64,000 bases of DNA from Allohoeflea poritis (lineage in GTDB: Bacteria > Pseudomonadota > Alphaproteobacteria > Rhizobiales > Rhizobiaceae): positions 62,001 to 126,000 of the forward strand of contig NZ_JAPJZH010000004.1 in assembly GCF_027889715.1 (NCBI RefSeq), written 5' to 3'. Shown here one piece after another: positions 1-64,000 of this stretch. Position numbers and translations under genes: made by a program. How positions within the stretch are numbered: position 1 is the stretch's first letter; every line of letters starts with the position of its first letter. The notes beneath the pieces are model-generated. The model was not told the origin of the DNA. It was given only the letters and a program-made list of their open reading frames with translations, and made no database searches.

Positions 1-1419
1 GAGCCGAACGGCTGGCCCAAGACGATTCTGAAGATTCACAAAGACTGGGTTGGTGCACGCCCGGGCTACGAGGCCGTATTTGAACTTTTCGAGGCTGGAG
101 CAATAATGCCCTCTACTCAATCCAATGTGTACGCGTCCAAACCGGAAGAGTTTCTCTCCGCACGTGCCGTCCGTTTGCCAAAAGGTGATGAAGCCTTGCT
201 CCACATCAACTGTTTTGACGGGTTGATGGCGCGCTCGCTCTGCGGCAAGATTAAACTGCCGGTCGAGATTGACACTGACGTGCGGCGCGATCAGCGGGGT
301 GCCACGCTGCTGGTTACCGACGACAAGCTGACGCCTACTGGCGGTCATCCTGCTGAACTACCTGACAATCTTAAAAAGACCTTGCGCACCCGCCTGCGCG
401 ACTGGGATATCGCGCGGCCTCGTGCCTGGGGTACGCCGGTTCCTATGGTAATCTGCGAAAGCTGCGGCGTTATTCCTGTGCCAGAGCATGAGCTTCCGAT
501 AACACTTCCTGATCGATTTGATGCCACAGCGTCCAACCCATTGACTGAGATCGCTGCATTTCGCGATGTTCCGTGCCCGGCCTGCGGCGAGCCTGCCCAG
601 CGCGAGACCGACACGCTGGAAGCCTATTCCAGCCCTTGGTGGTACTATCTGATCGCCAGCCGACCCGAGGCTGAAAATATTTTCCGATCTCAGGGCGTAG
701 AAGACTGGATGCCTGTCAATACGATGATTGGTGGCGTGGATCAGGCGCGGACCTGTTTTTTCCATTTGCGTACGACAACTGTCGGGTTAAACATGATCGG
801 TGCAACGGATGAGACCGACCCAGTTAGCGCACTAGTCGCCGTCGGCATGGTCAAGCGCGACAATGTGAAAATGAGCAAGAGTGCAGGCAACGGTACTGAT
901 CCGGCTGAACTGCTGGATCGTTTTGGAGCGGATGCCTTGCGGATTGCGGTGCTTTGGGGCGCTGCCCCAGAGCAAGAGCTGCATTGGAGCGACGATGTAA
1001 TCCTCAAAGCGGTCTCGCTTCTTAAGGCAGTGCGTAGGTATTGCGGCGCTTATGCTGACACATTCGAAAGCGGCAAACCGGCACCTGTGCCTCGAACACG
1101 TCGGGCGCGCCGTGCCCTAAACTGGATTGAGGCAACAGAACGCAAGGTGAAAAGCTGCATGGAGACTAACGCTTTTCATTTCGCGATCACCCAGATCGCT
1201 CGGCTAATAACCAGTTTAGAAAAAGCAGGTAGTGGGCAGGTGGACAACAACGACCTCGCTCCGATTCTGAGCTACGGCGCCGAAAGAATTCTGCATCTGC
1301 TCTCACCATATGCACCGCATCTGGCAGAGGAACTTTGGGCGGCTGGTGGCGGATCCGGTTTGATTGCGGCAATGCCACTGTGCCAAGAAGCACAAGATGA
1401 GTTGACGGACAACGCGTGA
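1..1419 (+). CDS. Leucyl-tRNA-synthetase-like paralogue, 5' end outside window
   Basis: The reading frame is open from base 1, so the start and the HIGH motif lie upstream; 472 residues are visible. Seen: LeuRS-type junction (GWPKTILKIHKDW, residues 5-17), the RDW-x-IARPRAWG block after the insertion domain (about 133), a four-cysteine zinc knuckle (CESC and CPAC), an intact KMSKS (290-294) and an anticodon-binding helical domain. The CP1 editing region is only about 95 residues instead of about 200, and neither the TTRPDT nor the GTG-type editing motif is present. The protein also stops after the anticodon-binding domain, so the C-terminal domain that contacts the tRNA elbow in bacterial LeuRS is missing. 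Its stop overlaps the next start (GTGA). Inference: a non-editing synthetase dedicated to this cluster, plausibly acting on the tRNA at 6401. It is unlikely to be the housekeeping leuS. Confidence 0.9.
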   Translation, partial: EPNGWPKTILKIHKDWVGARPGYEAVFELFEAGAIMPSTQSNVYASKPEEFLSARAVRLPKGDEALLHINCFDGLMARSLCGKIKLPVEIDTDVRRDQRGATLLVTDDKLTPTGGHPAELPDNLKKTLRTRLRDWDIARPRAWGTPVPMVICESCGVIPVPEHELPITLPDRFDATASNPLTEIAAFRDVPCPACGEPAQRETDTLEAYSSPWWYYLIASRPEAENIFRSQGVEDWMPVNTMIGGVDQARTCFFHLRTTTVGLNMIGATDETDPVSALVAVGMVKRDNVKMSKSAGNGTDPAELLDRFGADALRIAVLWGAAPEQELHWSDDVILKAVSLLKAVRRYCGAYADTFESGKPAPVPRTRRARRALNWIEATERKVKSCMETNAFHFAITQIARLITSLEKAGSGQVDNNDLAPILSYGAERILHLLSPYAPHLAEELWAAGGGSGLIAAMPLCQEAQDELTDNA

Positions 1420-2318
1420 CGGATGGTTTGCTGACCCCCATTGAAGGGCCTGTCTTTGATATCGCCCGCCCGGTCTTGGAGCGGTTGCCAGCCTACGCAA
1501 GGCGCAACGCCGGGGCGCTGAGCAATTCACAATGGGCTCGGGTTGTTGATCAGGCTAGACCGGCGATTGTGAGGGCTGGGTTTCCCCCGCATGAAATCCC
1601 GTTTCTAAAGCGCATTCCCGCAAATCCTGAACGTTTGATCACAAACATCCTTGCCGATCTGGCCCGCCAGGGTTTAGTTGCTGGACCTGACGCTGCCCCA
1701 ACCTCAGGCCACATGCCAGGCTTTAATCACGGCGGGCGAACCACGTTCATCTACCCCGAAGAAGGTGCTTTGCTCGAGCGTCTTGTCGCATCGCTGGGGC
1801 CGCGTCGTACCATATTTCTGGGCTCTTATTACGGCTATTGGGCCAGTTTCGCTGTACCGAATATCGTCGCGGGAGTCGGGCGCGCAATATTGGTTGATCC
1901 TGACCCTGCAGTGGCTAGGATCGCGCAAGCGAATTTCAGCGCCCAACCCGAAGTAGAGGTAGTGTGCGATACCGCCGAGCGATATCTCTCGCAATGCGCT
2001 GATACATTCGATCTTGTAGTGCTCGATGCTGAACTGCCCCGCGATCACCCGGACCCGGCGTTGCGCGGTAAAGGGCTGTATTGCCGCTTGTTGCAGGCTG
2101 TCTTGCCGCACTTGAGGACCGGCGCAGTGTTGGTAGCCCATAACATTCTGTTCAATGATCAAACCGGTGATCCCTTTTTTGACGAGGTGATTGCTCGTAA
2201 TCGCACAGAGCTTAGCGCTTTCATGGAACTTGCAAAGAATGCCTTTGGTTTTGTCGAGTATCAAACGACCGAGGGTGTGGGGATCGGCCAACTGCGCTCA
2301 AAGGCGTCATCTGCATGA
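1416..2318 (+). CDS. Class I SAM-dependent methyltransferase
   Basis: 300 residues, GTG start overlapping the synthetase stop by 4 bases, so translation is probably coupled. A Rossmann-type methyltransferase core starts near residue 130: glycine-rich motif I (FLGSYYGYWA), the acidic end of strand 2 (LVDPD), and DLVVLDAEL as motif post-I/IV, resembling the O-methyltransferase family that acts on small molecules. The first 110 residues form a helical N-terminal extension that I do not recognise. The gene is followed by an ATP-grasp ligase with an ATGA overlap, so the two should act in one pathway. The substrate cannot be read from sequence; methylation of a free amino acid or of the peptide are both possible. 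Confidence 0.8.
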   Translation: MTDGLLTPIEGPVFDIARPVLERLPAYARRNAGALSNSQWARVVDQARPAIVRAGFPPHEIPFLKRIPANPERLITNILADLARQGLVAGPDAAPTSGHMPGFNHGGRTTFIYPEEGALLERLVASLGPRRTIFLGSYYGYWASFAVPNIVAGVGRAILVDPDPAVARIAQANFSAQPEVEVVCDTAERYLSQCADTFDLVVLDAELPRDHPDPALRGKGLYCRLLQAVLPHLRTGAVLVAHNILFNDQTGDPFFDEVIARNRTELSAFMELAKNAFGFVEYQTTEGVGIGQLRSKASSA

Positions 2319-3904
2319 GCCTGTCCGACAAACACCCTTTGTTTGTCTATGGTAGTGGGCCCGACCCGCTTGTCATAATCGCGGGAGGGCTGATCTTTGA
2401 TACTGGAGAGGCAGAGCGGACGTTTTTTTACCGCTGTCAGGATCGTTTTTTGACCTATGCAGCACTTCTAGGTTGGCAGACTCTGTTTTTTGCAGCAAGT
2501 GAAGATCACGTGGCCCGCTACCAAAAACTGATCCGAGACCTGGCAGCGCGCTTTGCCGAGATCTCTGAGGCAACCGGTCTCTTTGGCATGAAAACGATCA
2601 AAGAGCCACTATTCGTTCTACTCGATGTGGAAACACTTGCTGTGCGGCCCAGCCAGCGATTGACTGCACGGCTGTCAGAGGCAGCTCTTGCGCGTTCAGT
2701 CTCGCATGGTGTGGCGCTGAACCAGATCTCACCCAGCTATGCACGTTTTCTGGCAAGCTTGGATGTAATGTTCAGCACCCTTGGTATTGCGACGAATTGG
2801 CCTCTGGCTCAAGCGCAAACCGATGCCGAGCAGGCCATGCGCCTGCAAGACAAGGCTGCTTATACGGAGATGGTCCGTCAGGCCAAACTTGCTGAAGCGC
2901 GCCACCTACCTACCGCCATCATAAACGAGGCGGACCTTCGTGGCGTACCAGATTGGCTGGCGCTTACCGCTATTTTCAAGGCGCAGACTTCGACCCCGGC
3001 CACCTCAGGCTTGTTCTTGAAAACGAACCGCAATACTAGTGGCAATGTCTCAGCTCGCTTTGACTCAGCGGGTTTTTCTGATAGCAAAGATGCGCTTTTA
3101 GCTGCGCTTTCCAGGGACGCCGCCATCGATCGCGAAACCTTGAAGCAAAAGGCCGCCGAACTGGCAGCCGAGGTCGCAGCGAATCCTGCGCTTTGCGATC
3201 ATGCTTTCGCGCCCGATGTTTTGGCCGAGTTAGTGAAAGAACAGGCTTTGATGCGCCGCGACCTAGCCTTTTTGCTGCAACCGGATCTGCACCGCGGGCC
3301 AGAAAAAAGCCGACCCATTGGTCTGGGCGTCAGCTATATGATCACTGATACCGGCGCCCAGCGTTTCGGACTGAACGCTCAAATGTATACCGACGCAGCC
3401 CGGATGCATTTTCTTGGACCCTATTTTGGGCCAGAGGTGGAAAGCTTTTGTGATGCCGGGATGCTTGCTGATTGTGCAGCCCTTGCCGATCACATTGCCC
3501 GTTCTGGCTACCGGGGGCCGATCAATTTTGATCTGATACTCGATAGGGCGGGCTGCTATCGGTTCGTACATGATTGCAACCCCCGCCTGACCGGTATCTT
3601 TCCGACACTGGCGGTGAAATGGGGGATCGTGGGTGATGATGAGGTATCTGTGATGTCATCGGGCTACCGCGGAGAGGTGGTTTTGCCCAGCCTTGCCCCC
3701 AAACTGACAACACTTCAGGCGGCAGGGTTACTTTTGACCCGCGCACAGTCCAGAGGTGTTGTGCTGCTGCCTAATCTCTCGGCACCGCAGGGTTATGATC
3801 TTCATGTTGTAGGCTATCCTTTGGAAGAGGCCCTTGCCCTGCTGGCACCGGGTGGAGCGATTACCACAGCGTTGGGTCAAGCGGTGATGCGACTCAAACT
3901 GTAA
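2315..3904 (+). CDS. ATP-grasp ligase (PGM1-like)
   Basis: 529 residues, ATG overlapping the methyltransferase stop. The C-terminal half has the ATP-grasp pattern: a LLQPDLHRG-type strand near 325, then NFDLILD and HDCNPRLTG near 405-425, where the Asp and Asn side chains of the family bind Mg-ATP. The N-terminal half is typical of the long ATP-grasp enzymes related to PGM1, which join amino acids or peptides through acyl-phosphate intermediates. Third gene of a coupled operon (synthetase, methyltransferase, ligase). Together with the gamma-glutamylcyclotransferase-like protein at 5924 it could add and later remove a gamma-glutamyl group, as BtrJ/BtrG do in butirosin biosynthesis; that analogy is inference. 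There is no obvious terminator before the convergent gene at 3950. Confidence 0.75.
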   Translation: MSLSDKHPLFVYGSGPDPLVIIAGGLIFDTGEAERTFFYRCQDRFLTYAALLGWQTLFFAASEDHVARYQKLIRDLAARFAEISEATGLFGMKTIKEPLFVLLDVETLAVRPSQRLTARLSEAALARSVSHGVALNQISPSYARFLASLDVMFSTLGIATNWPLAQAQTDAEQAMRLQDKAAYTEMVRQAKLAEARHLPTAIINEADLRGVPDWLALTAIFKAQTSTPATSGLFLKTNRNTSGNVSARFDSAGFSDSKDALLAALSRDAAIDRETLKQKAAELAAEVAANPALCDHAFAPDVLAELVKEQALMRRDLAFLLQPDLHRGPEKSRPIGLGVSYMITDTGAQRFGLNAQMYTDAARMHFLGPYFGPEVESFCDAGMLADCAALADHIARSGYRGPINFDLILDRAGCYRFVHDCNPRLTGIFPTLAVKWGIVGDDEVSVMSSGYRGEVVLPSLAPKLTTLQAAGLLLTRAQSRGVVLLPNLSAPQGYDLHVVGYPLEEALALLAPGGAITTALGQAVMRLKL

Positions 3905-3949
3905 GCTGTTGCAAAGCATCGGGCTTGCGTGATCTAGTGAACTTTTCTG

Positions 3950-4645
3950 TCAGGCAGTCGAACTTGTCTGGCCTTCACGGTCGCCTTTTACCCCCGGTAG
4001 GCGGACGTTATAGACCGCACATTCATGCTCCGCCGTAAAGCGGGCGTGCGGCACAAGCCAATCAAGTTCTTCTTCAAGGTCCTTGATATGCGCGGTATTG
4101 TTGAAAAGCACCCATGCCTGTCTTGGTCGCTGCGCAATAGAGACTCTTATGTTTGCCATCGTTTGGCGCAGTCGCGAGCCCTTGCAGGGATTGTAAAGAT
4201 AAAACACTGAAACGGATTGCGGCATTTCGATCGTTGCGGCATCGCCTTGCATGAGCTTTATTGGGGCATCGCCTTTGACACAGCGGGCGAGATTGTTCCC
4301 CGCAATCGCGTTCAAGCTTTCCGAGATTTCAACCCCCTGCACCTCGCGAAATCCCATCTCATGCGCCAGCATCAATATGCGCCCCATGCCAGAACCGATA
4401 TCCATAAAACTTTCCTGCGCAGGCGTTATGTTGGCAGTTTTGATCAATCGGGCAAATGTAGCGGCCTCAGTTGGAAAATAATCGTGGCACTCGCGCCAAT
4501 CGGTAATCAGCGTCTCGATTCGCACCAGCTTGGTTGTGTGCACCCCTTGCCTGAGGTCAAAAAGTTTGCCTCTTAGGGTCTGCAGCCCCGTGCAGATAGA
4601 GCTAATAAGCCCTCTTCGGAGATACACGTCCCAAAGCCGTCCCAT
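3950..4645 (-). CDS. Class I SAM-dependent methyltransferase, second in cluster
   Basis: About 231 residues from the ATG at 4645, eight bases after the stop of the upstream aminotransferase. An upstream ATG at 4735 would overlap that gene by 83 bases, so I prefer the shorter form. Motif I is FMDIGSGMGRILMLA, followed by VQGVEIS and, after a strand, FYLYNPC in the position of the NPPY-like motif IV, so a polar group (N or O) is a likely acceptor. The C-terminus is degenerate and basic. It forms a two-gene minus-strand unit with the PLP enzyme and converges on the plus-strand operon, leaving only 45 bases between the stops. Substrate unknown. Confidence 0.75.
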   Translation of the reverse strand: MGRLWDVYLRRGLISSICTGLQTLRGKLFDLRQGVHTTKLVRIETLITDWRECHDYFPTEAATFARLIKTANITPAQESFMDIGSGMGRILMLAHEMGFREVQGVEISESLNAIAGNNLARCVKGDAPIKLMQGDAATIEMPQSVSVFYLYNPCKGSRLRQTMANIRVSIAQRPRQAWVLFNNTAHIKDLEEELDWLVPHARFTAEHECAVYNVRLPGVKGDREGQTSSTA

Positions 4646-4652
4646 CGCAATC

Positions 4653-5831
4653 TCACTGCGCCGTGGCTCGGCTATGCGCATGCTTGACCTGACGTTCCAA
4701 AGCATCAAGCAAGCGTTCAATGTCCGACCAGTCATTGTATGCCTGGACCGAGATCCTCACCCTTGGATTATTGGCGAAATAATCGACCGAAACATCAATA
4801 CCATCCTCATGGCGCAGGCGGTGTAGCAGGTCGTTAGCGTCAGTTCCGGCGGGGAGCGGCGCACAGGTAATTTGTCCATGCCATTCGGGGCTGTCGGGAT
4901 GATAGGGCTCGGTGCCGAACATCTTGCACACTTCTTGGCGCGCGGCCATCGCCATATCGCGACAGGCCTGCCGGATGCCGGGCCAATCACGCGCAGACCA
5001 AAAATCAAGCGCGGCCGGTACTGACAAAAAGGACGAGATATCACGGCTGCCCTGCCATTCATGAAACTCCACAAAACGCGAGGGCCCTGGCACTTTCGGT
5101 TCCCAGCCCCAGCTGACTACCAGCGGGTCAAGATAACATTGCATTTGTGGGCGCGCATAAAGAAAAGCGCAGCCCTTGGGCGCACATACCCATTTGTGAA
5201 GTATACCAACATAGAAATCAGCATCTATGTCTTCTAGATCAAGCTCCAGCTGTCCTGGAACATGGCTCCCGTCGACAATGGTCATGATGCCGCGGGATTT
5301 CGCAAAATTGCAGATTTGCTTGACCGGGAACACGATTGAGCTCGGCGAAGAGAGATGCGATATCAGGATCGCCCGTGTATTATCGGTCACAGACGAAAGG
5401 AAACAGTCGAGCATATCCTCTTGCGTTGTAAGTGGCACAGGGATCGGGCAATGCACCAGCTTGAATCCCGACTTCTCGGCGCTGAACCGGAACAATCTGT
5501 CGATCCCGCCGTGCTCATGATCCGTTGTCAAAAGCTCATCGCCCGGCCCAAGCTTCAGACTGTTGGCGACAATATTCAACCCCACGGTTCCATTGGTTAC
5601 GTAGACCAGATTGTCACGCGCGGTTCCCAGAAAGTCCGCCAGAATCTGCCGCGAATAGGCCAGCCGTTCTGTGCCGTGACGTGACAGGAAATCCACCGGC
5701 TCCGCTTCCAGCAAGCGCTGCCATCTCAAATGTTCTTCAAAGACAGCCCGCGGCGTTGCGCCATAAGCACCGTGGTTCAAGTAGGTAATTGTGGGATCCA
5801 GAAGAAACTCCTCAGCAAGACCAATAGCCAA
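4653..5831 (-). CDS. Class V aminotransferase-fold PLP enzyme (isopenicillin N epimerase-like)
   Basis: 392 residues, full length for the family. Visible hallmarks: an N-terminal YLNHGAYG segment near residue 16, the TNGTVGLN phosphate-binding loop near 80, IVDGSHVPGQ with the Asp that contacts the pyridine nitrogen near 185, and the HKWVCAPKGCAFLY segment near 213-226 that carries the Schiff-base lysine. Members act as epimerases, cysteine desulfurases, C-S lyases or transaminases, so the chemistry is open. In this cluster it could make or racemise an unusual amino acid for the synthetase. The 92-bp gap to the divergent gene at 5924 must hold both promoters. Confidence 0.85.
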   Translation of the reverse strand: MAIGLAEEFLLDPTITYLNHGAYGATPRAVFEEHLRWQRLLEAEPVDFLSRHGTERLAYSRQILADFLGTARDNLVYVTNGTVGLNIVANSLKLGPGDELLTTDHEHGGIDRLFRFSAEKSGFKLVHCPIPVPLTTQEDMLDCFLSSVTDNTRAILISHLSSPSSIVFPVKQICNFAKSRGIMTIVDGSHVPGQLELDLEDIDADFYVGILHKWVCAPKGCAFLYARPQMQCYLDPLVVSWGWEPKVPGPSRFVEFHEWQGSRDISSFLSVPAALDFWSARDWPGIRQACRDMAMAARQEVCKMFGTEPYHPDSPEWHGQITCAPLPAGTDANDLLHRLRHEDGIDVSVDYFANNPRVRISVQAYNDWSDIERLLDALERQVKHAHSRATAQ

Positions 5832-5923
5832 AATAATCCCCGGAAATAGAGTTTGTCATAGATATTTTGCCCGTTACTTTACCAGGGGTTGTATGATTCG
5901 TCCAAATATTCGATCCTGTTGTT

Positions 5924-6415
5924 ATGAAGACGTATTATTTTGCTTACGGGTCCAATATGGACCAAGTTGAATTTTACCGCCGGCTCAATAGAGATCGGGA
6001 AAGGGAATTTCTGCGCTGGTCTGGTGTTCTGCCTGACTTCACTTTGCGATTTGCGAAACGTTCTTCGTTGAACCCGCGGGTCGGTTATGCCACCGTGGAT
6101 GCCGAAGCGGGGCAGCAGGTCGAGGGTGTTGTCTATGAGGTCAGTGTAGCAGAGCTTGCCACCCTCGACCGGATCGAGCTTGTGCCTGACCACTATATCC
6201 GGCTGCCGCAGACCGTTGTGATCTCCGCCATCGGCAAATCAGTGCTGGCAGAATGCTATTTCGCCACACCCGCCTGGCGCGAAAGCGGGCTACTGCCAAC
6301 GCAGGCCTATATTGCACGCATGCAGAATGCCGGCGCCCTGATTTCTGATGAATACGCCCGGGCGCTGGCCGCCCACGCCACAATAGAACAGGAGGAAAAT
6401 GCACCTGTAGCTTAA
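5924..6415 (+). CDS. Gamma-glutamylcyclotransferase-like (AIG2-fold) protein
   Basis: 163 residues. The N-terminus MKTYYFAYGSNM carries the YGSN substrate-binding loop of the gamma-glutamylcyclotransferase superfamily, and LDRIE near residue 85 supplies the expected catalytic glutamate. Related enzymes release 5-oxoproline from gamma-glutamyl amines. In biosynthetic clusters they remove a gamma-glutamyl protecting group put on by an ATP-grasp ligase, which would fit the ligases at 2315 and 11316. Unusual detail: the last five codons and the stop lie inside the tRNA gene that starts at 6401, so the last residues are encoded by its acceptor stem and D-stem. Confidence 0.85.
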   Translation: MKTYYFAYGSNMDQVEFYRRLNRDREREFLRWSGVLPDFTLRFAKRSSLNPRVGYATVDAEAGQQVEGVVYEVSVAELATLDRIELVPDHYIRLPQTVVISAIGKSVLAECYFATPAWRESGLLPTQAYIARMQNAGALISDEYARALAAHATIEQEENAPVA

Positions 6416-6587
6416 ACTGGCTAATTGCGATACCAGAAGGTTGTAATGGCTCTTCCGGAGGTCGGCTTGCTTAACCAGGGCATCGGCAGACCGAGCGAAA
6501 GCTGAACCTTCAATTGGATGGTCATCTGCAAAAAGCACCGGCTTTGGGAGCTGGGAAATGCGGGTTCGAGTCCCGTCGGGTGCGCCA
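6401..6587 (+). tRNA. tRNA with UGG anticodon and 109-nt D-loop insertion
   Basis: Without 6424-6532 this folds as a complete 78-nt cloverleaf with encoded CCA. Acceptor GCACCTG (6401-6407) pairs with CGGGTGC (6577-6583), with one U-G pair. D-stem GCTT (6410-6413) pairs with AAGC (6533-6536), and the D-loop AAACTGGCTA has G18G19. Anticodon stem CCGGC/GCTGG (6538-6542, 6550-6554) encloses loop TTTGGGA, giving anticodon TGG with U33. The variable loop is GAAAT. T-stem GCGGG/CCCGT encloses TTCGAGT. The anticodon loop is that of tRNA-Pro(UGG), but G1-C72 and discriminator G73 are not; bacterial tRNA-Pro normally has C1-G72 and A73. A T6 run follows at 6590. Likely partner: the LeuRS-like enzyme at 1-1419 (inference). 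Confidence 0.9.
6424..6532 (+). other. D-loop insertion or intron inside the tRNA gene
   Basis: 109 nt lie between A21 and the 3' strand of the D-stem; the exact boundary is ambiguous by one A. The segment has its own fold: a perfect 7-bp stem GAAGGTT (6436-6442) with AACCTTC (6505-6511), extendable by CCA/TGG across a small bulge. It encloses a hairpin with a GAAA tetraloop (6494-6503) and a possible GGTC/GACC stem (6460-6463, 6489-6492). It is too short for a group I intron and sits in the D-loop rather than the anticodon loop where bacterial tRNA introns occur. It may be spliced by an unknown route or kept as an enlarged D-arm that serves as an identity element for the synthetase. Confidence 0.75.
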
Positions 6588-6607
6588 ATTTTTTCACGAC
6601 AAGACTG

Positions 6608-6626
6608 AAAGGAGGTGATATTTTTG
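6608..6626 (+). promoter_or_regulatory. Exact-match Shine-Dalgarno and TTG start of the peptide gene
   Basis: The 11-base string AAGGAGGTGAT (6609-6619) matches the complement of the 3' end of 16S rRNA without mismatch. The TTG at 6624 lies 8 bases after the GGAGG core, the best spacing. A second, weaker GAGGT lies before the in-frame ATG at 6648. I choose TTG 6624 because of the site quality. Such a site predicts very strong initiation, as expected for an abundant ribosomal peptide precursor. Confidence 0.7.
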
Positions 6627-6878
6627 GCAACCGATAAAGAGGTACTTATGAAGGTACATGAAATCCTGGCTTCGGCGAGTACACCACTTGCGGCGTCCGC
6701 TGCACCACTGGCTGAAAGCGCTGTTCCACTGGCTGGCGTGCCAGCGGATGGCAAACTGTCAGGTTCGGTACCAGTATCCGCAGTGCCAGTTGCTCCAGCA
6801 GCAAAGGCATTGAGTGACCATGCTGCTCCAATTGCAAGTTGGTCGGCTCCAATTGCGAAAGCCGTTCCAGCGATGTAG
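6624..6878 (+). CDS. Ala/Pro-rich precursor peptide, all Pro codons CCA
   Basis: 84 residues from TTG 6624 (76 from ATG 6648). A short charged leader (MATDKEVLMKVHEILASAS) is followed by a repetitive tail of motifs such as TPLAASA, APLAESA, VPLAG, VPVSA, APIASWS, APIAKA, ending VPAM. It contains no Arg, Cys, Asn, Tyr or Gln, and a single Trp. Every one of its ten proline codons is CCA, although Ala, Val and Ser each use several synonyms. By hand count the flanking genes at 5924 and 7478 use CCA for only 2 of 23 prolines. CCA is the exact cognate of the UGG anticodon of the tRNA just upstream. I read it as the substrate of the radical SAM enzyme, ligases and peptidase encoded nearby. No known peptide family recognised. 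Confidence 0.8.
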   Translation: MATDKEVLMKVHEILASASTPLAASAAPLAESAVPLAGVPADGKLSGSVPVSAVPVAPAAKALSDHAAPIASWSAPIAKAVPAM

Positions 6879-7147
6879 CGCTGGTCACAGCCTGTATAAC
6901 GATCTTTGATCGTATGACGTGATGCCCTGGAAAATGATGCCCTGGGCACGAGGAAGATGAATAGAACTCTTCCTCGTGCTTTCCTTTGTGTTTTAGCAAG
7001 TTTAAATTAAGCCCTTCAATAACGACATAATTGCTTGTTTTGCCTGATATTTCTCCCAATATTGTCGGCGGGTTTGACCAAGACTTTACTCTCGTGCTAA
7101 GTTTATTTAGGCGCTAGGATCTATTTATAGTTGTCGAGGGAACAACC
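6879..7147. other. Intergenic: terminator, small repeats, possible promoter
   Basis: After the precursor stop there is a small hairpin ACGATC-TTT-GATCGT (6899-6913), a direct repeat of TGATGCCCTGG (6920-6930 and 6935-6945), then the strong terminator listed separately. A weak promoter-like pair, TTGACC at 7073 and TAAGTT 18 bases later, lies before the small gene at 7148. No coding sequence seen. Confidence 0.5.
6946..6986 (+). terminator. Strong intrinsic terminator after the precursor gene
   Basis: Perfect 12-bp stem GCACGAGGAAGA (6946-6957) with TCTTCCTCGTGC (6968-6979), a 10-nt loop, then a T-rich run (TTTCCTTT). It would separate the abundant tRNA/precursor transcript from the enzyme genes downstream. 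Confidence 0.85.
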
Positions 7148-7297
7148 ATGAAAGAGAAAACATTGTCTGCAAAAGAAATGGAAGCTCTTGAAGAAGCCAT
7201 TCGCGAAGTGAAAGAGGCTCAGGGAGCTGTTCAGTTGGCATTGTTAGACGAAAAACTCGCGCGGATCTCGAAGCTATTGGGCGTCGTTCAAGTCTAG
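7148..7297 (+). CDS. 49-residue helical small protein
   Basis: Begins with ATG after GAGGGA at good spacing and ends at TAG 7295. The product is strongly charged and predicted helical, with a run of Glu/Lys/Ala (KEMEALEEAIREVKEAQ) and a hydrophobic tail (ISKLLGVVQV). It has no proline, cysteine or tryptophan, in contrast to the precursor. It could be a second precursor leader, a partner subunit of the radical SAM enzyme, or a regulator. No family recognised. It lies between the precursor terminator and a 9-bp inverted repeat before the radical SAM gene. Confidence 0.6.
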   Translation: MKEKTLSAKEMEALEEAIREVKEAQGAVQLALLDEKLARISKLLGVVQV

Positions 7298-7385
7298 CTA
7301 TAAAGCAGATCGGATCAGCACAATCCGAATCCGGGTTTCGTTGAACCTTTCAAAATCGGCCCAAATCCGTTCTCCATTTTGACGG

Positions 7386-7411
7386 GCTAAACCGGTCGGC
7401 AGCGGTTTAGC
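7386..7411 (+). promoter_or_regulatory. Stem-loop between small gene and enzyme genes
   Basis: Perfect 9-bp inverted repeat GCTAAACCG (7386-7394) with CGGTTTAGC (7403-7411), 8-nt loop, without a proper T-run after it. It may attenuate read-through into the radical SAM gene or protect the upstream transcript. Confidence 0.5.
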
Positions 7412-7477
7412 GTTCCTTAACTGCTATCTTTCGAGACAAGATTGAAAAAGCAGCAGTTTTAAGATTCTGAAATCTGC

Positions 7478-8650
7478 GTGATTGAGATGCATGATATTTC
7501 TAGACTTCCGCATCTAGTTGCCGGACGCGAGCGTCTCGAAAATCTTTGGGCGGCTGGTACAGATTATTCCACCGATATTGTAGAGGCGGCGCGTGTGCAA
7601 AACGCGATGCTCCATCTTGACCTGGATCTCACGGGTGAATGCAAGCTGAATTGTTTTTACTGTGATCGCACCCCGGATCGTTTTAATGACGTGCCCAACC
7701 GGATTGAGATTACAACTCACGAAAGGTGTGAGCTCGTTTCACAAGCGAGAGCGCTCGGTGCAACTACTGTCGAGTTTCCCGGCGCGGGTGAGCCAATGAT
7801 CGACCCTGGCTTTTGGGATATTGTGGAGTTTGTCCACAACCTCGGCATGACAACCGTTCTTTTCACCAGCGGCTATCATCTTAACGAAAATGCCGTAGAC
7901 CGGCTCTTCAATTTGGGTACCACCGTCTTTTTGAAACAGAACTCAATGTCTAGCGCGGTGCAGGACAAGATGGTGGGGGTAAGGGGCTATGGCATCAAGG
8001 CGCAGCGGGCCTTGAAACTGCTGATGGAGCGTGGATTCAACAAGACCATTCCGACTCGGCTTGCTGTGGATATGGTCGTGACACCTCAGTTCAATGAATC
8101 TGCCGATTTCGCCGAAGTGGTAGAGATGCACCGTTGGTGCCGCGAGAATAATATCCACAATTACATCGTCACTTTGATTCCGGAAGGGCGAGCGGATAAG
8201 CAAGCGATGTTGCTTGAGCGCGAGCGCACTAATCGAATGATTCAAGCGGTTCAGAAAGTTGATGAGCAAGAGTTCGGACTGACCTATGAACCGTCTCGAC
8301 CGATGGCAGGAGGCTACCGCTGCCGGCAGGTCAATGTGGGTTTATTTGTGAACCTTTTTGGTGAGGTTTACGATTGCAATGGTCTGGGTCGATTTCTAGG
8401 ACATATTCGGCGCGACAGTCTGGAGACGATCTGGAATTCGAAGTTCTCGCGCCATGTACGCGCGCCGGTGCAGGACGGGTTCTGCTTGCTGAGAGAGCGG
8501 GTCTGGGATGACGGCGACGCGCTTTCTGGGCTTGAGCGCAAGGTCCAACTTTACCGGCTCTATAAAGCCACAAAGGGTGATGATCCTGTCGTTACTGGCG
8601 GTCTAGAGTTCGCCATGAATCCGAAACCTAAACCCGAAGATGGGACATAG
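7478..8650 (+). CDS. Radical SAM enzyme with C-terminal SPASM/twitch-like domain
   Basis: 390 residues from GTG 7478; ATG 7487 is an alternative start, and neither has a clear ribosome site. The CxxxCxxC cluster motif (C55, C59, C62) for the SAM-binding 4Fe-4S centre is intact, followed by FPGAGEPM as the GGEP-like SAM motif near 99-106. A C-terminal segment with RCRQV, EVYDCNG and a late Cys (about 284-325) resembles the auxiliary-cluster (SPASM/twitch) domain typical of peptide-modifying radical SAM enzymes. First gene of a tight four-gene unit (7478-12560) with the ureohydrolase, peptidase and ligase. Probable role: modification of the CCA-rich precursor or synthesis of its special residue. 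No separate PqqD-like recognition domain is visible. Confidence 0.85.
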   Translation: MIEMHDISRLPHLVAGRERLENLWAAGTDYSTDIVEAARVQNAMLHLDLDLTGECKLNCFYCDRTPDRFNDVPNRIEITTHERCELVSQARALGATTVEFPGAGEPMIDPGFWDIVEFVHNLGMTTVLFTSGYHLNENAVDRLFNLGTTVFLKQNSMSSAVQDKMVGVRGYGIKAQRALKLLMERGFNKTIPTRLAVDMVVTPQFNESADFAEVVEMHRWCRENNIHNYIVTLIPEGRADKQAMLLERERTNRMIQAVQKVDEQEFGLTYEPSRPMAGGYRCRQVNVGLFVNLFGEVYDCNGLGRFLGHIRRDSLETIWNSKFSRHVRAPVQDGFCLLRERVWDDGDALSGLERKVQLYRLYKATKGDDPVVTGGLEFAMNPKPKPEDGT

Positions 8651-8653
8651 ACC

Positions 8654-9667
8654 ATGCTGGACCGAGAGCGGCAGGTGGCGGTTACTGGCGACCACATTCC
8701 GGTGGTCCGCGATGAAACAGTCACCTGGATTAAGGACAAATGGGCGCCTCCGGATGAGGACGGCCCCAGCGATCCGGTTTTTGGTTTCCTTTCTGTTCCG
8801 TTTGACTTTGCGGTTAGCCACAGGCCGGGTTGTAGATTTGGCCCGGAGAGCATATTGGCGGCGCTAAACGGCTACACAGCCTATTGCGCCGACAAACGCG
8901 TCTCGCTCGAGCGCGCCGGTTTCGCAAATTTTGGGGCCGTCGATATCGTGCGCTCCTTTGAGCAAAGCTATCAGAATATCCGCAATGAGGTGGCTGCCTT
9001 CCCAAATCACATCTCACCGATCATATTGGGCGGTGATCATTCAATCAGCGATCCTTGTGTGCGCGGCGCCATTGACCGCAATGGCGGGCGGTGCATGGGC
9101 TTGCTAGTAATCGATGCGCATTTTGACTCGCGGGAACCAATCCCCGGCAAAGAGCATTCTGGCCATTGGATGCATACATTGGGTGACGTCATTGACTATA
9201 GTAAAGTGGCACAGTTGGGGATCAACGCGCCAATCTATTCCGAAGCTTACATGCAGGCCGCGCAAACGAGAGGTGTTTATGTTGCTACGCCCTATGATAT
9301 TCGGACAAGCGGCCAACGCGCTGTGGTAGAAGAGGCCATCGCCCATGTCACCGCTGGTACCGATGGGGTTTACCTAACGGTGGACATAGATGCAGTGGAC
9401 CAGGCATTTGCGCCCGGCACCAGTGTACCAAATCCTTGTGGGCTTCTTGCGCATGAAGTAGTCGACATGGTCTATGAGATCGCCGCCTCTGGGTACGTAA
9501 GAGTTTTTGATCTGACTGAGGTTAGCCCACCGCTTGATCGAGATGGGATGACATCGCAGTTGGCGGCAGGCATTGTGATGAACTATATGGCGGGTGTAGT
9601 ACAGTATCGCGCGAGGACAGGCCCCGTTTTGCAAGAAAGAGGCGGAGCCCGTGCCGCAAACGGATGA
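8654..9667 (+). CDS. Arginase/agmatinase-family ureohydrolase
   Basis: 337 residues, starting 4 bases after the radical SAM stop. The binuclear manganese site is complete: GGDHS with H129, DAHFD with D154, H156 and D158, and DIDAVD with D244 and D246. The family cleaves guanidino groups to urea plus an amine. A peptide arginase (OspR) that converts Arg to ornithine within a ribosomal peptide is known, but the precursor here has no Arg. The substrate is therefore more likely a free guanidino amino acid made for the synthetase, or a protecting amidino group. It differs from the catabolic arginase at 57265. Its stop overlaps the next start (ATGA). Confidence 0.88.
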   Translation: MLDRERQVAVTGDHIPVVRDETVTWIKDKWAPPDEDGPSDPVFGFLSVPFDFAVSHRPGCRFGPESILAALNGYTAYCADKRVSLERAGFANFGAVDIVRSFEQSYQNIRNEVAAFPNHISPIILGGDHSISDPCVRGAIDRNGGRCMGLLVIDAHFDSREPIPGKEHSGHWMHTLGDVIDYSKVAQLGINAPIYSEAYMQAAQTRGVYVATPYDIRTSGQRAVVEEAIAHVTAGTDGVYLTVDIDAVDQAFAPGTSVPNPCGLLAHEVVDMVYEIAASGYVRVFDLTEVSPPLDRDGMTSQLAAGIVMNYMAGVVQYRARTGPVLQERGGARAANG

Positions 9668-11307
9668 TCGACGATATTGTTTTGGCCTATCGGGGGAACG
9701 GTAAAGCTGCAGCGCGTCAGTTCCCAGACCGGCCTTTGGTGTTGGTGGAAAACCTTGACACGCTGGAAAATCTTGCCGCCCTGCGTACAGCAGCGTCTTT
9801 GACTTTTGCCGGTCGCTGGGAGGATCTAACTAACCATCTTTCGAGTGTGCTGATAAATTGGGCGCTTGCCAAAGATGGTCGCGGCTGTGGTTTGTATCTT
9901 TTGGACGCGCAACCAGTTACACCGCTTGCACTATCATCACAGATACCTCATCGGGCTGTCGATGACGCCATTGCGTACGTATTGGCCGGTGATGGTATAG
10001 CAGAGGCATACCGCTCAGGTCATCGTTGCAACCTTTCGGCTGAGCGTGTAGCGGATATAGTGCTAGACCCTGCAGAACCTGCGCCGCGAAGCCTTGCTCT
10101 GACAGGTCACGGGGCAGAGTATTGCACACAGTTTGGCCCCCACTGGTTGAGCACATACCAAACAGAGTTTCTACCCGGACGTGTCGTGATACCTGCGTTC
10201 AAACTGGCCGATGCGGTGTTGTTGAACTCATGTGCTTCGCTCAGGCTCGCGAGATCATCTGTGCCGGAGGCCTATTCACTAGCCCGTCATCTGTTCGGAT
10301 TGGGAACGTCAGTATTAGGTAATACCACCAACACTCACACCTCTTTGCAATTTGGCCGGCTATTTGTTGAGGCTTTGGCAAGTGGTGTCTCGTTGGGTGA
10401 GACGGTGAGCTTCTTGAACCGATTGGCGATCAATATGGGTGAGAGGCCAGGGATGCAGCTTTTAGGGGATGCGGCGATGACGTGTGCCGATCATGGTCGC
10501 AGTCGGTCCCTATCCGCCCAACTTACTCCCATTGCGCGCAACAACTCGGCTCTTAAGTCCCTTCAACGCGCCCTTACCAAGGCTGCCAAGCTAGAACATG
10601 TGGCCGCAGGCTTTGCGCGCTGGGCGCCGACACCGCCTGATTTTCAGGACCGGCTTTCCGTCCTGTCGCAGGCGATTGACCAATGCGGGTATGTGGTCCA
10701 GGCCAGCTCACTGATCGATTTGACTCTGCCAGAGGTGGAGGTGGTTGAAGACTCACTTTCAAGGGCAGTGGATGGAGTAGAGGGGATACTGGCGCTTTCC
10801 CTCACGAAGGCGGTGCAGAATCACGGCTGGCTTGAGGGCCTCTACAGTAGGTACTATCGCAGGTTCGATCAAACTCAGATCATCTGCTCCCGCTGCGGCG
10901 CGGAGGCTACACGCAGCCAGCGCAAGCCGTTCTCCGCCCTATTGCCCCCAATTTTCCGACAGGAATGTTCTTGCTGCGGCACTACAGATGAGGGATTCGG
11001 CTGTGATGTGGAGTTCGACGCACTGGACCTTCACAGGGAGGGAGACATTTTGCATCTGGAATTGCCCGCCCTCCCTGATGGTGCGCGAGGACTTGTCATG
11101 TTTCATCGTATGCCAGGTTTTGAGCCGCTCGAATGGTCCGGGAGGGCTACTCGAAAGACAGTCGCATTGCGGGCGCTTGAGTATGCGGGCCGGGTGACAC
11201 TTGTAGTTGTGATGATCGGAAGTGGCGCGGTGTGCTTGCGTTTTTACACGCTCTTTGTTGCGCCCCTGGTAGAGTGTGCGGATCATGACAACGCGCGCAG
11301 ATTGTAG
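9664..11307 (+). CDS. Clan CD (caspase/CHAT/gingipain-like) peptidase with zinc-ribbon
   Basis: 547 residues, ATG overlapping the ureohydrolase stop. The clan CD dyad pattern is visible: a hydrophobic strand ending in TGHG with H149 and a second ending in LLNSC with C190. Beyond it are a SLGNTT-like turn, a LASGVSLGE helix and QLLGDAAM near 265-272, like the LLGDP segment of C25 and CHAT-type peptidases. A four-cysteine zinc-ribbon-like element follows (CSRC at 408-411, CSCC at 435-438). There is no signal peptide, so it should act in the cytoplasm. Its position suggests leader removal or cutting of the repetitive precursor. The family assignment rests on motif order only. Confidence 0.65.
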   Translation: MIDDIVLAYRGNGKAAARQFPDRPLVLVENLDTLENLAALRTAASLTFAGRWEDLTNHLSSVLINWALAKDGRGCGLYLLDAQPVTPLALSSQIPHRAVDDAIAYVLAGDGIAEAYRSGHRCNLSAERVADIVLDPAEPAPRSLALTGHGAEYCTQFGPHWLSTYQTEFLPGRVVIPAFKLADAVLLNSCASLRLARSSVPEAYSLARHLFGLGTSVLGNTTNTHTSLQFGRLFVEALASGVSLGETVSFLNRLAINMGERPGMQLLGDAAMTCADHGRSRSLSAQLTPIARNNSALKSLQRALTKAAKLEHVAAGFARWAPTPPDFQDRLSVLSQAIDQCGYVVQASSLIDLTLPEVEVVEDSLSRAVDGVEGILALSLTKAVQNHGWLEGLYSRYYRRFDQTQIICSRCGAEATRSQRKPFSALLPPIFRQECSCCGTTDEGFGCDVEFDALDLHREGDILHLELPALPDGARGLVMFHRMPGFEPLEWSGRATRKTVALRALEYAGRVTLVVVMIGSGAVCLRFYTLFVAPLVECADHDNARRL

Positions 11308-11315
11308 GCACAATC

Positions 11316-12560
11316 ATGACACAAGAGATCATCTTTGTAGAGGCAAGCGTTACTGGTGCGGGGTACTTGGCAAGTGTGTTTGCCCGCGAAGAGGGGTTGT
11401 CGGTCACCTTGCTAACCAGAGATCCCGCCATATATGCAACTGACCTGCTAGCGCAAGTGGATGATGTCATCACCTGTGATACCGATAGTGCACAGGTCGT
11501 GGCACAGATCGCTAAAGCGCGCGCCAGGGATCGCTCGGTTGTCGCGTTGACCACGACAGCAGATATGTATGTGCCGCAGGCGGCCTTTGCAGCACAGACA
11601 CTTGGCCTCCCGGGTCTGCGCTACCAGGCAGCTTTACGAGCACGGAACAAGCATAAGATGCGTGAGGCATTGGCTGAACAAGCGCCTGACTGCAACACGG
11701 AGTTTGCCTTGGTGATGGCAGCAGACGAGGTTAGTGCAGCTCAGGCGCGGCTGGGTCTGCCGCTGATCGCCAAGCCGCAAGAAGAAAATGACGGAATCGG
11801 CGTCAGGCTTATCCGCTCAACCAGTGAATTGGAAACCTATGTTTCACAGGCGCTTAGCCGAACACACAATTCCGCCGGCCAGTCCGTACCTCCTGGCGTA
11901 TTGCTGGAGGCATTCATCGACTGGCCAGAGTTCAGCGTAGAAACTATTCAATATCCAGGCGGGCCTTGTCAGGTGATCGGAGTGACGTTGAAGCAAGTGA
12001 TTGGGCAAGAGCGCGCCCATTTCGTGGAAGCTGGTCACGTGTTTCCCTATGCAGGGCCAGAGGTTGAGGTAGCGACAACAGCTGTAGTTAGGGTCCTTGG
12101 GGCCATGGGCATTGATCACGGTGCAGTCCATACGGAGTGCCGGGTCAGAGCACAGGAGGTTGCAATCATGGAGATAAATCCTCGCTTGGCAGGAGGCAAG
12201 ATCGGTTCCCATCTTATTGAAATGGCGACAGGGGTCAGCGCGGTCAATGCGGTGGTGGAGGCGGCTCTAGGAAGACGCAGGCGCTGGGCGGCGCTGCGTC
12301 AACAAGCGGCCTCGATCCAAAATGTTTGGGCAAGTTGCCCGGGAGTTTTTCAAGGCATCAGAAACGTCGATTATCTGCGTGGTCTGCCCGGTATCACTTC
12401 AGTCTCGACCCTTGTTGAGCCCGGCACGCTCGTTGGCCCGCCCACGAAGAACGGAGATAGCATTGCAGAAATTCTGGCGGTGGGTGCTGATTTTGATACC
12501 GCAAAGGCCAATGCTGAACGCGCGCTTGCAGAAATCGACGTTGACTTAGTAGCGGCTTAG
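11316..12560 (+). CDS. ATP-grasp ligase (L-amino acid ligase / BacD-like)
   Basis: 414 residues, 8 bases after the peptidase stop. It begins with a Rossmann-like preATP-grasp domain (IIFVEASVTGAGYLA). The ATP-grasp core includes GLPLIAKPQEENDGIGV near 147-165 for ATP binding and MEINPRLAGGKIGSHLIEMATG near 285-305, whose Glu and Asn bind magnesium. This second motif is typical of dipeptide ligases such as BacD and of ATP-grasp enzymes in natural product clusters. Last gene of the 7478-12560 unit. It could link an amino acid to the product or to a biosynthetic intermediate. No terminator is evident downstream. Confidence 0.82.
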   Translation: MTQEIIFVEASVTGAGYLASVFAREEGLSVTLLTRDPAIYATDLLAQVDDVITCDTDSAQVVAQIAKARARDRSVVALTTTADMYVPQAAFAAQTLGLPGLRYQAALRARNKHKMREALAEQAPDCNTEFALVMAADEVSAAQARLGLPLIAKPQEENDGIGVRLIRSTSELETYVSQALSRTHNSAGQSVPPGVLLEAFIDWPEFSVETIQYPGGPCQVIGVTLKQVIGQERAHFVEAGHVFPYAGPEVEVATTAVVRVLGAMGIDHGAVHTECRVRAQEVAIMEINPRLAGGKIGSHLIEMATGVSAVNAVVEAALGRRRRWAALRQQAASIQNVWASCPGVFQGIRNVDYLRGLPGITSVSTLVEPGTLVGPPTKNGDSIAEILAVGADFDTAKANAERALAEIDVDLVAA

Positions 12561-12807
12561 GGCTTTTAGTTGTCGACGAATGTCGTGAATTCGGATTCAA
12601 TATCAGCGACCCGTCGACGTATGCCTCGTTTGATTTTTATGTGTGTCAGCTGTGCGAACCAGCGCTCGAATTAGCGAAGTTTCTTTGAGTTTTGTTTACT
12701 CTGTTCGCGTTGCTGCGATATGATACCCAAGACTTTTTCGAACATGTTGATTGACAAGTGTCAACCTGCCAGCAAAACGCACTCACGGTCGTGAGTGCGT
12801 TGTGCCG

Positions 12808-13149
12808 TCAGTATTCTTCCGGCAACATGATGGTAAGAACGCGCATCGTCTTCTCGGGATCGGTGGGATCATCAGAGTGATGCGTAAGCTCCGGGTTGTA
12901 GTAGTCGATCTTGAAGAACACACGATGTCGGCCGGTTTCAACTGCAGCGCAGTCGTGTTCGCCATACGGATCATTTTCTCTGGTGAAGCCATCAAACCGT
13001 TGTACTGCTCCAACGATCGCTACCTGATCTTCTTCCGGCAAGGATGCAATGCCATGGGTGAGCATCACGGTGCCGCCAAGACCAGTCTTGCGGAACCTGT
13101 CGTTGAGTTCGCGTATCTGTTCGTTCTCGGTTTTCTTGACAACTGTCAT
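12808..13149 (-). CDS. DUF3768 family protein
   Basis: 113 residues from ATG 13149, chosen because GGAGGT lies 5 bases upstream; the longer frame to 13173 starts before this site. The sequence has the DUF3768 pattern: LTHGIASL near 31, FDGFTRENDPYGEHDC near 54-69, and KIDYYN with a MRVLTIMLPEEY end. The function of this family is unknown; members are common on plasmids and islands of rhizobia and relatives. It stands alone between the biosynthetic cluster and the recombinase module. Confidence 0.85.
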   Translation of the reverse strand: MTVVKKTENEQIRELNDRFRKTGLGGTVMLTHGIASLPEEDQVAIVGAVQRFDGFTRENDPYGEHDCAAVETGRHRVFFKIDYYNPELTHHSDDPTDPEKTMRVLTIMLPEEY

Positions 13150-13396
13150 ATGAACCTCCGTTCCTCTTTCCACGCGTGAGGGATTTCATGCGCGGTCTTG
13201 AAAAACCGAGGAGTGGGCGGCGGTGTTGAGCGCCCGGCGGACCAAGCAAGGACATCGTGCTCGTGGCCGTCAAGGCAACCCACTATTGTGGGTGGCTGCG
13301 CCAGCCTTGACCGCCTCTGTGCGCGCTGTCCGAATAATCTCATGCGCCGGGACGGAGAAACGCGCTTTTACGCCAAACAAAGAAACAGATCAGGGA

Positions 13397-13858
13397 CTAT
13401 GCGTTTCTGTGATCGACGACTTCCAGCGCCAGTGACACTGCTTCGAAGTAGATCATGGCGAATGGTTCTGATTCCCAAAGTCGCGGTTTGCGTGGCACGC
13501 TCGCGGCAAGTTCCGGGAAACGCTCGGCAAGAGCACGAGCCTCGGCATACTTATTCTGATAGCGTTGCATACGCGGCACCACGACATCCAGGAGCATGGC
13601 CTTTTCGGCAACTCTTGCGATGGCAGCGATGATGCGCTTGGCATGGTCACCCTTGCCCGACTCCTTGGCGATCTTTTCGGTGACAACGACATCGGGTTTG
13701 AAGAAGGCGATCAGTTGCTTCACATAATCTTCGGCCCCGGCGACCGTGCGCCAAGCCTTTTTTGACATTTTCCAGTCTTTCGGCCTGCCACCGATGAGAA
13801 ACGCATAGCCGATCCTTCCCGTCGCAACCGAGATCGCGAGGACCTTAAGCCGGGCCAT
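13397..13858 (-). CDS. RuvC/RNase H-fold nuclease-like protein
   Basis: 153 residues from ATG 13858 (MARLKVLAISVATGRIGYAFL). The first strand with a following glycine-rich turn, the FFKPDVVVTEKIA strand with an acidic residue near residue 60, and the spacing of later acidic residues resemble Holliday-junction-resolvase-like RNase H folds. The first expected catalytic Asp is not obvious (the strand reads LAISVATG), so activity is uncertain. It is translationally coupled to the XRE gene upstream, whose stop lies 14 bases inside this gene. Such pairs are common in mobile islands of alphaproteobacteria. Confidence 0.6.
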   Translation of the reverse strand: MARLKVLAISVATGRIGYAFLIGGRPKDWKMSKKAWRTVAGAEDYVKQLIAFFKPDVVVTEKIAKESGKGDHAKRIIAAIARVAEKAMLLDVVVPRMQRYQNKYAEARALAERFPELAASVPRKPRLWESEPFAMIYFEAVSLALEVVDHRNA

Positions 13859-14198
13859 GTTCGGATGGTTTATTGTCATCCAAACGGGCAGCAAGGCGGT
13901 TCAGTGTGTTTTGACGGATAAATCGACCAAGCCACCGATTTGACGGCACCGGCAGGGTGGCAAGCCGTTCCTTGAGGGCGCCATGGGCTTCCTCGAGCAT
14001 GCTCCCGAACAGGCTCTCGAACGATCGGCCATAAAGGAGCGACAATGTGCAGATTTCGAGGACGCTCGGCAGAGCCTTGCCCTGCTCCAGAAGTGAAATC
14101 CTGGACTTTTGCACATCTAGTAAATGGGCGCAGTCCTGCTGGGTCAGTCCCGACTTTCGACGGGCGACCTTGAGGTCCAGCGCAAATGCATGTGACAT
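13845..14198 (-). CDS. XRE-family HTH regulator
   Basis: 117 residues from ATG 14198 (MSHAFALDLKVARRKSGLTQ). A Cro/CI-type helix-turn-helix covers residues 8-62: ARRKSGLTQQDCAHLLDVQKSRISLLEQG has the standard two-helix pattern. The C-terminal 50 residues are basic. It overlaps the start of the RuvC-like gene and so forms a two-gene operon. The nested palindrome at 14338-14413 lies 140 bases upstream of its start and could be an operator, although it is large for one. Confidence 0.85.
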   Translation of the reverse strand: MSHAFALDLKVARRKSGLTQQDCAHLLDVQKSRISLLEQGKALPSVLEICTLSLLYGRSFESLFGSMLEEAHGALKERLATLPVPSNRWLGRFIRQNTLNRLAARLDDNKPSEHGPA

Positions 14199-14337
14199 AC
14201 ATAGTAGGTTTAAACTGATAATCCCGCAGCAAGTGTATTTCAGGTGCGATTCTGATCGTAGACGGACCCAGTTGCGATATTCGCAACCGAAAGCTTGCAA
14301 CAGCTTCTCCATCTTCCCTTTTTCCAAAGAACACAAA

Positions 14338-14413
14338 ACCACCAATTCGCCCTGGGTGTGTGTTTTTCGGAGGGGTGAAACCCCTCCGGAACAACCCATG
14401 ACGAATTGGTGGT
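14338..14413. repeat. 76-bp nested palindrome
   Basis: Three concentric inverted repeats share one centre: ACCACCAATTCG (14338-14349) with CGAATTGGTGGT (14402-14413), TGGGT (14353-14357) with ACCCA (14394-14398), and CGGAGGGGT (14368-14376) with ACCCCTCCG (14380-14388). The T-run at 14363-14367 lies before the inner stem, not after it, on the plus strand, and the minus strand has no T-run at all, so it is not a plain terminator. Between the XRE operon and the recombinase module it could be a transfer origin, a recombination site or a regulatory structure. The rest of 14199-14543 shows nothing clear. Confidence 0.75.
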
Positions 14414-14543
14414 GGTTCTTAGTGGCTAGTGTTGCTTGTGTATCAGGCTATCAAATTCGCATCTTGCTGCAAGACGGCCCAGATCATGTTGGCTGAAACT
14501 GAGGCCGTCTTTGGTGTAGACGCGCACCTGCTACCATTCTTTC

Positions 14544-14726
14544 ATGAACAATACACCAGACCACATTCCACCAGAACTGGAGCGCTACCTGGCACTCTGC
14601 AAACACACCTATGAGCGCATGGTGAGGGAAGGCACCTGGCCATGGCCCAATGAACCGGATTCGACAGATCGGCGAGATTTGGTAGAGTCTGAGAATAACC
14701 CCGAAAATCTATGCAACAGTGTTTAG
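14544..14726 (+). CDS. Small acidic protein upstream of the recombinase
   Basis: 60 residues: MNNTPDHIPPELERYLALCKHTYERM, then a Trp/Pro-rich segment (GTWPWPNEPDSTD) and DLVESENNPEN. No domain recognised, but the composition resembles short proteins encoded just before serine recombinases. It overlaps the recombinase start by 16 bases, so translation is probably coupled. No good ribosome site is seen before its ATG. It may be a helper or directionality factor; this is a guess from position. Confidence 0.6.
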   Translation: MNNTPDHIPPELERYLALCKHTYERMVREGTWPWPNEPDSTDRRDLVESENNPENLCNSV

Positions 14727-16276
14727 GCTATGTGCGTGTCTCCACGCAAAAGCAAGGCGAAGGCGTGTCGTTGGAAGCCCAGAAAGAGGCAATCCTTGGC
14801 TTTGCCGAACGAAACAACCTGACCATCTCAAAATGGTTTGAGGAAAAGCAGACCGCGGCCAAGAGAGGCCGTCCTGTTTTCAATCAGATGATTGCTGCCC
14901 TCAAGCGCGGCCGGGCCGATGGTGTCGTGATGCACAAGATCGACCGAAGCGCCCGTAACTTTGCCGACTGGGCCAAAATAGGCGATCTCTCAGATGCTGG
15001 AATCGATGTCTACTTTGTCACGGAGACGCTCGATTTTCGTTCCCGTGGTGGACGACTGGCGGCTGACATCCAGGCAGTGGTGGCAGCTGACTACATCCGC
15101 AATCTTCGCGACGAAGCGCGTAAAGGCATTGAAGGGCGGTTGAAGCAGGGATTGTATCCTTTCAAGGCTCCGCTTGGTTATCTTGATCAGGGTGGCGGTC
15201 AGCCAAAGATCCCAGATCCCGTCCGAGCGTCTTTGGTAAAACGAGCTTTTGACCTCTATGGCAGCGGACAACACTCCATTCGGTCGCTGGTCATCGAAAT
15301 GGAACGTCTCGGACTGCGAAATGAACAGGGTAAACCCATGTCCAAATGCGCCATAGAGAACATGCTCCAGAACCCATTTTACTACGGCATTATTCGCATC
15401 AAGCGAACCGGGGCCGTGTATCAGGGCGTGCACGAGCCACTGATTTCTTCCAACCTGTACTCCCAGGTGCAAAACATAAAGGCTGGCAAACGGGTAAAAA
15501 AAGTCACCCGTCACCGCTTTACCTACCGTCGCTTGTTTCGCTGCGCGCATTGCCAGGCGGCAATGACCCCGGAAAGGCAAAAGGGTCATGTCTACTATCG
15601 ATGTCAGACGCCAGGATGTGCAACCAAGTGTGTGCGGGAGGAGCAGGTTGAAGCAGCTGTATCAGCCATGCTGAGCAAGGTTGCATTAAGCGATGAGCAC
15701 AAAGCCGAAATAACCAGGTCCGTCGAGTGCTGGAGCCAGGAACGAAATGACACGGACAGCACACAGACCTACGCCATGCAGCTCGAAAAATCACAGCAGC
15801 GATTGGAACGGTTGGAAGACGCCGTTATCGATCAGCTCATTGATAAAGACACCTACCATCGTCGCCGGAAGAAATTGCTGTTGGAACATACCAAACTGCA
15901 GGAACTACATGCCGAGCATCAAAATAGACAGCTCAAGCCCGGTCTGGTCGTTCAATTTCTCGAACTGATTAAAAACCTTTCAGAACACTACAAAATAGCC
16001 AAGCCGGACGAAAAACGAGAGATCGTGGAGATTGCCACCTCGAACCGGACAGTTGTTGGAAAAAACATCTATATTGAGCCGGCTAAGTGGCTTGCAACAG
16101 CACAAACTGCGATAGGTGTCTTGTGTGGTCCCCCATATCGTACCACATCTCGAACGCGCACCAAGTTGCGAAATCAGCAAATCGAAGCTCTCGCCGATTT
16201 AACGTCGTCAGGCATGGTGGAGAAGATCGAGGGCGTCTTTATAGACGATAATGAGCCGAATAAAGTTATTCGGTGA
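14711..16276 (+). CDS. Large serine recombinase (resolvase/invertase family)
   Basis: 521 residues. The N-terminal resolvase domain begins LGYVRVSTQKQ with the nucleophilic serine at residue 11, and DRSARN carries the conserved Arg residues near 78-82. A recombinase domain spans about 150-260, followed by a zinc-ribbon (FRCAHC, YYRCQTPGC) near 275-305 and a coiled-coil segment near 355-410. This is the layout of large serine integrases that insert phages and conjugative elements without accessory factors. It overlaps the ATPase gene by 4 bases (GTGA). No target duplication or att pair could be identified by eye. Confidence 0.95.
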   Translation: MQQCLGYVRVSTQKQGEGVSLEAQKEAILGFAERNNLTISKWFEEKQTAAKRGRPVFNQMIAALKRGRADGVVMHKIDRSARNFADWAKIGDLSDAGIDVYFVTETLDFRSRGGRLAADIQAVVAADYIRNLRDEARKGIEGRLKQGLYPFKAPLGYLDQGGGQPKIPDPVRASLVKRAFDLYGSGQHSIRSLVIEMERLGLRNEQGKPMSKCAIENMLQNPFYYGIIRIKRTGAVYQGVHEPLISSNLYSQVQNIKAGKRVKKVTRHRFTYRRLFRCAHCQAAMTPERQKGHVYYRCQTPGCATKCVREEQVEAAVSAMLSKVALSDEHKAEITRSVECWSQERNDTDSTQTYAMQLEKSQQRLERLEDAVIDQLIDKDTYHRRRKKLLLEHTKLQELHAEHQNRQLKPGLVVQFLELIKNLSEHYKIAKPDEKREIVEIATSNRTVVGKNIYIEPAKWLATAQTAIGVLCGPPYRTTSRTRTKLRNQQIEALADLTSSGMVEKIEGVFIDDNEPNKVIR

Positions 16277-17445
16277 AAAACCATCAAGAATACATCACCA
16301 TCCTCGGTCATAAACTCGGTCGGCAGCCGCATGTGTCTTTCGGTATTCGTCAACCGGACAGACTGTTTCATCAATACATAATCGGTCAAACCGGTACGGG
16401 TAAATCAACGCTTCTTCGCAATATGATGATCCAGGACGCGGCCAATTCACAAGGTTTCTGCCTGATTGACCCGCACGGAGATTTAGCCGAAGCGGTTCGA
16501 GCGAATGTGGATTGTGAAACGCTGTACTGGCACACCGCTGACCCGGACTGCCCGCTTGGATACAATCCACTCACCTACGTCAGCTCCGAATATCGGCCGC
16601 TGGTCGCTTCGGGACTCATAGACACGTTGAAAAAACAGTGGGCTGATGCATGGGGTGCTCGTATGGAGCACTTATTGCGGTACGCGCTTCTGGCGCTTCT
16701 CGATCGTCCACAATCGACGCTCCAAGATATCATGCCAATGTTCCTGAATACGTCATTTCGCAAACAGGTCGTTGCAGAAGTTCATGATGGGCAAGTCAAA
16801 CATTTTTGGATGTCAGAATTTCCCAAGATGAACTACAAATCTGCAGCAGATGGGGTCGCACCAATCGCAAATAAACTGGGTGCATTCTTGGCTCACCCGG
16901 TCATTCGCAAAGCTGTTTGCGAGCCCACACAACCGCTCCGTTTCCGACAAATCATGGATGAGGGACAAACGCTAATCGTGAACCTCGCCAAAGGCAAGCT
17001 CGGCTCGGATGTCTCCAACATCCTGGGCGGATTGATCGTTTCAAGCGTTGCTCACGGTGCATACAGTCGCCAGGACAGTCAAGAACAAGCACGTCAGCCC
17101 TTCATATTTTACGTCGATGAATTTCATTCCTTCACCACCGAGGCATTGGGGATCATGCTTTCGGAATTGCGCAAATATCGGGTCGGAATTGTTGCAGCTA
17201 CGCAATTTGCCAGACAAGTTTCACAAGAGGTCCACGAGGCTTTTTTGGGTAACGTTGGCACTATTCTTGTATTTCGGGTCGGTGCGACCGATGCCGCAAC
17301 ATTCAGCAAGCAATTTGGGCATAAAATTCCGACAGAACCGGACTTAGTAAATCTTCCCAACCATGAGATGTACATAAAATTGATGATTGATGGCGCGCAG
17401 TGTAAACCGTTTTCAGCAACGACATATGCGCACCTCACACGATAG
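16273..17445 (+). CDS. HerA/TraD-type DNA-translocating ATPase
   Basis: 390 residues from GTG 16273, overlapping the recombinase stop. Walker A is GQTGTGKST (38-46) with CLIDPHGD shortly after, and Walker B is FIFYVDEFH near 278-286, followed by an ATQFARQ segment typical of type IV secretion DNA-binding and HerA-like ATPases. The protein lacks the N-terminal membrane segments of full conjugation coupling proteins and is shorter than TraD. Coupling with the recombinase suggests it moves or positions DNA during excision or transfer of the element. No other conjugation genes are present in the window. Confidence 0.85.
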   Translation: MKNHQEYITILGHKLGRQPHVSFGIRQPDRLFHQYIIGQTGTGKSTLLRNMMIQDAANSQGFCLIDPHGDLAEAVRANVDCETLYWHTADPDCPLGYNPLTYVSSEYRPLVASGLIDTLKKQWADAWGARMEHLLRYALLALLDRPQSTLQDIMPMFLNTSFRKQVVAEVHDGQVKHFWMSEFPKMNYKSAADGVAPIANKLGAFLAHPVIRKAVCEPTQPLRFRQIMDEGQTLIVNLAKGKLGSDVSNILGGLIVSSVAHGAYSRQDSQEQARQPFIFYVDEFHSFTTEALGIMLSELRKYRVGIVAATQFARQVSQEVHEAFLGNVGTILVFRVGATDAATFSKQFGHKIPTEPDLVNLPNHEMYIKLMIDGAQCKPFSATTYAHLTR

Positions 17446-17512
17446 CGACCAATGGCCGTTGATTTTTTGCCTTAGGAGTTGTTTGTATGCGCCGCCGTGT
17501 AGAAAATTTCGA

Positions 17513-18076
17513 CTATTGTTGTTTTGCAATAAAATTATAGAGCTTTGCTACAGCGTCATTAAGGTCGGTGTCACCTATGATCAAATCGGCAGCTGAAATA
17601 ATCTGCTTGTAAACAGCTGATTCACTTTCGTGTGTTTCGTGCTGCTTTAAGATGTTTGGTCGCAAATTATCTCGTTTTTCGATCCGTTTTATTCGTTCAT
17701 TCTCTGAGACATTGATATATACTAGGAATAGTGGCACAGGGTGTATTATGTTGGAAACTGCGGGTATCGTTTCTGCATATCTCATGCCATCTAAAAGTAA
17801 TTTATTTTCCTTATTCCATCCACTTTTATTAATCACTTCGGTCACCAAGTCTATGTGATTGTGCTTCGAAAAATATTCATCGGTTATATTTTGGAAAACT
17901 TCTCTGTTACTTGGAAGATTTCGATCTTCCGCCAATTTTCGGAAAAATGTACCAAAACTAGCCACTGCAAAATCATGCTCCTCGCACAGGCGCCGGATGA
18001 AAGTTGTTTTACCACTGCCGATTTTACCGGAAACCCCGATTGCAAATCTGTCGAGTTTGTTCCAATTGCGCTCCAT
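17513..18076 (-). CDS. P-loop nucleotide kinase-like protein
   Basis: 187 residues. A Walker A motif GKIGSGKT lies at about 17-24, followed by a HDFAVASFGTFFR strand-helix as in dephospho-CoA, adenylate and deoxynucleoside kinases, LLLDGMRYAET near 95, and a lid-like basic region (RIKRIEKRDNLRPN) near 132. Last gene of a minus-strand operon starting at 21396, with 14 bases to the gene before it. Low GC sets this operon apart from the core genome. Probable role is phosphorylation of a nucleotide or small metabolite. Confidence 0.7.
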   Translation of the reverse strand: MERNWNKLDRFAIGVSGKIGSGKTTFIRRLCEEHDFAVASFGTFFRKLAEDRNLPSNREVFQNITDEYFSKHNHIDLVTEVINKSGWNKENKLLLDGMRYAETIPAVSNIIHPVPLFLVYINVSENERIKRIEKRDNLRPNILKQHETHESESAVYKQIISAADLIIGDTDLNDAVAKLYNFIAKQQ

Positions 18077-18090
18077 AACAGCACTAGCTT

Positions 18091-18714
18091 CTACTTTTCT
18101 AGAAGGGATACGATTTCGCGACTGATCTCCTCATTATTTGACATCTTCTTGCGCTTGGGTGCATGGCCGCGAGAAGCAATTGGCATCAAGGTTCTAGGGT
18201 TTCCCAATATCTCAGGCTCTGAAAGTACCAGGGTTAAGGCATCTTTTCCTGGAATTAATTTTGAAAAATGAAATACTCTTGGAGCAAGAAAATAAAATCC
18301 ACCTTCCTGTATGCGTTCGCTAGTTGATATTTCAAATGATGCCCTGTCACCCTCAGATGGAACACTATCGACACCTTCGCGCTGCTGAACTTCTGTTAAA
18401 AAGTATTCGCCATCCGCGCGCAATTCTACATCAAGAACACAATTCTCAATTTCACCATGAAGAACACAACTGGAAAGGCGCCAGATGTGATCGTGATAGG
18501 GAGTAATAGCCGATCCTAGTGATGCCAGATCTTGCTTCCAATAATGCAGGCGCAGAGTAGCAGAAGCCGTCTGACAGACTTCCGCCAGCAGAAACCCAAG
18601 CGGATGGTGTGTATAAACATAGTTGTTGCTTTCAATTTGGTTTCTCAAACCGCGTTTAATTGCACTGTAGTTGCGATCGCGAAACCACCGTCGGAATTCG
18701 TCCAACTCAGGCAT
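18091..18714 (-). CDS. Unknown protein, possible cupin-like fold
   Basis: 207 residues. A hydrophobic N-terminal region is followed by alternating beta-strand-like segments with PYHDHIWRLSSCVLHGEIEN near 72-91, where His-Asp-His resembles a cupin metal site, and by GGFYFLAPRVFHFSKLIPG near 137-155 with a later His. The C-terminus is basic (HAPKRKKM). No family recognised with certainty. Its start overlaps the stop of the upstream gene by 8 bases, so it belongs to the same coupled operon. Confidence 0.55.
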   Translation of the reverse strand: MPELDEFRRWFRDRNYSAIKRGLRNQIESNNYVYTHHPLGFLLAEVCQTASATLRLHYWKQDLASLGSAITPYHDHIWRLSSCVLHGEIENCVLDVELRADGEYFLTEVQQREGVDSVPSEGDRASFEISTSERIQEGGFYFLAPRVFHFSKLIPGKDALTLVLSEPEILGNPRTLMPIASRGHAPKRKKMSNNEEISREIVSLLEK

Positions 18715-19243
18715 TGCTTTGCTCGTATTGGACCAGCCAAAGTGTTGGCCGTTCGTCTCTCAACATGTCGAGACTTATGGTTGTATCTTTCTTGTATTTC
18801 TCAGAACCTGCCGACGGTAAGGTAGGCCTGCTCATAACCTTAAATGAGGTGCATTCGATTGCTGCTATAGAATTATGCAGCCGGAACCACGCCGGATATC
18901 TGCCACGAACATAGTAGTGCGGTGTTGCTCTAAAATCTGGCGATCCAATTCCCTCATCTCCGGGTGCAACTACAACCTTTGAACAGCGTGTTTTATAACA
19001 CTCCATTAGACCAGTATCAAAGAGTATTAGATCGATCTCTTTGCCGGTGCCGTTGAAAATGCTGGATAGAATGCTTTTGGGTGCTAATTCTTGATTTCGA
19101 GCCCACCAACCCCACCACGCGAAGCCATATTCATCTATCAATCTGGCATGTTCAGCAATATTTCCACGTGGCTCAGTAACCATGTCTCGAAACCGAAGCA
19201 GAATAGTAGTTCTATCCGAATCTACAGACTTTTTATTGGCCAT
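18707..19243 (-). CDS. Unknown operon protein
   Basis: 178 residues from ATG 19243; a start 60 bases upstream would overlap the methyltransferase gene more deeply. The segment EYGFAWWGWWARNQE near 48-62 is striking for its Trp content, and a strand-rich C-terminal half contains LILFDTGLMECYKTRCSKVVVAPG. I do not recognise the family. It overlaps both its upstream neighbour (methyltransferase) and downstream neighbour by about 10 bases, which argues for a real gene translated in series. Confidence 0.6.
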   Translation of the reverse strand: MANKKSVDSDRTTILLRFRDMVTEPRGNIAEHARLIDEYGFAWWGWWARNQELAPKSILSSIFNGTGKEIDLILFDTGLMECYKTRCSKVVVAPGDEGIGSPDFRATPHYYVRGRYPAWFRLHNSIAAIECTSFKVMSRPTLPSAGSEKYKKDTTISLDMLRDERPTLWLVQYEQSNA

Positions 19244-20507
19244 TCCGGTGTATCCAAATCGGCACAATGCGATGATAGATTGTACCTGCTCCGTCTTGTT
19301 CAATAGATTTGTTGCTCAAAAGTTGGTCCTTCCAACTTGGGCGATCCCACAGCATATCAAGATCAAAAGGCACTTTATAGCCGGTGCGGCCCAAGGGGAA
19401 CTCAAACTCAAACCCCTCCTGTATTCGGTTTATTGCATAATCGAAAGAGACACTGCTCATCATCAACAGAGCTCTACCACCAGATTGCAGTAGATGATCA
19501 AGGTTGTTTATTACGTCATCATACAGCTCCAAACCACTTATCGCCTTACCATAGCCCGTGGCTCCGAGCTTCTCTAGGCCATCATCTTCTTCTGGTACAT
19601 AGGGTGGATTGCAGACGATAATGTCAAACTTTTCACCTAGCGTTTGCGGTTTAAATTTCTCAGCTCGGACACTCACTGATACCATGCTTGAAGTCGGCCT
19701 ACGTCCATTGATCTGAAGGTTCTTTAGTGTGCAACTGGCAGCGTCTTCATTAATCTCGACCGAGACTATTCGCGAAGTTGCTGGATTTAGTGCAGCTGAG
19801 ACGGTTATCAATCCGCTACCAGGACCTACTTCCAATATTGATGTTGATTTCTTCTTTCTTTTGCGAAGTTCAATATTGAGTAATTCTGACAAGACAACTG
19901 TATCTACCGTTGGACCAAAAACGTTTTCCCGTTGCCTATCGACATGTACAATTGTTCCACGGTGATATACTAACTTGTCTACTGACGTCACTGCGGATTT
20001 AATTGCATTCTTTTCTCGGGGGGTTGAGTTTTCCAGAAATCCTTCTAAATCCAGCATTCCTGTTGGATTTTGTATTGCGGCTATTGGGCGAATGAAAACT
20101 GAACCTGGAGTTCCAGCACCTTCGTAGGAAACGAGCACGCTCAGATCAAAGCCCCCAGGAAAACATATAATGGCGCCTTTATCGCTAATGCGAACTTTTG
20201 ATTGGATAATTTCCAATTTTCTGGCTACTCGAAGTGAAAACACCTGCCAAACAGCGTGCAGGAAATGCTCCGATACTGACATCTCATGATCAGGGCCATA
20301 CAAACCAGAGTTCCAGGTCGACTCCCGGGTGATCCAGTTGTTTGGATGCCCCTCACCTAATCCCGATGATATGAATTCAAAGATCTCTGGCTCAGTAATA
20401 AGCCCTATTGTACTCGAATCTATTCTTCGTTCTTGTTCTTGTATAAATAAAGAAAAATTACCGGCATCGAGAGAATCTTTCGCAATGTCGAATTCAGACT
20501 TACTCAA
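19233..20507 (-). CDS. SAM-dependent methyltransferase with NPPY motif (PrmC/HemK-like core)
   Basis: 424 residues. The C-terminal 220 residues form the catalytic core: ILEVGPGSGLITVSAAL as motif I, VSVEIN as the acidic strand, and DIIVCNPPYVPEE near 295-307, the signature of enzymes that methylate planar amide or base nitrogens. The N-terminal 200 residues carry a strand-rich domain with ALRSIFI-like segments that I do not recognise. It overlaps the HAD gene by 8 bases. It may modify a peptide, protein or nucleotide made by the same operon. Confidence 0.8.
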   Translation of the reverse strand: MSKSEFDIAKDSLDAGNFSLFIQEQERRIDSSTIGLITEPEIFEFISSGLGEGHPNNWITRESTWNSGLYGPDHEMSVSEHFLHAVWQVFSLRVARKLEIIQSKVRISDKGAIICFPGGFDLSVLVSYEGAGTPGSVFIRPIAAIQNPTGMLDLEGFLENSTPREKNAIKSAVTSVDKLVYHRGTIVHVDRQRENVFGPTVDTVVLSELLNIELRKRKKKSTSILEVGPGSGLITVSAALNPATSRIVSVEINEDAASCTLKNLQINGRRPTSSMVSVSVRAEKFKPQTLGEKFDIIVCNPPYVPEEDDGLEKLGATGYGKAISGLELYDDVINNLDHLLQSGGRALLMMSSVSFDYAINRIQEGFEFEFPLGRTGYKVPFDLDMLWDRPSWKDQLLSNKSIEQDGAGTIYHRIVPIWIHRNGQ

Positions 20508-21396
20508 TACTATCCTCCATTAGATCGAGAAGAGTGAGATTTCGCTTTGGTAACAGCTGACTCACTTCTGAAAAACTCTCCACTTGAAAATCGGGTTGAA
20601 ATGATTGGTGATCGTAGGTATGAGCGACCTCTTCGTTGCTCCAATTAGTTATTTGCAATAGAGTTTGATTGTCTTTTGTTTGGGGGTCAAACACCGCCCC
20701 ATATTTCGCCCAAATTGTTTGAATACCTAGACTGGACGCTGGTGACAGGTCCTTGTTTCGGCTATCGCCGATGGCCCATATCTGTCCAACATCTTTCGGC
20801 AACATATCCAATGCCAATGTATATGGGTAAGGATTGGGTTTACTCTCTGACTTGTGAAATGTTGCGACTAGTTCAATGCGTGTCCTTTTTCGCTTTGAAC
20901 CGCTAACATATTTCACATTAACTGCTTCGGATGGACCAATACCTTCCCAAGCAACAATTCCTGAAACATACTTATCAAGACGCAGCTCAAACAAGCGCTT
21001 CTGAGCCAAATACAAAGGAGAATTTGTGACACAAAATAATAGGTGCCCATGCTTATGTATAAATTCAAGCCCCTCTTGGACACCGGGATATGGCTTTAAA
21101 TGAAATTTTTGAACCTTGCTGAATGCTCCTCGCCCTATTCTGACAAGATTTTCAACTTCACGGGAGCTAAGCCGTTTTACTGAATTAAGCTCTTGAATTG
21201 AAAATGCGTATTCTAACGAATCGTGGTGCGAATATACGGACCTAAAATCCGAAACCAAATCATCAAATGGAAGATTGAGTTCCCTTGATAAGGCATGGCA
21301 CATGGCGCGGAAACTCGGTGCGAAAAACCTTCCCCAGTCGTAAAGTGTGTTATCGATGTCTGCCAGCACCACGTGCTTTCTGGAGCCCATATTCAT
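20500..21396 (-). CDS. HAD-superfamily hydrolase
   Basis: 298 residues, first gene of the minus-strand operon. Motif I is LADIDNTLYDW with nucleophile Asp13 and Asp15. Motif II is CVTNSP near 124, the conserved Lys is in ESKPNPYPY near 190, and motif III/IV is AIGDSRNKD near 208-216. A helical cap lies between motif I and II. The arrangement matches phosphatases of the nucleotidase and phosphoglycolate type. It probably removes a phosphate from a small metabolite, opposite in sense to the kinase at the end of the operon. Confidence 0.85.
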   Translation of the reverse strand: MNMGSRKHVVLADIDNTLYDWGRFFAPSFRAMCHALSRELNLPFDDLVSDFRSVYSHHDSLEYAFSIQELNSVKRLSSREVENLVRIGRGAFSKVQKFHLKPYPGVQEGLEFIHKHGHLLFCVTNSPLYLAQKRLFELRLDKYVSGIVAWEGIGPSEAVNVKYVSGSKRKRTRIELVATFHKSESKPNPYPYTLALDMLPKDVGQIWAIGDSRNKDLSPASSLGIQTIWAKYGAVFDPQTKDNQTLLQITNWSNEEVAHTYDHQSFQPDFQVESFSEVSQLLPKRNLTLLDLMEDSIE

Positions 21397-21440
21397 ATGC
21401 TAGCATATCCTTTCTAAAGAGCCATTAGACGGGTTTGGCG

Positions 21441-21881
21441 ATGCGTATTTTTCGGTCACGACGCTATCAAAGCGGATGGAGATGGTGCATTTGGCGCTGG
21501 ACGGACGTCGACCCAATTGGGGAAGGTGACATTTACCTCACCAGGTTACACTTCTTTCAAACACCATGGTGCAGCATAATGCTGCATTGGCTTAAGCGAC
21601 CCGATCCCCAACCCGATTTACATGATCATCCAAACGACTTCATATCCATCGTAATTCGGGGCTGTTATCAAGAAGAAGTCCCAAAAGGTGATGGGTCACT
21701 GGCGCGCAAAGTACGTGAAATTCGGTTTTTAAACTTGGTAAGAGCGGAAAACCGGCACCGCATAGTCAATGTAGCTACCCCAACAATAACTCTTGTGCTG
21801 GCAAACAAAGTCAAAAGAGAGTGGGGTTTTTGGGTCGATGGGGAATTTGTCCCTTGGCGTAAATACGAATGGCGTAAATAA
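21441..21881 (+). CDS. Small cupin-like protein
   Basis: 146 residues from ATG 21441; the frame also contains a TTG six bases upstream. The segment DLHDHPNDFISIVIRGCYQEE near 57-77 is a cupin-type metal motif (H-x-H, then a Gly turn), with a second strand RHRIVN near 105 giving the last His. It is rich in Trp and Arg at the N-terminus. Divergent from the HAD operon with about 45 bases between the starts, so the two probably share a regulatory region. A metal-dependent isomerase or dioxygenase role is possible. Confidence 0.65.
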   Translation: MRIFRSRRYQSGWRWCIWRWTDVDPIGEGDIYLTRLHFFQTPWCSIMLHWLKRPDPQPDLHDHPNDFISIVIRGCYQEEVPKGDGSLARKVREIRFLNLVRAENRHRIVNVATPTITLVLANKVKREWGFWVDGEFVPWRKYEWRK

Positions 21882-21892
21882 AATGTTGAAAC

Positions 21893-22264
21893 TCACAGTA
21901 GCGTTTGTGACCCAATCTCTTTAGATTTTTTATTGAATTTCTCAGCAATAGCATCACTGAGATTAATTTCTTGGCTCTGAGCCAACAAATCCAGGTAAAT
22001 TACAGTATCTGCTATTTCCTCAGCTAGCATTCGCTTAAGCTCAATGTCTTCAATTTCGGAACTGACTAAATTATCTCTTTGCCGAATAATTGTCTTAACG
22101 ACATGGGCAACTTCACCTAATTCGCCAACACAAGCCGCAAGCCACTCCGAAGGTGTCCAATCCGCGAGCTGGTGGTTGAAGCCGTCTTCCGCTTCGCATC
22201 TTGCTCGGTTTGCTGAACTGAACTGTTCAAACGTCAAATTTTCTGGTGATATGTTTTTTCTCAT
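21893..22264 (-). CDS. MazG-like nucleotide pyrophosphohydrolase
   Basis: 123 residues from ATG 22264; an upstream ATG at 22285 is possible. The all-alpha NTP-PPase metal pattern is visible: CVGELGEVAHVVK near 49-61 gives the first EXXE-like pair, and LAEEIADTVIYLDLL near 87-101 gives EExxD. Such enzymes hydrolyse NTPs to NMPs and often occur in phages and islands. It converges on the cupin-like gene, with 11 bases between the stops. Confidence 0.8.
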   Translation of the reverse strand: MRKNISPENLTFEQFSSANRARCEAEDGFNHQLADWTPSEWLAACVGELGEVAHVVKTIIRQRDNLVSSEIEDIELKRMLAEEIADTVIYLDLLAQSQEINLSDAIAEKFNKKSKEIGSQTLL

Positions 22265-23203
22265 ATCGAAATCGTACCACACCATAGTTTTGAAATGCTC
22301 TCTTATGGAGCTTCCTATGATCCAGATTCCATATCAACTGAAAATGGGTCAATCCCAATTTATGTGATTTGTTCAATTTACTCATTACCACGGCGGAGCG
22401 TCAGCAGCATCCAAACAAGGTCAGTACATGAATGCGTCAAGCTATAGATGGTTGGCGATAGTATTCTCTGGCTGAACACAGAGCCACCGTGTGTTCACTA
22501 GATTCCAGCTCTTTGGCAGTCGCAAGTTCATAGCCTACGTGCGCTGGGAGGAAATTGCCGGCCGGCATCGTATGACAAAAGCTGATGGTAAAGATGGACT
22601 TGGAGGCGTCGGAAAAATCCTCTGGCAGCGGGTGTACATTGCAAGCCGACACAATGATAAACTGAACCAGAGCGAACGTGCGTGAAATAAAGTGTGAATG
22701 ATTGGAAACCAAAGATTCCTTCAACCACTTGTCGATGAGTTTCTGAGCGCGGGTAAAGACAGAGTTCATACCCGAATTGACGACGTAGCGTAAATTGCCG
22801 CTGTCTGGGTGTCTATCAAGCCGATTGAAAAATTGTCATCCACAAAGTCGCCCATTTGGTAGTCATGGCTTTCAAGCACGGTGCTCTATTCGACGTTTTC
22901 AGTATCTGAATTGTATGTGCTTTCTCATTGCAGATAGCATAAATCCATTCTTATCAGTAAATTGAAAAGTGGCCCTTGCAACATTCAACTGACAAAAGGG
23001 AATGATACCCCAATAAATCCTGCAGTTTGTCATCCGTGGCATATCACCGCTGAGGTAACTGTCCTTCGCGATCGCAGTTACCTATTTCGTTGTTCGCACA
23101 GGTCTTATGCGTGGCCCAAATACCTGGCATATATCGGCTACTTGTGGAGATGAATTGTCCTGATACCAAGCAACGATGCTGGCGGCATTTTCAGGCAAAT
23201 TGC
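22265..23203. other. No supported gene
   Basis: AT-rich stretch of about 940 bases. A 110-codon open frame on the minus strand (22437-22769) has no family resemblance and no clear ribosome site, and frames on the plus strand are equally short. It may hold decayed mobile DNA. I saw no convincing inverted repeats or RNA structure. Confidence 0.5.
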
Positions 23204-23830
23204 TCAGCTTCCAAGTGCTTCGCTCACCTCCTCACGCGTCCACGGTGGCTCCGGGAAATATTCGAGCAGTCCTTGACACTTCTTTGAAACGATCTCGCCG
23301 TATTCAGCTGTGACCAAATTGAGGGTCATGTCGATCCCGGCGGAAATACCCGCAGAAGACCATAGTTTGCCGTCGCAGACGTAGCGTTTGTCTTTGGCCA
23401 AGCGGACATTCGGAAATCTAGACTCAAAACGTGGGTGTGACATCCAATGTGTCGCGATTGACTTTCCATTTGCGAGTCCAGCTCCAGCCACCAGGAATGC
23501 GCCTGTACAAACGCTTGCCACAACTCGACTGTCTGTGCCGAGCTTGTGCACCCCAGCGATTAATTCTCCATCGTCCGCAAACTGGCCCGTATCTCCCCCA
23601 GGGACCACAAGCAGGTCGAAGCCATCGAAATCAACCAAGCTACCTTCAACATTGATTGTGGTGCCGGACAAGTGATCCTTGACTGGTCGACCGTCTTTTG
23701 ACACGCGAAGGACACTGGCAGGCTCCTCAGAGTGTCTTGCAGCCCAGCCGAGAACACCCAGTGGTCCCTCGAAATCTAGTCGCTCAATTCCGTCAAAGAC
23801 AACTACGCCAACTGTCTTGAATGTGCCCAT
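23204..23830 (-). CDS. DJ-1/PfpI family protein (isonitrile hydratase-like)
   Basis: 208 residues. The class I glutamine amidotransferase-like fold is visible: VGVVVFDGIERLDFEGPLGVL at the N-terminus with the conserved Glu, LLVVPGGD near 74, and VASVCTGAFLVAGAGL near 105 with the nucleophile-elbow Cys at about 108, followed by THWMSHP with His near 128. This pattern fits isocyanide hydratase and ThiJ/PfpI regulators lacking a DNA-binding domain. It stands alone. GC content is higher than in its neighbours. Confidence 0.85.
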   Translation of the reverse strand: MGTFKTVGVVVFDGIERLDFEGPLGVLGWAARHSEEPASVLRVSKDGRPVKDHLSGTTINVEGSLVDFDGFDLLVVPGGDTGQFADDGELIAGVHKLGTDSRVVASVCTGAFLVAGAGLANGKSIATHWMSHPRFESRFPNVRLAKDKRYVCDGKLWSSAGISAGIDMTLNLVTAEYGEIVSKKCQGLLEYFPEPPWTREEVSEALGS

Positions 23831-23983
23831 GTTGTCGATCCATCCTTTTTTGATGTCGGCACAGAATTATTACTTTACCCCGTCTAGGCGCCACAATGAC
23901 ACGCCTAGATTAATGCAACTTCTTATTGAATTTTATCTTATATGCGTCTGAAGGGATGACAATAGGAACAAATGGGAGACAAC

Positions 23984-24346
23984 CTAGCTATCAATAGGGT
24001 TACGGGGTTTTGGAAAAATATCGTCCACTTTGGTTGGCAATATCGATTTGACTAGTGGAGACTTGGCTATTTCCGCGAAAAATTCTGGATCAGCGGTTAC
24101 TGAAAAAGACCTTGCCATATGATGCAGTTTTCCAATCTCTGGTCCCACTGATGTTCCTTTTGATTTGATACTAGCATGTTCAACAAAATGCCGAATAAAC
24201 CCTTCTAGCGAACTACTACCTAAATCAATATTCTCCTCTAAAAATATTTGAGCCGTAGGCGGACGATTGGGGCGAGCCTGCTTGCGAAGGCTTTCAACAA
24301 CTGCAGCCTTTTTCCATTTTGAAGAAGTTTCAGTTTGACCAGTCAC
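23984..24346 (-). CDS. Small I9-like protein paired with the subtilase
   Basis: 120 residues. The first 35 residues are basic (SSKWKKAAVVESLRKQARPNRPP). The last part, HHMARSFSVTADPEFFAEIAKSPLVKSILP, has the order of strand, helix and strand seen at the end of inhibitor I9 / subtilisin propeptide domains (a strand, then a helix led by two acids, then VKSILP). It follows the subtilase gene with 45 bases between, on the same strand. It could be a chaperone, a tethered inhibitor or an immunity protein for that peptidase. The assignment rests on pattern only. Confidence 0.5.
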   Translation of the reverse strand: MTGQTETSSKWKKAAVVESLRKQARPNRPPTAQIFLEENIDLGSSSLEGFIRHFVEHASIKSKGTSVGPEIGKLHHMARSFSVTADPEFFAEIAKSPLVKSILPTKVDDIFPKPRNPIDS

Positions 24347-24391
24347 TGCGTCTCTTTCGGCTGCACAAGGGTGTAGACTGTTTGTAACAAT

Positions 24392-25633
24392 CTACAGTTT
24401 TCGACCTGTTAGCTGAAACAGAGCCTCTACAGCATCAGGTATGCCACGATTTGCACGCGGTTGAGGCATAGTGGACATTCTTTCGCAAGAATTTTGAATG
24501 GCTGTCTCGAGTTCGTCAACACTTGCGTCGGTTTTTGCCTCTAAAAGCAGGGCAGCGAGGCCAGCCACGTGCGGCGTAGCCATCGATGTACCATTCATTC
24601 TCCTATACCTATTGCCGGGAATACTTGACAATATATCCACGCCGGGCGCCACAATGTCAGGAACTGTAGGATCAACCAGCCTGTTAAAAGTTTCGCTACT
24701 AGAAAAATTGGCTACATAATCATCGGCATCTATGGCACCTACCGAAAGGACATTTTCGTAATTCCCGGGTGATCTGCTTGAATTAGCGAATTCATTGCCA
24801 ACAGCAATTATTGGCAGGATACCTGCACTACGTAGCGCATCTACGATCACTTGAAATGCCGGGGTGAATCCTCGCAGCCCTAGAGACATGTTCAGAATCC
24901 GAACGCCCTTGCCCGCAATCCATTCCATACCAGCAAGAATGCGGTCGATCACTTGCCCCCCCTCAATAACCATGGCACTTGCCACTTTTGCACCGGGAGC
25001 GACACCAAAAGCTCCTCTTGTTGGTCTACCAGCGATAATACCTGCTGTGTGCGTTCCGTGATCATCGCTGTCCCAAGCCGCAGCACCCTCGACTCGGTCT
25101 CCAATCAAATCGAACTCAGCAAACTCATCTATTGCGTCTATGAGCGCTTCATGATTGCCATCTATTCCAGTGTCGAGGTGGCCAACAATAATTCCGTCAC
25201 CCTTCAATCCCGCTTGCCACAATTTGTCAGCCCTAATTCGTCTGACACCCCAACTGGGTCGGATTGTTAGGCGACCTGGACGTACTAACACCGGACGAAT
25301 AAGGCTGATAATCGGAGCCTCCACCACCTCTTGAACGATGCGCCTTTCTGTTAATTTTGCAACGCCTTCAGTATTTACCGCGCCCAAGGCTAAGCCTAAA
25401 TGCGGATAAACCCGCATTCTAGGAGCAGGTTTTGTTTGATGGGCACCAAGGTTCGCCGAAGCACGAAGAGCAGTGTCTGCCAACTCTAGACTTTGCAACT
25501 GATCCATATCTGGCAATATAAAGCAATCTTCAATTTCCTCACGAACGGAATTGCTGTCCGCCGCCGCAAACGCTCCAGAAGATAGGGTCACAATAACTTT
25601 TGCATGCCCTCTTTCTGACAGTGTTGCATCCAA
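24392..25633 (-). CDS. Subtilisin-family (S8) serine peptidase, no signal peptide
   Basis: 413 residues. The catalytic triad is complete: Asp154 in HLDTGIDGNHE, His192 in DDHGTHTAG, Ser350 in NGTSMATPHVAG, with oxyanion Asn280 in AVGNE. The first 130 residues form an N-terminal extension with a strand-helix arrangement that may be its own prodomain. No signal peptide is visible, so a cytoplasmic enzyme is likely. It is followed by the small I9-like gene. Cytoplasmic subtilases next to small partner proteins occur in defence and peptide-processing settings, but a role here is not established. Confidence 0.9.
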   Translation of the reverse strand: MDATLSERGHAKVIVTLSSGAFAAADSNSVREEIEDCFILPDMDQLQSLELADTALRASANLGAHQTKPAPRMRVYPHLGLALGAVNTEGVAKLTERRIVQEVVEAPIISLIRPVLVRPGRLTIRPSWGVRRIRADKLWQAGLKGDGIIVGHLDTGIDGNHEALIDAIDEFAEFDLIGDRVEGAAAWDSDDHGTHTAGIIAGRPTRGAFGVAPGAKVASAMVIEGGQVIDRILAGMEWIAGKGVRILNMSLGLRGFTPAFQVIVDALRSAGILPIIAVGNEFANSSRSPGNYENVLSVGAIDADDYVANFSSSETFNRLVDPTVPDIVAPGVDILSSIPGNRYRRMNGTSMATPHVAGLAALLLEAKTDASVDELETAIQNSCERMSTMPQPRANRGIPDAVEALFQLTGRKL

Positions 25634-25829
25634 CTGAATAGAAATTTCGACCCCCCATTATTTGAAGTTCATGTTCGTTGTAAATATAGATTGTCAGTCG
25701 ATTTCAATTTTAGAAGTAGTGGCCGTAATTTCCATATTCTTTTCCGTTCCACTTTTACTCGTTATCTTTTGATGTAGCACTTATTGAATTGTGTCAATTA
25801 AAGCCTATTCGTGTCGTTTTTCCAAAATA

Positions 25830-27365
25830 TCAAGCAGCCAATTTTATTCTGACAAGTATCTTTGGATCCCCGGCCTGTGAAAGTGGAAAAGGTGAAACAC
25901 TGCCATCATCTCCGTACAGATTGAGCGCTGCAGAGAGTTTCCTGTCCAATATCTCAGAACGATCAACTTCAAAAGTTATTGCAAATTCGCCCTGCTTTCG
26001 GCAGGTCGGACAGAGTTTTGGAGTTGTTGACTGAAACAAGGCGTTTCTTCGAACGGGCTGTTCGTCAGCAAGCAGTACGATTTCAAAACTTCCTGGAATT
26101 TCCAGTCTATCAATCCCAGCTACAGTGACTAACACGCGATCTTCATCGACGACCCTAATGCCTTCAGAAGACCTTGCTGCGGCAATTAACGGCTCGCTTG
26201 CATCTGGAATCAGCTCTTTTGGAGGATGAGCGTACTCAACGTCGAGTTCTCGGGAGTCTATCATTTCGTCTGCTCTGACACCAAATGGATCAAGGCCATT
26301 TACGACAGGATCGGTAAGCCAGTAGGCGTCACCGTCTAGTAACGTCTTAAAATCAGCTAAAGTCGTACCGCTGTAGAGCTGCTGCCACCGCCACCAGAGT
26401 CTATCCCAGTTGCAATGAAAGAACCAAAAGAGCGGATCAAATGCAGCGAGGTTCGGAGAGCGCATAGTAGGACCACACGCTGCATGACCGCCGTCATGGG
26501 CAAGGATGATCGCCTTGTGATCGGGATAGCGAGTGCCATCCGGAAACGTGATCCAGGGATCCGCTCCGGCCCACCCGTTGAAATCTTCCCATCTCGTTGC
26601 GGAGAGAGCTTCCACTATGTTTTCACGAACTCTATATTGTTGAATTCGTTCAATAATTTCCTGTTTTTCGAACCGCTGAGTAGTGTCTCCCTTTGCTGCT
26701 GACAGTGCACCGTTTGGCGCGCGAACTGCACTTGGGAAAGTATATTTGTCGAAGGGTGGATCGAACAATACACTCGGTATTTCGTCACTTTCGATATCCC
26801 AATACGGTAGTGTTACGTCTTTACATCCGTCTATCGAACGAAGTGCATTCTCAAACTTCAATAGATAAGCGCGATGCCAAGGATTGTAGGCGTTCTCGTG
26901 GTGTCGGCAATAAAGTGGTTCAGGTAGCCAGTGAACGCCCGCAACATTGAAGTAAGCATTGGGATTGTCAGGATCATCTTCATCAAGTTTTAGTATACCT
27001 TCGAATGCCCTGACTAATAGGTCCAATTCTTCACTATTCTTATCGAAATCGGCAAGGTTTCGTCTTAGACGCCCCACAGCAGATGCTGACACAGGAAGAT
27101 CTCTGTTTTGCGGGGCAAATCCACGGGGGAATCCATCGCGCATCCAGTTGTAAAAAGTTTCAGCCTTCTTTTTAGACCAACGACGTTTGAGATGCGGAGG
27201 CGGCATCGAACCTTCGCGTACATTAAAATATATGCGGTCTGCATTGAACTTCACGCCCTCGTATGTGCGAAGATCGATCCCGGCGTTTCCCATGCAGCGC
27301 ATATCGCGATCGGTAAAAAGAAATCTTATGTCTGCAAGATACGTGGGATGTTCAACTGGATGCAT
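25830..27365 (-). CDS. Tyrosinase-family copper oxidase
   Basis: 511 residues. CuA ligand candidates are H145, H155 or H156, and H164 within the YCRHHENAYNPWHRAYLLKFE region; CuB candidates are H290, H294 and H317 in HDGGHAACG and the FFHCNWDRLWW helix. PYWD near 187 is the usual second-shell motif. The N-terminal 85 residues (REGSMPPPHLKRRWSKKKAETFYNWMRDGFP) are unlike the enzyme core and may be a separate domain. No signal peptide. It would oxidise phenols to quinones. Same strand as the subtilase, with a gap of about 200 bases. Confidence 0.88.
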   Translation of the reverse strand: MHPVEHPTYLADIRFLFTDRDMRCMGNAGIDLRTYEGVKFNADRIYFNVREGSMPPPHLKRRWSKKKAETFYNWMRDGFPRGFAPQNRDLPVSASAVGRLRRNLADFDKNSEELDLLVRAFEGILKLDEDDPDNPNAYFNVAGVHWLPEPLYCRHHENAYNPWHRAYLLKFENALRSIDGCKDVTLPYWDIESDEIPSVLFDPPFDKYTFPSAVRAPNGALSAAKGDTTQRFEKQEIIERIQQYRVRENIVEALSATRWEDFNGWAGADPWITFPDGTRYPDHKAIILAHDGGHAACGPTMRSPNLAAFDPLFWFFHCNWDRLWWRWQQLYSGTTLADFKTLLDGDAYWLTDPVVNGLDPFGVRADEMIDSRELDVEYAHPPKELIPDASEPLIAAARSSEGIRVVDEDRVLVTVAGIDRLEIPGSFEIVLLADEQPVRRNALFQSTTPKLCPTCRKQGEFAITFEVDRSEILDRKLSAALNLYGDDGSVSPFPLSQAGDPKILVRIKLAA

Positions 27366-27840
27366 GAAACCCTGAAGCCTTTGCGGTTTATTGTTACATT
27401 TCTGGAAAACACCAGCCTAGATACTCACAACCGACTCACAGCCCCGCATCGCACTAATCAGAAGTCAGTGTTTTAACTGATCCGAACAAAACAGTACGCA
27501 ATAGCAGAGCGCATGTTACGCTGCGTTGACCAGTCATTTAATACGCACCCCATTTGTTGCGGAGCTCAAACTGAGCGGTACAACTATAGGGTAATGTCAC
27601 TCAAATTAATACCCTATTGTTGTAGGCTTCACATTTAATTTGGAGTACCTCACGAATGACGCCGTTTGTATTGGGTGTTGTTGTAAGAACTCACAACAAT
27701 AGTTTAATTTTCCTATGAACTTGATGGATAAACATGGATTAATTGTCGTCCAAACTGTCTGACTTCAGCACCTACTGGACACAATTGAAGGTTTGAACCA
27801 GGGAGGATTTCTGGTTCATCGAAGCCATCAAGGAGCGAAG
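27366..27840. other. Intergenic, AT-rich
   Basis: No gene seen. An 8-bp inverted repeat ATAGGGTA (27586-27593) / TACCCTAT (27610-27617) lies in the middle and could be a regulator site. The right side runs into the decayed insertion element. Confidence 0.5.
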
Positions 27841-29131
27841 ATGAGACAGAAATTCGAAACATCGAAGGACGCCGCTGACAGGCTTGTCAGGGCATCAAAT
27901 GCAAGACCCGCAAACACTACTCCGCTGAAGAGAAAATCTGGATAGTCCTTGCAGGACTGCGTGGTGAGGAGAGCATCGCCGCACAGTGCCGCCGTGAGGG
28001 TATTGCCGAGAGCCTTTGTTACAAATTATTGGTCGAAGGAGTTTCTTGAAGCCGGCAAGAACCGTATGGCTGGTGACGCAGCGCGCCAGGCGACAGCGCC
28101 TGAAGTCAAGGAGCTGCAATCCGAGGCCCTGGCTCTCAAGGAGATTGTTACTGAACTCGCCCTGGAAAGCAGGTTGCTGAAAAAAGCATGATCGCAGAGG
28201 GGGGCGACGCCGAATGAGATATCCAGCCTCAGAGAAGCTTGAGATCGTCCGCACGGTGGAGGCCTCATACCCGCCGGTCAGGCAGACGGCTGGCGATGCT
28301 CGGCATTCCCAGCAGCAGCTATTACGATTGGTATGCCCGCTGGGTTGAAGACGGTGTCGATGCTCTTGCTGATCGCTCGCCCCGGCCCGGATCGGTGTGG
28401 AACCGCATTCCAGATAACACCAGACAAGCCTTCGTCGAGTTAGCGGTGGACCACGAGAACCTGACGGCCCGGGATCTGGCCGTCAAATACACCGATGAGA
28501 AACGGTACTTCCTCTCCGAATCCTCGGCCTATCGCATCCTCAAGGCCAAAGACCTGACCGCAGCTCCAGCCCATGTGGTTATCCGGGCTGCGGACGAGTT
28601 CAGGGATAAGACGACCAGACCAAACGAGCTGTGGTAAACCGACTTCACCTATCTCGAGGCAATCGGCTGGGGTTGGTTCTACCTGTCGACCATTCTCGAC
28701 GACTACAGCCGTTACATCATTGCCTGGAAGCTCTGCACCAAAATGAAGGCCGAGGAATTTACCGATACACTGCAATTTGCCCTGCAGGCTTCAGGCTGCA
28801 ACAACGCGGTCGTCGTGCAGAAGCCAAGGTTGTTCAGTGACAATAGTTCATGTTATGTGGTGGCCGATCTGGCTGACTATGTCGATGCGAAGGGTATGGA
28901 TCATGTTCGCGGAGCATCGCACCACCCCTGACCCAAGGCAAGATCGAGCGATGGCATCAGACCATGAAGAAACGCGTGCTGTTAGAAAACTACTACCTGC
29001 CCTGCGACCTGAAGCAGAAGATCAGCGCCTTCCTCGACCACTACAACAACCACCGCTACCACGAGAGCCTCGTTAATCTGACGCCTGCCAATGTCTACCA
29101 TGACTGAGGCACGAAGATCCTGAAAGTGTGA
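27841..29131 (+). pseudogene. Decayed IS3-family element (OrfA/OrfB transposase)
   Basis: OrfA remains (starting near 27841, with breaks) end in LKEIVTELALESRLLKKA, typical of the IS3 leucine-zipper end. OrfB begins near 28214 and shows YYDWYARWVEDGVDALADRSPRPG. The first catalytic Asp region TDFTY follows an in-frame TAA at 28635, where a glutamine codon (CAA) is expected. The second Asp is in LFSDNSSCYV, and the final Glu region IERWHQTMKKR is reached only after a frameshift near 28925. At least three disruptions are visible, so the element is inactive. Terminal repeats were not found by eye. Confidence 0.85.
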
Positions 29132-29731
29132 GAGGACATCAAGAAACAGACATTCCGAAAACGCCGCTTGCAGCACCAATCCGCTGCAGCATAAATTCAA
29201 ACAGAAACCGAACCAGAGCGTCCGTGAGGAAAATGCCTCAGTTCTCCGGAATTATCAGACAACGAACATTGTTTGCTATAGTCCTCGTTGTGCACTCGAA
29301 CCTTTGAACTTATACGGGAACTGGGGTATATATAGGGGTACGTTGGATTTTCACATGGTGGATTCATCAATAAATATAGTTATATAAGACCGCTTTAATG
29401 GTCCTCTTCTGGCACCATTTATCCCGTAAATCCCCTAGGAAATGCCGGCCGATTGGCGCTGCGCGATCTCGGTTTGCGGCGCGGGGGCGCGCGGCCATAC
29501 CCTGGCAGCGCATGAGGGCCGCGATGAGCGGGCGCCTGTGCGAAAACAGCAGAAACATACGCTGTCGGTTCCAGACAAACAGCCGCCAAAGCGCGCGCCG
29601 CCATCATCACAAACACGCCAACCTATTCACAAGTCGTGTTATTTCGGTTGACTTCTTCCTGCGCCAATTGCGAACATCGCCCCAATAAAACTGGCCTTGC
29701 AGCAATCGCAGGGCTGAAAGAGGAGGGGAAT
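29132..29731. other. Intergenic boundary between accessory and core DNA
   Basis: No supported gene. Base composition changes from AT-rich to GC-rich near 29.4 kb. The promoter of the transporter operon should lie in the right part. No clear terminal repeat of the insertion element was recognised. Confidence 0.45.
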
Positions 29732-30688
29732 ATGGGTGGCGTATTGCCGTTGATCGGCAAACGGTTGTTGCTTGGTCTGGTGACCCTGCTTGTCGTTTCT
29801 ATCATTATATTCGGGGCCGTTGAGCTGCTGCCTGGCGATATCGCCCAGCAGATCCTTGGCCAGTCAGCGACGGCTGAGACCGTTGCCGCCTTGCGTGAAG
29901 AACTGGGGCTCAACAGGCCCGCCTATGTGCGTTACTTCGAGTGGCTGGGCGGCGCCATCCAGGGCGATTTCGGAAATTCGCTCGCCAACCAGCGCTCCGT
30001 CGCCGAACAGCTCGGGCCGCGTTTTGCCAACACGCTGTTCCTCGCCGCTCTCGCGGCGGTGATATCGGTGCCCCTGGCGATCGGCCTCGGCGTCCTGGCC
30101 GCGCTCTACCGCAACTCGGTCTTCGACCGCGTCGCCAACGCGGTCAGCTTGGTATCGATCTCGTCACCGGAATTCTTCCTCGGATATATTCTCATCGTCT
30201 TCTTTGCGGTGCAAAACCAGATCTTCCCGGCGATCTCCAATGTCACGCCGGACATGGAAATGGGCGAACGGCTTTACCGCACATTGCTCCCGGCCATTAC
30301 GATGGCGCTTGTTGTCACCGCTTACATGATGCGCATGACGCGCGCGGCGATCATCAACCTTCTGGCCTCGCCCTATATCGAAATGGCGCGCCTGAAGGGC
30401 GTGCCCAACTCGAAGGTGATCACGCGGCACGCGCTGCCGAATGCCCTCGCGCCGATCATCAATGTGGTCGCGCTGAACCTTGCCTATCTGATCACGGGCG
30501 TCGTGCTCGTCGAGGTGGTCTTCGTCTATCCGGGCGTCGGGCAGCTCCTGGTCGACAGCGTGACCAAGCGCGACTTCCCGGTCGTGCAGGCCTGCTGCCT
30601 GATCTTCGCCGCCACGTTCATCCTGTTCAATCTGATCGCGGATGTCGGCGCAATCCTGTCCAACCCGCGCCTGCGCCACCCGAAGTGA
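29732..30688 (+). CDS. Peptide-type ABC transporter permease (DppB/OppB-like)
   Basis: 318 residues from ATG 29732, chosen because AGAGGAGGGG lies a few bases upstream. An N-terminal segment (MGGVLPLIGKRLLLGLVTLLVVSIIIFG) gives the first membrane helix of the DppB family. ELLPGDIAQQILG matches the periplasmic loop, and the EAA-like cytoplasmic loop is EMARLKGVPNSKVITRHALPNALAP near 225-249. Six helices overall. First gene of an importer operon with a second permease 10 bases downstream and a double ATPase; the binding protein is encoded convergently at 33517. Confidence 0.92.
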   Translation: MGGVLPLIGKRLLLGLVTLLVVSIIIFGAVELLPGDIAQQILGQSATAETVAALREELGLNRPAYVRYFEWLGGAIQGDFGNSLANQRSVAEQLGPRFANTLFLAALAAVISVPLAIGLGVLAALYRNSVFDRVANAVSLVSISSPEFFLGYILIVFFAVQNQIFPAISNVTPDMEMGERLYRTLLPAITMALVVTAYMMRMTRAAIINLLASPYIEMARLKGVPNSKVITRHALPNALAPIINVVALNLAYLITGVVLVEVVFVYPGVGQLLVDSVTKRDFPVVQACCLIFAATFILFNLIADVGAILSNPRLRHPK

Positions 30689-30698
30689 GGATCGGATA

Positions 30699-31760
30699 AT
30701 GCTTACATTCGTCATCATCTATTATGCGTTCCTCATCATCGCCTGCTGCGTGGCGGCCTACTACAAGTACCGCACGGCATTGCTGCTGCTGTTCACGCTG
30801 CTTTGCGTGTCGCTGATCTCCGGCCTCCTGTTCGGGGCGGACGTTCTGGTCAACATCACCATAGGCGTCGCCCTGCTGGCGGCGGCGGGCGGCCTGTCCT
30901 ACAGCTTCCGGGAGTCGCTGATCCAGGTGTTGCCGCCGGAAGGCGCAAAACTGATGCGCACGGCGCCCCTGACCGCCTCCTTCGGGCTACTGGTGATCAT
31001 CACCTACATCATTGCCGCCGTATTCGCGCCGCTGATCGCCCCTTTCGGCGAAGCGGAGGTTGTCGGCGCCTCCTTCGCGCCGCCCGATGATGTGATGATC
31101 CTGGGTGGCGACCAGCTGGGACGCGATCTTTTCAGCCGGCTGATCTATGGCGCGCGAAACACCGTCGGCATCGCGCTGATGACAACTGCAATCGCCTTTT
31201 TCGTCGGCACGCTCGCCGGTCTCATCGCCGCGCAGATGGGCGGCTGGGTCGACCAGATACTGGGCCGCATCGTCGATACGCTGATGGCGATCCCGCAGCT
31301 TATCTTCGCGCTGCTGCTGCTGACCATCGTCGGCACAAGCGTGCTCAACCTGACGCTCGTCATCGCCCTGCTCTATTCGCCGCTGATCTTCCGGCTCGCC
31401 CGGGCGGTCGCCGGCAATATCGTGGTGATGGACTATATCGAGGCGGCGCGATTGCGCGGTGAATCCACCTGGTACCTGATCACCAAGGAAGTGCTGCCCA
31501 ACATCACGGCACCGCTCGCAGCCGAGTTCGGCCTGCGGTTCTGCTTCGTGTTTCTCGCCATCTCGGCCCTGTCCTTCCTGGGCCTCGGAATCCAGCCGCC
31601 AACCGCGGACTGGGGCTCCATGGTGCGCGAGAACGCGACGCTGATCTCTTTCGGCGAAGTCACGCCGCTGATCCCGGCAGCCGCGATCGCGCTGCTGACC
31701 GTCGCGGTCAACTTCGTGGTGGACTGGATGCTGCATATTTCCTCCGGACTGAAGGAATAG
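30699..31760 (+). CDS. Peptide-type ABC transporter permease (DppC/OppC-like)
   Basis: 353 residues from ATG 30699. It has a longer N-terminus than usual: three extra hydrophobic segments in the first 80 residues (LTFVIIYYAFLIIACC and following) precede the family core. The core has the LGGDQLGRDLFSRLIYGARNT motif near 130-150 and the EAA loop EAARLRGESTWYLITKEVLPNITAP near 245. This is the second pore subunit of the importer. The stop is 3 bases before the ATPase start. Confidence 0.92.
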   Translation: MLTFVIIYYAFLIIACCVAAYYKYRTALLLLFTLLCVSLISGLLFGADVLVNITIGVALLAAAGGLSYSFRESLIQVLPPEGAKLMRTAPLTASFGLLVIITYIIAAVFAPLIAPFGEAEVVGASFAPPDDVMILGGDQLGRDLFSRLIYGARNTVGIALMTTAIAFFVGTLAGLIAAQMGGWVDQILGRIVDTLMAIPQLIFALLLLTIVGTSVLNLTLVIALLYSPLIFRLARAVAGNIVVMDYIEAARLRGESTWYLITKEVLPNITAPLAAEFGLRFCFVFLAISALSFLGLGIQPPTADWGSMVRENATLISFGEVTPLIPAAAIALLTVAVNFVVDWMLHISSGLKE

Positions 31761-31763
31761 ATC

Positions 31764-33428
31764 ATGAGCGAAGAAGAAAAGAAGAGCGTCCTGCTCGAAA
31801 TCAAGGACCTCAAGATCGAGGGCTATTCGGACGAAAAATGGATCGAGATCGTGCACGGCATCGATCTCACCCTGCATCGCGGCGAGGTCATGGGCCTGAT
31901 CGGCGAGTCCGGCGCCGGCAAATCGACCATCGGCCTTGCGGCCATGGGCTTTACCCGCGACGGCTGCCGGATCTCCAACGGAACGGTGCTGTTCGACGGC
32001 ATGGACCTGACGACGGCGACCCGCTCCGAACGGCGGGCGTTGCGCGGTTCACGCATCGCCTATGTCGCCCAGTCGGCGGCCGCCTCGTTCAATCCGGCGC
32101 ACAAGCTGATCGACCAGCACACGGAGTCGGCGCTGCTGCACAAGGTCAACACCAAGGTGGAGAGCGAGGAGGACGCCATCGAGCTCTACCGGCGACTGCG
32201 GCTGCCGAACCCGGAGGAGATCGGCTTCCGCTATCCGCACCAGGTGTCCGGCGGTCAGCTGCAAAGGGCGATGACGGCCATGGCGATGAGCTGCCGGCCC
32301 GATCTCATCATCTTCGACGAGCCGACGACGGCGCTTGACGTCACCACCCAGATCGAAGTGCTTGCCGCGGTACGCGACATCGTCGACCAGTTCAACACGG
32401 CGGCGCTCTATATCACCCACGACCTCGCGGTCGTCGCCCAGATGGCGGACCGCATCAAGGTGCTGCTCAAGGGTGACGAAGTCGAGGAGGCCGATACACG
32501 CAAGATGCTGGCCGACCCGGAGGAGGACTACACCAAGTCGCTATGGGCGGTGCGCAGCTTCAAGCGCGAGCAGAAACCGCCGCCGCCGGCAAGCGAGACG
32601 CCGCTGATTTCGGTCAAGAACGTCTCGGCCGCCTATGGTCCGGTCAAGGTTCTGGATGGCGTTTCCTTCGACATCTACCGGGGACAGACGGTCGCGGTGG
32701 TCGGGGAATCGGGGTCCGGCAAATCGACCACGGCCCGCTGCATCACCGGGCTGCTGCCGCCCTTCGAGGGAGAGATCCTGTATGACGGCAACCTGTTGCC
32801 GCCACGCTATCAGGACCGTACAAAGGATCAGCTGCGCCAGGCGCAGATGATCTACCAGATGGCCGATACGGCGCTGAACCCGAAGAAGACCATCGGCGAG
32901 ATCATCGGGCGGCCGCTGCAGTTTTATGCGGGCCTTCGCGGTGCCGATCTGAAGAAGCGTGTCGACCAGTTGCTCGACCAGATCGAGCTTGAGCCTTCGC
33001 TGTACTATCACCGCCTGCCATCGGAGCTTTCGGGCGGACAGAAACAGCGTGTCGGCATTGCCCGGTCGCTGGCAGCCGAACCCAGCTTCATCATCTGCGA
33101 CGAGGTGACGAGCGCGCTCGATCAGCTTGTTGCGGAGGGGATTCTGCGGCTGCTCGACCGGCTGCAGAAGGAGTTGAACCTTGCCTATATGTTCATCACC
33201 CATGATCTGGCGACGGTTCGGTCCATCGCCGATGTCGTCGTGGTGATGAAGGAAGGCAAGGTCGTGGAAATGGGCCCGAAGGACGAGATGTTCAAGCCGC
33301 CGCACCACGAATATACCGACCTTCTGTTGTCCTCGGTTCCGGAGATGGATCCCGACTGGCTAACCAACCTCCTGGAAAGCCGGGGCGTCGACAATATCGG
33401 CGAGGCGGCGCACGAAAAGAAAACCTGA
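31764..33428 (+). CDS. Fused double ATPase of the peptide ABC importer (DppD-DppF fusion)
   Basis: 554 residues with two nucleotide-binding domains in one chain. The first has Walker A GESGAGKST near 50, signature SGGQLQRA near 163 and Walker B LIIFDEPTTALD near 180. The second has Walker A GESGSGKST near 317, signature LSGGQKQRV near 422 and Walker B FIICDEVTSALD near 443. This is the layout of GsiA/YejF-type proteins, so no partner ATPase is needed. The stop codon lies within an 11-bp stem (33426-33450). Confidence 0.93.
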   Translation: MSEEEKKSVLLEIKDLKIEGYSDEKWIEIVHGIDLTLHRGEVMGLIGESGAGKSTIGLAAMGFTRDGCRISNGTVLFDGMDLTTATRSERRALRGSRIAYVAQSAAASFNPAHKLIDQHTESALLHKVNTKVESEEDAIELYRRLRLPNPEEIGFRYPHQVSGGQLQRAMTAMAMSCRPDLIIFDEPTTALDVTTQIEVLAAVRDIVDQFNTAALYITHDLAVVAQMADRIKVLLKGDEVEEADTRKMLADPEEDYTKSLWAVRSFKREQKPPPPASETPLISVKNVSAAYGPVKVLDGVSFDIYRGQTVAVVGESGSGKSTTARCITGLLPPFEGEILYDGNLLPPRYQDRTKDQLRQAQMIYQMADTALNPKKTIGEIIGRPLQFYAGLRGADLKKRVDQLLDQIELEPSLYYHRLPSELSGGQKQRVGIARSLAAEPSFIICDEVTSALDQLVAEGILRLLDRLQKELNLAYMFITHDLATVRSIADVVVVMKEGKVVEMGPKDEMFKPPHHEYTDLLLSSVPEMDPDWLTNLLESRGVDNIGEAAHEKKT

Positions 33429-33450
33429 CGGCCGGCAAAGCCGGCCGTCA
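33426..33450 (+). terminator. Stem-loop at the end of the ABC operon
   Basis: Perfect 11-bp stem TGACGGCCGGC / GCCGGCCGTCA with an AAA loop, overlapping the stop codon. No T-run follows directly; it probably works with the terminator at 33471. Confidence 0.6.
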
Positions 33451-33470
33451 GGCTCAATGTTTCCGCAAAG

Positions 33471-33505
33471 AAAAAGCCCCGGATCATATTGATCCGGGGC
33501 TTTTT
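33471..33505. terminator. Bidirectional intrinsic terminator between convergent transporter genes
   Basis: AAAAAGCCCCGGATCA pairs with TGATCCGGGGCTTTTT around a 3-nt loop, giving a T-run on both strands. It ends the ABC operon on the plus strand and the binding protein gene on the minus strand. Confidence 0.95.
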
Positions 33506-33516
33506 ACTGTTGGATC

Positions 33517-35124
33517 CTAGCCGAACCACCAGCGCTCGTAAGCGCGGGCGCCGTCCATTTCCCAGTTGGAAGCGATAAACTCGCCGTGCTTGACATTGTC
33601 GCGGCGGGCCATGGTGCGGTTGATGAAGAACGGAACGATCGTTCCACCATCGTCGCGGCACAGGAGCTGCATTTCCTTGTACATATCAGCCCGCTTGTCC
33701 TGGTCGAGTTCAGCCTTGGCGAGCAGCAGCAACTCGTTGAAGCGCTTGTTCTGCCAGTGGCTTTCGTTCCAGGCGGCATCGTCCTTGTAGGCGAGCGAGA
33801 ACATGACGTCCGGCGTCGGACGCGCACCCCACTGCACGAAGACGAAGGGCTTCACCAGCCAGACATTCGACCAGTAACCGTCATTCGGCTCGCGCACGAC
33901 ATCGATGTTGATGCCGGCCGCCTTGGCATGCTCGGCAAAAAGCACGCACATATCAACGGCGCCGCTCATCACGCTGTCGGCTGCCGACAGGCTGACATTG
34001 ATGTTGCCGAGACCGGATTTTTCCATGTGGAACTTGGCCTTGTCCGGGTCGTACTGACGCTGTTCCAGATCCGCCCAGTAGGGCAGCGACGGCGCGATCG
34101 GGTGGTCGTTGCCGATGCTGCCGTGGCCGAAGAGGATCTTCTCGATGATCTCTTCACGGTTGATCGCGTATTTCAGCGCCAGCCGGACGTCGAGATTGTC
34201 GAACGGCGCAACGTCGCAGAACATCGGCAGCGTCACATGCGAGCCGCTCGGCACATCATCGAAAGCGATACCAGGTGCACGCTTCAGAAGGCTGACGGTC
34301 TTCAGGTCGACGGTGGTGATCGCATCGATGTCACCGGTGATCAGAGCCGTCTGACGCGCATTGGGATCGTTCAGCACGAGCATGTGAACGGCGTCGAAAT
34401 AGGCACCGTCGCGGTGGAAGCCATCATGCCTGACCAGTTCGGTCCGCACACCGGGCTCATGGTTGACGATCTTGTACGGACCGGTGCCGTCACCGCTCTG
34501 CCAGTCAACATTGCCGTTGCCGTCGGACGGCAGGATCACAAGGTGATAGTCCGATACGAGGAACGGCAGGTCGGCATTGCCCGATGACAGCTTGATGACC
34601 ACCGTGTCGTCGCCGTCTGCAGAGATGTCTGTAACATCGGAGAGCAGGGCCTTGGCCGCCGAGGTCGTCTTTTCACCGCGGTGGAAGTTGAGCGAGTCGA
34701 CAACGTCCTGAGCAGTCATCGCCTTGCCGCTGTGGAAGGTCACGCCGGAGGCCAGTTTGAAGCGCCACTCGGACGCATCGGCCGAGGCTTCCCAGCTGGT
34801 TGCGATGTCGCCACCAAGTTCGTTGGTATTGGTGATCAGTGTCAGATAGCTGCGGCAGGCATGCGACAGCTGGATCATATACACGCTTTCCGTCGTGCCC
34901 GGATCCAGGCTGTCGGCGGTGTTGCCGTCATGCACGCCAACGCGGAACGTTCCGCCGCGTTGCGGTGTCTGCGCGGCGACATCCGTCGACCACAATGTCG
35001 AGGCCGCGGCAACCGTAGCGCCGGTCGCCAGCGCGCCTTCCATAAAGCCGCGACGGCTCAGGCGTTTTCTGCGCGCTGCCTCAATGATTTGTGCCAGAAG
35101 GGCATCGGTATCTCGATTACTCAT
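33517..35124 (-). CDS. Periplasmic peptide-binding protein, Tat-exported (SBP family 5)
   Basis: 535 residues from ATG 35124, chosen because GGGAG lies upstream; the open frame extends 44 codons further without a better site. A twin-arginine signal SRRGFMEGALATGA lies near residues 24-37 after a cytoplasmic stretch, so folded export is expected. The family 5 pattern follows: LDPGTTESVYMIQ near 75, NTNELGGDIATSWE near 100, and FDNLDVRLALKYAINREEI near 310. Convergent with the importer genes it most likely serves. Substrate (peptide, opine or other) not determinable. Confidence 0.92.
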   Translation of the reverse strand: MSNRDTDALLAQIIEAARRKRLSRRGFMEGALATGATVAAASTLWSTDVAAQTPQRGGTFRVGVHDGNTADSLDPGTTESVYMIQLSHACRSYLTLITNTNELGGDIATSWEASADASEWRFKLASGVTFHSGKAMTAQDVVDSLNFHRGEKTTSAAKALLSDVTDISADGDDTVVIKLSSGNADLPFLVSDYHLVILPSDGNGNVDWQSGDGTGPYKIVNHEPGVRTELVRHDGFHRDGAYFDAVHMLVLNDPNARQTALITGDIDAITTVDLKTVSLLKRAPGIAFDDVPSGSHVTLPMFCDVAPFDNLDVRLALKYAINREEIIEKILFGHGSIGNDHPIAPSLPYWADLEQRQYDPDKAKFHMEKSGLGNINVSLSAADSVMSGAVDMCVLFAEHAKAAGINIDVVREPNDGYWSNVWLVKPFVFVQWGARPTPDVMFSLAYKDDAAWNESHWQNKRFNELLLLAKAELDQDKRADMYKEMQLLCRDDGGTIVPFFINRTMARRDNVKHGEFIASNWEMDGARAYERWWFG

Positions 35125-35430
35125 AGTGTCTCCCGTTGAGTTTCGTCTTGCATTCGTTGTTATTCTTAACGCCAGCCTAGGCCAGCCTAACCTACAAACC
35201 GCGAAAATCCAGTGATTTTCGAATATCGACGTTAATGGACGCGAGAAGCGACACATTGCAGACGGCTCTGAAATATATGGATCAGCGGCCCCGGGGCGGC
35301 AACAAGACGCCGCTTACGGATCATTCAGGTGTCGAACCGCATCGGCGGCGGATGTCCGGAGCGCACATTCCGCGCTAGAGCGAGTTATGATTAGGTTGAC
35401 GCATTTGACCGTAGCGATTTTGGTCTCTGG
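35125..35430. other. Intergenic, upstream of binding protein gene and downstream of cyclase gene
   Basis: About 300 bases holding the promoter of the binding protein gene. No ORF or clear stem-loop seen. Confidence 0.5.
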
Positions 35431-36393
35431 CTAGGCGCGGGCGTGTATGCGGCGGACGACTTCGGCGACGATCAGAGCGCCGGCCGGCCACACGACCCAG
35501 AGTGTTCCGGACCAGGAAAACAGGTTGATCAGGGCAAGCGCCGCGACCAAAACCGCAAGCCGCGCCACATAGACTCCATATCGTCCACCGGCAAACAAAG
35601 GCGCCGCCTCGATGCCGATCAAGGCCAGCATGACGACACCCGGCCACTGGGCCCAGAAGCCGCCGCCAGTCGCCAGGTCGATCGCCAGCAGTCCGATCCA
35701 GACAATACCCAGTGTCTTGGCATGGCGCATGACCCGGCCGCGCAGCTCGCCGGTGTCGGCGTTTTCCTTGTGCTCGGCTTCGCGATGCGGCCGTTTCGGC
35801 GTGTCCGGCCTTGCCTCATGCGCCGGGCCATGGCCGTGCCGACCGAAGCGGCCGGATTGTCTTTCGTCGGCAAAGGATACGCAGTAGACGGGCACGTCCT
35901 CGGAGAAATTCTTGGGGCGCCGCTCGCCCAGATACTGAAAACCGACGGACAGTTTGGAGTGCACCTGGTCATAGACCTGTTGCGACACGAGCACGCCGCC
36001 CGGTTCGGCCATCGCTTCAAGCCGCGCCGCCAGATTGACGCCCTCGCCGAGCAGGTCATCGCCATCCACCATGACGTCGCCGAGGTGGACACCGATACGA
36101 AAACGCAGGCCCGACGCATTGTCGTCCGCGCCGAGTTCGCGCTGCACTTCGATGGCGCATTGCACAGCCTCGACAACGGAGGGAAATTCGGCGATCAGGC
36201 CGTCACCGGCCGTATTGGCGATGCGGCCGTTGTGACGGTCGATGAATCTGGAAAAAATCCCGCGTGCCGCGCGCAGCGAAGAAAGCGTGCCGACTTCGTC
36301 AGCGTCCATGGCGCTGGCATAGCCGGCCGCGTCCGCCGCAAGGATCGTCGTCAGCTTGCGTTCAATCCTGGGACCGGTCGCGGTCATCGTCAC
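35431..36393 (-). CDS. Class III adenylate/guanylate cyclase with C-terminal membrane domain
   Basis: 320 residues. The cyclase homology domain is N-terminal: RKLTTILAADAAGYASAMDADE contains the first metal Asp, NTAGDGLIAEFPSVVEA the second, and GVHLGDVMVDGDDLLGEGVNLAARLEAMAEPGGVLVS the purine and ribose contacts. The linker near 180-225 is charged. The C-terminal 95 residues contain three to four hydrophobic helices (VWIGLLAIDLATGGGFW, VVMLALIGIEAAPLF, LAVLVAALALINLF), so the cyclase is anchored by its C-terminus. Stands alone. It makes cAMP or cGMP for regulation. Confidence 0.88.
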   Translation of the reverse strand: MTMTATGPRIERKLTTILAADAAGYASAMDADEVGTLSSLRAARGIFSRFIDRHNGRIANTAGDGLIAEFPSVVEAVQCAIEVQRELGADDNASGLRFRIGVHLGDVMVDGDDLLGEGVNLAARLEAMAEPGGVLVSQQVYDQVHSKLSVGFQYLGERRPKNFSEDVPVYCVSFADERQSGRFGRHGHGPAHEARPDTPKRPHREAEHKENADTGELRGRVMRHAKTLGIVWIGLLAIDLATGGGFWAQWPGVVMLALIGIEAAPLFAGGRYGVYVARLAVLVAALALINLFSWSGTLWVVWPAGALIVAEVVRRIHARA

Positions 36394-36651
36394 ACCCCCT
36401 GCTCAAGCACAGGACCACCAGACTTAGCCTGCGCGGAAAATATAAGAATTCAGCGCGGCGAATAAAAGATGACAAGCGACCAAGAAACGCTTCAAGCGGC
36501 GGCCATTTCAGTATTCAGTATAGGTAAACAGCAGATATAGCCCTCACAACTCCAATCCCGGCAAAGCAGCTGGCGGATAGGTTGTGAAGAAACTCACACT
36601 CCCGTAATCTGATATAGACTACAATCGCGGTGACGATTGTCAGGAGCACAC

Positions 36652-38826
36652 ATGGCCATTTTTCTTATCAGTGCGTGTGTATCGACGTTAATATTCCTCT
36701 GGATAATATTCGTCGTCACCTTTGTCATGAGAGGACGAGGATCAGACGGGATATCCTATGACCTTCAAGGGATAGCCGAATTCTGGTTCAGGCCTCTTTG
36801 GTTCGCAATTTTTGTAAGTATGGCTTTGATATTAATTGGCATGGTGTTGGTCGGCACCGTATTGGTTTTGATCACTCCATGGACGAACCCCTTACACCAG
36901 GCAGCAGACTGGCTGACGAGTCCGGAAATTGGTAAAGTCCTCTTGGGCTTCATCTTTGGATTAATTTTTTCGACATGGCTGACGCGTCTTTATGTGACGC
37001 ACCCCGAATTCCTAAGCCTTCAGCAGAAGGCTGAGGCTATTATGTTAATCATAATATTTGTAGTCGGGACGACTCCATCTGCATTGTTTGACTTGCTGCG
37101 AGGCGCGTCCGTCGACACCGGCGTCGTCAAATTGCAGTTGGCCAATATTGACGGTCGCGATGTGTCCGATGACGAGAAGGGCGACAAGCAGAGGCTACTC
37201 AATCCTCCGCCGAGCAATCGCCAGATCAATGAAGAATCTGCTTCTTCAGGTCTTTTTCTACTCAAAGCGATTCCAGGATTCATCAACCTCGATAATCAAT
37301 ACATCAGAGCGTATGACGCAGACAAAGGAAAAAGATGGGATTCACATAAAGTCGGAACTAATCATTTTGTAGAAGAAGAAGGTGGAGAAACCACCGGACT
37401 TCTTGCCATTTTCCGCTGTATGAATGATCTGGAACAAGACAGTGATCACAACCACAAAGTGGAGCAATTCGCGGCTGAAATCGCAACGCCCCTTCACGGC
37501 GCACTTAGACAATCTCAGTTCAATATAAAGAAAAACCGAAGCAAAGACGGGCCTTCAGAAAACCTTACAGACACCGGTGACGAAAACACCTGGAATGTTT
37601 CGCCCGAAATTGAAGCGGAGCTTCTGTCCGCCTTCGTTAATGTCGCGCGTCACGCGTCGCGTTACGCCGAAACGCTCGATCCTAACCCGATGGAATCCGC
37701 CGTACTCTGTGTTGAACTGCGGAAAATGCTTAACAAAATAAAACCTGCGGGGAGAGATGTGAATGGTCTCCCGGTAATTTACGACTGGTCGACACTGGAG
37801 GAATTCAAAAACGCACTTTCCATCAACGGACTTGATGGGTCGTTTGGGGCCAGACCATATTACCCAATAGCATTGGCTGCACTGCTGGCCATGAACCGCC
37901 AAGAGTTGGCTGCGATATCTTTTCTGGATCGCTGGATTGATGGCGTTCTTGAAATCAGAATTTCCAACAGATCCGGACGGATTCCGTCAGGCAACATTCC
38001 TCAATCGCACGAAATCAGCTTCTGGCATCTTTTGCGCATAGCCGGGGTTAAGGCAGTTATATTCGACGCTTATGTCAATCGCCAATCACATCAGGTACCG
38101 ACAATTGTCCTAGATCATACACTCGGCAATCTGGAATCTTACATTGATTTGTTGGAGTCCATTCCTGACGTTCAAACCAACAAAAAAAACAAGAAATTTT
38201 TTCCGATATTCAGATTTCCAGGAACCGGATTGACCTTGATGAAGTCTGAGTTCTTAGTCGACTTGTGGCCGTTTCCGCAAAGAACCTGCCCGGTCGATGA
38301 GGAGGACGAGAAAGGCATTATGAGGGACATACTCAAGCTTCGCTTCCTTGCTGCCCGAATCAGTATGAAATCCTCCTACGTGGATCACGCCGTTAAGCAT
38401 AACAATTACAAACAATCCCACTACATGCATGTACGAAGCCACATCTCAGAGCTCGTGAACCTCGACTACTCCTGTTTCATAATGCTCTTCGACAAATTGG
38501 GGCATTCCGATCCGAAATCATTTACCAAAACATATATGGCCAAAGTGTTGTATCTATTTGCTCAGGTGCAGATAGTTAATATCAGAAAAAGACCGGACAT
38601 CGGAGAATCATACAAAGGCTGGGCCAAGAACCAGGCAACACTCGCTCGCAATGCGCTAAAGTACGCGCTGGTCCTTACCGAGCAAACAGAAGATTCGCTC
38701 CCCAAGGTAGATAGCGGGGTCCTGACCTTCAAAGAACGCTCTAAGGCGCAAAATGACCAGCAATTTCGTAAAAACGTCCTGAGCCTTGCCAACGAACTGG
38801 ACGGATGGCTCAAAACACTTGACTAG
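36652..38826 (+). CDS. Large membrane protein of unknown function
   Basis: 724 residues from ATG 36652 after CAGGAG; an in-frame ATG 15 bases earlier is less likely. Four hydrophobic helices occupy the first 150 residues (IFLISACVSTLIFLWIIFVV, LWFAIFVSMALILIGMVLVG, KVLLGFIFGLIFSTWL, IMLIIIFVVGTT). A long soluble helical domain then runs from about 180 to 724, with no motif I recognise. It has lower GC than the flanking genes and no operon partner. Could be a sensor or an anti-phage membrane protein; no evidence decides this. Confidence 0.75.
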   Translation: MAIFLISACVSTLIFLWIIFVVTFVMRGRGSDGISYDLQGIAEFWFRPLWFAIFVSMALILIGMVLVGTVLVLITPWTNPLHQAADWLTSPEIGKVLLGFIFGLIFSTWLTRLYVTHPEFLSLQQKAEAIMLIIIFVVGTTPSALFDLLRGASVDTGVVKLQLANIDGRDVSDDEKGDKQRLLNPPPSNRQINEESASSGLFLLKAIPGFINLDNQYIRAYDADKGKRWDSHKVGTNHFVEEEGGETTGLLAIFRCMNDLEQDSDHNHKVEQFAAEIATPLHGALRQSQFNIKKNRSKDGPSENLTDTGDENTWNVSPEIEAELLSAFVNVARHASRYAETLDPNPMESAVLCVELRKMLNKIKPAGRDVNGLPVIYDWSTLEEFKNALSINGLDGSFGARPYYPIALAALLAMNRQELAAISFLDRWIDGVLEIRISNRSGRIPSGNIPQSHEISFWHLLRIAGVKAVIFDAYVNRQSHQVPTIVLDHTLGNLESYIDLLESIPDVQTNKKNKKFFPIFRFPGTGLTLMKSEFLVDLWPFPQRTCPVDEEDEKGIMRDILKLRFLAARISMKSSYVDHAVKHNNYKQSHYMHVRSHISELVNLDYSCFIMLFDKLGHSDPKSFTKTYMAKVLYLFAQVQIVNIRKRPDIGESYKGWAKNQATLARNALKYALVLTEQTEDSLPKVDSGVLTFKERSKAQNDQQFRKNVLSLANELDGWLKTLD

Positions 38827-39236
38827 GTGAATGCGCGTGACAACTCGTACGAGATCGTGTCTAACTCATTCACGCTTGCAAAATACACAAAATATCGATC
38901 GGACGGTGCCGCACAGACCAAAAAACTGGCCAATTTAGGGGAGCAACAACTCCGGTGCAGATGCTAAAGCTATCTGGACGTTTACCGCCCATAACAATGC
39001 CGCAGCTAACACAAATCTAAAGAACTTCATCTCATTCTCCATCCACATCCATCAATCACCGATATGGCAATTTTTCAACAGCTTCGACGTTACAGTCTTT
39101 GTTCTGAACGGCTGATGAATGGACCGGCACTTTTCACATAACAATAATATACGCCAATCCGTAGTAACTATCAATGGCACAAACGCATCAGTTGCAGAGG
39201 TCTTGCAATCAGATTCGGTGACATTTCGAAGTTGTT
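38827..39236. other. Intergenic, no gene seen
   Basis: Low-complexity AT-rich stretch after the membrane protein gene and beyond the stop of the GGDEF-EAL gene. No terminator with a good stem was found. Confidence 0.45.
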
Positions 39237-41708
39237 CTACAACCGACTTTTGCCAATGCAGGCATCCGCGAAGAACCGGGCGTTGATCTCGTCGATCGGA
39301 CGCGCCGGACTGACGAGGAAGCCCTGCATTTCCGTATAGCCGGCGGCCTTGACCTGATCGCGCTGGGTTTCCGTCTCCACACCTTCCGCGGTCGCCATCA
39401 TGCCGAGATTCTGGCTGAGGCTGGCAACGGCCCTGACGATCACATCGGCCTCATCCTGATTGGAAAGGTCGTTGATGAAGGAGCGGTCGATCTTGATCTT
39501 GTCGAAAGGAAAGCTGCGCAGATAGCTTAGCGACGAATAGCCGGTGCCGAAATCATCCATGGCGATGCGTACGCCCATGTCCCGCAGGGCATGCAGCGTG
39601 TGCAGCGTCGATTCATTGTGCTGCAGCAGCACATGCTCGGTGATTTCCAGCTCCAGCCGATGCGGCGCGATACGCGAACGGGCAAGGGCACCGAACACGG
39701 AATTGACCAGGTTCTCGCTGCGGAACTGGGCCGGCGACAGATTGACCGCGACCTTGGTGTGCGACGGCCAACGGGTCGCATCCATGCAGGCCTGGTTGAT
39801 CACCCACTCACCCAGCGGAATGATCAGTCCGATTTCCTCGGCAACGGGGATGAACTCGGCCGGCGAGACATTGCCGCGCAGCGGGTGGTGCCAGCGCAGA
39901 AGCGCCTCGAAGCCGGTCACTTCGTCGGATTCGAGGCTGATCAGCGGCTGATAGTGCAGCTCGAATTCGCTCGCCTTGAAGGCACGGCGCAGGTCGAGTT
40001 CCAGATTGCGCCGCGTCTGCATGCGCGCATCCATCTCCGCTTCGAAAAAGCGGTATATGCCGCGACCGTCATTCTTGGCGCGGTACAGCGCCATGTCGGC
40101 ATTCTTGATGAGCTGATCGGGATCGCGTCCGTCCGAAGGCGCGACGGCGATGCCGACACTGGCGCCGATCACCACCTGGTGATTGTCGAGATCGAAGGGC
40201 TCCGACAGGACCTCGCAGATCCGTTGCGCCGTCGCGGTCGCCGCGTTCGGCTGATCCGGGGAAACCTGAAGGATTGCGAATTCGTCACCGCCGAGGCGCG
40301 CGATGGTGTCCGACTGGCGCACGCAGCCGCGCAGACGCTCGGCAACCGCCTGAAGCAGCTTGTCGCCCATGGGATGGCCGATCGTGTCGTTGACATTCTT
40401 GAAGCGGTCAAGATCCAGACACATGATCGCGAAGTTCCTGTTGCGGCCCCGCGCGGTGAGCGCAGCCTCGACTCGCTCGCGCAGGAAGGTCCGGTTCGGC
40501 AGGTTGGTCAGCTCGTCATGGTGCGCCATATGCGCCAGACGCGCCTGAATGCGCTGCAGTTCGGTCGTGTCCTCGTGGGTCGATACCCAACCGCCACCGG
40601 GCATCGGCTGGTGTGCGATGGCGACGGTGCGGTCATCCGACAATGTCTGGATCTTCACCAGCGCCTCGCCCGCATCGATGATCTTGTTCCAGCCCTCAAG
40701 ATGTTTTTCGGGATCGATCCCGGCATAGTCGCCGCGCTCGATCCGGAAGCGGATCACATCATCGAACAGGGTACCCGGTTCGGCGAAGCGTTCCGGCATG
40801 TCGTAAAGTTCCAGATAGCGTTTGTTGCAGACCAGGAGCCGGCGGTCCTTGTCGAACATGCACAGGCCCTGAGACATGTTGTCGAGCGCGGCGTTGAAAC
40901 GCCTGTTCTGCTCGGTCAATTCCTCGTCGCGCTTCAGCAAGGCCTCTTCGCTTCGCCTGCTTTCGGTCATGTCGGTATAGGTCGTCACCATGCCGCCGCC
41001 CGGAATCGGCGTGCCATGGATATCGATGACCGTCCCATCGGGACGAACCCGCTCGAAACGGTGGGGCTGGAACTGCCGTGCAAGTTCGACGCGCGTGCTT
41101 ACCTGTTCCTCGATGTCCCCTTCGCCATATTCACCGCGTTCGGCATTGAAACGTATGAAGTCCTCAAACGTGCCGGCTTTGTTGCGGAAGTCCTCGGGAA
41201 ACTCCAGCAGATTGATACATCTGCTGTTAAAGGCAACGAGATCCAGATTGCCGTCGAACATGCTGATGCCCTGGTCAATGGTCTCTATGATGACATTGAG
41301 CTGGTCCGACTTGCGGTCAGCTGCTTCCTTCTGCTTGTGCAGTTCGGTCATGTCGACATGAATGCTGATCGTGGATCCGTCCGCAGTGCGCTTTTCCGAA
41401 GATCGCAGAACGCGGCCGTCGGCAAGGCGATGCTCAAACGGCTCTTCCGGATTGCGGCGGCGGGCCATGCGCCGCTCGATCCACTCTTCGTCCCGGCCCA
41501 TCATCGCACTCGGGCTTTCGTTTATGAAAACCTCGAGCAGTTCCCGGTACGTCATGCCCAGCTTCAGCTTGTGCCCGCATCCGGGAAAGAACCACTGTTT
41601 AAAAAGCGAGTTGCAGACCACAATGCGATCCTGAGAGTCGCACATCAAAAAACCGGCCGGTATGCTCTCGACAATATCCGTTAAACGGCATTCAAGCGGC
41701 GAATCCAT
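39237..41708 (-). CDS. PAS-GGDEF-EAL cyclic-di-GMP protein
   Basis: 823 residues. Three PAS-type sensor regions occupy 1-390 (ESIPAGFLMCDSQDRIVVCN, DQGISMFDGNLDLVAFN, DNMSQGLCMFDKDRRLLVCN mark their starts). The GGDEF domain has intact RLGGDEFAIL near 475 and HDELTNLPNRT near 395. The EAL domain has EALLRWHHP near 597 and MDDFGTGYSSL near 718. All catalytic signatures are present, so it may both make and degrade cyclic di-GMP. No membrane segment; it probably senses a cytoplasmic signal. Single gene. Confidence 0.95.
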   Translation of the reverse strand: MDSPLECRLTDIVESIPAGFLMCDSQDRIVVCNSLFKQWFFPGCGHKLKLGMTYRELLEVFINESPSAMMGRDEEWIERRMARRRNPEEPFEHRLADGRVLRSSEKRTADGSTISIHVDMTELHKQKEAADRKSDQLNVIIETIDQGISMFDGNLDLVAFNSRCINLLEFPEDFRNKAGTFEDFIRFNAERGEYGEGDIEEQVSTRVELARQFQPHRFERVRPDGTVIDIHGTPIPGGGMVTTYTDMTESRRSEEALLKRDEELTEQNRRFNAALDNMSQGLCMFDKDRRLLVCNKRYLELYDMPERFAEPGTLFDDVIRFRIERGDYAGIDPEKHLEGWNKIIDAGEALVKIQTLSDDRTVAIAHQPMPGGGWVSTHEDTTELQRIQARLAHMAHHDELTNLPNRTFLRERVEAALTARGRNRNFAIMCLDLDRFKNVNDTIGHPMGDKLLQAVAERLRGCVRQSDTIARLGGDEFAILQVSPDQPNAATATAQRICEVLSEPFDLDNHQVVIGASVGIAVAPSDGRDPDQLIKNADMALYRAKNDGRGIYRFFEAEMDARMQTRRNLELDLRRAFKASEFELHYQPLISLESDEVTGFEALLRWHHPLRGNVSPAEFIPVAEEIGLIIPLGEWVINQACMDATRWPSHTKVAVNLSPAQFRSENLVNSVFGALARSRIAPHRLELEITEHVLLQHNESTLHTLHALRDMGVRIAMDDFGTGYSSLSYLRSFPFDKIKIDRSFINDLSNQDEADVIVRAVASLSQNLGMMATAEGVETETQRDQVKAAGYTEMQGFLVSPARPIDEINARFFADACIGKSRL

Positions 41709-42177
41709 AAAGATTCTCCTCTTTGCCCAATCTTAAACCCACACATGATCCGGACCCTGCGCGCGGCCATCATGCCGCATCGCCGAAGAGGTTCCCCACC
41801 CTGCCGGCAACCGAATGCAAAAAACGCAGAAAGCCTAACAGCGGAGTGCTGCGATTTGGTTGAAGCTTTTGGTAAACAGAAGGTTATCGCGGATGTGCAT
41901 CGTTACAAATCCGGCATAGGCGGTATAAAGCCGTTGTTGTGGAGCTGATCATGCGCGTACAGTAACTTTTGAAACCGGTTGCAAACCAAATCAGGCTCTG
42001 GGAAATTGCCTTTGGGGGCGGCGACCTCGGAAAGAGGAAGCGAAATTTCAGCAGCGCCTACTTTATATATTTATATCACGAGAACATTATTCTCAGGCGC
42101 GATGGAAGGTCCTTCTTCGGAAGGGCCTTCTGTGCTTTGTGCCGAGACTGTCCGATGCGGCGGCCGCCGCATCGCGG
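41709..42177. other. Intergenic with a strong hairpin
   Basis: No gene. GAAGGTCCTTC (42105-42115), TTCG loop, GAAGGGCCTTC (42120-42130) forms a stable UUCG hairpin, and a second small stem GAGAA/TTCTC lies before it. It is downstream of the quinone oxidoreductase gene and may end the catabolic operon, although the T-run is weak. Confidence 0.55.
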
Positions 42178-43152
42178 CTACGGCATGATGATCGTCGACC
42201 CGGTCGTTTCGCCGGCTTCGAAAGCCCTGTGCACATCGACAATCTCGGCGAGCGGACGGCGCTGGCTTATCTCGGCCTTGAGCACACCGGCGGCAACCAG
42301 TTCGAATACCCTGGACGCGGAATGAACGAGATCCTCGCGCGCCGACACATAATTGGCGAGCGTCGGGCGGCAGAAATAGAGCGAACCCTTATGCTGCAGC
42401 AGGCTTGGCGGGACCGGCGGCGCCTCGCCCGTCGTCGAGCCGAAGGACATGAAATAGCCGCGCGGCGCCAAAGAATCGATCGATGCCTCGAATGTCGCCT
42501 TGCCGACGGAATCGAAGACAACGCTCACCCCTTTGCCGTCGGTGAGCTCGTGCACGCGTCCGGCAATGTCCTCGCTCTTGCGGTCGATCGCGTCGGCATA
42601 GCCGTTCTCCACAGCATGACGGACATTGTCCGCTCCCGAAGTCACTCCGATCATGCGGGCGCCGATGTGCCGGCCCCACTGACCGGCCAGATGGCCGACG
42701 CCGCCCGACGCGGCGTAAAACAGAACATCCTCGCCCCCCTTTACTGGATAGGCGCGGCACATCAGATATTCGACAGTCATGCCCTTCATCAGCACCGCGG
42801 CAGCAGTGGCATCGTCTATGCCGTCGGGAATCTTGATCAACCTTGCCGCCGGAACGTTGCGGTGCCTTGCATAGGCGCCGAGCACCGGACCGTAGACCAC
42901 GCGATCGCCGGGCGCGACGTCGGACACGCCGTCGCCGACATGCAGCACCACTCCCGCCGCCTCCAGCCCGAGCCCGGACGGCAAGGCGAGCGGATAGTGG
43001 CCTGAGCGCTGATAGACGTCCATGTAGTTGAGCCCGATGGCGGTCTGCTCGATCTGGGCCTCGCCCGGGCCGGGCGATCCGACCTCGACCTCGGCGATCT
43101 GCATGACCTCTGCCGGCCCCTGCTCGTTAATGACGACTGATGTGGTTTTCAT
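42178..43152 (-). CDS. NADPH:quinone oxidoreductase family protein
   Basis: 324 residues from ATG 43152 after GGAGA; the open frame continues upstream without a better site. MDR-type fold: N-terminal catalytic domain with LGLEAAGVV near 65 and no zinc ligands, then a Rossmann domain with LFYAASGGVGHLAGQWGRHIGARMIGV near 145-171 for NADPH. Last gene of the minus-strand operon from 49211. It reduces quinones or activated enones and may act on a pathway intermediate. Confidence 0.88.
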   Translation of the reverse strand: MKTTSVVINEQGPAEVMQIAEVEVGSPGPGEAQIEQTAIGLNYMDVYQRSGHYPLALPSGLGLEAAGVVLHVGDGVSDVAPGDRVVYGPVLGAYARHRNVPAARLIKIPDGIDDATAAAVLMKGMTVEYLMCRAYPVKGGEDVLFYAASGGVGHLAGQWGRHIGARMIGVTSGADNVRHAVENGYADAIDRKSEDIAGRVHELTDGKGVSVVFDSVGKATFEASIDSLAPRGYFMSFGSTTGEAPPVPPSLLQHKGSLYFCRPTLANYVSAREDLVHSASRVFELVAAGVLKAEISQRRPLAEIVDVHRAFEAGETTGSTIIMP

Positions 43153-43180
43153 CTCGATCTCCAAAAAATGCACTTGCCGC

Positions 43181-43483
43181 TTATGCCGTGGCGTCACCGC
43201 CATCGACCAGAATGAGTTCGACCTCGCCGGCCCCGTCGCGGCGGTGCGCGGAAGCCGCCTTGTAGGCGTCGGATCGCCAGCAGGCCTCCGCATCGTCGAG
43301 CGAAGGAAATTCTATGACGACGAAGCGGTGAAATTTGTCGGGACCCTCCAGAATGCGGAAATCGCCGCCCCGCGCCAGGACCCGGCCGCCAAATCCGGCG
43401 ATGATCGCCGGCACCTCGTCGGTGTAACGCTTGTAGGCAACCGGGTCGTTGATCTTCGAACGGGCAACCCAATAGGCAGGCAT
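43181..43483 (-). CDS. DUF1330 family protein
   Basis: 100 residues from ATG 43483, preceded by AAGGAGGA. Pattern of the dimeric alpha-beta barrel DUF1330 family: MPAYWVARSKINDPVAYKRY near 1-20, GRVLARGGDF near 34, and VVIEFPSLDDAEACWRSDAY near 54-73. The function of the family is not known. In the catabolic operon between the TRAP membrane protein and the oxidoreductase. Confidence 0.88.
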   Translation of the reverse strand: MPAYWVARSKINDPVAYKRYTDEVPAIIAGFGGRVLARGGDFRILEGPDKFHRFVVIEFPSLDDAEACWRSDAYKAASAHRRDGAGEVELILVDGGDATA

Positions 43484-43509
43484 GTGCGGCTCCTCCTTGC
43501 TGCGTCGGA

Positions 43510-44856
43510 TCAAAAGAGCTGGTTGGGCAGATAGTTGGCAATGCCGGGCACGGCAATGATGGAGATCATGCCGATCAGCATGATGATCCAGTAAGGGATC
43601 GAATATTTGAATATCTCGCGCACCCCGACATCGGGATCGGCGATGGCGGCCTTGACGGTATAGACAAGCAGACCGAAGGGCGGTGTCAGCAGCCCGGCCT
43701 CGATCGCCAATATGCCGATCACGGCAAACGAGATGCGGTCAAACCCGAGCGCCGCGGCGAGCGGTTCAAAGATCGGCACGGTCAGCAGCATGATCGAGAT
43801 GGAATCGATGACCATGCCGAGCAGGAACCAGACGGCAACCATCAGCGCCAGGATGACATAGGGCGACAGGCCCGATTCAAGGAAGAAGTTCTGGATCGCG
43901 GAGGTGACGCCCGTCATTGCCAGCGTGCGGGAATAAAGCGCCGCCATCAAAAGCAGAATGAGGATCGGCGCCGCCGTCTTTCCGACGGAGAAGATCGCCT
44001 CCAGAAGGTCGCGGCCGCGCATGCCCTTGACGATGGCGAAAAGCAGCGCGACCGCCGCGCCGGCGCCGGCACCTTCGGTCGGCGTGAAGATGCCGAACCA
44101 GATGCCGCCAAGCACGCCGGCGATGATGAATCCGATGCCGGCAAAGCTTCCCAGCACCCTGAGCCCGTCCCCTTCGGCGGCCTGTGTCTCGCTGTCCGGC
44201 CCGCCCTGCTCCGCCGGCTTGCGGCGATGCTCGCCGGTCGCCTCGGGCCACAGGATCGCCGCCGTGACCACATAGATCAGAAACAGCGCGGCAAGCAGCA
44301 AACCCGGCAGGATTCCGGCCAGGAACAGCCGGCCGATCGATTGCTCCGTCAGGATACCCCAGACAATCATCAGGACGCTTGGCGGTATCAGCATGCCGAG
44401 GCAGCTCGAGCCGGCGATCGAACCAAGGGCGAAACCCTTGTGATAGCCGAGCGCCCGCATCTCCGGATAGGCGATGCGCGAGAAGGCCGCGGCGGAGGCG
44501 ATGGAAACGCCGGTGACGAAGGAAAAGATGGTGTTGCCGATGACGGTGGCGACCGTCAGCCGCCCCGGCAGGCGGCGCACGCCGCGGTTGATCGCCGCAT
44601 ATATGTCGGTGATCGCGCCGGAGCGGGCAATGAACTCACCCATCAGCATGAACAAGGGGATGACGGCGAAGGTGAAGTCGCGCAGCGCCTCTGCCGCCGT
44701 GCTTGCCAGCATCCGTTCGACAATCTGGAACTTGCCCGTAACCAGATAGATGCCGACGACACTGGTGATCCCGAGCGCGACGGCGACGTGCACGCCCAGC
44801 AGCACGAGCCCCAGGAGCATGACGACGATAACGACCACCGTGTTGACATCAAACAT
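43510..44856 (-). CDS. dctM: TRAP transporter large permease (DctM-like)
   Basis: 448 residues from ATG 44856. Twelve or more hydrophobic helices, with GSSCLGMLIPPSVLMIVWGILTEQ near 155 and MVIDSISIMLLTVPIFEPL near 360 matching DctM signatures. A charged stretch (HRRKPAEQGGPDSETQAAEGD) near 215 divides the two halves and makes the protein slightly longer than usual. With the small permease and binding protein it forms a sodium-driven importer of an organic acid or similar substrate. Confidence 0.93.
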   Translation of the reverse strand: MFDVNTVVVIVVMLLGLVLLGVHVAVALGITSVVGIYLVTGKFQIVERMLASTAAEALRDFTFAVIPLFMLMGEFIARSGAITDIYAAINRGVRRLPGRLTVATVIGNTIFSFVTGVSIASAAAFSRIAYPEMRALGYHKGFALGSIAGSSCLGMLIPPSVLMIVWGILTEQSIGRLFLAGILPGLLLAALFLIYVVTAAILWPEATGEHRRKPAEQGGPDSETQAAEGDGLRVLGSFAGIGFIIAGVLGGIWFGIFTPTEGAGAGAAVALLFAIVKGMRGRDLLEAIFSVGKTAAPILILLLMAALYSRTLAMTGVTSAIQNFFLESGLSPYVILALMVAVWFLLGMVIDSISIMLLTVPIFEPLAAALGFDRISFAVIGILAIEAGLLTPPFGLLVYTVKAAIADPDVGVREIFKYSIPYWIIMLIGMISIIAVPGIANYLPNQLF

Positions 44857-44898
44857 GGTGTGCTGTCTCCCCGGCACGGATGAAGGGACGGGCTGCGG

Positions 44899-45399
44899 TC
44901 AAAGGGTCAGCTCCTCGGCATTGAGGTCGAACAATTCGATCGCCGCCAGAAGCAGATAGTTGACGACCGCAAGCGCGCTGCCGATCAGGATCGTGAAACG
45001 CGCCGGCCAGACAGGAACCCGAAGCGCGCCCTCGCCGTCGAACTCGCCATTGGCGAAGGAGCGCAGCGCCAGTTCGATGCCGCCGTGAAACAGGATGGCG
45101 AAGAACACGGCGCCCAGAATGTATCCGAAGGCCGCAAGAAAACGCTGGGCGCGCGGCCCGAACGCATGGATCAGGAAATCGGCGCTGAGCATGGACCGGC
45201 TGCGGATGGCAAAACCGAGCTGCAGGAAAACGATCATGACGACGGAATTCGCGACAATTTCCTTGGTGCCCTGCAACGGAAGGTTCACGGCGCGGAAGAT
45301 GATGTCCGCAAGCGCGATGAAACACAGAACAAAGGCCCAGGTCGCCGCCAGGATCATCAGCAGCTTGGTGATACGGTCATTGAGGCGAATGAGGGCCAT
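44899..45399 (-). CDS. dctQ: TRAP transporter small permease (DctQ-like)
   Basis: 166 residues. Four hydrophobic helices in the DctQ layout: LLMILAATWAFVLCFIALADIIFRAVNLPLQG at the N-terminus, then NSVVMIVFLQLGFAIRSRSMLSADFLIH with the typical positive loop. 42 bases separate its stop from the large permease start. A hairpin GCGGGGCCG/CGGCCCCGC (45423-45444) lies between the binding protein stop and this start, likely setting expression of the abundant binding protein above the membrane parts. Confidence 0.9.
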   Translation of the reverse strand: MALIRLNDRITKLLMILAATWAFVLCFIALADIIFRAVNLPLQGTKEIVANSVVMIVFLQLGFAIRSRSMLSADFLIHAFGPRAQRFLAAFGYILGAVFFAILFHGGIELALRSFANGEFDGEGALRVPVWPARFTILIGSALAVVNYLLLAAIELFDLNAEELTL

Positions 45400-45422
45400 G
45401 GAATGTTCCGGATGGGGACGGG

Positions 45423-45444
45423 GCGGGGCCGCGAACGGCCCCGC
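45423..45444 (-). promoter_or_regulatory. Intercistronic hairpin between TRAP binding protein and permease genes
   Basis: 9-bp stem GCGGGGCCG / CGGCCCCGC around CGAA. Placed as an attenuator or mRNA-protection stem after the binding protein gene, a usual arrangement in transport operons. Confidence 0.6.
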
Positions 45445-45456
45445 TCAGATGTTTGG

Positions 45457-46518
45457 CTACTTGATGCCGTAGCGGACCGGCCAGGTATAGCCGTTGTTCT
45501 CGGCCGCCTCGATGGTCAGCTTCAGGACCTGTGAAGCCGGCAGTCCCTGAGCATCGAGCTCACTCGCCATTTTCTGCGGCCAAGTCGCCAGCGAGTTGGC
45601 CCAGTCCTCGCGCACCGCCGGATCGATTTCCGTGACCGTGATGAGATCGCGCAGGGTCGCGACATCCTTGGCGTAGCGCTCCTTGTTGACGATGCCCGTC
45701 TGCTCCTCGTAGTCGGCCGCCACCTCGAGCAGGATCGCCTGAACATCCTCCGGCAGGCTGTTATAGGTGTCCATGTTGATGGTCAGGCCGTGCCAGGTGA
45801 TCGAGCCGAAGCCGATCAGCGTATAGAAGGGACCGGGCTCGTAGAGCTTGAGATTCACCCAGGCGCTTGGAAACATGATCCAGCCTTTGTAGACATTGGT
45901 CTTCATTTCCGTGTAGGCGGTGGCCAGGGAACTCTGCACCGGGGTCACGCCGCCATATTCCAGCCAGTTGAGATTAAGGCCGGCGCCGGCGATCTTCTCG
46001 CCCTTCAGGTCGGCAAGGGTGTTCCATTCAAAGCTGGTTCCCAGATTGTATCCGCCATCGGCGATGCGCGAGATCAGTTTCTGGTTGAACTTTTCCTCAA
46101 AGACATTCTGCAGATACGGCACCTGCTTGTAGACGTCCTGCGCGGTCTTCAGGCTGGTCGTCGGATCCATCGTTCCGAAGGGCAGCATCACCTGGAAGGC
46201 GTGCAGCGGCAGGTTGGAGGGCTCGAAGCAGAAGCAGAAGCCGCCGATATCGATGATACCGTCCTGAACGCCTTCCAGAACTTCCGTCACCTTGACGATC
46301 GAACCGGAGTAGCCCTCGACGAAGGTGATGGTGTGGTCCGTGCGCTCTTCGACGCGTTTCTTCAGCTCGGCCTGGAAATAGCTCTGCATGAGGCCGGCAT
46401 AGACAACCCCCGGCGGGTGTCCGGAACCGATGCGCAGATTGATATTGTCGGCCAGGGCGCTGTCTGCGCTAAGCCCGATCGCCGCCGTCAAGGCGGCTGC
46501 AAATGCTGTCAATTTCAT
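45457..46518 (-). CDS. dctP: TRAP transporter substrate-binding protein (DctP-like)
   Basis: 353 residues from ATG 46518. Signal peptide MKLTAFAAALTAAIGLSADSALA with cleavage before DNINLRIG. DctP-fold features: GHPPGVVYAGLMQSYFQ near 33, EGVQDGIIDIGGFC near 82, and KIAGAGLNLNWLEYGGVTPVQSS near 178-200 with a ligand-contacting Asn/Arg region. The substrate is not predictable. Gene order in the operon: dehydrogenase, aldolase-like, cupin, then this. Confidence 0.92.
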   Translation of the reverse strand: MKLTAFAAALTAAIGLSADSALADNINLRIGSGHPPGVVYAGLMQSYFQAELKKRVEERTDHTITFVEGYSGSIVKVTEVLEGVQDGIIDIGGFCFCFEPSNLPLHAFQVMLPFGTMDPTTSLKTAQDVYKQVPYLQNVFEEKFNQKLISRIADGGYNLGTSFEWNTLADLKGEKIAGAGLNLNWLEYGGVTPVQSSLATAYTEMKTNVYKGWIMFPSAWVNLKLYEPGPFYTLIGFGSITWHGLTINMDTYNSLPEDVQAILLEVAADYEEQTGIVNKERYAKDVATLRDLITVTEIDPAVREDWANSLATWPQKMASELDAQGLPASQVLKLTIEAAENNGYTWPVRYGIK

Positions 46519-46642
46519 GGTCTTCCTCCCTCTATTCCGAAATGGGCCGGCAAAATCCGTCCGGTCCCGGGTTTCAGAAACTGTTTGCCGCCAATGGCGG
46601 GTATGCATTCTCCTTCCTCGTCTCGATCTCCCGATGGATCAC

Positions 46643-47092
46643 TCAGGCAGGCTCTTTCAGCCGCACCTCCTCGGGAATGGGCAGAGGCGCATTGGCGCCG
46701 TCCTTGAACTCGACGGTGGTAAAGAGCAGGTCCGTGTCGCCGATATTGGCCACCGCATGGGTGAACTGGCCGCCATCGTCGAAGTTGAAGTGCATGGTCT
46801 CGCCGGGATAGTGCACGACGTCCTGGATGCGGCCGTCCTCGTACCAGCCACGGGCCTTGCCGTGCGAATGGGCGGTCCAGAAATAGTTGAGCACGTGGCG
46901 GTGGAAGGTGCAGCGCTTGCCGGGCGGCAAATGCAGATGCCACACGCGCACCTTGTCCGTCTCCGAGACGAGCACCGAACCGACAACGCCGTAGTCCTTG
47001 TATTGCTCGTATTCGTCCTGCAGCTCCTTCGGCCAGTGGGCGCGCGGATTGTCGCCCGCGCTCGGCTGCTCGACGATCTTGGCTTGTGCCAT
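46643..47092 (-). CDS. Small cupin-domain protein
   Basis: 149 residues from ATG 47092, chosen because GGAGGAG lies 6 bases upstream. Cupin pattern: WHLHLPPGKRCTFHRHVLNYFWTAHSHG near 51-78 with metal His residues, and YPGETMHFNFDDGGQFTHAVANIGDTDLLF near 95-124 with the last His. Likely a metal-dependent isomerase, or a sugar-binding or dioxygenase-like enzyme in the same catabolic pathway as the aldolase-like protein upstream. Confidence 0.82.
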   Translation of the reverse strand: MAQAKIVEQPSAGDNPRAHWPKELQDEYEQYKDYGVVGSVLVSETDKVRVWHLHLPPGKRCTFHRHVLNYFWTAHSHGKARGWYEDGRIQDVVHYPGETMHFNFDDGGQFTHAVANIGDTDLLFTTVEFKDGANAPLPIPEEVRLKEPA

Positions 47093-47116
47093 CTTTTTCT
47101 CCTCCGCCACGTCCCG

Positions 47117-48043
47117 TCAGGCGGCCGCGCGGCCGCGGCTCAAAACACCGCTCGCCGGCTCCAGCGCCTCGAGATCCTGTCTCAACTGTTGTTTCTGCTC
47201 CTGCGTCAGGCCGACCTGCGGCGCAAATACCGGCAGCCAGCTATCGTCTCCGGTGCGCCAGGCCTCGATCTGCTTGAGGGCGGCGCTGAGCGGATGGCGC
47301 GATATGGCGACGCGGACCGCCGTCAGCGTCTCCTGCAGCGCCGCCGCTTCTTCGCCCGCCGAGGAAAGGGTCGCCCGGGCAAGGGCAGCCGATGCATTCG
47401 TCGTTGCCGAAATGACACCGGCACAGCCCTTGCCCAGCCCCTCCAGGAGAACGCTTTCATTGGACGGAAAAACATCGAAATCATCCGCCGCATCGACAAA
47501 TTCGAGGGTTCCGCCGAAATCGCCGGAACTGTCCTTGAGGCCGGCGATGAGCGGCCCGAACGCCCGTTTCAGCCGCTGGATCAGGTCAATGCTGATCGGC
47601 GTCATCGACATTTGCGGGAAGTGATAGAGGTAGACGCGCAGCCGGTCGTCGCCGACGCCTTCGATCAGCCGCGCGTAGTAGGCAAAGAGGCCCTCGTCAG
47701 AGACATTCTTGAAATAGAAGGGCGGCAGCACCAGCACGTTGAAGAAGCCGGCATCCGTTGCCGCTTTTGTCGCGGCGATCGCGTCACCGGTCGCGCAGGC
47801 GCCGGTGCCGAAGATAACCTCGGACGGTTTGAACCCGGCTTCGGCAAAGATCGCGGGCAGCGCCGTACGGAATGACAAGGGCAGCGAGTTGCCCTCGCCG
47901 GTCGTTCCCAGCGGCGCGACACCATCGAGACCCTGTTCGAGGTTCCAGCGGCAATAGCGCGCAAGCTTGTGCCCGTCCGGTTCTCCGTCGGGTCCGACCG
48001 GTGTCAGCGAAGCGGCATAGATTCCCTTGTTCGCCTTGGTCAT
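47117..48043 (-). CDS. Dihydrodipicolinate synthase / N-acetylneuraminate lyase family aldolase
   Basis: 308 residues from ATG 48043. Class I aldolase barrel with LGTTGEGNSLPL near 47-58, the general-base Tyr in VYLYHFPQ near 137, and the Schiff-base Lys in IAGLKDSSGDF near 165-175. Members cleave or dehydrate 2-keto sugar acids and related compounds. The operon context (TRAP importer, dehydrogenase, cupin) points to catabolism of an imported sugar acid or polyol. Substrate not predicted. Confidence 0.88.
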   Translation of the reverse strand: MTKANKGIYAASLTPVGPDGEPDGHKLARYCRWNLEQGLDGVAPLGTTGEGNSLPLSFRTALPAIFAEAGFKPSEVIFGTGACATGDAIAATKAATDAGFFNVLVLPPFYFKNVSDEGLFAYYARLIEGVGDDRLRVYLYHFPQMSMTPISIDLIQRLKRAFGPLIAGLKDSSGDFGGTLEFVDAADDFDVFPSNESVLLEGLGKGCAGVISATTNASAALARATLSSAGEEAAALQETLTAVRVAISRHPLSAALKQIEAWRTGDDSWLPVFAPQVGLTQEQKQQLRQDLEALEPASGVLSRGRAAA

Positions 48044-48047
48044 GATG

Positions 48048-49211
48048 CTACTCCGCCACCTGAAGCTGTTCGCCGACGCCGCGCGCCTTGACCACCACCT
48101 TGATCGCATCCTCGACCCGTTCGCGCGCATAGCGCAGCGCCTCCGGCAGATCGTCGAGGGCGAATGTGTGGGTGTGGATGAGCGAGGCGTCGAAGCGTTT
48201 TTCCGCCATGAAGGCCATGGCCCTGTGGGTGGCGCTGCGCCCCTCGCCGCGAATGCCGTAAAGATACATGTTGTTCTTCACGACATGCGGCAGATCGACC
48301 GTCGCCGGGTCATGCGGGAAAGCGGCGAGGCAGATCTTGCCGCCGCGATTGGTCATGTGGATCGCATCGTTGATGGCCACCTCTGTTCCGGCGCATTCGA
48401 CGACGTAATCGGCGCCGCGTTCGCCGACGATCCGCTTGACCGCCTCGACCCCGTCGGTATCGCGCACATTGATGACGTGATCGGCACCGAGCTTCCTGCC
48501 GATTTCCAGCCGTGCATCGCGCGTTCCGGTCAGAATGACCGGCGAAGCCCCGAGAGCCTTGGCAACGGCGACGGCCAGCAGGCCGATGGGACCGGGACCG
48601 GTGACCACGACGCTTTCGCCGGCAACCAGACCGCCAAGCTCGGTCAAGCCGTACATGGAGGTTCCGGCCGTGACGACCAGCGTGGCCTCCTCATCGGACA
48701 TGGTGTCCGGGACCTTGATCACCGTGTTGATGTTGTTGACCGCGTATTCGGCAAAACCGCCATCCGTCGTGAAGCCGTTGGCGCGGTGACCCTTGTCGAC
48801 GTCTCCATAGTTGAGGCCGTAATTGAGGCAAGCGGTGTACATGCCCTGCCGGCAGCGCTTGCACTGGCCGCACCCGGCGTGGATCTCGACCGTCACCCGC
48901 TCGCCGATTTCGAACTCGTCGACGCCGGGCCCCAGTGCGGCAACGGTGCCCATATATTCATGGCCGGGCGTGAAATTCCTGTTGAAGGGCGGACCGCCCT
49001 TGATCAGGGCGGGCGTGCCGTAGTGGATAATCTCCAGATCCGTCGCGCAGATCGCCACCGCGTCAATGCGCACCAGGATCTCGGCGAGACCCGGCATCGG
49101 GACCGGTTTTTCGGTCAGCCGCAACTCGTCCGGATCGCCAAGCACCCATGCCTTCATGGTCTCAGGGACCGGCATGTCCGCCGACATCTTTACAGGGCTC
49201 TGGCTGGCCAT
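48048..49211 (-). CDS. Zinc-dependent alcohol dehydrogenase (MDR family)
   Basis: 387 residues; an inner ATG at 49187 is an alternative start. The structural zinc site CGQCKRCRQGMYTAC lies near 112-126, the catalytic zinc region is GHEYMGTVAALGPGV near 83-97, and the cofactor domain has GPGPIGLLAVAVAKALG near 198. The protein oxidises an alcohol or polyol with NAD(P). First gene of the operon that runs to 42178; the divergent GntR gene and palindromic operator at 49304 control it most likely. Confidence 0.9.
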   Translation of the reverse strand: MASQSPVKMSADMPVPETMKAWVLGDPDELRLTEKPVPMPGLAEILVRIDAVAICATDLEIIHYGTPALIKGGPPFNRNFTPGHEYMGTVAALGPGVDEFEIGERVTVEIHAGCGQCKRCRQGMYTACLNYGLNYGDVDKGHRANGFTTDGGFAEYAVNNINTVIKVPDTMSDEEATLVVTAGTSMYGLTELGGLVAGESVVVTGPGPIGLLAVAVAKALGASPVILTGTRDARLEIGRKLGADHVINVRDTDGVEAVKRIVGERGADYVVECAGTEVAINDAIHMTNRGGKICLAAFPHDPATVDLPHVVKNNMYLYGIRGEGRSATHRAMAFMAEKRFDASLIHTHTFALDDLPEALRYARERVEDAIKVVVKARGVGEQLQVAE

Positions 49212-49303
49212 TCACGCATCCGTTCCGGAGAAGGGACCGTGTCCATACGATCCCGTTATTCGAGTTACCGGGCATGATACACGGCACCCGGCATGAGTCA
49301 AAT

Positions 49304-49332
49304 ATTATCGATAATCGTTCAAAGATTATCGA
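49304..49332. promoter_or_regulatory. GntR-type operator upstream of catabolic operon
   Basis: A perfect 12-bp palindrome ATTATCGATAAT (49304-49315) is followed by a second ATTATCGA half (49325-49332). It lies between the divergent dehydrogenase and gntR genes. A near copy occurs at 53162 in front of the hydroxyacid dehydrogenase gene, with 16 of 19 bases identical. Expected binding site of the GntR protein encoded at 49461. Confidence 0.75.
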
Positions 49333-49460
49333 GAAATCAGTGAACTTTGCCGGTATTCAGGGCTTTATCCCTTGGCATTTTGTGACAATCGTCTATATCG
49401 TGAGACCAACACAGCGCCCGAAACAGGTCCCGGAACCGGGATGTCGTCAACTCCAGAACC

Positions 49461-50123
49461 ATGTCGATCGCACCACCGCTTTCCAGAGCTTCCCTTTCGC
49501 AGCAAATCAGAGATCGCCTCCTTAGCCGGATAATGACCGGCGCCCTGAAACCGGGGGACCGGCTGGTGGAACTGAAAATCGCCGGCGAGATGGCCACCAG
49601 CCAGGCGCCGGTGCGCGAGGCCTTGCGCGAACTGGAAGCGATGGGCGTCGTCGAGACACTGCGCAACAAGGGCGCGCGCGTGCGGGTCATTTCGGACGAG
49701 GAACTGCGGCAGATCTACGATGTTCGCGCGCAATTGGAAGGCTATGCCAGCGAACTGGCGTCAGCATCCGGTCCCGCACTGCTTTCGCGGCTCGAGGACT
49801 GCGTCGGCAAGATGCGAAAAGCGGCCCGCAAGGGCGATTCGATGGCGTTTGCGGACCACAATATGGCCTTCCACCGCGCGATCGTGGAGGGATCCGGCAA
49901 TACGGTGCTGCTCGGCATGTGGGAAACGCTCAACGTCAAGATGCGCACCATGGTCAATGTGGCCCGAAGCAGCCGCAATCTCGTCGACCTTGCGGAATCC
50001 CATATGCCCATCGTTGACGCGATCGCCGCAGGCGACGGCGCGCGGGCGCATGAAGCGGCCAAGCAGCATGTGCTCGACAACAAACCGGTGATGACGGCCG
50101 AAGGTCCGGATGCCGGCCAGTGA
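49461..50123 (+). CDS. GntR-family regulator, FadR/FCD type
   Basis: 220 residues. The winged HTH is at 10-75: SLSQQIRDRLLSRIMTGALKPGDRL and TSQAPVREALRELEAMGVVETLRNKGARV have the GntR pattern. The C-terminal all-helical FCD domain (IYDVRAQLEGYASELA near 87, DHNMAFHRAIVEGSGN near 132, ESHMPIVDAI near 175) carries Asp and His metal-ligand candidates. It is divergent from the catabolic operon. It probably represses that operon until an organic acid ligand binds. Confidence 0.92.
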   Translation: MSIAPPLSRASLSQQIRDRLLSRIMTGALKPGDRLVELKIAGEMATSQAPVREALRELEAMGVVETLRNKGARVRVISDEELRQIYDVRAQLEGYASELASASGPALLSRLEDCVGKMRKAARKGDSMAFADHNMAFHRAIVEGSGNTVLLGMWETLNVKMRTMVNVARSSRNLVDLAESHMPIVDAIAAGDGARAHEAAKQHVLDNKPVMTAEGPDAGQ

Positions 50124-50309
50124 ACCGGCATCGGCGTTTTCCCGCTGGATCGTTTCAGGACCGGCCCGGGCGACGCGGAAACCAGCCATGGCCGAGCCGT
50201 TTAACGGCAATCACGGTTCATCGGCTTATCCACAATTACCGATTGCATACATGTGATTTGCTGCACCGGTCTTCACAAGACCGGACGAAGCATATTTGAT
50301 GTTTGTGCC

Positions 50310-51260
50310 ATGGAAGTTGTTGAGCTGATATTTCCGGTATTCGCCGTGATTGTCACCGGCTATGTCTTTTCCCGGCTGGGACTGTTGCCAGACGGCGTCG
50401 GAGATTCGCTGATCCAGTTCCTGTTCTACGTGGCAATTCCCGCGCTCCTGTTCGTCGTCATTGCGCAGGAGGAAACAAAGGCGCTTCTGAACTGGCCATT
50501 TATCGTGTCTTTCGGCGGCGCCACCGTGGTCGTGTTTCTCCTCATGCTGGCTTTCGCCATCTATGTTCTCAAATCAAGCGCGGTCTCGGCGACGATGCTG
50601 GCGATGATCGCCGTTGCGTCCAACACGGGCATTGTCGGCCTGCCGCTGCTGCATTCGCTGTTCGGCAACAAGGTGATCGTTCTGGCGGCCCTTGCCAACA
50701 TACTGGTCGTCCTGCTGATCATCATTCAGGTCTTTCTCCTCGAAGCGACCAAACCAAAAGAGCCCGACGAGGTGGTTTCAATCCTTGCCCATCTGAAAAA
50801 GGTTCTGCTGAATCCGGTGATCCTGTCGACCATCCTCGGGCTTGCCTATGCCATCAGCCCTCTGAGCCTGCCGAAAATCGTGGTCAACTACCTGGATGTG
50901 CTCAGTGCCGCCGTGGCACCCTGCGCCCTTTTTGCCGTCGGCATGTCGATCAGGCCGGCCTCGATTGTCCAAAGCGGCTCGACGGTCATTCTGGCGGCTT
51001 CGGCGAAGCTGATTGTCCTGCCTGCCCTGGCCCTGCTGATCGTTCTGTCGGTGGGCGCCGATCCGCTGGTCGCGGTCGCGGTGGTCGTTTCCGCTGCTCT
51101 GCCGACCGCGAAAAACGAGTTCATTCTGGCAAAGCAATACCATCAGTCGGAAGAGCTGGCGGCGCAGACCGTCTCGCTGACCACGGCGATTTCGATCGTA
51201 ACGCTCATCCTGTGGCTGCTCGCCCTGTCGCGGATCTATCCGGATTCCTTCTCAATCTGA
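50310..51260 (+). CDS. AEC-family (auxin efflux carrier) transporter
   Basis: 316 residues from ATG 50310. About ten hydrophobic helices in the two-repeat layout of the AEC family: MEVVELIFPVFAVIVTGYVFSRL first, VASNTGIVGLPLLHSLFG near 110 with the conserved break, and ALPTAKNEFILAKQY near 268. These proteins move organic acids such as malate or malonate, or amino acids. It follows the GntR gene on the same strand, but the gap of 186 bases suggests a separate promoter. Confidence 0.88.
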   Translation: MEVVELIFPVFAVIVTGYVFSRLGLLPDGVGDSLIQFLFYVAIPALLFVVIAQEETKALLNWPFIVSFGGATVVVFLLMLAFAIYVLKSSAVSATMLAMIAVASNTGIVGLPLLHSLFGNKVIVLAALANILVVLLIIIQVFLLEATKPKEPDEVVSILAHLKKVLLNPVILSTILGLAYAISPLSLPKIVVNYLDVLSAAVAPCALFAVGMSIRPASIVQSGSTVILAASAKLIVLPALALLIVLSVGADPLVAVAVVVSAALPTAKNEFILAKQYHQSEELAAQTVSLTTAISIVTLILWLLALSRIYPDSFSI

Positions 51261-51389
51261 CGGTCGGGAGTTTGGTATTGCCTTGCGTTGGCAGCCCGGG
51301 CAACTGCCAATGGATGGCATGCCCAGGCGACCAATGGAAAACAGCGACAGGAACCCCCTCGCCTCATGCTCAACGGGAGATACGTACCG

Positions 51390-52160
51390 ATGGCAGAATA
51401 TGTATTCAAACACGATCATCCCACGGAAGCGGCGCGCATGGATCTCATGGCCTCGGCGCTGGATGAGGCCAGCAAGTACCAGATTTCGAAAGTACCGTTG
51501 CGGTCTGACTGGACATGCCTTGAGATCGGCGCGGGCAGCGGTTCGATTTCGCGATGGCTTGCGCCGCAAGTTCCAGAGGGACACGTCACCGCGAGCGATC
51601 TTAATCCGGATCTGCTTGCCGGCCTTTCCGGCCCAAATCTGACCACCGAAAGGCTTGACCTGATGGAGGACCTGCCGGAAGCGCGCTACGACTTCATATT
51701 CCTGCGCGCTGTCCTACATCATATCCCCGAGCGGGAGAACGCGATCGGCATCCTTGTCGGAGCACTCAAACCGGGTGGCTGGCTGTTGATAAACGAGCCC
51801 GATCTTCACCCCATCAATTGCAATCTTCCCGAAGCTTGCCGACCGGTCTGGGAAGGGTTCTACAACTGGGCCGGCGATCGCGGCATAGACTACACAACTG
51901 GCCGCCGTATCCCCGCGCTCCTGCAGAGAAATGGCATGGAAAACATCACTTCAGAGGGTCATATCGCTGTCTACCCGGGAGGCTCTGTCCATGCGGAATG
52001 GCTGCGTGTGACAATTGCAGAGATTTCGCAATCCATGCTCGACGAAGGCCGGACCACCGCAAAGGATCTGGAGGCATTCGACAAGGCCTCAAAGGATCCG
52101 CACGTCTGGCACGCCACCTTCTCTTTTGTCGGTACGAACGCCCAAAAAAAGGCCATTGTA
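51390..52160 (+). CDS. Class I SAM methyltransferase, 3' end probably frameshifted
   Basis: About 255 residues from ATG 51390. Motif I is LEIGAGSGSISRWLA near 48-62, followed by SDLNPDLL, DFIFLRAVLHHIP near 109 and LKPGGWLLINEPD near 134. The intact frame does not stop where homology to the family ends near FSFVGTNAQKK. It runs on 350 bases, antisense through the convergent dehydrogenase gene, to 52511. A one-base change in the A7 run at 52143-52149 would stop the frame at 52160 or 52180. I place the end at the nearer stop; this is an inference. Confidence 0.6.
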
Positions 52161-52232
52161 GAACACGCTCGAAAAACTGATTCACACCGAAGCCGTCTAC
52201 CGGCTGCTGCAAATGAAACTGACTGCCGAGAC

Positions 52233-53099
52233 CTAGAGCAATTCGTCCAGCACCCGTTTGACCGCCGCCGTGTCCTCACCGCCCAGCCCCATGGCCTCCG
52301 CTTCGGCGTAAAGCCTGTCGGTCAAGGAAAACAGCGGCGCCGGGGAGCCGAGACCGGCGGCGAATTCCGCGATCAGGTCGAGATCCTTGCGCCACACCTC
52401 GTTTTTCATGGTCGGCGGGCTGTAACGCCCCTCGACCATCATCGGGCCGCGCAGCTCGAACATGCGCGACGAGCCGGCCCCGGCGCTGATGACGTCATAG
52501 GTCTCCTGTAAATCGAGGCCGGCCCTTTGCGCCAGCACCAGAGCTTCGGCGGCAGCCGTGTTGTGGATCGCCACCAGCAGATTGGCGACGCATTTCATCT
52601 TCATGCCGTTGCCGAACTCACCGAGATAGCGCGTTTCGCGTGCGATCGCGTCAAGGAAGGGCCTGCAGCGGCCGACCGCCTCCGCATCGCCGCTCGCCAG
52701 CACCACCAGGTCGCCTCTCGCCGCCTGCGCGCCGGTGCCGCTGACCGGGCAGTCGAGCAGCGTGATGTCCCTTTGCGCCAGCGCATCGCGGGCCGCGCGT
52801 TTGTCATCGATTTTCAAGGTGCTCAGTTCGACCAGAACACAGTCGGTCGCACCGCTTCTGGCGATATCGGCGACAACGGCCTCGAGCGCCGCGCTGCTTG
52901 GCAGCGACAGCAGGATCACCGGAGCCGCCGATGCCACCTCGCCCGCCGATGCTTGAGCTATGCCACCGGCGGCGCGGTGCGCGCTCACCGCTGAGCCGTC
53001 CGGATCATAGCCGGCTACAGAATGTCCCGCGGCCAGCAGGTTTTTCGCCATGGCCGAGCCCATGATGCCAAGACCGACAATGCCGACATCGGCTTTCAT
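52233..53099 (-). CDS. NAD(P)-dependent beta-hydroxyacid dehydrogenase
   Basis: 288 residues. N-terminal Rossmann fold VGIVGLGIMGSAMAKNLLAAGH, then the substrate-binding DCPVSGTGAQAARGDL near 116-131, the catalytic Lys in GNGMKMKCVANLL near 162, and a C-terminal domain KNEVWRKDLDL near 233. Related to 3-hydroxyisobutyrate and tartronate semialdehyde reductases. A near copy of the GntR operator at 53162 lies in its promoter, so it probably belongs to the same regulon as the TRAP operon and may reduce its aldehyde product. Confidence 0.9.
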   Translation of the reverse strand: MKADVGIVGLGIMGSAMAKNLLAAGHSVAGYDPDGSAVSAHRAAGGIAQASAGEVASAAPVILLSLPSSAALEAVVADIARSGATDCVLVELSTLKIDDKRAARDALAQRDITLLDCPVSGTGAQAARGDLVVLASGDAEAVGRCRPFLDAIARETRYLGEFGNGMKMKCVANLLVAIHNTAAAEALVLAQRAGLDLQETYDVISAGAGSSRMFELRGPMMVEGRYSPPTMKNEVWRKDLDLIAEFAAGLGSPAPLFSLTDRLYAEAEAMGLGGEDTAAVKRVLDELL

Positions 53100-53161
53100 C
53101 GCTTTTCCTCCCTGCCCATTTCGCCTTCAGTCATGGTTGTTTCCTCGGCAAAGGTCAAGAA

Positions 53162-53180
53162 ATTACCGATAATCGTTAAT
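53162..53180. promoter_or_regulatory. Second copy of the GntR-type operator
   Basis: ATTACCGATAATCGTTAAT resembles 49304-49322 (ATTATCGATAATCGTTCAA), with 16 of 19 bases equal. It lies upstream of the minus-strand dehydrogenase gene and the plus-strand Nudix gene. Confidence 0.65.
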
Positions 53181-53243
53181 TTTTTGCCTTGCGGGCCGTT
53201 CTTTGCCTGTGCGGCAGACCGTGAATCGTTTAAACGACGCACC

Positions 53244-53687
53244 ATGCGCACCCGCCCCGCTTCACGATTGATCATTCAGGACCCGCAGAACCGTGTGCTG
53301 CTTTTCCGTTTCATATTCGATCGGGGACCTCTTTCAGGCCAGGACTACTGGGCGACTCCGGGCGGCGGCCTTGAGAATGGCGAGACTTTCGAAGGTGCGG
53401 CCAAAAGGGAATTGAAGGAGGAAACGGGGCTTGAAATCGGCGATGTCGGACCCGTGATCGGCCGGCGGAATTTCGCGCTCCGGCTTCCGGACGGCGAAAC
53501 CGTCATGGCGGTAGAACGTTTCTTCCGCATCGACGTGCAGGATGTCAGCATTTCACGCAACGGCTGGACAATGCTGGAACAACAGGTGATGAAAGAGCAC
53601 CGCTGGTGGACCCGCACCGAAATCGCGGAGACCGCCGACACCATTTATCCCGAGGATATTTTACTGCTGCTTGAGGGCGAAGCCTGA
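53244..53687 (+). CDS. Nudix hydrolase
   Basis: 147 residues from ATG 53244. The Nudix box is complete: GGGLENGETFEGAAKRELKEETGLEI near 38-63 has the spaced G, E, REL and EE residues. The N-terminal beta-strand RLIIQDPQNRVLLFRF fits. It hydrolyses a nucleoside diphosphate linked to another group; the specific substrate cannot be read. Convergent with polA, with only 9 bases between the stops. Confidence 0.9.
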   Translation: MRTRPASRLIIQDPQNRVLLFRFIFDRGPLSGQDYWATPGGGLENGETFEGAAKRELKEETGLEIGDVGPVIGRRNFALRLPDGETVMAVERFFRIDVQDVSISRNGWTMLEQQVMKEHRWWTRTEIAETADTIYPEDILLLLEGEA

Positions 53688-53696
53688 CAGGCGCCT

Positions 53697-56645
53697 CTAA
53701 TGCGCCTCGTCCCAGTTGTCGGCGGCGCGGGCATCGACCTTCAACGGCACTTTCATCGCAACTGCGGGCATTGCCGAATTTTCCATGATTCCGGTGACGA
53801 CGCGAATTGTCCTGTCGACCTCGTCTTCCGGAACCTCGAAGATCAGTTCGTCATGCACCTGCAGCAGCATGCGCGCGGCAAGGCCGGCCTCATCAAGCGC
53901 GGTATCCATGCGCACCATGGCACGGCGAATGATATCGGCGGCCGAACCCTGGATCGGCGCATTGATGGCCGCGCGCTCATTGAAGGCCCGCATATGCGGA
54001 TTGCTGGTGGTGATGTCCGGATAATGGGCGCGGCGCCCGAAAATGGTTTCCACATAGCCGTGTTCGCGGGCAAAGGCCTTGGTGCTGTCCATATAGTCCT
54101 TGATGCCCGGAAAGCGCTGGAAATAGGTCTTGATGTATTCGCCGGCCTCGGAACGCTCGATACCGAGCTGGTTGGCAAGGCCGAAGGCGGAAATTCCGTA
54201 GATGATGCCGAAATTGATCGCCTTGGCGCGGCGGCGCACCTCCGCCGGCATATCCTTGACCGGCACGCCGAACATTTCGGAAGCCGTCATGGCATGAATG
54301 TCCATGCCGTCGGCGAAGGCCTGCTTGAGCGCATCGATATCGGCGACATGGGCAAGCACGCGTAATTCGATCTGCGAATAGTCGGCCGATACCAGCTTGT
54401 TGCCGGGCTCGCAGACGAATGCGGTGCGGATCTTGCGGCCCTCGGCGGTGCGCACCGGAATGTTCTGCAGGTTGGGATCAGACGACGACAGGCGGCCGGT
54501 GGTGGTGGCGGCCAGCGCATAGGATGTGTGGACGCGGGCCGTCTCGGGATTGATGAAGCCGGGCAGGGCATCCGTATAGGTGGATTTCAGCTTGGTGAGC
54601 TGACGCCAGTCGACAATCCTGCGCGGCAGGTCGTGGCCTTCGGCGGCCAGATCCTCGAGCACCTGCGCCGAGGTCGACCATTGCCCGGTCTTGGTCTTCG
54701 AGCCGCCCGGCAAGCCCATCTTGCCGAACAGGATCTCGCCGAGCTGTTTGGGCGAGCCGATATTGAACTTCTCGCCGGCCAGCTCGTAAATCTCGTCCTC
54801 GAGCGCCGCGGCCCCTTGCGCAAAATCGCCGGAAAGCCGTGACAGGATCTGCCGGTCAACGCTGATGCCGCGCCTCTCCATTCTTCCGAGCACCGGCACC
54901 ATCGGCCGCTCGAGGCGCTCATAGACCGAAGCAAGGCCCTCAGCGGCAAGGCGCGGCTTCAGCACCTGCCACAGGCGCAGCGTGATGTCGGCATCCTCGG
55001 CGGCATAGGCCACCGCCCTGTCGATCTCGACAAAGTCGAAGGTGACAGCGGATTTGCCGCTGCCGGCAACCTCCTTGTAAGCGATCGGCTTGTGGCCGAG
55101 CCAGCGATCCGACAGCGCATCCATGCCCTGGCCGCCGCGCCCGGCATCCAGCGCATAGGAAATCAGCATGGTGTCGTCATAGCCGTGCACCTCGATGCCG
55201 TAGCGGCTCATCACCAGCCAGTCATATTTGAGGTTCTGCGCGATCTTGAGGATTGACGGATCCTCAAGCAGGTCCTTGAGCTGCGCCAAGGCGTCATCGA
55301 TCGGCATCTGGCCCTCGGCCAGCCCGCCGCCGAGAAGATCGTCCTGTCCGCTCTTGTGGGCAAGCGGCACATAACATGCCTGCACCGGGCCGGACGCATT
55401 GGAGACGGCATCCTGCGGCTGATAGGCGAGCGAAAAGCCGACAAGTTCGGCCTGCATCGCATCGAGCGAGGTCGTTTCCGTATCGAAGGCGACGACACCG
55501 GTCTCACGGGCCGCTGCAATGAATTGTGCCAATGCGCCGGAGTCGCGGATGCACAGATAAGCGGCGCTGTCGATCTTCGCATTGGCGGCGGCATCCGCCC
55601 GGGCCCTTGCCAGATCGCCGGGCGTCCAGCCGCTCTCTTTTTGTTCTTGTGAAGCCGGCTTCGTATCCGGCCCGTCGCCGCGATCCAGATCGGGACCGCG
55701 TGCATCCGCGCCCCATTCGACAGCCACCTCGGCCGGTTCGATTTCCGCGGCGTCGGTTTCGGTCGCCTCGGCAACCCGGCGCGTCAGCGTGTTGAAGCCC
55801 ATTGCCTTCAAAAAGGCGATCAGCTTCGGCCCGTCCTGGGCGTCGAGATGAAAATCCGCAGGCGTATCCGCGACCGGCACATCGGTCTTCAGCGTCACGA
55901 GTTCGCGCGACAGGCGCGCCTGGTCGGCGAATTCGATGAGATTTTCGCGGCGCTTGTTCTGCTTGATCTCGCCGGCCCGTTCGAGCAGCGTGTCGAGATC
56001 GCCATAGGCCTCCAGCAGCTGGGCGGCGGTTTTCGGCCCGATGCCCGGAACGCCGGGGATATTGTCGGTCGAATCGCCGGTCAGCGACTGCATGTCGATC
56101 ATCTTGTCCGGCGGCACGCCCCATTTCTCGACCACATCCGGCGCTGCGATCTGCCGGTCCTTCATGGTGTCGTACATGGTGACGCGATCGGTGACGAGCT
56201 GCATCAGGTCCTTGTCGGACGAGACGATGGTGGTATGGGCGCCGGCAGCTTCGGCAAGCCGTGCATAGGTGGCAATCAGATCGTCGGCTTCGAATCCCGC
56301 CATTTCGATGCAGGGCAGGTTGAAGGCGCGCGTGGCCTCGCGGATAAGGCCGAATTGCGGGATGAGGTCCTCGGGCGGCGCGTCGCGATTGGCCTTGTAT
56401 TCGGGGTAGAGCTCGTTGCGGAAGGTCTTGGACGAATGGTCGAAAATGACGGCCAGATGCGTCGGGGTGACCCCGACGGAGGTATCGCGTGCCTCCGAAA
56501 GCAGCTTCCAAAGCATGTTGCAGAAGCCCGATACCGCGCCAACCGGCAGGCCGTCCGCCTTGCGCGTGAGCGGCGGCAAGGCATGGTAGGCGCGAAAAAT
56601 GTAACCCGAGCCGTCAATGAGAAAGAGATGATCGTCCTTGTTCAT
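53697..56645 (-). CDS. polA: DNA polymerase I
   Basis: 982 residues, full length. The 5'-3' exonuclease domain (1-300) starts HLFLIDGSGYIFRAYHALP and has GFEADDLIATYAR near 114 and GVPGIGPKTAAQLL near 200. The 3'-5' exonuclease domain (about 350-560) keeps VAFDTETTSLD, so proofreading should be active. The polymerase domain has VSADYSQIELRVLAHV near 760, RRRAKAINFGIIYGISAFGLA near 810 and LLQVHDELIFE near 937. Involved in repair and Okazaki fragment processing. A charged insertion with Lys/Gln (KPASQEQKESGW) near 330 is not conserved. Confidence 0.98.
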   Translation of the reverse strand: MNKDDHLFLIDGSGYIFRAYHALPPLTRKADGLPVGAVSGFCNMLWKLLSEARDTSVGVTPTHLAVIFDHSSKTFRNELYPEYKANRDAPPEDLIPQFGLIREATRAFNLPCIEMAGFEADDLIATYARLAEAAGAHTTIVSSDKDLMQLVTDRVTMYDTMKDRQIAAPDVVEKWGVPPDKMIDMQSLTGDSTDNIPGVPGIGPKTAAQLLEAYGDLDTLLERAGEIKQNKRRENLIEFADQARLSRELVTLKTDVPVADTPADFHLDAQDGPKLIAFLKAMGFNTLTRRVAEATETDAAEIEPAEVAVEWGADARGPDLDRGDGPDTKPASQEQKESGWTPGDLARARADAAANAKIDSAAYLCIRDSGALAQFIAAARETGVVAFDTETTSLDAMQAELVGFSLAYQPQDAVSNASGPVQACYVPLAHKSGQDDLLGGGLAEGQMPIDDALAQLKDLLEDPSILKIAQNLKYDWLVMSRYGIEVHGYDDTMLISYALDAGRGGQGMDALSDRWLGHKPIAYKEVAGSGKSAVTFDFVEIDRAVAYAAEDADITLRLWQVLKPRLAAEGLASVYERLERPMVPVLGRMERRGISVDRQILSRLSGDFAQGAAALEDEIYELAGEKFNIGSPKQLGEILFGKMGLPGGSKTKTGQWSTSAQVLEDLAAEGHDLPRRIVDWRQLTKLKSTYTDALPGFINPETARVHTSYALAATTTGRLSSSDPNLQNIPVRTAEGRKIRTAFVCEPGNKLVSADYSQIELRVLAHVADIDALKQAFADGMDIHAMTASEMFGVPVKDMPAEVRRRAKAINFGIIYGISAFGLANQLGIERSEAGEYIKTYFQRFPGIKDYMDSTKAFAREHGYVETIFGRRAHYPDITTSNPHMRAFNERAAINAPIQGSAADIIRRAMVRMDTALDEAGLAARMLLQVHDELIFEVPEDEVDRTIRVVTGIMENSAMPAVAMKVPLKVDARAADNWDEAH

Positions 56646-56713
56646 GGCGAAAGGGATAACGCAGCCGTTTCACCGCGTCCATGGCGGTCTCGCAATTTGA
56701 GCAATATCTGCTG

Positions 56714-57166
56714 TCAAACCGCCGGCCGGTCGGCGCTGCGCTTGGTTGCGAGATAAAGGTTCGTCTCGCTGGCCGAAATGCCCTCGATGAGGCGGATCTT
56801 GTGCAGCACCGCATCGAGCGAGGACAGTGTGTCGGTGCCGAGTTCGGCCACCAGGTCCCATTTGCCGTTGGTGGTGTGGATCGCCGTGATCTCCGGCATG
56901 CCACGCAGACTGGCGACGATGCGGTCGGCGCCGCGCCCCTGGATCGACAGCAGCATGATGCCGCGCACCGGCAGTTCGAAGGCATCGGAGCGCAAAATCA
57001 CGCTGAATCCGAGGATTTCACCGGACTGGATCAGCTTCTCCAGCCGGCTGCGCACGGTCGCCCGCGATATGCCGAGCTCAATCGCGAGATCGGATATGGC
57101 GGCACGGCCATTGTGGCGCAGCGCCGCGATGAGTTTCTGATCGGTTCCGTCCATATTGGCATACAT
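56714..57166 (-). CDS. Lrp/AsnC-family regulator
   Basis: 150 residues; ATG 57154 is an alternative start. The N-terminal HTH is DQKLIAALRHNGRAAISDLAIELGISRATVRSRLEKL, and the C-terminal RAM ligand domain has GKWDLVAELGTDTLSSLDAVLHKIR. Divergent from the arginase and ornithine cyclodeaminase genes, which it probably activates in response to arginine or ornithine. A TTGGCA-TATT-TGCCAA palindrome (57198-57213) between them is a good operator. Confidence 0.9.
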   Translation of the reverse strand: MYANMDGTDQKLIAALRHNGRAAISDLAIELGISRATVRSRLEKLIQSGEILGFSVILRSDAFELPVRGIMLLSIQGRGADRIVASLRGMPEITAIHTTNGKWDLVAELGTDTLSSLDAVLHKIRLIEGISASETNLYLATKRSADRPAV

Positions 57167-57197
57167 CTATATCAAAACGCGCAATTGATAATGCAAT

Positions 57198-57213
57198 TTG
57201 GCATATTTGCCAA
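57198..57213. promoter_or_regulatory. Likely Lrp/AsnC operator
   Basis: Perfect TTGGCA / TGCCAA inverted repeat with a TATT spacer in the short region between the divergent lrp-like and arginase genes. The spacing from both starts fits autoregulation and control of arginine catabolism. Confidence 0.6.
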
Positions 57214-57264
57214 GTTTTTTCCGCCGATCATTGACGAGATAATTCTCTCAACACGAATCGGACG

Positions 57265-58200
57265 ATGGAAATGGCATTAAATCTCAGCCTGATCGGCGCA
57301 CCCGTCGAGACCGGAGCCAGCCAGCCCGGCTGTTTGATGGGCCCGGACGCGCTCAGGACGGCCGGTATCATCGATGTTTTACGAGGTCTCGGTTACGGCG
57401 TGCGGGACCACGGCAATGCCCGTGCGGCGCCCGGGAACGGCGCGACGCACGCCAATACCGCGATCCGCAACCTCGGCGAGACCATCGCCTGGTCGCGAGC
57501 GCTCGGCGACATGGGATACCGCGCCGCCGCCGAAGGCGAGTTGCCGGTGTTTCTGGGCGGCGATCATTCCATTTCCATGGGCAGCGTGCCGGCGGTGACG
57601 CGCCACGCCGCCGAGCAGGGACGCGAACAGTTCGTGCTGTGGCTGGACGCCCATCCGGACTTCCACACGCTGGATACGACCGAAAGCGGAAACCTGCATG
57701 GAACGCCCGTCGCCTATGTCACCGGCCAGCCCGGTTTCGAGGATCATTTTCCGCCGCTCCATGCGACCGTCGATCCACGCAATGTGTGTCTGTTCGGTAT
57801 CCGCTCCGTCGACGAGTTCGAGCGCGAGAATCTGACCCGCAACGGCGTCAGCGTGCACGACATGCGGGCCATCGACGAACACGGCGTTCCAAGCCTTCTT
57901 AACGCCTTCCTCGAACGTGTCCGCGCGGCCGACGGCCGCCTGCATGTCAGTCTCGACGTGGACTTTCTCGATCCGACGATCGCGCCGGCGGTCGGCACAA
58001 CCGTTCCGGGCGGCGCGACGTTCCGCGAAGCCCATCTCGTCATGGAAATGCTGCATGACAGCGGCCTGGTGACGTCGCTCGACGTGGTTGAGCTCAACCC
58101 GTTCCTGGACGAGCGCGGCCGTACCGCGAAACTGATGGTGGACCTGGTTGCCAGCCTGTTCGGCAAGCGGGTCATGGACCGCCCGACGCGGTCCTATTGA
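57265..58200 (+). CDS. Arginase
   Basis: 311 residues; ATG at 57271 is an alternative start two codons in. Manganese ligands: GGDHS near 98-102, DAHPDFH near 127-133 and DVDFLD near 231-236. The order and the SGNLHGTPV segment match arginases rather than agmatinases. It makes ornithine plus urea from arginine, feeding ornithine cyclodeaminase encoded 24 bases downstream. This is the ordinary catabolic enzyme; the divergent family member at 8654 belongs to the peptide cluster. Confidence 0.93.
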   Translation: MEMALNLSLIGAPVETGASQPGCLMGPDALRTAGIIDVLRGLGYGVRDHGNARAAPGNGATHANTAIRNLGETIAWSRALGDMGYRAAAEGELPVFLGGDHSISMGSVPAVTRHAAEQGREQFVLWLDAHPDFHTLDTTESGNLHGTPVAYVTGQPGFEDHFPPLHATVDPRNVCLFGIRSVDEFERENLTRNGVSVHDMRAIDEHGVPSLLNAFLERVRAADGRLHVSLDVDFLDPTIAPAVGTTVPGGATFREAHLVMEMLHDSGLVTSLDVVELNPFLDERGRTAKLMVDLVASLFGKRVMDRPTRSY

Positions 58201-58224
58201 ACCGAAGGCGAGGAGGAAACTGTC

Positions 58225-59283
58225 ATGGTCCGTTTTGTCGGCGTCGATGCGATGATCAAGCTGGTCCGGAGGACCGGCCTGCAGCCATTTCTCACCGGGC
58301 TTTGCGGTGCGATCGAGAGCGATTTCAGCCGCTGGCAGAATTTCGAGAAAACACCGCGCATTGCCAGCCATTCAAGCGTCGGCGTCATCGAACTGATGCC
58401 GACCAGCGATGGCGATCACTACGGGTTCAAATATGTCAACGGCCATCCTAAGAACATGAAGGAAGGCTTGCAGACTGTGACAGCCTTCGGCGTTCTGTCC
58501 GACGTTTCAACCGGTTACCCGATCCTCGTCAGCGAGATGACATTGCTGACGGCGCTGCGCACCGCGGCGACGTCGGCCATGGCCGCCAAGCACCTCGCCC
58601 GTCCGGATTCCCGCTGCATGGCCATCATCGGCAATGGCGCGCAGTCCGAGTTCCAGGCGCTGGCCTTCGCGGCAATCACGGGAATCGAGCAGGTCCGGCT
58701 TTACGACATCGACCGCGCGGCCAGCCGCAAATGCGCCGCCAATCTGGCCGGTCGGGGGCTCGACGTGGTCATATGCCCATCCGCGCAGGACGCGGTTTCC
58801 GGCGCTGACATCATCACCACCGTGACGGCCGACAAGCAGTATGCCACGATCCTGACCGACAACATGGTCGGCGAGGGTGTGCACATCAACGCGGTCGGCG
58901 GCGACTGCCCGGGCAAGACCGAACTGCACCGGGACATCCTCCTGCGCTCCAGAATCTTTGTCGAATTTACGGCACAGACACGTATCGAGGGCGAAATCCA
59001 GCAGCTTCCGGAAAATTATCCGGTGACGGAGCTCTGGCAGGTGATTGCCGGGACGGAGGCCGGCCGACAATCGGCCCGGGATATCACGCTGTTCGATTCC
59101 GTCGGCTTTGCGATCGAGGATTTCTCGGCCCTCAATTTCGTACGCGAACAGGCCCTAAGCCACGGAATTTACGAGGAACTTGATCTGATCGCGGATCTGC
59201 ACGACCCGCGCAACCTGTTTGGCGTTCTGGGCCATGGAAGCGCGCCCTTTCGCGGACCGCAGCAGCCGCCTGAAGCGGCGTGA
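58225..59283 (+). CDS. Ornithine cyclodeaminase
   Basis: 352 residues from ATG 58225. NAD-binding GNGAQSEFQALAF near 133 and the ornithine-contacting region with PRIASHSSVGVIELMP near 45-60, KYVNGHPKN near 71-79 and TLLTALRTAATSAMAAKHL near 106-124 match the cyclodeaminase family of rhizobia. It converts ornithine directly to proline and ammonia. With arginase it forms the two-gene arginine-to-proline route. A terminator follows at 59506. Confidence 0.93.
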   Translation: MVRFVGVDAMIKLVRRTGLQPFLTGLCGAIESDFSRWQNFEKTPRIASHSSVGVIELMPTSDGDHYGFKYVNGHPKNMKEGLQTVTAFGVLSDVSTGYPILVSEMTLLTALRTAATSAMAAKHLARPDSRCMAIIGNGAQSEFQALAFAAITGIEQVRLYDIDRAASRKCAANLAGRGLDVVICPSAQDAVSGADIITTVTADKQYATILTDNMVGEGVHINAVGGDCPGKTELHRDILLRSRIFVEFTAQTRIEGEIQQLPENYPVTELWQVIAGTEAGRQSARDITLFDSVGFAIEDFSALNFVREQALSHGIYEELDLIADLHDPRNLFGVLGHGSAPFRGPQQPPEAA

Positions 59284-59661
59284 TCCCGGCAGAATCCTGG
59301 GACGCGGATAACGGGTTTTTCCACTGTAACATAGTCGTGACTGCAATCTCGCGGTTGTGTCCTTGAATTGCCACATTCATCAGCCCAAATCACAGTCACC
59401 GGCAAGCAAAAATGCCGATGTCTGGCGAGAGGCATGTCCCCCGCCACGCCGGACACGAGCGGCGACCTCATCCCCCCTCTCCGGGTCGCCGCTCACATCC
59501 CCAACGCCACCGTGACTATCCCCTCCAGCCACGGTGGCATCTTTTTGGCGGATTCCCTCACCTCGATCGCACCGAATTTCAGAACCGGGAACCGCATATT
59601 GTGTTTCCGGTCCAACTCGCATTAATGTCCGGCTGCGTTTCCCCCAGTTCAGGAGTGCTCC
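59284..59661. other. Intergenic with two stem-loops
   Basis: No gene. An 11-bp inverted repeat GAGCGGCGACC (59457-59467) / GGTCGCCGCTC (59484-59494) precedes the terminator listed at 59506. The promoter of the M20 peptidase gene should lie after 59550. Confidence 0.6.
59506..59546 (+). terminator. Intrinsic terminator of the arginase/cyclodeaminase operon
   Basis: GCCACCGTG (59506-59514) pairs with CACGGTGGC (59530-59538), followed by ATCTTTTT. A clear stem plus T-run. Confidence 0.85.
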
Positions 59662-61044
59662 ATGGCCGATCTCGACGCCACGCTTTCGCAGGCAGACAGC
59701 AATCTCGACGACAGTATCGACAGGCTCACGCAGCTTGTCAGGATAAAATCCATCTCGACGGATCCGGCCTACGCAGCAGACTGCCGCAAGGCAGCCGAAT
59801 GGCTTGTCGATGCGCTGAACGACATCGGATTTTCCGCAGGCGTGCGCGATACGATCGGCCACCCGATGGTGGTCGCCCATCATGACGGTCCGGACGGGGC
59901 GCCGCATGTGCTGTTCTACGGTCACTACGACGTGCAGCCGGTCGACCCGATCGAGCTGTGGACCAACGATCCGTTCGCGCCGGTCATTACCGAGCTTACG
60001 CCGGGCCGCAAGGTGATCACCGGGCGGGGAACCAGTGACGACAAGGGACAGCTCATGACCTTTGTCGAGGCATGCCGGGCCTACAAGCAGACCCATGGGA
60101 CCCTGCCCTGCAAGGTATCGATTCTGTTCGAGGGCGAGGAAGAATCGGGCTCCATATCGCTGCAGCCCTTTCTCGATGCCAATGCGGAAGAACTCAAAGC
60201 CGATCTGGCGCTGGTGTGCGATACCGGCATGTGGGATCCCGACACGCCCTCAATCTCCGTGGCGCTGCGCGGCCTGACCGGCGAGGAGGTCACGGTCAAG
60301 GCGGCCAGCCGCGATCTGCATTCCGGCCATTACGGCGGCAATGCCGCCAACCCGATCCATATTCTTGCATCCATACTGGGCGCCATGCACGACGCCGACG
60401 GCCGGGTGACCATCCCGAATTTCTATGACGGCGTTCACGAAACGCCCGACCACATCAAGGCCGCATGGGAAGCGCTGGGCCCGCCGAAGGGCTTTCTTGA
60501 AGATATCGGGCTCTCGATCCCGTCGGGCGAGAAGGACCGAAGCATTCTCGAGCGCTGCTGGGCAAGGCCGACCGCTGAAGTCAACGGCATCGTCGGCGGC
60601 TATACGGGCGAGGGCTTCAAGACCGTTATCCCGGCCGAGGCCTCGGCCAAGGTCTCGTTCCGGCTGGTGGGCGATCAGGACCCGGTGGCCGTGCGGGAGA
60701 ATTTTCGCGCATTCGTCAGACAACGCATTCCGGCGGACTGCTCTGTGGCGTTTGCCGAGCACGGCACATCCGGCGCCATTCAACTGTCCTATGACGCGCC
60801 GGAACTTGCCAAGGCGGGCGCGGCGCTGGAGGCGGAATGGGGCAAACCGGCGGCGCTGACCGGCATGGGTGGCTCGATCCCCATCGTCGGCGATTTCCAG
60901 TCGAAGCTCGGCATGAACTCGCTGCTCGTCGGCTTCGCGCTTGAAGATGACAGCATCCATTCGCCCAACGAGAAATACGACCTGCGCTCGTTCCACAAGG
61001 GCGTGCGCTCGTGGATCAGGATCCTGGACGCGCTGGCAAGCTGA
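59662..61044 (+). CDS. M20-family metallopeptidase (dipeptidase-like)
   Basis: 460 residues. Metal-binding pattern: GHYDVQPVDP near 93-102 with the His and the Asp on the next strand, FEGEEESGS near 156-164 with the general base Glu, and a late His in SIHSPNEKYDL near 433-443. The insertion domain near 200-340 is the usual dimerisation lobe. It acts on dipeptides or N-acylated amino acids in the cytoplasm. Same strand as the arginine genes but separated by the terminator. Confidence 0.9.
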   Translation: MADLDATLSQADSNLDDSIDRLTQLVRIKSISTDPAYAADCRKAAEWLVDALNDIGFSAGVRDTIGHPMVVAHHDGPDGAPHVLFYGHYDVQPVDPIELWTNDPFAPVITELTPGRKVITGRGTSDDKGQLMTFVEACRAYKQTHGTLPCKVSILFEGEEESGSISLQPFLDANAEELKADLALVCDTGMWDPDTPSISVALRGLTGEEVTVKAASRDLHSGHYGGNAANPIHILASILGAMHDADGRVTIPNFYDGVHETPDHIKAAWEALGPPKGFLEDIGLSIPSGEKDRSILERCWARPTAEVNGIVGGYTGEGFKTVIPAEASAKVSFRLVGDQDPVAVRENFRAFVRQRIPADCSVAFAEHGTSGAIQLSYDAPELAKAGAALEAEWGKPAALTGMGGSIPIVGDFQSKLGMNSLLVGFALEDDSIHSPNEKYDLRSFHKGVRSWIRILDALAS

Positions 61045-61056
61045 CGGGATCGGTCA

Positions 61057-61086
61057 GGCGCGGCTGGCTATCCGCTCAGCCGCGCC
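61057..61086. terminator. Inverted repeat between convergent genes
   Basis: 10-bp perfect repeat GGCGCGGCTG (61057-61066) / CAGCCGCGCC (61077-61086) just after the peptidase stop and overlapping the acyltransferase stop. Probably a shared terminator; the T-run is poor. Confidence 0.5.
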
Positions 61087-62186
61087 CAGCGCGGCCGTTC
61101 GAACAGGAAACGCCCCAAACCGGTGATCTGCACGAGCCAGAACAATAGGACAGGTCCGGCGACCGCCGCAATCCAGACCAGCAGCGAAACCGTTCCGATA
61201 TCCGTCACCACGCCAAGTTTCAGAAGCACCACGCGCGTGACCGCCATGGGCAGGAAAAAAGCCAGGTAAATCACGATCGAATGGGCACCGCACCAGCGAA
61301 TGAACTCGCCCTTTCCAAAAGCTGAGAGCACGGCGCTGAGCGAAACCAGCGCGACGACACCGCCGATACCCAGAATCAGCGAGACGACCGGCATCATGGA
61401 AAAGGCGATGGTCGAGGCATCCGTGAAGTCAGCCACCCAATCAGGCAGGCCGGCGACCGGAGCCGCCCAGCGCGTTGCGAACCAGGTGACGGCCATGATC
61501 GCAATGGTCACCGCCAGCATGGTCACCGGATTGCGCCGCGCGAAATCCGCAAGGGCGAACACCTGCCCGGAAAGCGCATAGCCGGCGAAGAACCAGACGA
61601 AATAGGATGCAAATTCGTCGATCACCACCGCGCCCGTATGGATCGGCAACACCTGCAGCAAAACGGCCGCCGCCAGCACAATTGGAACCGGCACTGTGCG
61701 CACCAGCCGGGTGACGATGAAGAAGACAGGCAATATGTAGATGAACCACAACGTGCCGAAGGGCTGCACAAAGGCGAGCAGATAGTTGACGAACGGCGCG
61801 GCAAGCCCGCCTTCGGCAGCCATGCCCGGCGCCTTGAAGGCGAACTGGATGGTCAGCCAGAGCACGTAGAAATAGGCAAAGTGGAGAACCTTGGTGTCGA
61901 GGAACCGGCCAAGCGGTTTGTCGACGCCGCGCATGAAGAACAGACCGGACGCCAGGAAAAAGGCCGGCATGCGCATCGGCTGGCTGACCTCCACGAATAT
62001 GTGCATCCAGCCATCGGCGCCGGCCGCCTTTTCGACGCCGGCCACCGAATGCAGCATGACGACGAGCAGGATGCAGAAGCCCTTGAGGTAATCGACCCAC
62101 ACGACCCGGCCCGATTCCAGATGAACATAGTCGCGCATCGCGTGAGCCGAAGCGGCTGCGGGTGACTGTTTTTCCACATAGGCCAT
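61068..62186 (-). CDS. Acyltransferase 3 family membrane protein
   Basis: 372 residues from ATG 62186. About ten hydrophobic helices with the family signatures WVDYLKGFCILLVVMLH near 28-44 (the conserved His after the first helix) and MRMPAFFLASGLFFMRG near 70-86. FWLVQITGLGRFLFERPRW ends the protein. These enzymes acylate surface polysaccharides or small molecules at the inner membrane. A monocistronic gene without functional context here. Confidence 0.88.
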   Translation of the reverse strand: MAYVEKQSPAAASAHAMRDYVHLESGRVVWVDYLKGFCILLVVMLHSVAGVEKAAGADGWMHIFVEVSQPMRMPAFFLASGLFFMRGVDKPLGRFLDTKVLHFAYFYVLWLTIQFAFKAPGMAAEGGLAAPFVNYLLAFVQPFGTLWFIYILPVFFIVTRLVRTVPVPIVLAAAVLLQVLPIHTGAVVIDEFASYFVWFFAGYALSGQVFALADFARRNPVTMLAVTIAIMAVTWFATRWAAPVAGLPDWVADFTDASTIAFSMMPVVSLILGIGGVVALVSLSAVLSAFGKGEFIRWCGAHSIVIYLAFFLPMAVTRVVLLKLGVVTDIGTVSLLVWIAAVAGPVLLFWLVQITGLGRFLFERPRWARLSG

Positions 62187-62358
62187 GGTGCAATCCGTAA
62201 GGAAGATCATTGAATTTCCTGATCAAAATAGCAGAGCAACCAAAGCGAAGCGTTAATATCCGCGTGGCAATTGTCCCGGCCCGGCAAAACGATTAACGCC
62301 CCCTTAAATTGCCGCAATTAAAGTCCAAGCCGCTCCACCTGAAAAAGTGCTGGGACGC

Positions 62359-64000
62359 ATGGCCAAGAAACGAAAAAACCAAACGCGCATTGAACCGTCG
62401 ATGACACGCCGCAACGGCCTGCGCGCGAGCGCCGGCGACCGGGTGGCGGGCGGCCATGCATCTGGAAAGCGCAAGGGCGGGTCGACCAAGAGGAAGGCCG
62501 GCTCCGGGCGGCGCAAGTCGCGATCCGGATCCGCGCGGCGCGGCCTTACGGGTTTTCTGCAGCGATCGCTCTACTGGTGCTTCGTGATCGGTCTTTGGGT
62601 GGCCATCGGGGTCGGCGCCCTTGTGGCCTATTACGGCGCCAAGATGCCGAGCGCGACGACCTGGACGGTTCCCGAGCGGCCGCCGAATGTGAAGATTGTC
62701 TCCAGCGACGGACACACCCTCGCCAATCGCGGCGCCACCGGCGGCGAGGCGCTGACCCTGTCGCGCATGTCGCCCTATATCCCGCAAGCCGTGCTGGCCA
62801 TCGAGGACCGCCGCTTCTATTCCCATTTCGGCGTCGATCCCATTGGCCTTGCCCGCGCCATGACGCAAAACGTGATGGCCGGGCGCATGGTGCAGGGCGG
62901 ATCGACCCTCACCCAGCAGCTCGCCAAGAACTTATTCCTGTCGCCCGAGCGCACGATCGAGCGAAAGGTGCAGGAAGTGCTGCTCGCCTTCTGGCTCGAA
63001 TATAATTTCACCAAGGACCAGATCCTGGAGATGTATCTGAACCGGGTCTATTTCGGTTCGGGCTCCTATGGCGTTGAAGCCGCGTCACGGCGCTATTTCA
63101 AGAAGCCGGCGCGCGATGTGAACCTGGCGCAGGCGGCGCTGCTCGCCGGCCTCCTGAAAGCACCCTCCCGGCTTTCCCCGGCGCGCAACCCGGATGCCGC
63201 CGAAGCGCGCGCCCAGATCGTTCTGGAGGCCATGCGTGACGAGGGTTTCGTGACGGATCGCGAAATCACCACGGCCATGACCCGGGAACCGACGCGGGCC
63301 AAGAGCTACTGGACGGGCGCGGAAAATTATGGCGCCGATCTCGTGATGGACCGGCTGGAAGCGCTGATCGGCGGCAAGGTGACCCGCGATCTCATTGTCG
63401 ATACCACCATCGATTACCGGCTGCAGCAACAGGCGGAAAAGACCATCCGGGGCGCCATCGATCACAGCGGTACCAAGCTCAACGTCTCGCAGGGCGCGCT
63501 CGTCTCCGTCGACGGCTCCGGCGCCATCCGTGCGCTGGTCGGCGGCTATGATTATTCCGTCAGCCAGTACGACCGGGCGACGAAGGCGAAGCGGCAGCCC
63601 GGCTCGGCCTTCAAGCCGTTCGTCTATGCCGCTGCCCTGGAGATGGGCCGCACGCCGCAATCGGTGCGCAATGACGCGCCGATCCGGATCGGCAAGTGGA
63701 CGCCGTCCAATTATGATGAGAAATATCGCGGGCCCGTAACGCTGTCCGAGGCGCTGTCCAGCTCCCTCAACACCATCGCGGCGCAGCTTGTCATGGAAGC
63801 CGGCGCCGACAATGTCGCCAAGACGGCGCGCCGCCTGGGCATCGAATCCAAGCTGCAGACCAACGCATCCATTGCGCTCGGCACATCGGAAGTGACGCTG
63901 ACGGAGCTGACAGCCGCCTACGCGCCCTTCATGAATGGCGGCTACAAGGCCACGCCGCACATCATCAAGCGGGTGCGCACGGCCGACGGCAAGGTGCTTT
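62359..64000 (+). CDS. Penicillin-binding protein 1A, 3' end outside window
   Basis: 547 codons visible from ATG 62359 with no stop before the end of the window. A basic N-terminus (about 70 residues of Lys/Arg/Gly/Ser) precedes one membrane helix (YWCFVIGLWVAIGVGALVAYY). The glycosyltransferase domain has AIEDRRFYSHFGVDPIGLARA with the catalytic Glu, QGGSTLTQQLAKNLFLSPERT, and EMYLNRVYFGSGSYGVEAA. The transpeptidase begins near 335, with the SxxK serine in RQPGSAFKPFVYAAAL near 416-428. It builds and cross-links peptidoglycan. The KTG motif would lie outside the window. Confidence 0.95.
   Translation, partial: MAKKRKNQTRIEPSMTRRNGLRASAGDRVAGGHASGKRKGGSTKRKAGSGRRKSRSGSARRGLTGFLQRSLYWCFVIGLWVAIGVGALVAYYGAKMPSATTWTVPERPPNVKIVSSDGHTLANRGATGGEALTLSRMSPYIPQAVLAIEDRRFYSHFGVDPIGLARAMTQNVMAGRMVQGGSTLTQQLAKNLFLSPERTIERKVQEVLLAFWLEYNFTKDQILEMYLNRVYFGSGSYGVEAASRRYFKKPARDVNLAQAALLAGLLKAPSRLSPARNPDAAEARAQIVLEAMRDEGFVTDREITTAMTREPTRAKSYWTGAENYGADLVMDRLEALIGGKVTRDLIVDTTIDYRLQQQAEKTIRGAIDHSGTKLNVSQGALVSVDGSGAIRALVGGYDYSVSQYDRATKAKRQPGSAFKPFVYAAALEMGRTPQSVRNDAPIRIGKWTPSNYDEKYRGPVTLSEALSSSLNTIAAQLVMEAGADNVAKTARRLGIESKLQTNASIALGTSEVTLTELTAAYAPFMNGGYKATPHIIKRVRTADGKVL

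Follow-up and report, generated by a model that had tools for sequence, protein, structure and literature searches.

In Allohoeflea poritis an altered paralogue of leucyl-tRNA synthetase (here LeuRS*), an oversized tRNA with anticodon UGG and a small peptide with CCA-encoded prolines lie together in one gene cluster (Table 1). The window, by which we mean the whole stretch of DNA that was analysed, covers positions 62,001 to 126,000 of the forward strand of NZ_JAPJZH010000004.1 (64,000 nt) and belongs to a contig of 409 kb that we call C44. The gene for LeuRS* starts 621 bases 5′ of the window and in full encodes 679 amino acids (C44:61380-63416).

Table 1. Features of the LeuRS* cluster and its surroundings, in window coordinates.
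Feature	Positions	Strand	Basis
LeuRS*, 3′ two thirds	1-1419	+	HIGH/KMSKS present, pocket and editing residues altered, C-terminal domain absent
MT1, class I SAM methyltransferase-like, overlaps LeuRS* stop	1416-2318	+	Pfam Methyltransf_24
529-aa protein, possibly ATP-grasp peptide ligase	2315-3904	+	weak match 8ynd, E 0.29
MT2 methyltransferase	3950-4735	-	Pfam DOT1 / Methyltransf_25, weak
Class V aminotransferase-fold PLP enzyme	4653-5831	-	Pfam Aminotran_5, E 4.7e-31
Gamma-glutamylamine cyclotransferase-like protein, last 15 bases overlap tRNA	5924-6415	+	Pfam GGACT
Private tRNA, anticodon UGG (6545-6547), G1:C72, G73, encoded CCA	6401-6587	+	cloverleaf; G196 homologue
D-loop insert, 107 nt, predicted long hairpin	6425-6531	+	fold prediction
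Putative docking motif CCAGGGCATC, mid-insert	6475-6484	+	reverse complement of 3′UTR repeats
Shine-Dalgarno AAAGGAGGTGA, perfect	6608-6618	+	same letters in G196
CCA-only peptide, 84 aa from TTG, 76 aa if ATG 6648	6624-6878	+	codon count
3′UTR repeat 1 GATGCCCTGG	6921-6930	+	complementary to insert motif
3′UTR repeat 2 GATGCCCTGG	6936-6945	+	complementary to insert motif
Terminator-like 12-bp hairpin and T-rich tail	6946-6994	+	fold -20.7 kcal/mol, judged by eye
Separate cluster: 49-aa precursor, radical SAM/SPASM, arginase-like, 547-aa protein, ATP-grasp ligase	7148-12560	+	conserved order

The preliminary description of this DNA had stated that enzymes of amino acid and peptide chemistry surround the set, and such enzymes are present, but the genes at 7148-12560 form an independent cluster with a 49-aa precursor of its own, which contains no proline. 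Their order is the same on three Sinorhizobium plasmids and in one locus each of Sinorhizobium glycinis and Bradyrhizobium, and no match to LeuRS* or to the CCA peptide was found in any of these, so we exclude them from the LeuRS*/tRNA system. ARAGORN reported no tRNA in the latter two loci (the program also misses the private tRNA), and the docking 10-mer gave no tRNA-like match there. Within the remaining cluster the 529-aa protein has no Pfam family above cut-off, and a search of 101 relatives found it in its own genome only.

LeuRS* scores 421 bits against the TIGR00396 equivalog model, below the cut-off of 548. Both catalytic motifs are kept, the CP1 (editing) region is short and degenerate, the editing residues T252 and D345 are missing and the C-terminal domain is absent, which agrees with the earlier view of a LeuRS paralogue that lacks the parts for ordinary editing and elbow binding. 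Seven pocket positions of the E. coli enzyme (M40, L41, F493, S496, Y527, H533 and H537) are replaced, and at M40, F493, Y499, Y527, H533 and H537 the enzyme carries L, Y, Y, M, Q and C. In the other LeuRS sequences S496, Y499, Y527, H533 and H537 are conserved in 18 of 18 where readable, a count that leaves out two contig-end fragments (L027 and L030) in which only M40, F41 and D80, all ordinary, can be read. Positions M40, L41, Y499, Y527 and H537 are also among those mutated in E. coli LeuRS engineered for unnatural amino acids, as described in PMC6610526. A leucine pocket rebuilt to this extent argues for a substrate other than leucine.

The tRNA has the UGG anticodon of a proline tRNA and, as the preliminary description had noticed, an acceptor end unlike tRNA-Pro: it carries G1:C72 with G73, whereas all three tRNA-Pro of the host, one of which itself has the UGG anticodon, carry C1:G72 with A73. 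Bacterial ProRS recognises G72 and A73, and E. coli tRNA-Ser has in its G73 an antideterminant against LeuRS (both PMC9976931). The loss of the ProRS determinants argues against charging with proline. ARAGORN did not report this tRNA in the window, presumably because of the 107-base insert in the D-loop. We rejected a tmRNA or a tRNA intron as its identity: the anticodon arm is intact, ARAGORN found no tmRNA in the window, and no Rfam intron family was found in this stretch or in the corresponding stretch of the second genome described below. The predicted folding stability is unremarkable, with z scores of -0.62 for the whole tRNA and -1.09 for the insert, and an unconstrained fold is favoured over the cloverleaf by 2-4 kcal/mol.

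Exactly 36 bases separate the end of the tRNA from the TTG start codon of the peptide, the distance that had been given before, and our count confirms that ten of its ten prolines are encoded by CCA, against a background of 18-19%. The probability of such a run is 7.7e-8 when compared with ten cluster genes (42 of 216 proline codons), 2.9e-8 against 41 long ORFs of the window (143 of 811), and 1.7e-6 (Fisher 1.8e-5) when set against the remaining fourfold codons of the peptide (13 of 49 ending in A), all of these values assuming independent codons, while some of the prolines sit in similar repeats. Among the 1302 ORFs of C44 with at least seven prolines, two reach at least 85% CCA: the CCA peptide and one antisense-looking frame that lacks a Shine-Dalgarno sequence. 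The perfect Shine-Dalgarno sequence suggests that the peptide is strongly translated, as the preliminary description had assumed. LeuRS* itself uses CCA for 10 of its 44 prolines, and the other genes of the cluster are likewise normal.

A joint occurrence of synthetase, UGG tRNA and CCA-biased peptide in another genome had been named as a check on the idea that they belong together, and we found it in one, G196, which is related at class level only and is the sole distant relative found; none of the outcomes named beforehand as speaking against the idea was encountered. There, a similar tRNA(UGG) stands behind a LeuRS* with an altered pocket, in which six positions of the E. coli leucine pocket are replaced; the residues at M40, F493, Y499, Y527, H533 and H537 are Y, F, S, D, N and A. 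Its D-loop is extended by an insert of about 115 nt, and the tRNA ends in G1:C72 with U73, so that in both systems a UGG anticodon is joined to an acceptor end other than C1:G72 with A73. All 21 of 21 cloverleaf pairs are kept between the two tRNAs, which differ in the cloverleaf by three one-sided changes and no compensatory one. The G196 peptide has 64 amino acids and CCA at seven of its eight prolines (background 140 of 1158, P 2.7e-6), and it is the only one of 864 ORFs with at least seven prolines on its contig, C22, to reach at least 85% CCA. The two LeuRS* group at 91/89 in a tree in which long branches meet, so that a common origin of the systems rests mainly on the tRNA. That LeuRS* and tRNA stand together in both points to a dedicated synthetase-tRNA pair, in which LeuRS* probably charges the tRNA. 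No amino-acid-making enzyme common to the two clusters was found. G196 has a single GNAT domain, which forms part of a fusion with a luciferase-like monooxygenase.

Neither the D-loop insert nor its complementarity to the 3′UTR had been part of the preliminary description. Within the insert the motif CCAGGGCATC is conserved best; it sits at offset 50 of 107 in the window and 53 of 115 in G196. In both systems its exact reverse complement, GATGCCCTGG, occurs in tandem copies behind the peptide's stop codon, two in the window and five in G196. The pair in the window is the only tandem pair within the 409-kb contig, and the motif is the only complementary stretch of at least nine bases between tRNA and 3′UTR in both systems. 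Shuffled UTRs matched as often with 10-mers in 1 of 2000 and 0 of 2000 cases in the two systems, by a test devised after the motif had been noticed. The duplex of motif and repeat is predicted at -19.0 kcal/mol; that of whole insert and whole UTR is unexceptional, being equalled by 29 of 500 and 169 of 500 shuffles. In the predicted folds the motif is about half paired in the window and less so in G196. Its letters are identical in both systems, which at n = 2 leaves no covariation.

The sequences themselves show the parts and their counterparts in a second genome, the bias towards CCA, the changes to pocket and editing residues, the missing ProRS determinants and the exact complementarity. 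From these we infer a mechanism, which spans how the tRNA is charged and with which amino acid, its use by the ribosome and its docking, and which would run as follows. LeuRS*, impaired in editing and with its pocket rebuilt, would load the tRNA(UGG) with an amino acid other than proline, and probably other than leucine too, and the ribosome would insert that residue wherever CCA occurs in one small peptide. The tip region of the D-loop hairpin would pair with the tandem repeats just 3′ of the peptide's stop codon; held in this way on its own message, the tRNA would outcompete the host tRNA-Pro(UGG) there, and CCA elsewhere would be spared. Since the other cluster genes use CCA normally, they would be misread without such docking. 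Together the synthetase, the tRNA, the peptide and the 3′UTR repeats suggest a natural expansion of the genetic code that is specific to one message, and they support the joint hypothesis put forward earlier, in which LeuRS* would charge the tRNA with a non-proline residue for insertion at the peptide's CCA codons. We think it likely that the four coupled parts make up a natural module for code expansion or code reassignment, and we lean towards the narrower reading that CCA stands for a non-proteinogenic amino acid in a single peptide, with the meaning of the codon set for each mRNA by RNA-RNA pairing.

Programmed mistranslation, in which LeuRS* would load leucine or another standard residue and CCA in the peptide would be read as that residue, has the descent of LeuRS* from LeuRS in its favour, as well as the precedent of a co-encoded synthetase isoform and dual-identity tRNA in ProRSx/tRNAProX of Streptomyces (commentary PMC10365949). 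We regard it as unlikely, because both LeuRS* have substitutions at the leucine-holding residues and because a codon change would suffice for a standard residue, which would make a dedicated pair, a docking site and tailoring enzymes a costly route. It is somewhat less probable still that the tRNA does not decode at all and serves instead as amino-acid donor for a peptide-modifying enzyme or as a regulatory RNA that acts on the peptide mRNA through its 3′UTR: an antisense regulator would show the same complementarity and tRNA-dependent peptide-extending enzymes exist (PMC11962472), but the CCA bias of both peptides would be left unexplained, and Pfam scans gave no lanthipeptide dehydratase, cyclodipeptide synthase or FemX-type enzyme among the window-cluster proteins that they covered. 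Least credible, and in our judgement very improbable, is a tRNA charged with proline by the host ProRS to speed the translation of a proline-rich peptide, with another role for LeuRS*, because the acceptor ends in the window and in G196 remove the main ProRS determinants, the host already has its own tRNA-Pro(UGG), and LeuRS* and tRNA are paired in both systems found, even though a tRNA-Pro(UGG) on a viral contig has the very same anticodon arm and a matching local tRNA would account for the codon bias.

The known systems of this type number two, the window and G196, and it may be that there are more. LeuRS* was sought in 385 genomes of the class, 394 of the family, 398 of the phylum, 397 of the order and 296 of the actinobacterial phylum, in draws that overlap, and the best two to four candidates per genome were scored. 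The G196 enzyme, at 6.0e-61, is weaker than the cut-offs of 1e-65 (family, phylum and actinobacterial draws) and 1e-62 (order draw), and these searches therefore under-detect. Ten other LeuRS matches from the phylum and actinobacterial draws were rejected, having ordinary residues (L027 and L030 at M40, F41 and D80, the only ones readable), as were four viral LeuRS relatives with ordinary pocket histidines. Plasmid tRNA arrays of Acidiphilium and Nonomuraea contained ordinary tRNAs; the four exact anticodon-arm matches in viral contigs comprised one ordinary tRNA-Pro and three that gave no tRNA; a viral match to the tRNA 5′ end was an ordinary tRNA-Ile; and the 58 viral contigs with the tandem motif included none with the private tRNA alongside and a single weak frame (CCA at 2 of 4 prolines). 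An AT5 relative on a Sinorhizobium plasmid lies among phosphonate genes with no LeuRS annotated, and an AurF-like relative on a Streptomyces plasmid has no LeuRS annotated within 31 kb. Literature queries on the synthetase/tRNA/peptide system gave no description of such a system among the matches listed.

To our knowledge the only natural additions to the twenty-amino-acid code are selenocysteine and pyrrolysine, both at stop codons. The present system resembles PylRS/tRNAPyl in having a dedicated synthetase and tRNA near genes that may make the amino acid; pyrrolysine, however, is encoded by a stop codon and depends on a class II synthetase, whereas here the synthetase is of class I and the codon is a sense codon, which in the host also means proline. 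As with SelB/SECIS, an element of the message would let a special tRNA win at particular codons, but SECIS works through the protein SelB at UGA, while in the present case it is the tRNA that carries complementarity to the message, and we know of no precedent for docking between a tRNA and a 3′UTR. Short LeuRS enzymes are represented by that of Mycoplasma mobile (637 aa; PDB 3ziu), which lacks the editing domain, and a second LeuRS on a mobile element by AgnB2 of the agrocin plasmids; both are leucine enzymes for ordinary tRNA-Leu, and we know of no private tRNA for either. ProRSx/tRNAProX of Streptomyces and Kitasatospora, as presented in the commentary PMC10365949, deliberately mistranslates by placing proline at Ala, Asn or Thr codons, and is similar in that a synthetase isoform has a dual-identity tRNA of its own alongside, by which a sense codon is misread. 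Its donor is ProRS and its tRNA joins a tRNA-Pro backbone to a foreign anticodon; here a proline anticodon is joined to a non-proline acceptor end and a LeuRS isoform with a rebuilt pocket, together with a D-loop arm, one codon-matched target peptide and a 3′UTR docking site. CysRS*/SelC* and the allo-tRNAs are likewise non-canonical tRNAs with their own synthetase or an odd identity, for which PMC9437257 and PMC7609411 describe altered acceptor or T arms or other irregularities rather than a long D-loop hairpin or a matched peptide.

An altered synthetase pocket, a tRNA with a D-loop arm, a codon-biased peptide and complementary 3′UTR repeats make up a signature that can be searched for in other genomes. 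If the proposed mechanism is true, a sense codon would be reassigned naturally, and within one message only, through base-pairing between a tRNA and a 3′UTR, and ribosomal peptides with built-in unusual residues would be a discoverable class. It would also offer code engineering a candidate orthogonal pair together with an addressing device, by which one sense codon would have two meanings in the same cell.

The preliminary description had proposed that an altered leucyl-tRNA synthetase paralogue, here LeuRS*, charges a private tRNA(UGG) with a residue other than proline, which is then inserted at the CCA codons of a small peptide. Its codon observation holds: all ten prolines of the peptide are written CCA (10/10; two backgrounds give P 7.7e-8 and 2.9e-8, and comparison with the fourfold sites of the peptide itself gives 1.7e-6, these and later codon-bias p-values treating codons as independent), while its alanine, valine and leucine codons vary. 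When the whole host contig was scanned, 2 of the 1302 open reading frames with at least 7 prolines reached at least 85% CCA, one being this peptide and the other a frame that has no Shine-Dalgarno sequence and lies opposite another reading frame. CCA usage is normal in the remaining genes of the cluster.

Features of the cluster, in window coordinates except where marked C44 (host contig, 409 kb)
Feature	Position	Remarks
LeuRS* gene, 679 aa	C44:61380-63416	window begins inside gene
Methyltransferase gene		next after LeuRS*
529-aa protein gene		after first methyltransferase; very weak likeness to ATP-grasp peptide ligase, E 0.29
Second methyltransferase and PLP enzyme genes		strand opposite to LeuRS*
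Gamma-glutamylamine cyclotransferase-like gene		last 15 bases overlap tRNA
AurF-like N-oxygenase gene		upstream of LeuRS*, divergent
Private tRNA	6401-6587	
CCA-only peptide gene	6624-6878	
Terminator-like hairpin	6946-6979	

LeuRS* retains HIGH, KMSKS and D80, and its alignment with E. coli LeuRS gives the changes M40L, L41P, F493Y, S496P, Y527M, H533Q and H537C. Among the other LeuRS with readable positions, S496, Y499, Y527, H533 and H537 are retained in 18/18, M40 in 17/18 and F493 in 15/18, a count that leaves out two contig-end fragments (L027 and L030) whose M40, F41 and D80 are ordinary. According to PMC6610526, the positions mutated in E. coli LeuRS engineered for unnatural amino acids include M40, L41, Y499, Y527 and H537. 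Because pocket positions that are conserved elsewhere and targeted in such engineering are altered here, the substrate of LeuRS* has likely changed. The paralogue had been said to be without ordinary editing and elbow-binding parts, and it is: T252 is replaced by E, the D345 position falls in an alignment gap, and the C-terminal domain, which in LeuRS normally touches the tRNA elbow, is absent. The leucine-specific insert before KMSKS is missing as well, as it is from some ordinary LeuRS in the alignment.

The acceptor end of the private tRNA is, as first described, unlike that of tRNA-Pro, with G1:C72 and G73 against C1:G72 and A73 in 3/3 host tRNA-Pro found (UGG, CGG and GGG). According to PMC9976931, G72 and A73 are determinants for E. 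coli ProRS, and G73 of E. coli tRNA-Ser is an antideterminant against LeuRS. Over its last 12 bases the acceptor end has exactly the sequence of one host tRNA-Arg(CCG), and a tRNA-Pro(UGG) from a viral contig has an identical anticodon arm. Inside the D-loop, after the usual GG, lies a 107-nt insert (window 6425-6531), without which the molecule is an 80-nt cloverleaf, and presumably because of which ARAGORN reports no tRNA gene at 6401-6587. A long hairpin is predicted for the insert (pair probabilities about 0.7); its fold energy is unexceptional (z -1.09, 144/1000 shuffles equally good), as is that of the whole tRNA (z -0.62), whose unconstrained minimum-energy fold differs from the cloverleaf. 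Two short frames touch this region: one of three codons runs over the first tRNA bases from an ATG that, together with a strong Shine-Dalgarno sequence, lies within the end of the cyclotransferase gene (window 6390-6410), and a 19-codon ATG frame in the insert (MALPEVGLLNQGIGRPSES, window 6446-6505), with a weak Shine-Dalgarno-like AAGG, is probably there by chance.

Synthetase, UGG tRNA and CCA-biased peptide, whose co-occurrence elsewhere had been proposed as a check, are found together in a second genome. Among the 385 class-level genomes searched, one apart from the host's own gave a LeuRS match, G196 (E 6e-61), related to the host at class level only; the systems found number two, with four of the five genome searches run at thresholds stricter than G196's own score. 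The G196 LeuRS, only 32% identical to LeuRS*, is altered in its pocket (Y40, P41, S499, D527, N533, A537) and its editing residues (T252A, D345A). Its tRNA lies on the same strand, beyond an AMP-binding enzyme gene, and has anticodon UGG, G1:C72, U73, about 115 nt inserted into its D-loop, the same start as the window tRNA (GCACCTGTAGCTTAA-TTGGCTA) and 21/21 cloverleaf pairs retained, with three one-sided changes; ARAGORN reports its 3' half only, joined to a wrong 5' half. The G196 peptide (64 aa), encoded by the next small gene upstream of the LeuRS, shares the Shine-Dalgarno sequence of the window peptide and has a similar start, and its eight prolines are 7 CCA and 1 CCC (P 2.7e-6 against a background of 140/1158 from 36 ORFs; Fisher 7.4e-5 against its own fourfold sites), and it is the only such ORF of 864 in the 257,000 bases of its contig scanned.

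At E 1e-3, none of the other window-cluster proteins matched the G196 contig save a remote arginase-family one (27.6%, far away), and because they have no local match there, the core common to both systems is, by this comparison, LeuRS*, tRNA and peptide. The enzymes for amino acid and peptide chemistry that the preliminary description noted around this triad are present, but the downstream radical-SAM genes form a neighbouring cluster and do not belong to the system. The G196 cluster (L108:10949-19270), possibly an undescribed natural-product pathway, additionally encodes a phosphopantetheinyl transferase, a luciferase-like monooxygenase fused to a GNAT domain and two thioesterases, and near the core an RraA-like (aldolase/RraA-like) protein, a PhyH dioxygenase and a homocitrate-synthase-like (HMGL) enzyme.

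The two D-loop inserts are mostly dissimilar, and the identical stretch that they share is CCAGGGCATCG. Its 10-base reverse complement, GATGCCCTGG, stands twice behind the stop codon of the window peptide (6921 and 6936) and five times, at 14-base spacing, behind that of the G196 peptide; the 7 sites on both strands of the 409-kb host contig include a sole tandem pair, the one behind the window peptide. In both systems this motif is the sole tRNA-UTR complementary stretch of at least 9 bases, and it lies mid-insert, close to the predicted hairpin tip. In a post hoc test, run after the motif had been noticed, shuffled UTRs equalled the 10-base insert-3'UTR matches in 1/2000 cases for the window and 0/2000 for G196, and with 8-mers in 11/2000 and 0/2000. 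In the predicted fold, 5/10 motif bases in the window and two or three in G196 are mostly paired. The sense of the motif is opposite in the two RNAs, which points to base-pairing between the tRNA insert and the 3'UTR repeats; a protein-binding motif would be expected in the same sense in both. Against this reading, window and G196 show no covariation between insert motif and repeats, because the docking letters are identical in both, and the energy of the whole insert-UTR duplex is unremarkable (shuffles as good in 29/500 for the window, 169/500 for G196).

The neighbouring cluster (window 7148-12560) is a separate RiPP-like one, with conserved counterparts in Bradyrhizobium and on plasmids of Sinorhizobium. 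It encodes a 49-aa precursor with no proline and a C-terminal VQV, a radical SAM/SPASM protein, an arginase-family protein, a LAL-type ATP-grasp and a 547-aa protein with no Pfam family, whose GHG and NSC stretches we take to be reminiscent of CHAT/caspase-like peptidases. Litchfieldella, Hahella, Azospirillum and Protofrankia (loci L009-L014) likewise have the radical SAM protein paired with the arginase-family one, behind a membrane protein that by eye is drug/metabolite transporter-like; precursor, 547-aa protein and ATP-grasp are unmatched at these loci. The cluster described here may be part of an integrated island, since behind a tRNA-Leu(CAG) gene there is a P4-type integrase-like gene (by eye; C44:50100-51526, loci L105 and L015). 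A search for a repeat of the 3' end of this tRNA was negative, and its 5' end has a 14-base match at window 32436. The window has 44-48% G+C between 16 and 28 kb; past 30 kb the value is mostly 58-63%, falling to 51% at 36-40 kb. Among other sequences compared, tRNA arrays of about 24 kb each hold 37 and 35 tRNAs on Acidiphilium and Nonomuraea plasmids, respectively (L025, L026).

We know of no tRNA addressed to one message, and a literature search on the triad found no published synthetase-tRNA-peptide triad of this kind. In their logic the ProRSx/tRNAProX pairs, in which sense codons are misread with proline, come closest (commentary PMC10365949; also reviewed in PMC9437257). Aptamer hairpins that recruit proteins have been engineered on tRNA variable arms (PMC7590224). 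In the mechanism that we propose, the residue that LeuRS* attaches to the private tRNA would probably be some amino acid other than proline, and the pocket makes leucine improbable as well; the loss of the LeuRS* C-terminal domain fits a tRNA bearing an elbow arm. The 3'UTR repeats of the peptide mRNA would hold this tRNA in place, so that it would decode the CCA codons in preference to the host tRNA-Pro(UGG). From the HMGL enzyme, PhyH dioxygenase and aldolase/RraA-like protein in G196, and the N-oxygenase, methyltransferases and PLP enzyme in the window, we infer that the nearby enzymes of the two clusters could make different special amino acids.
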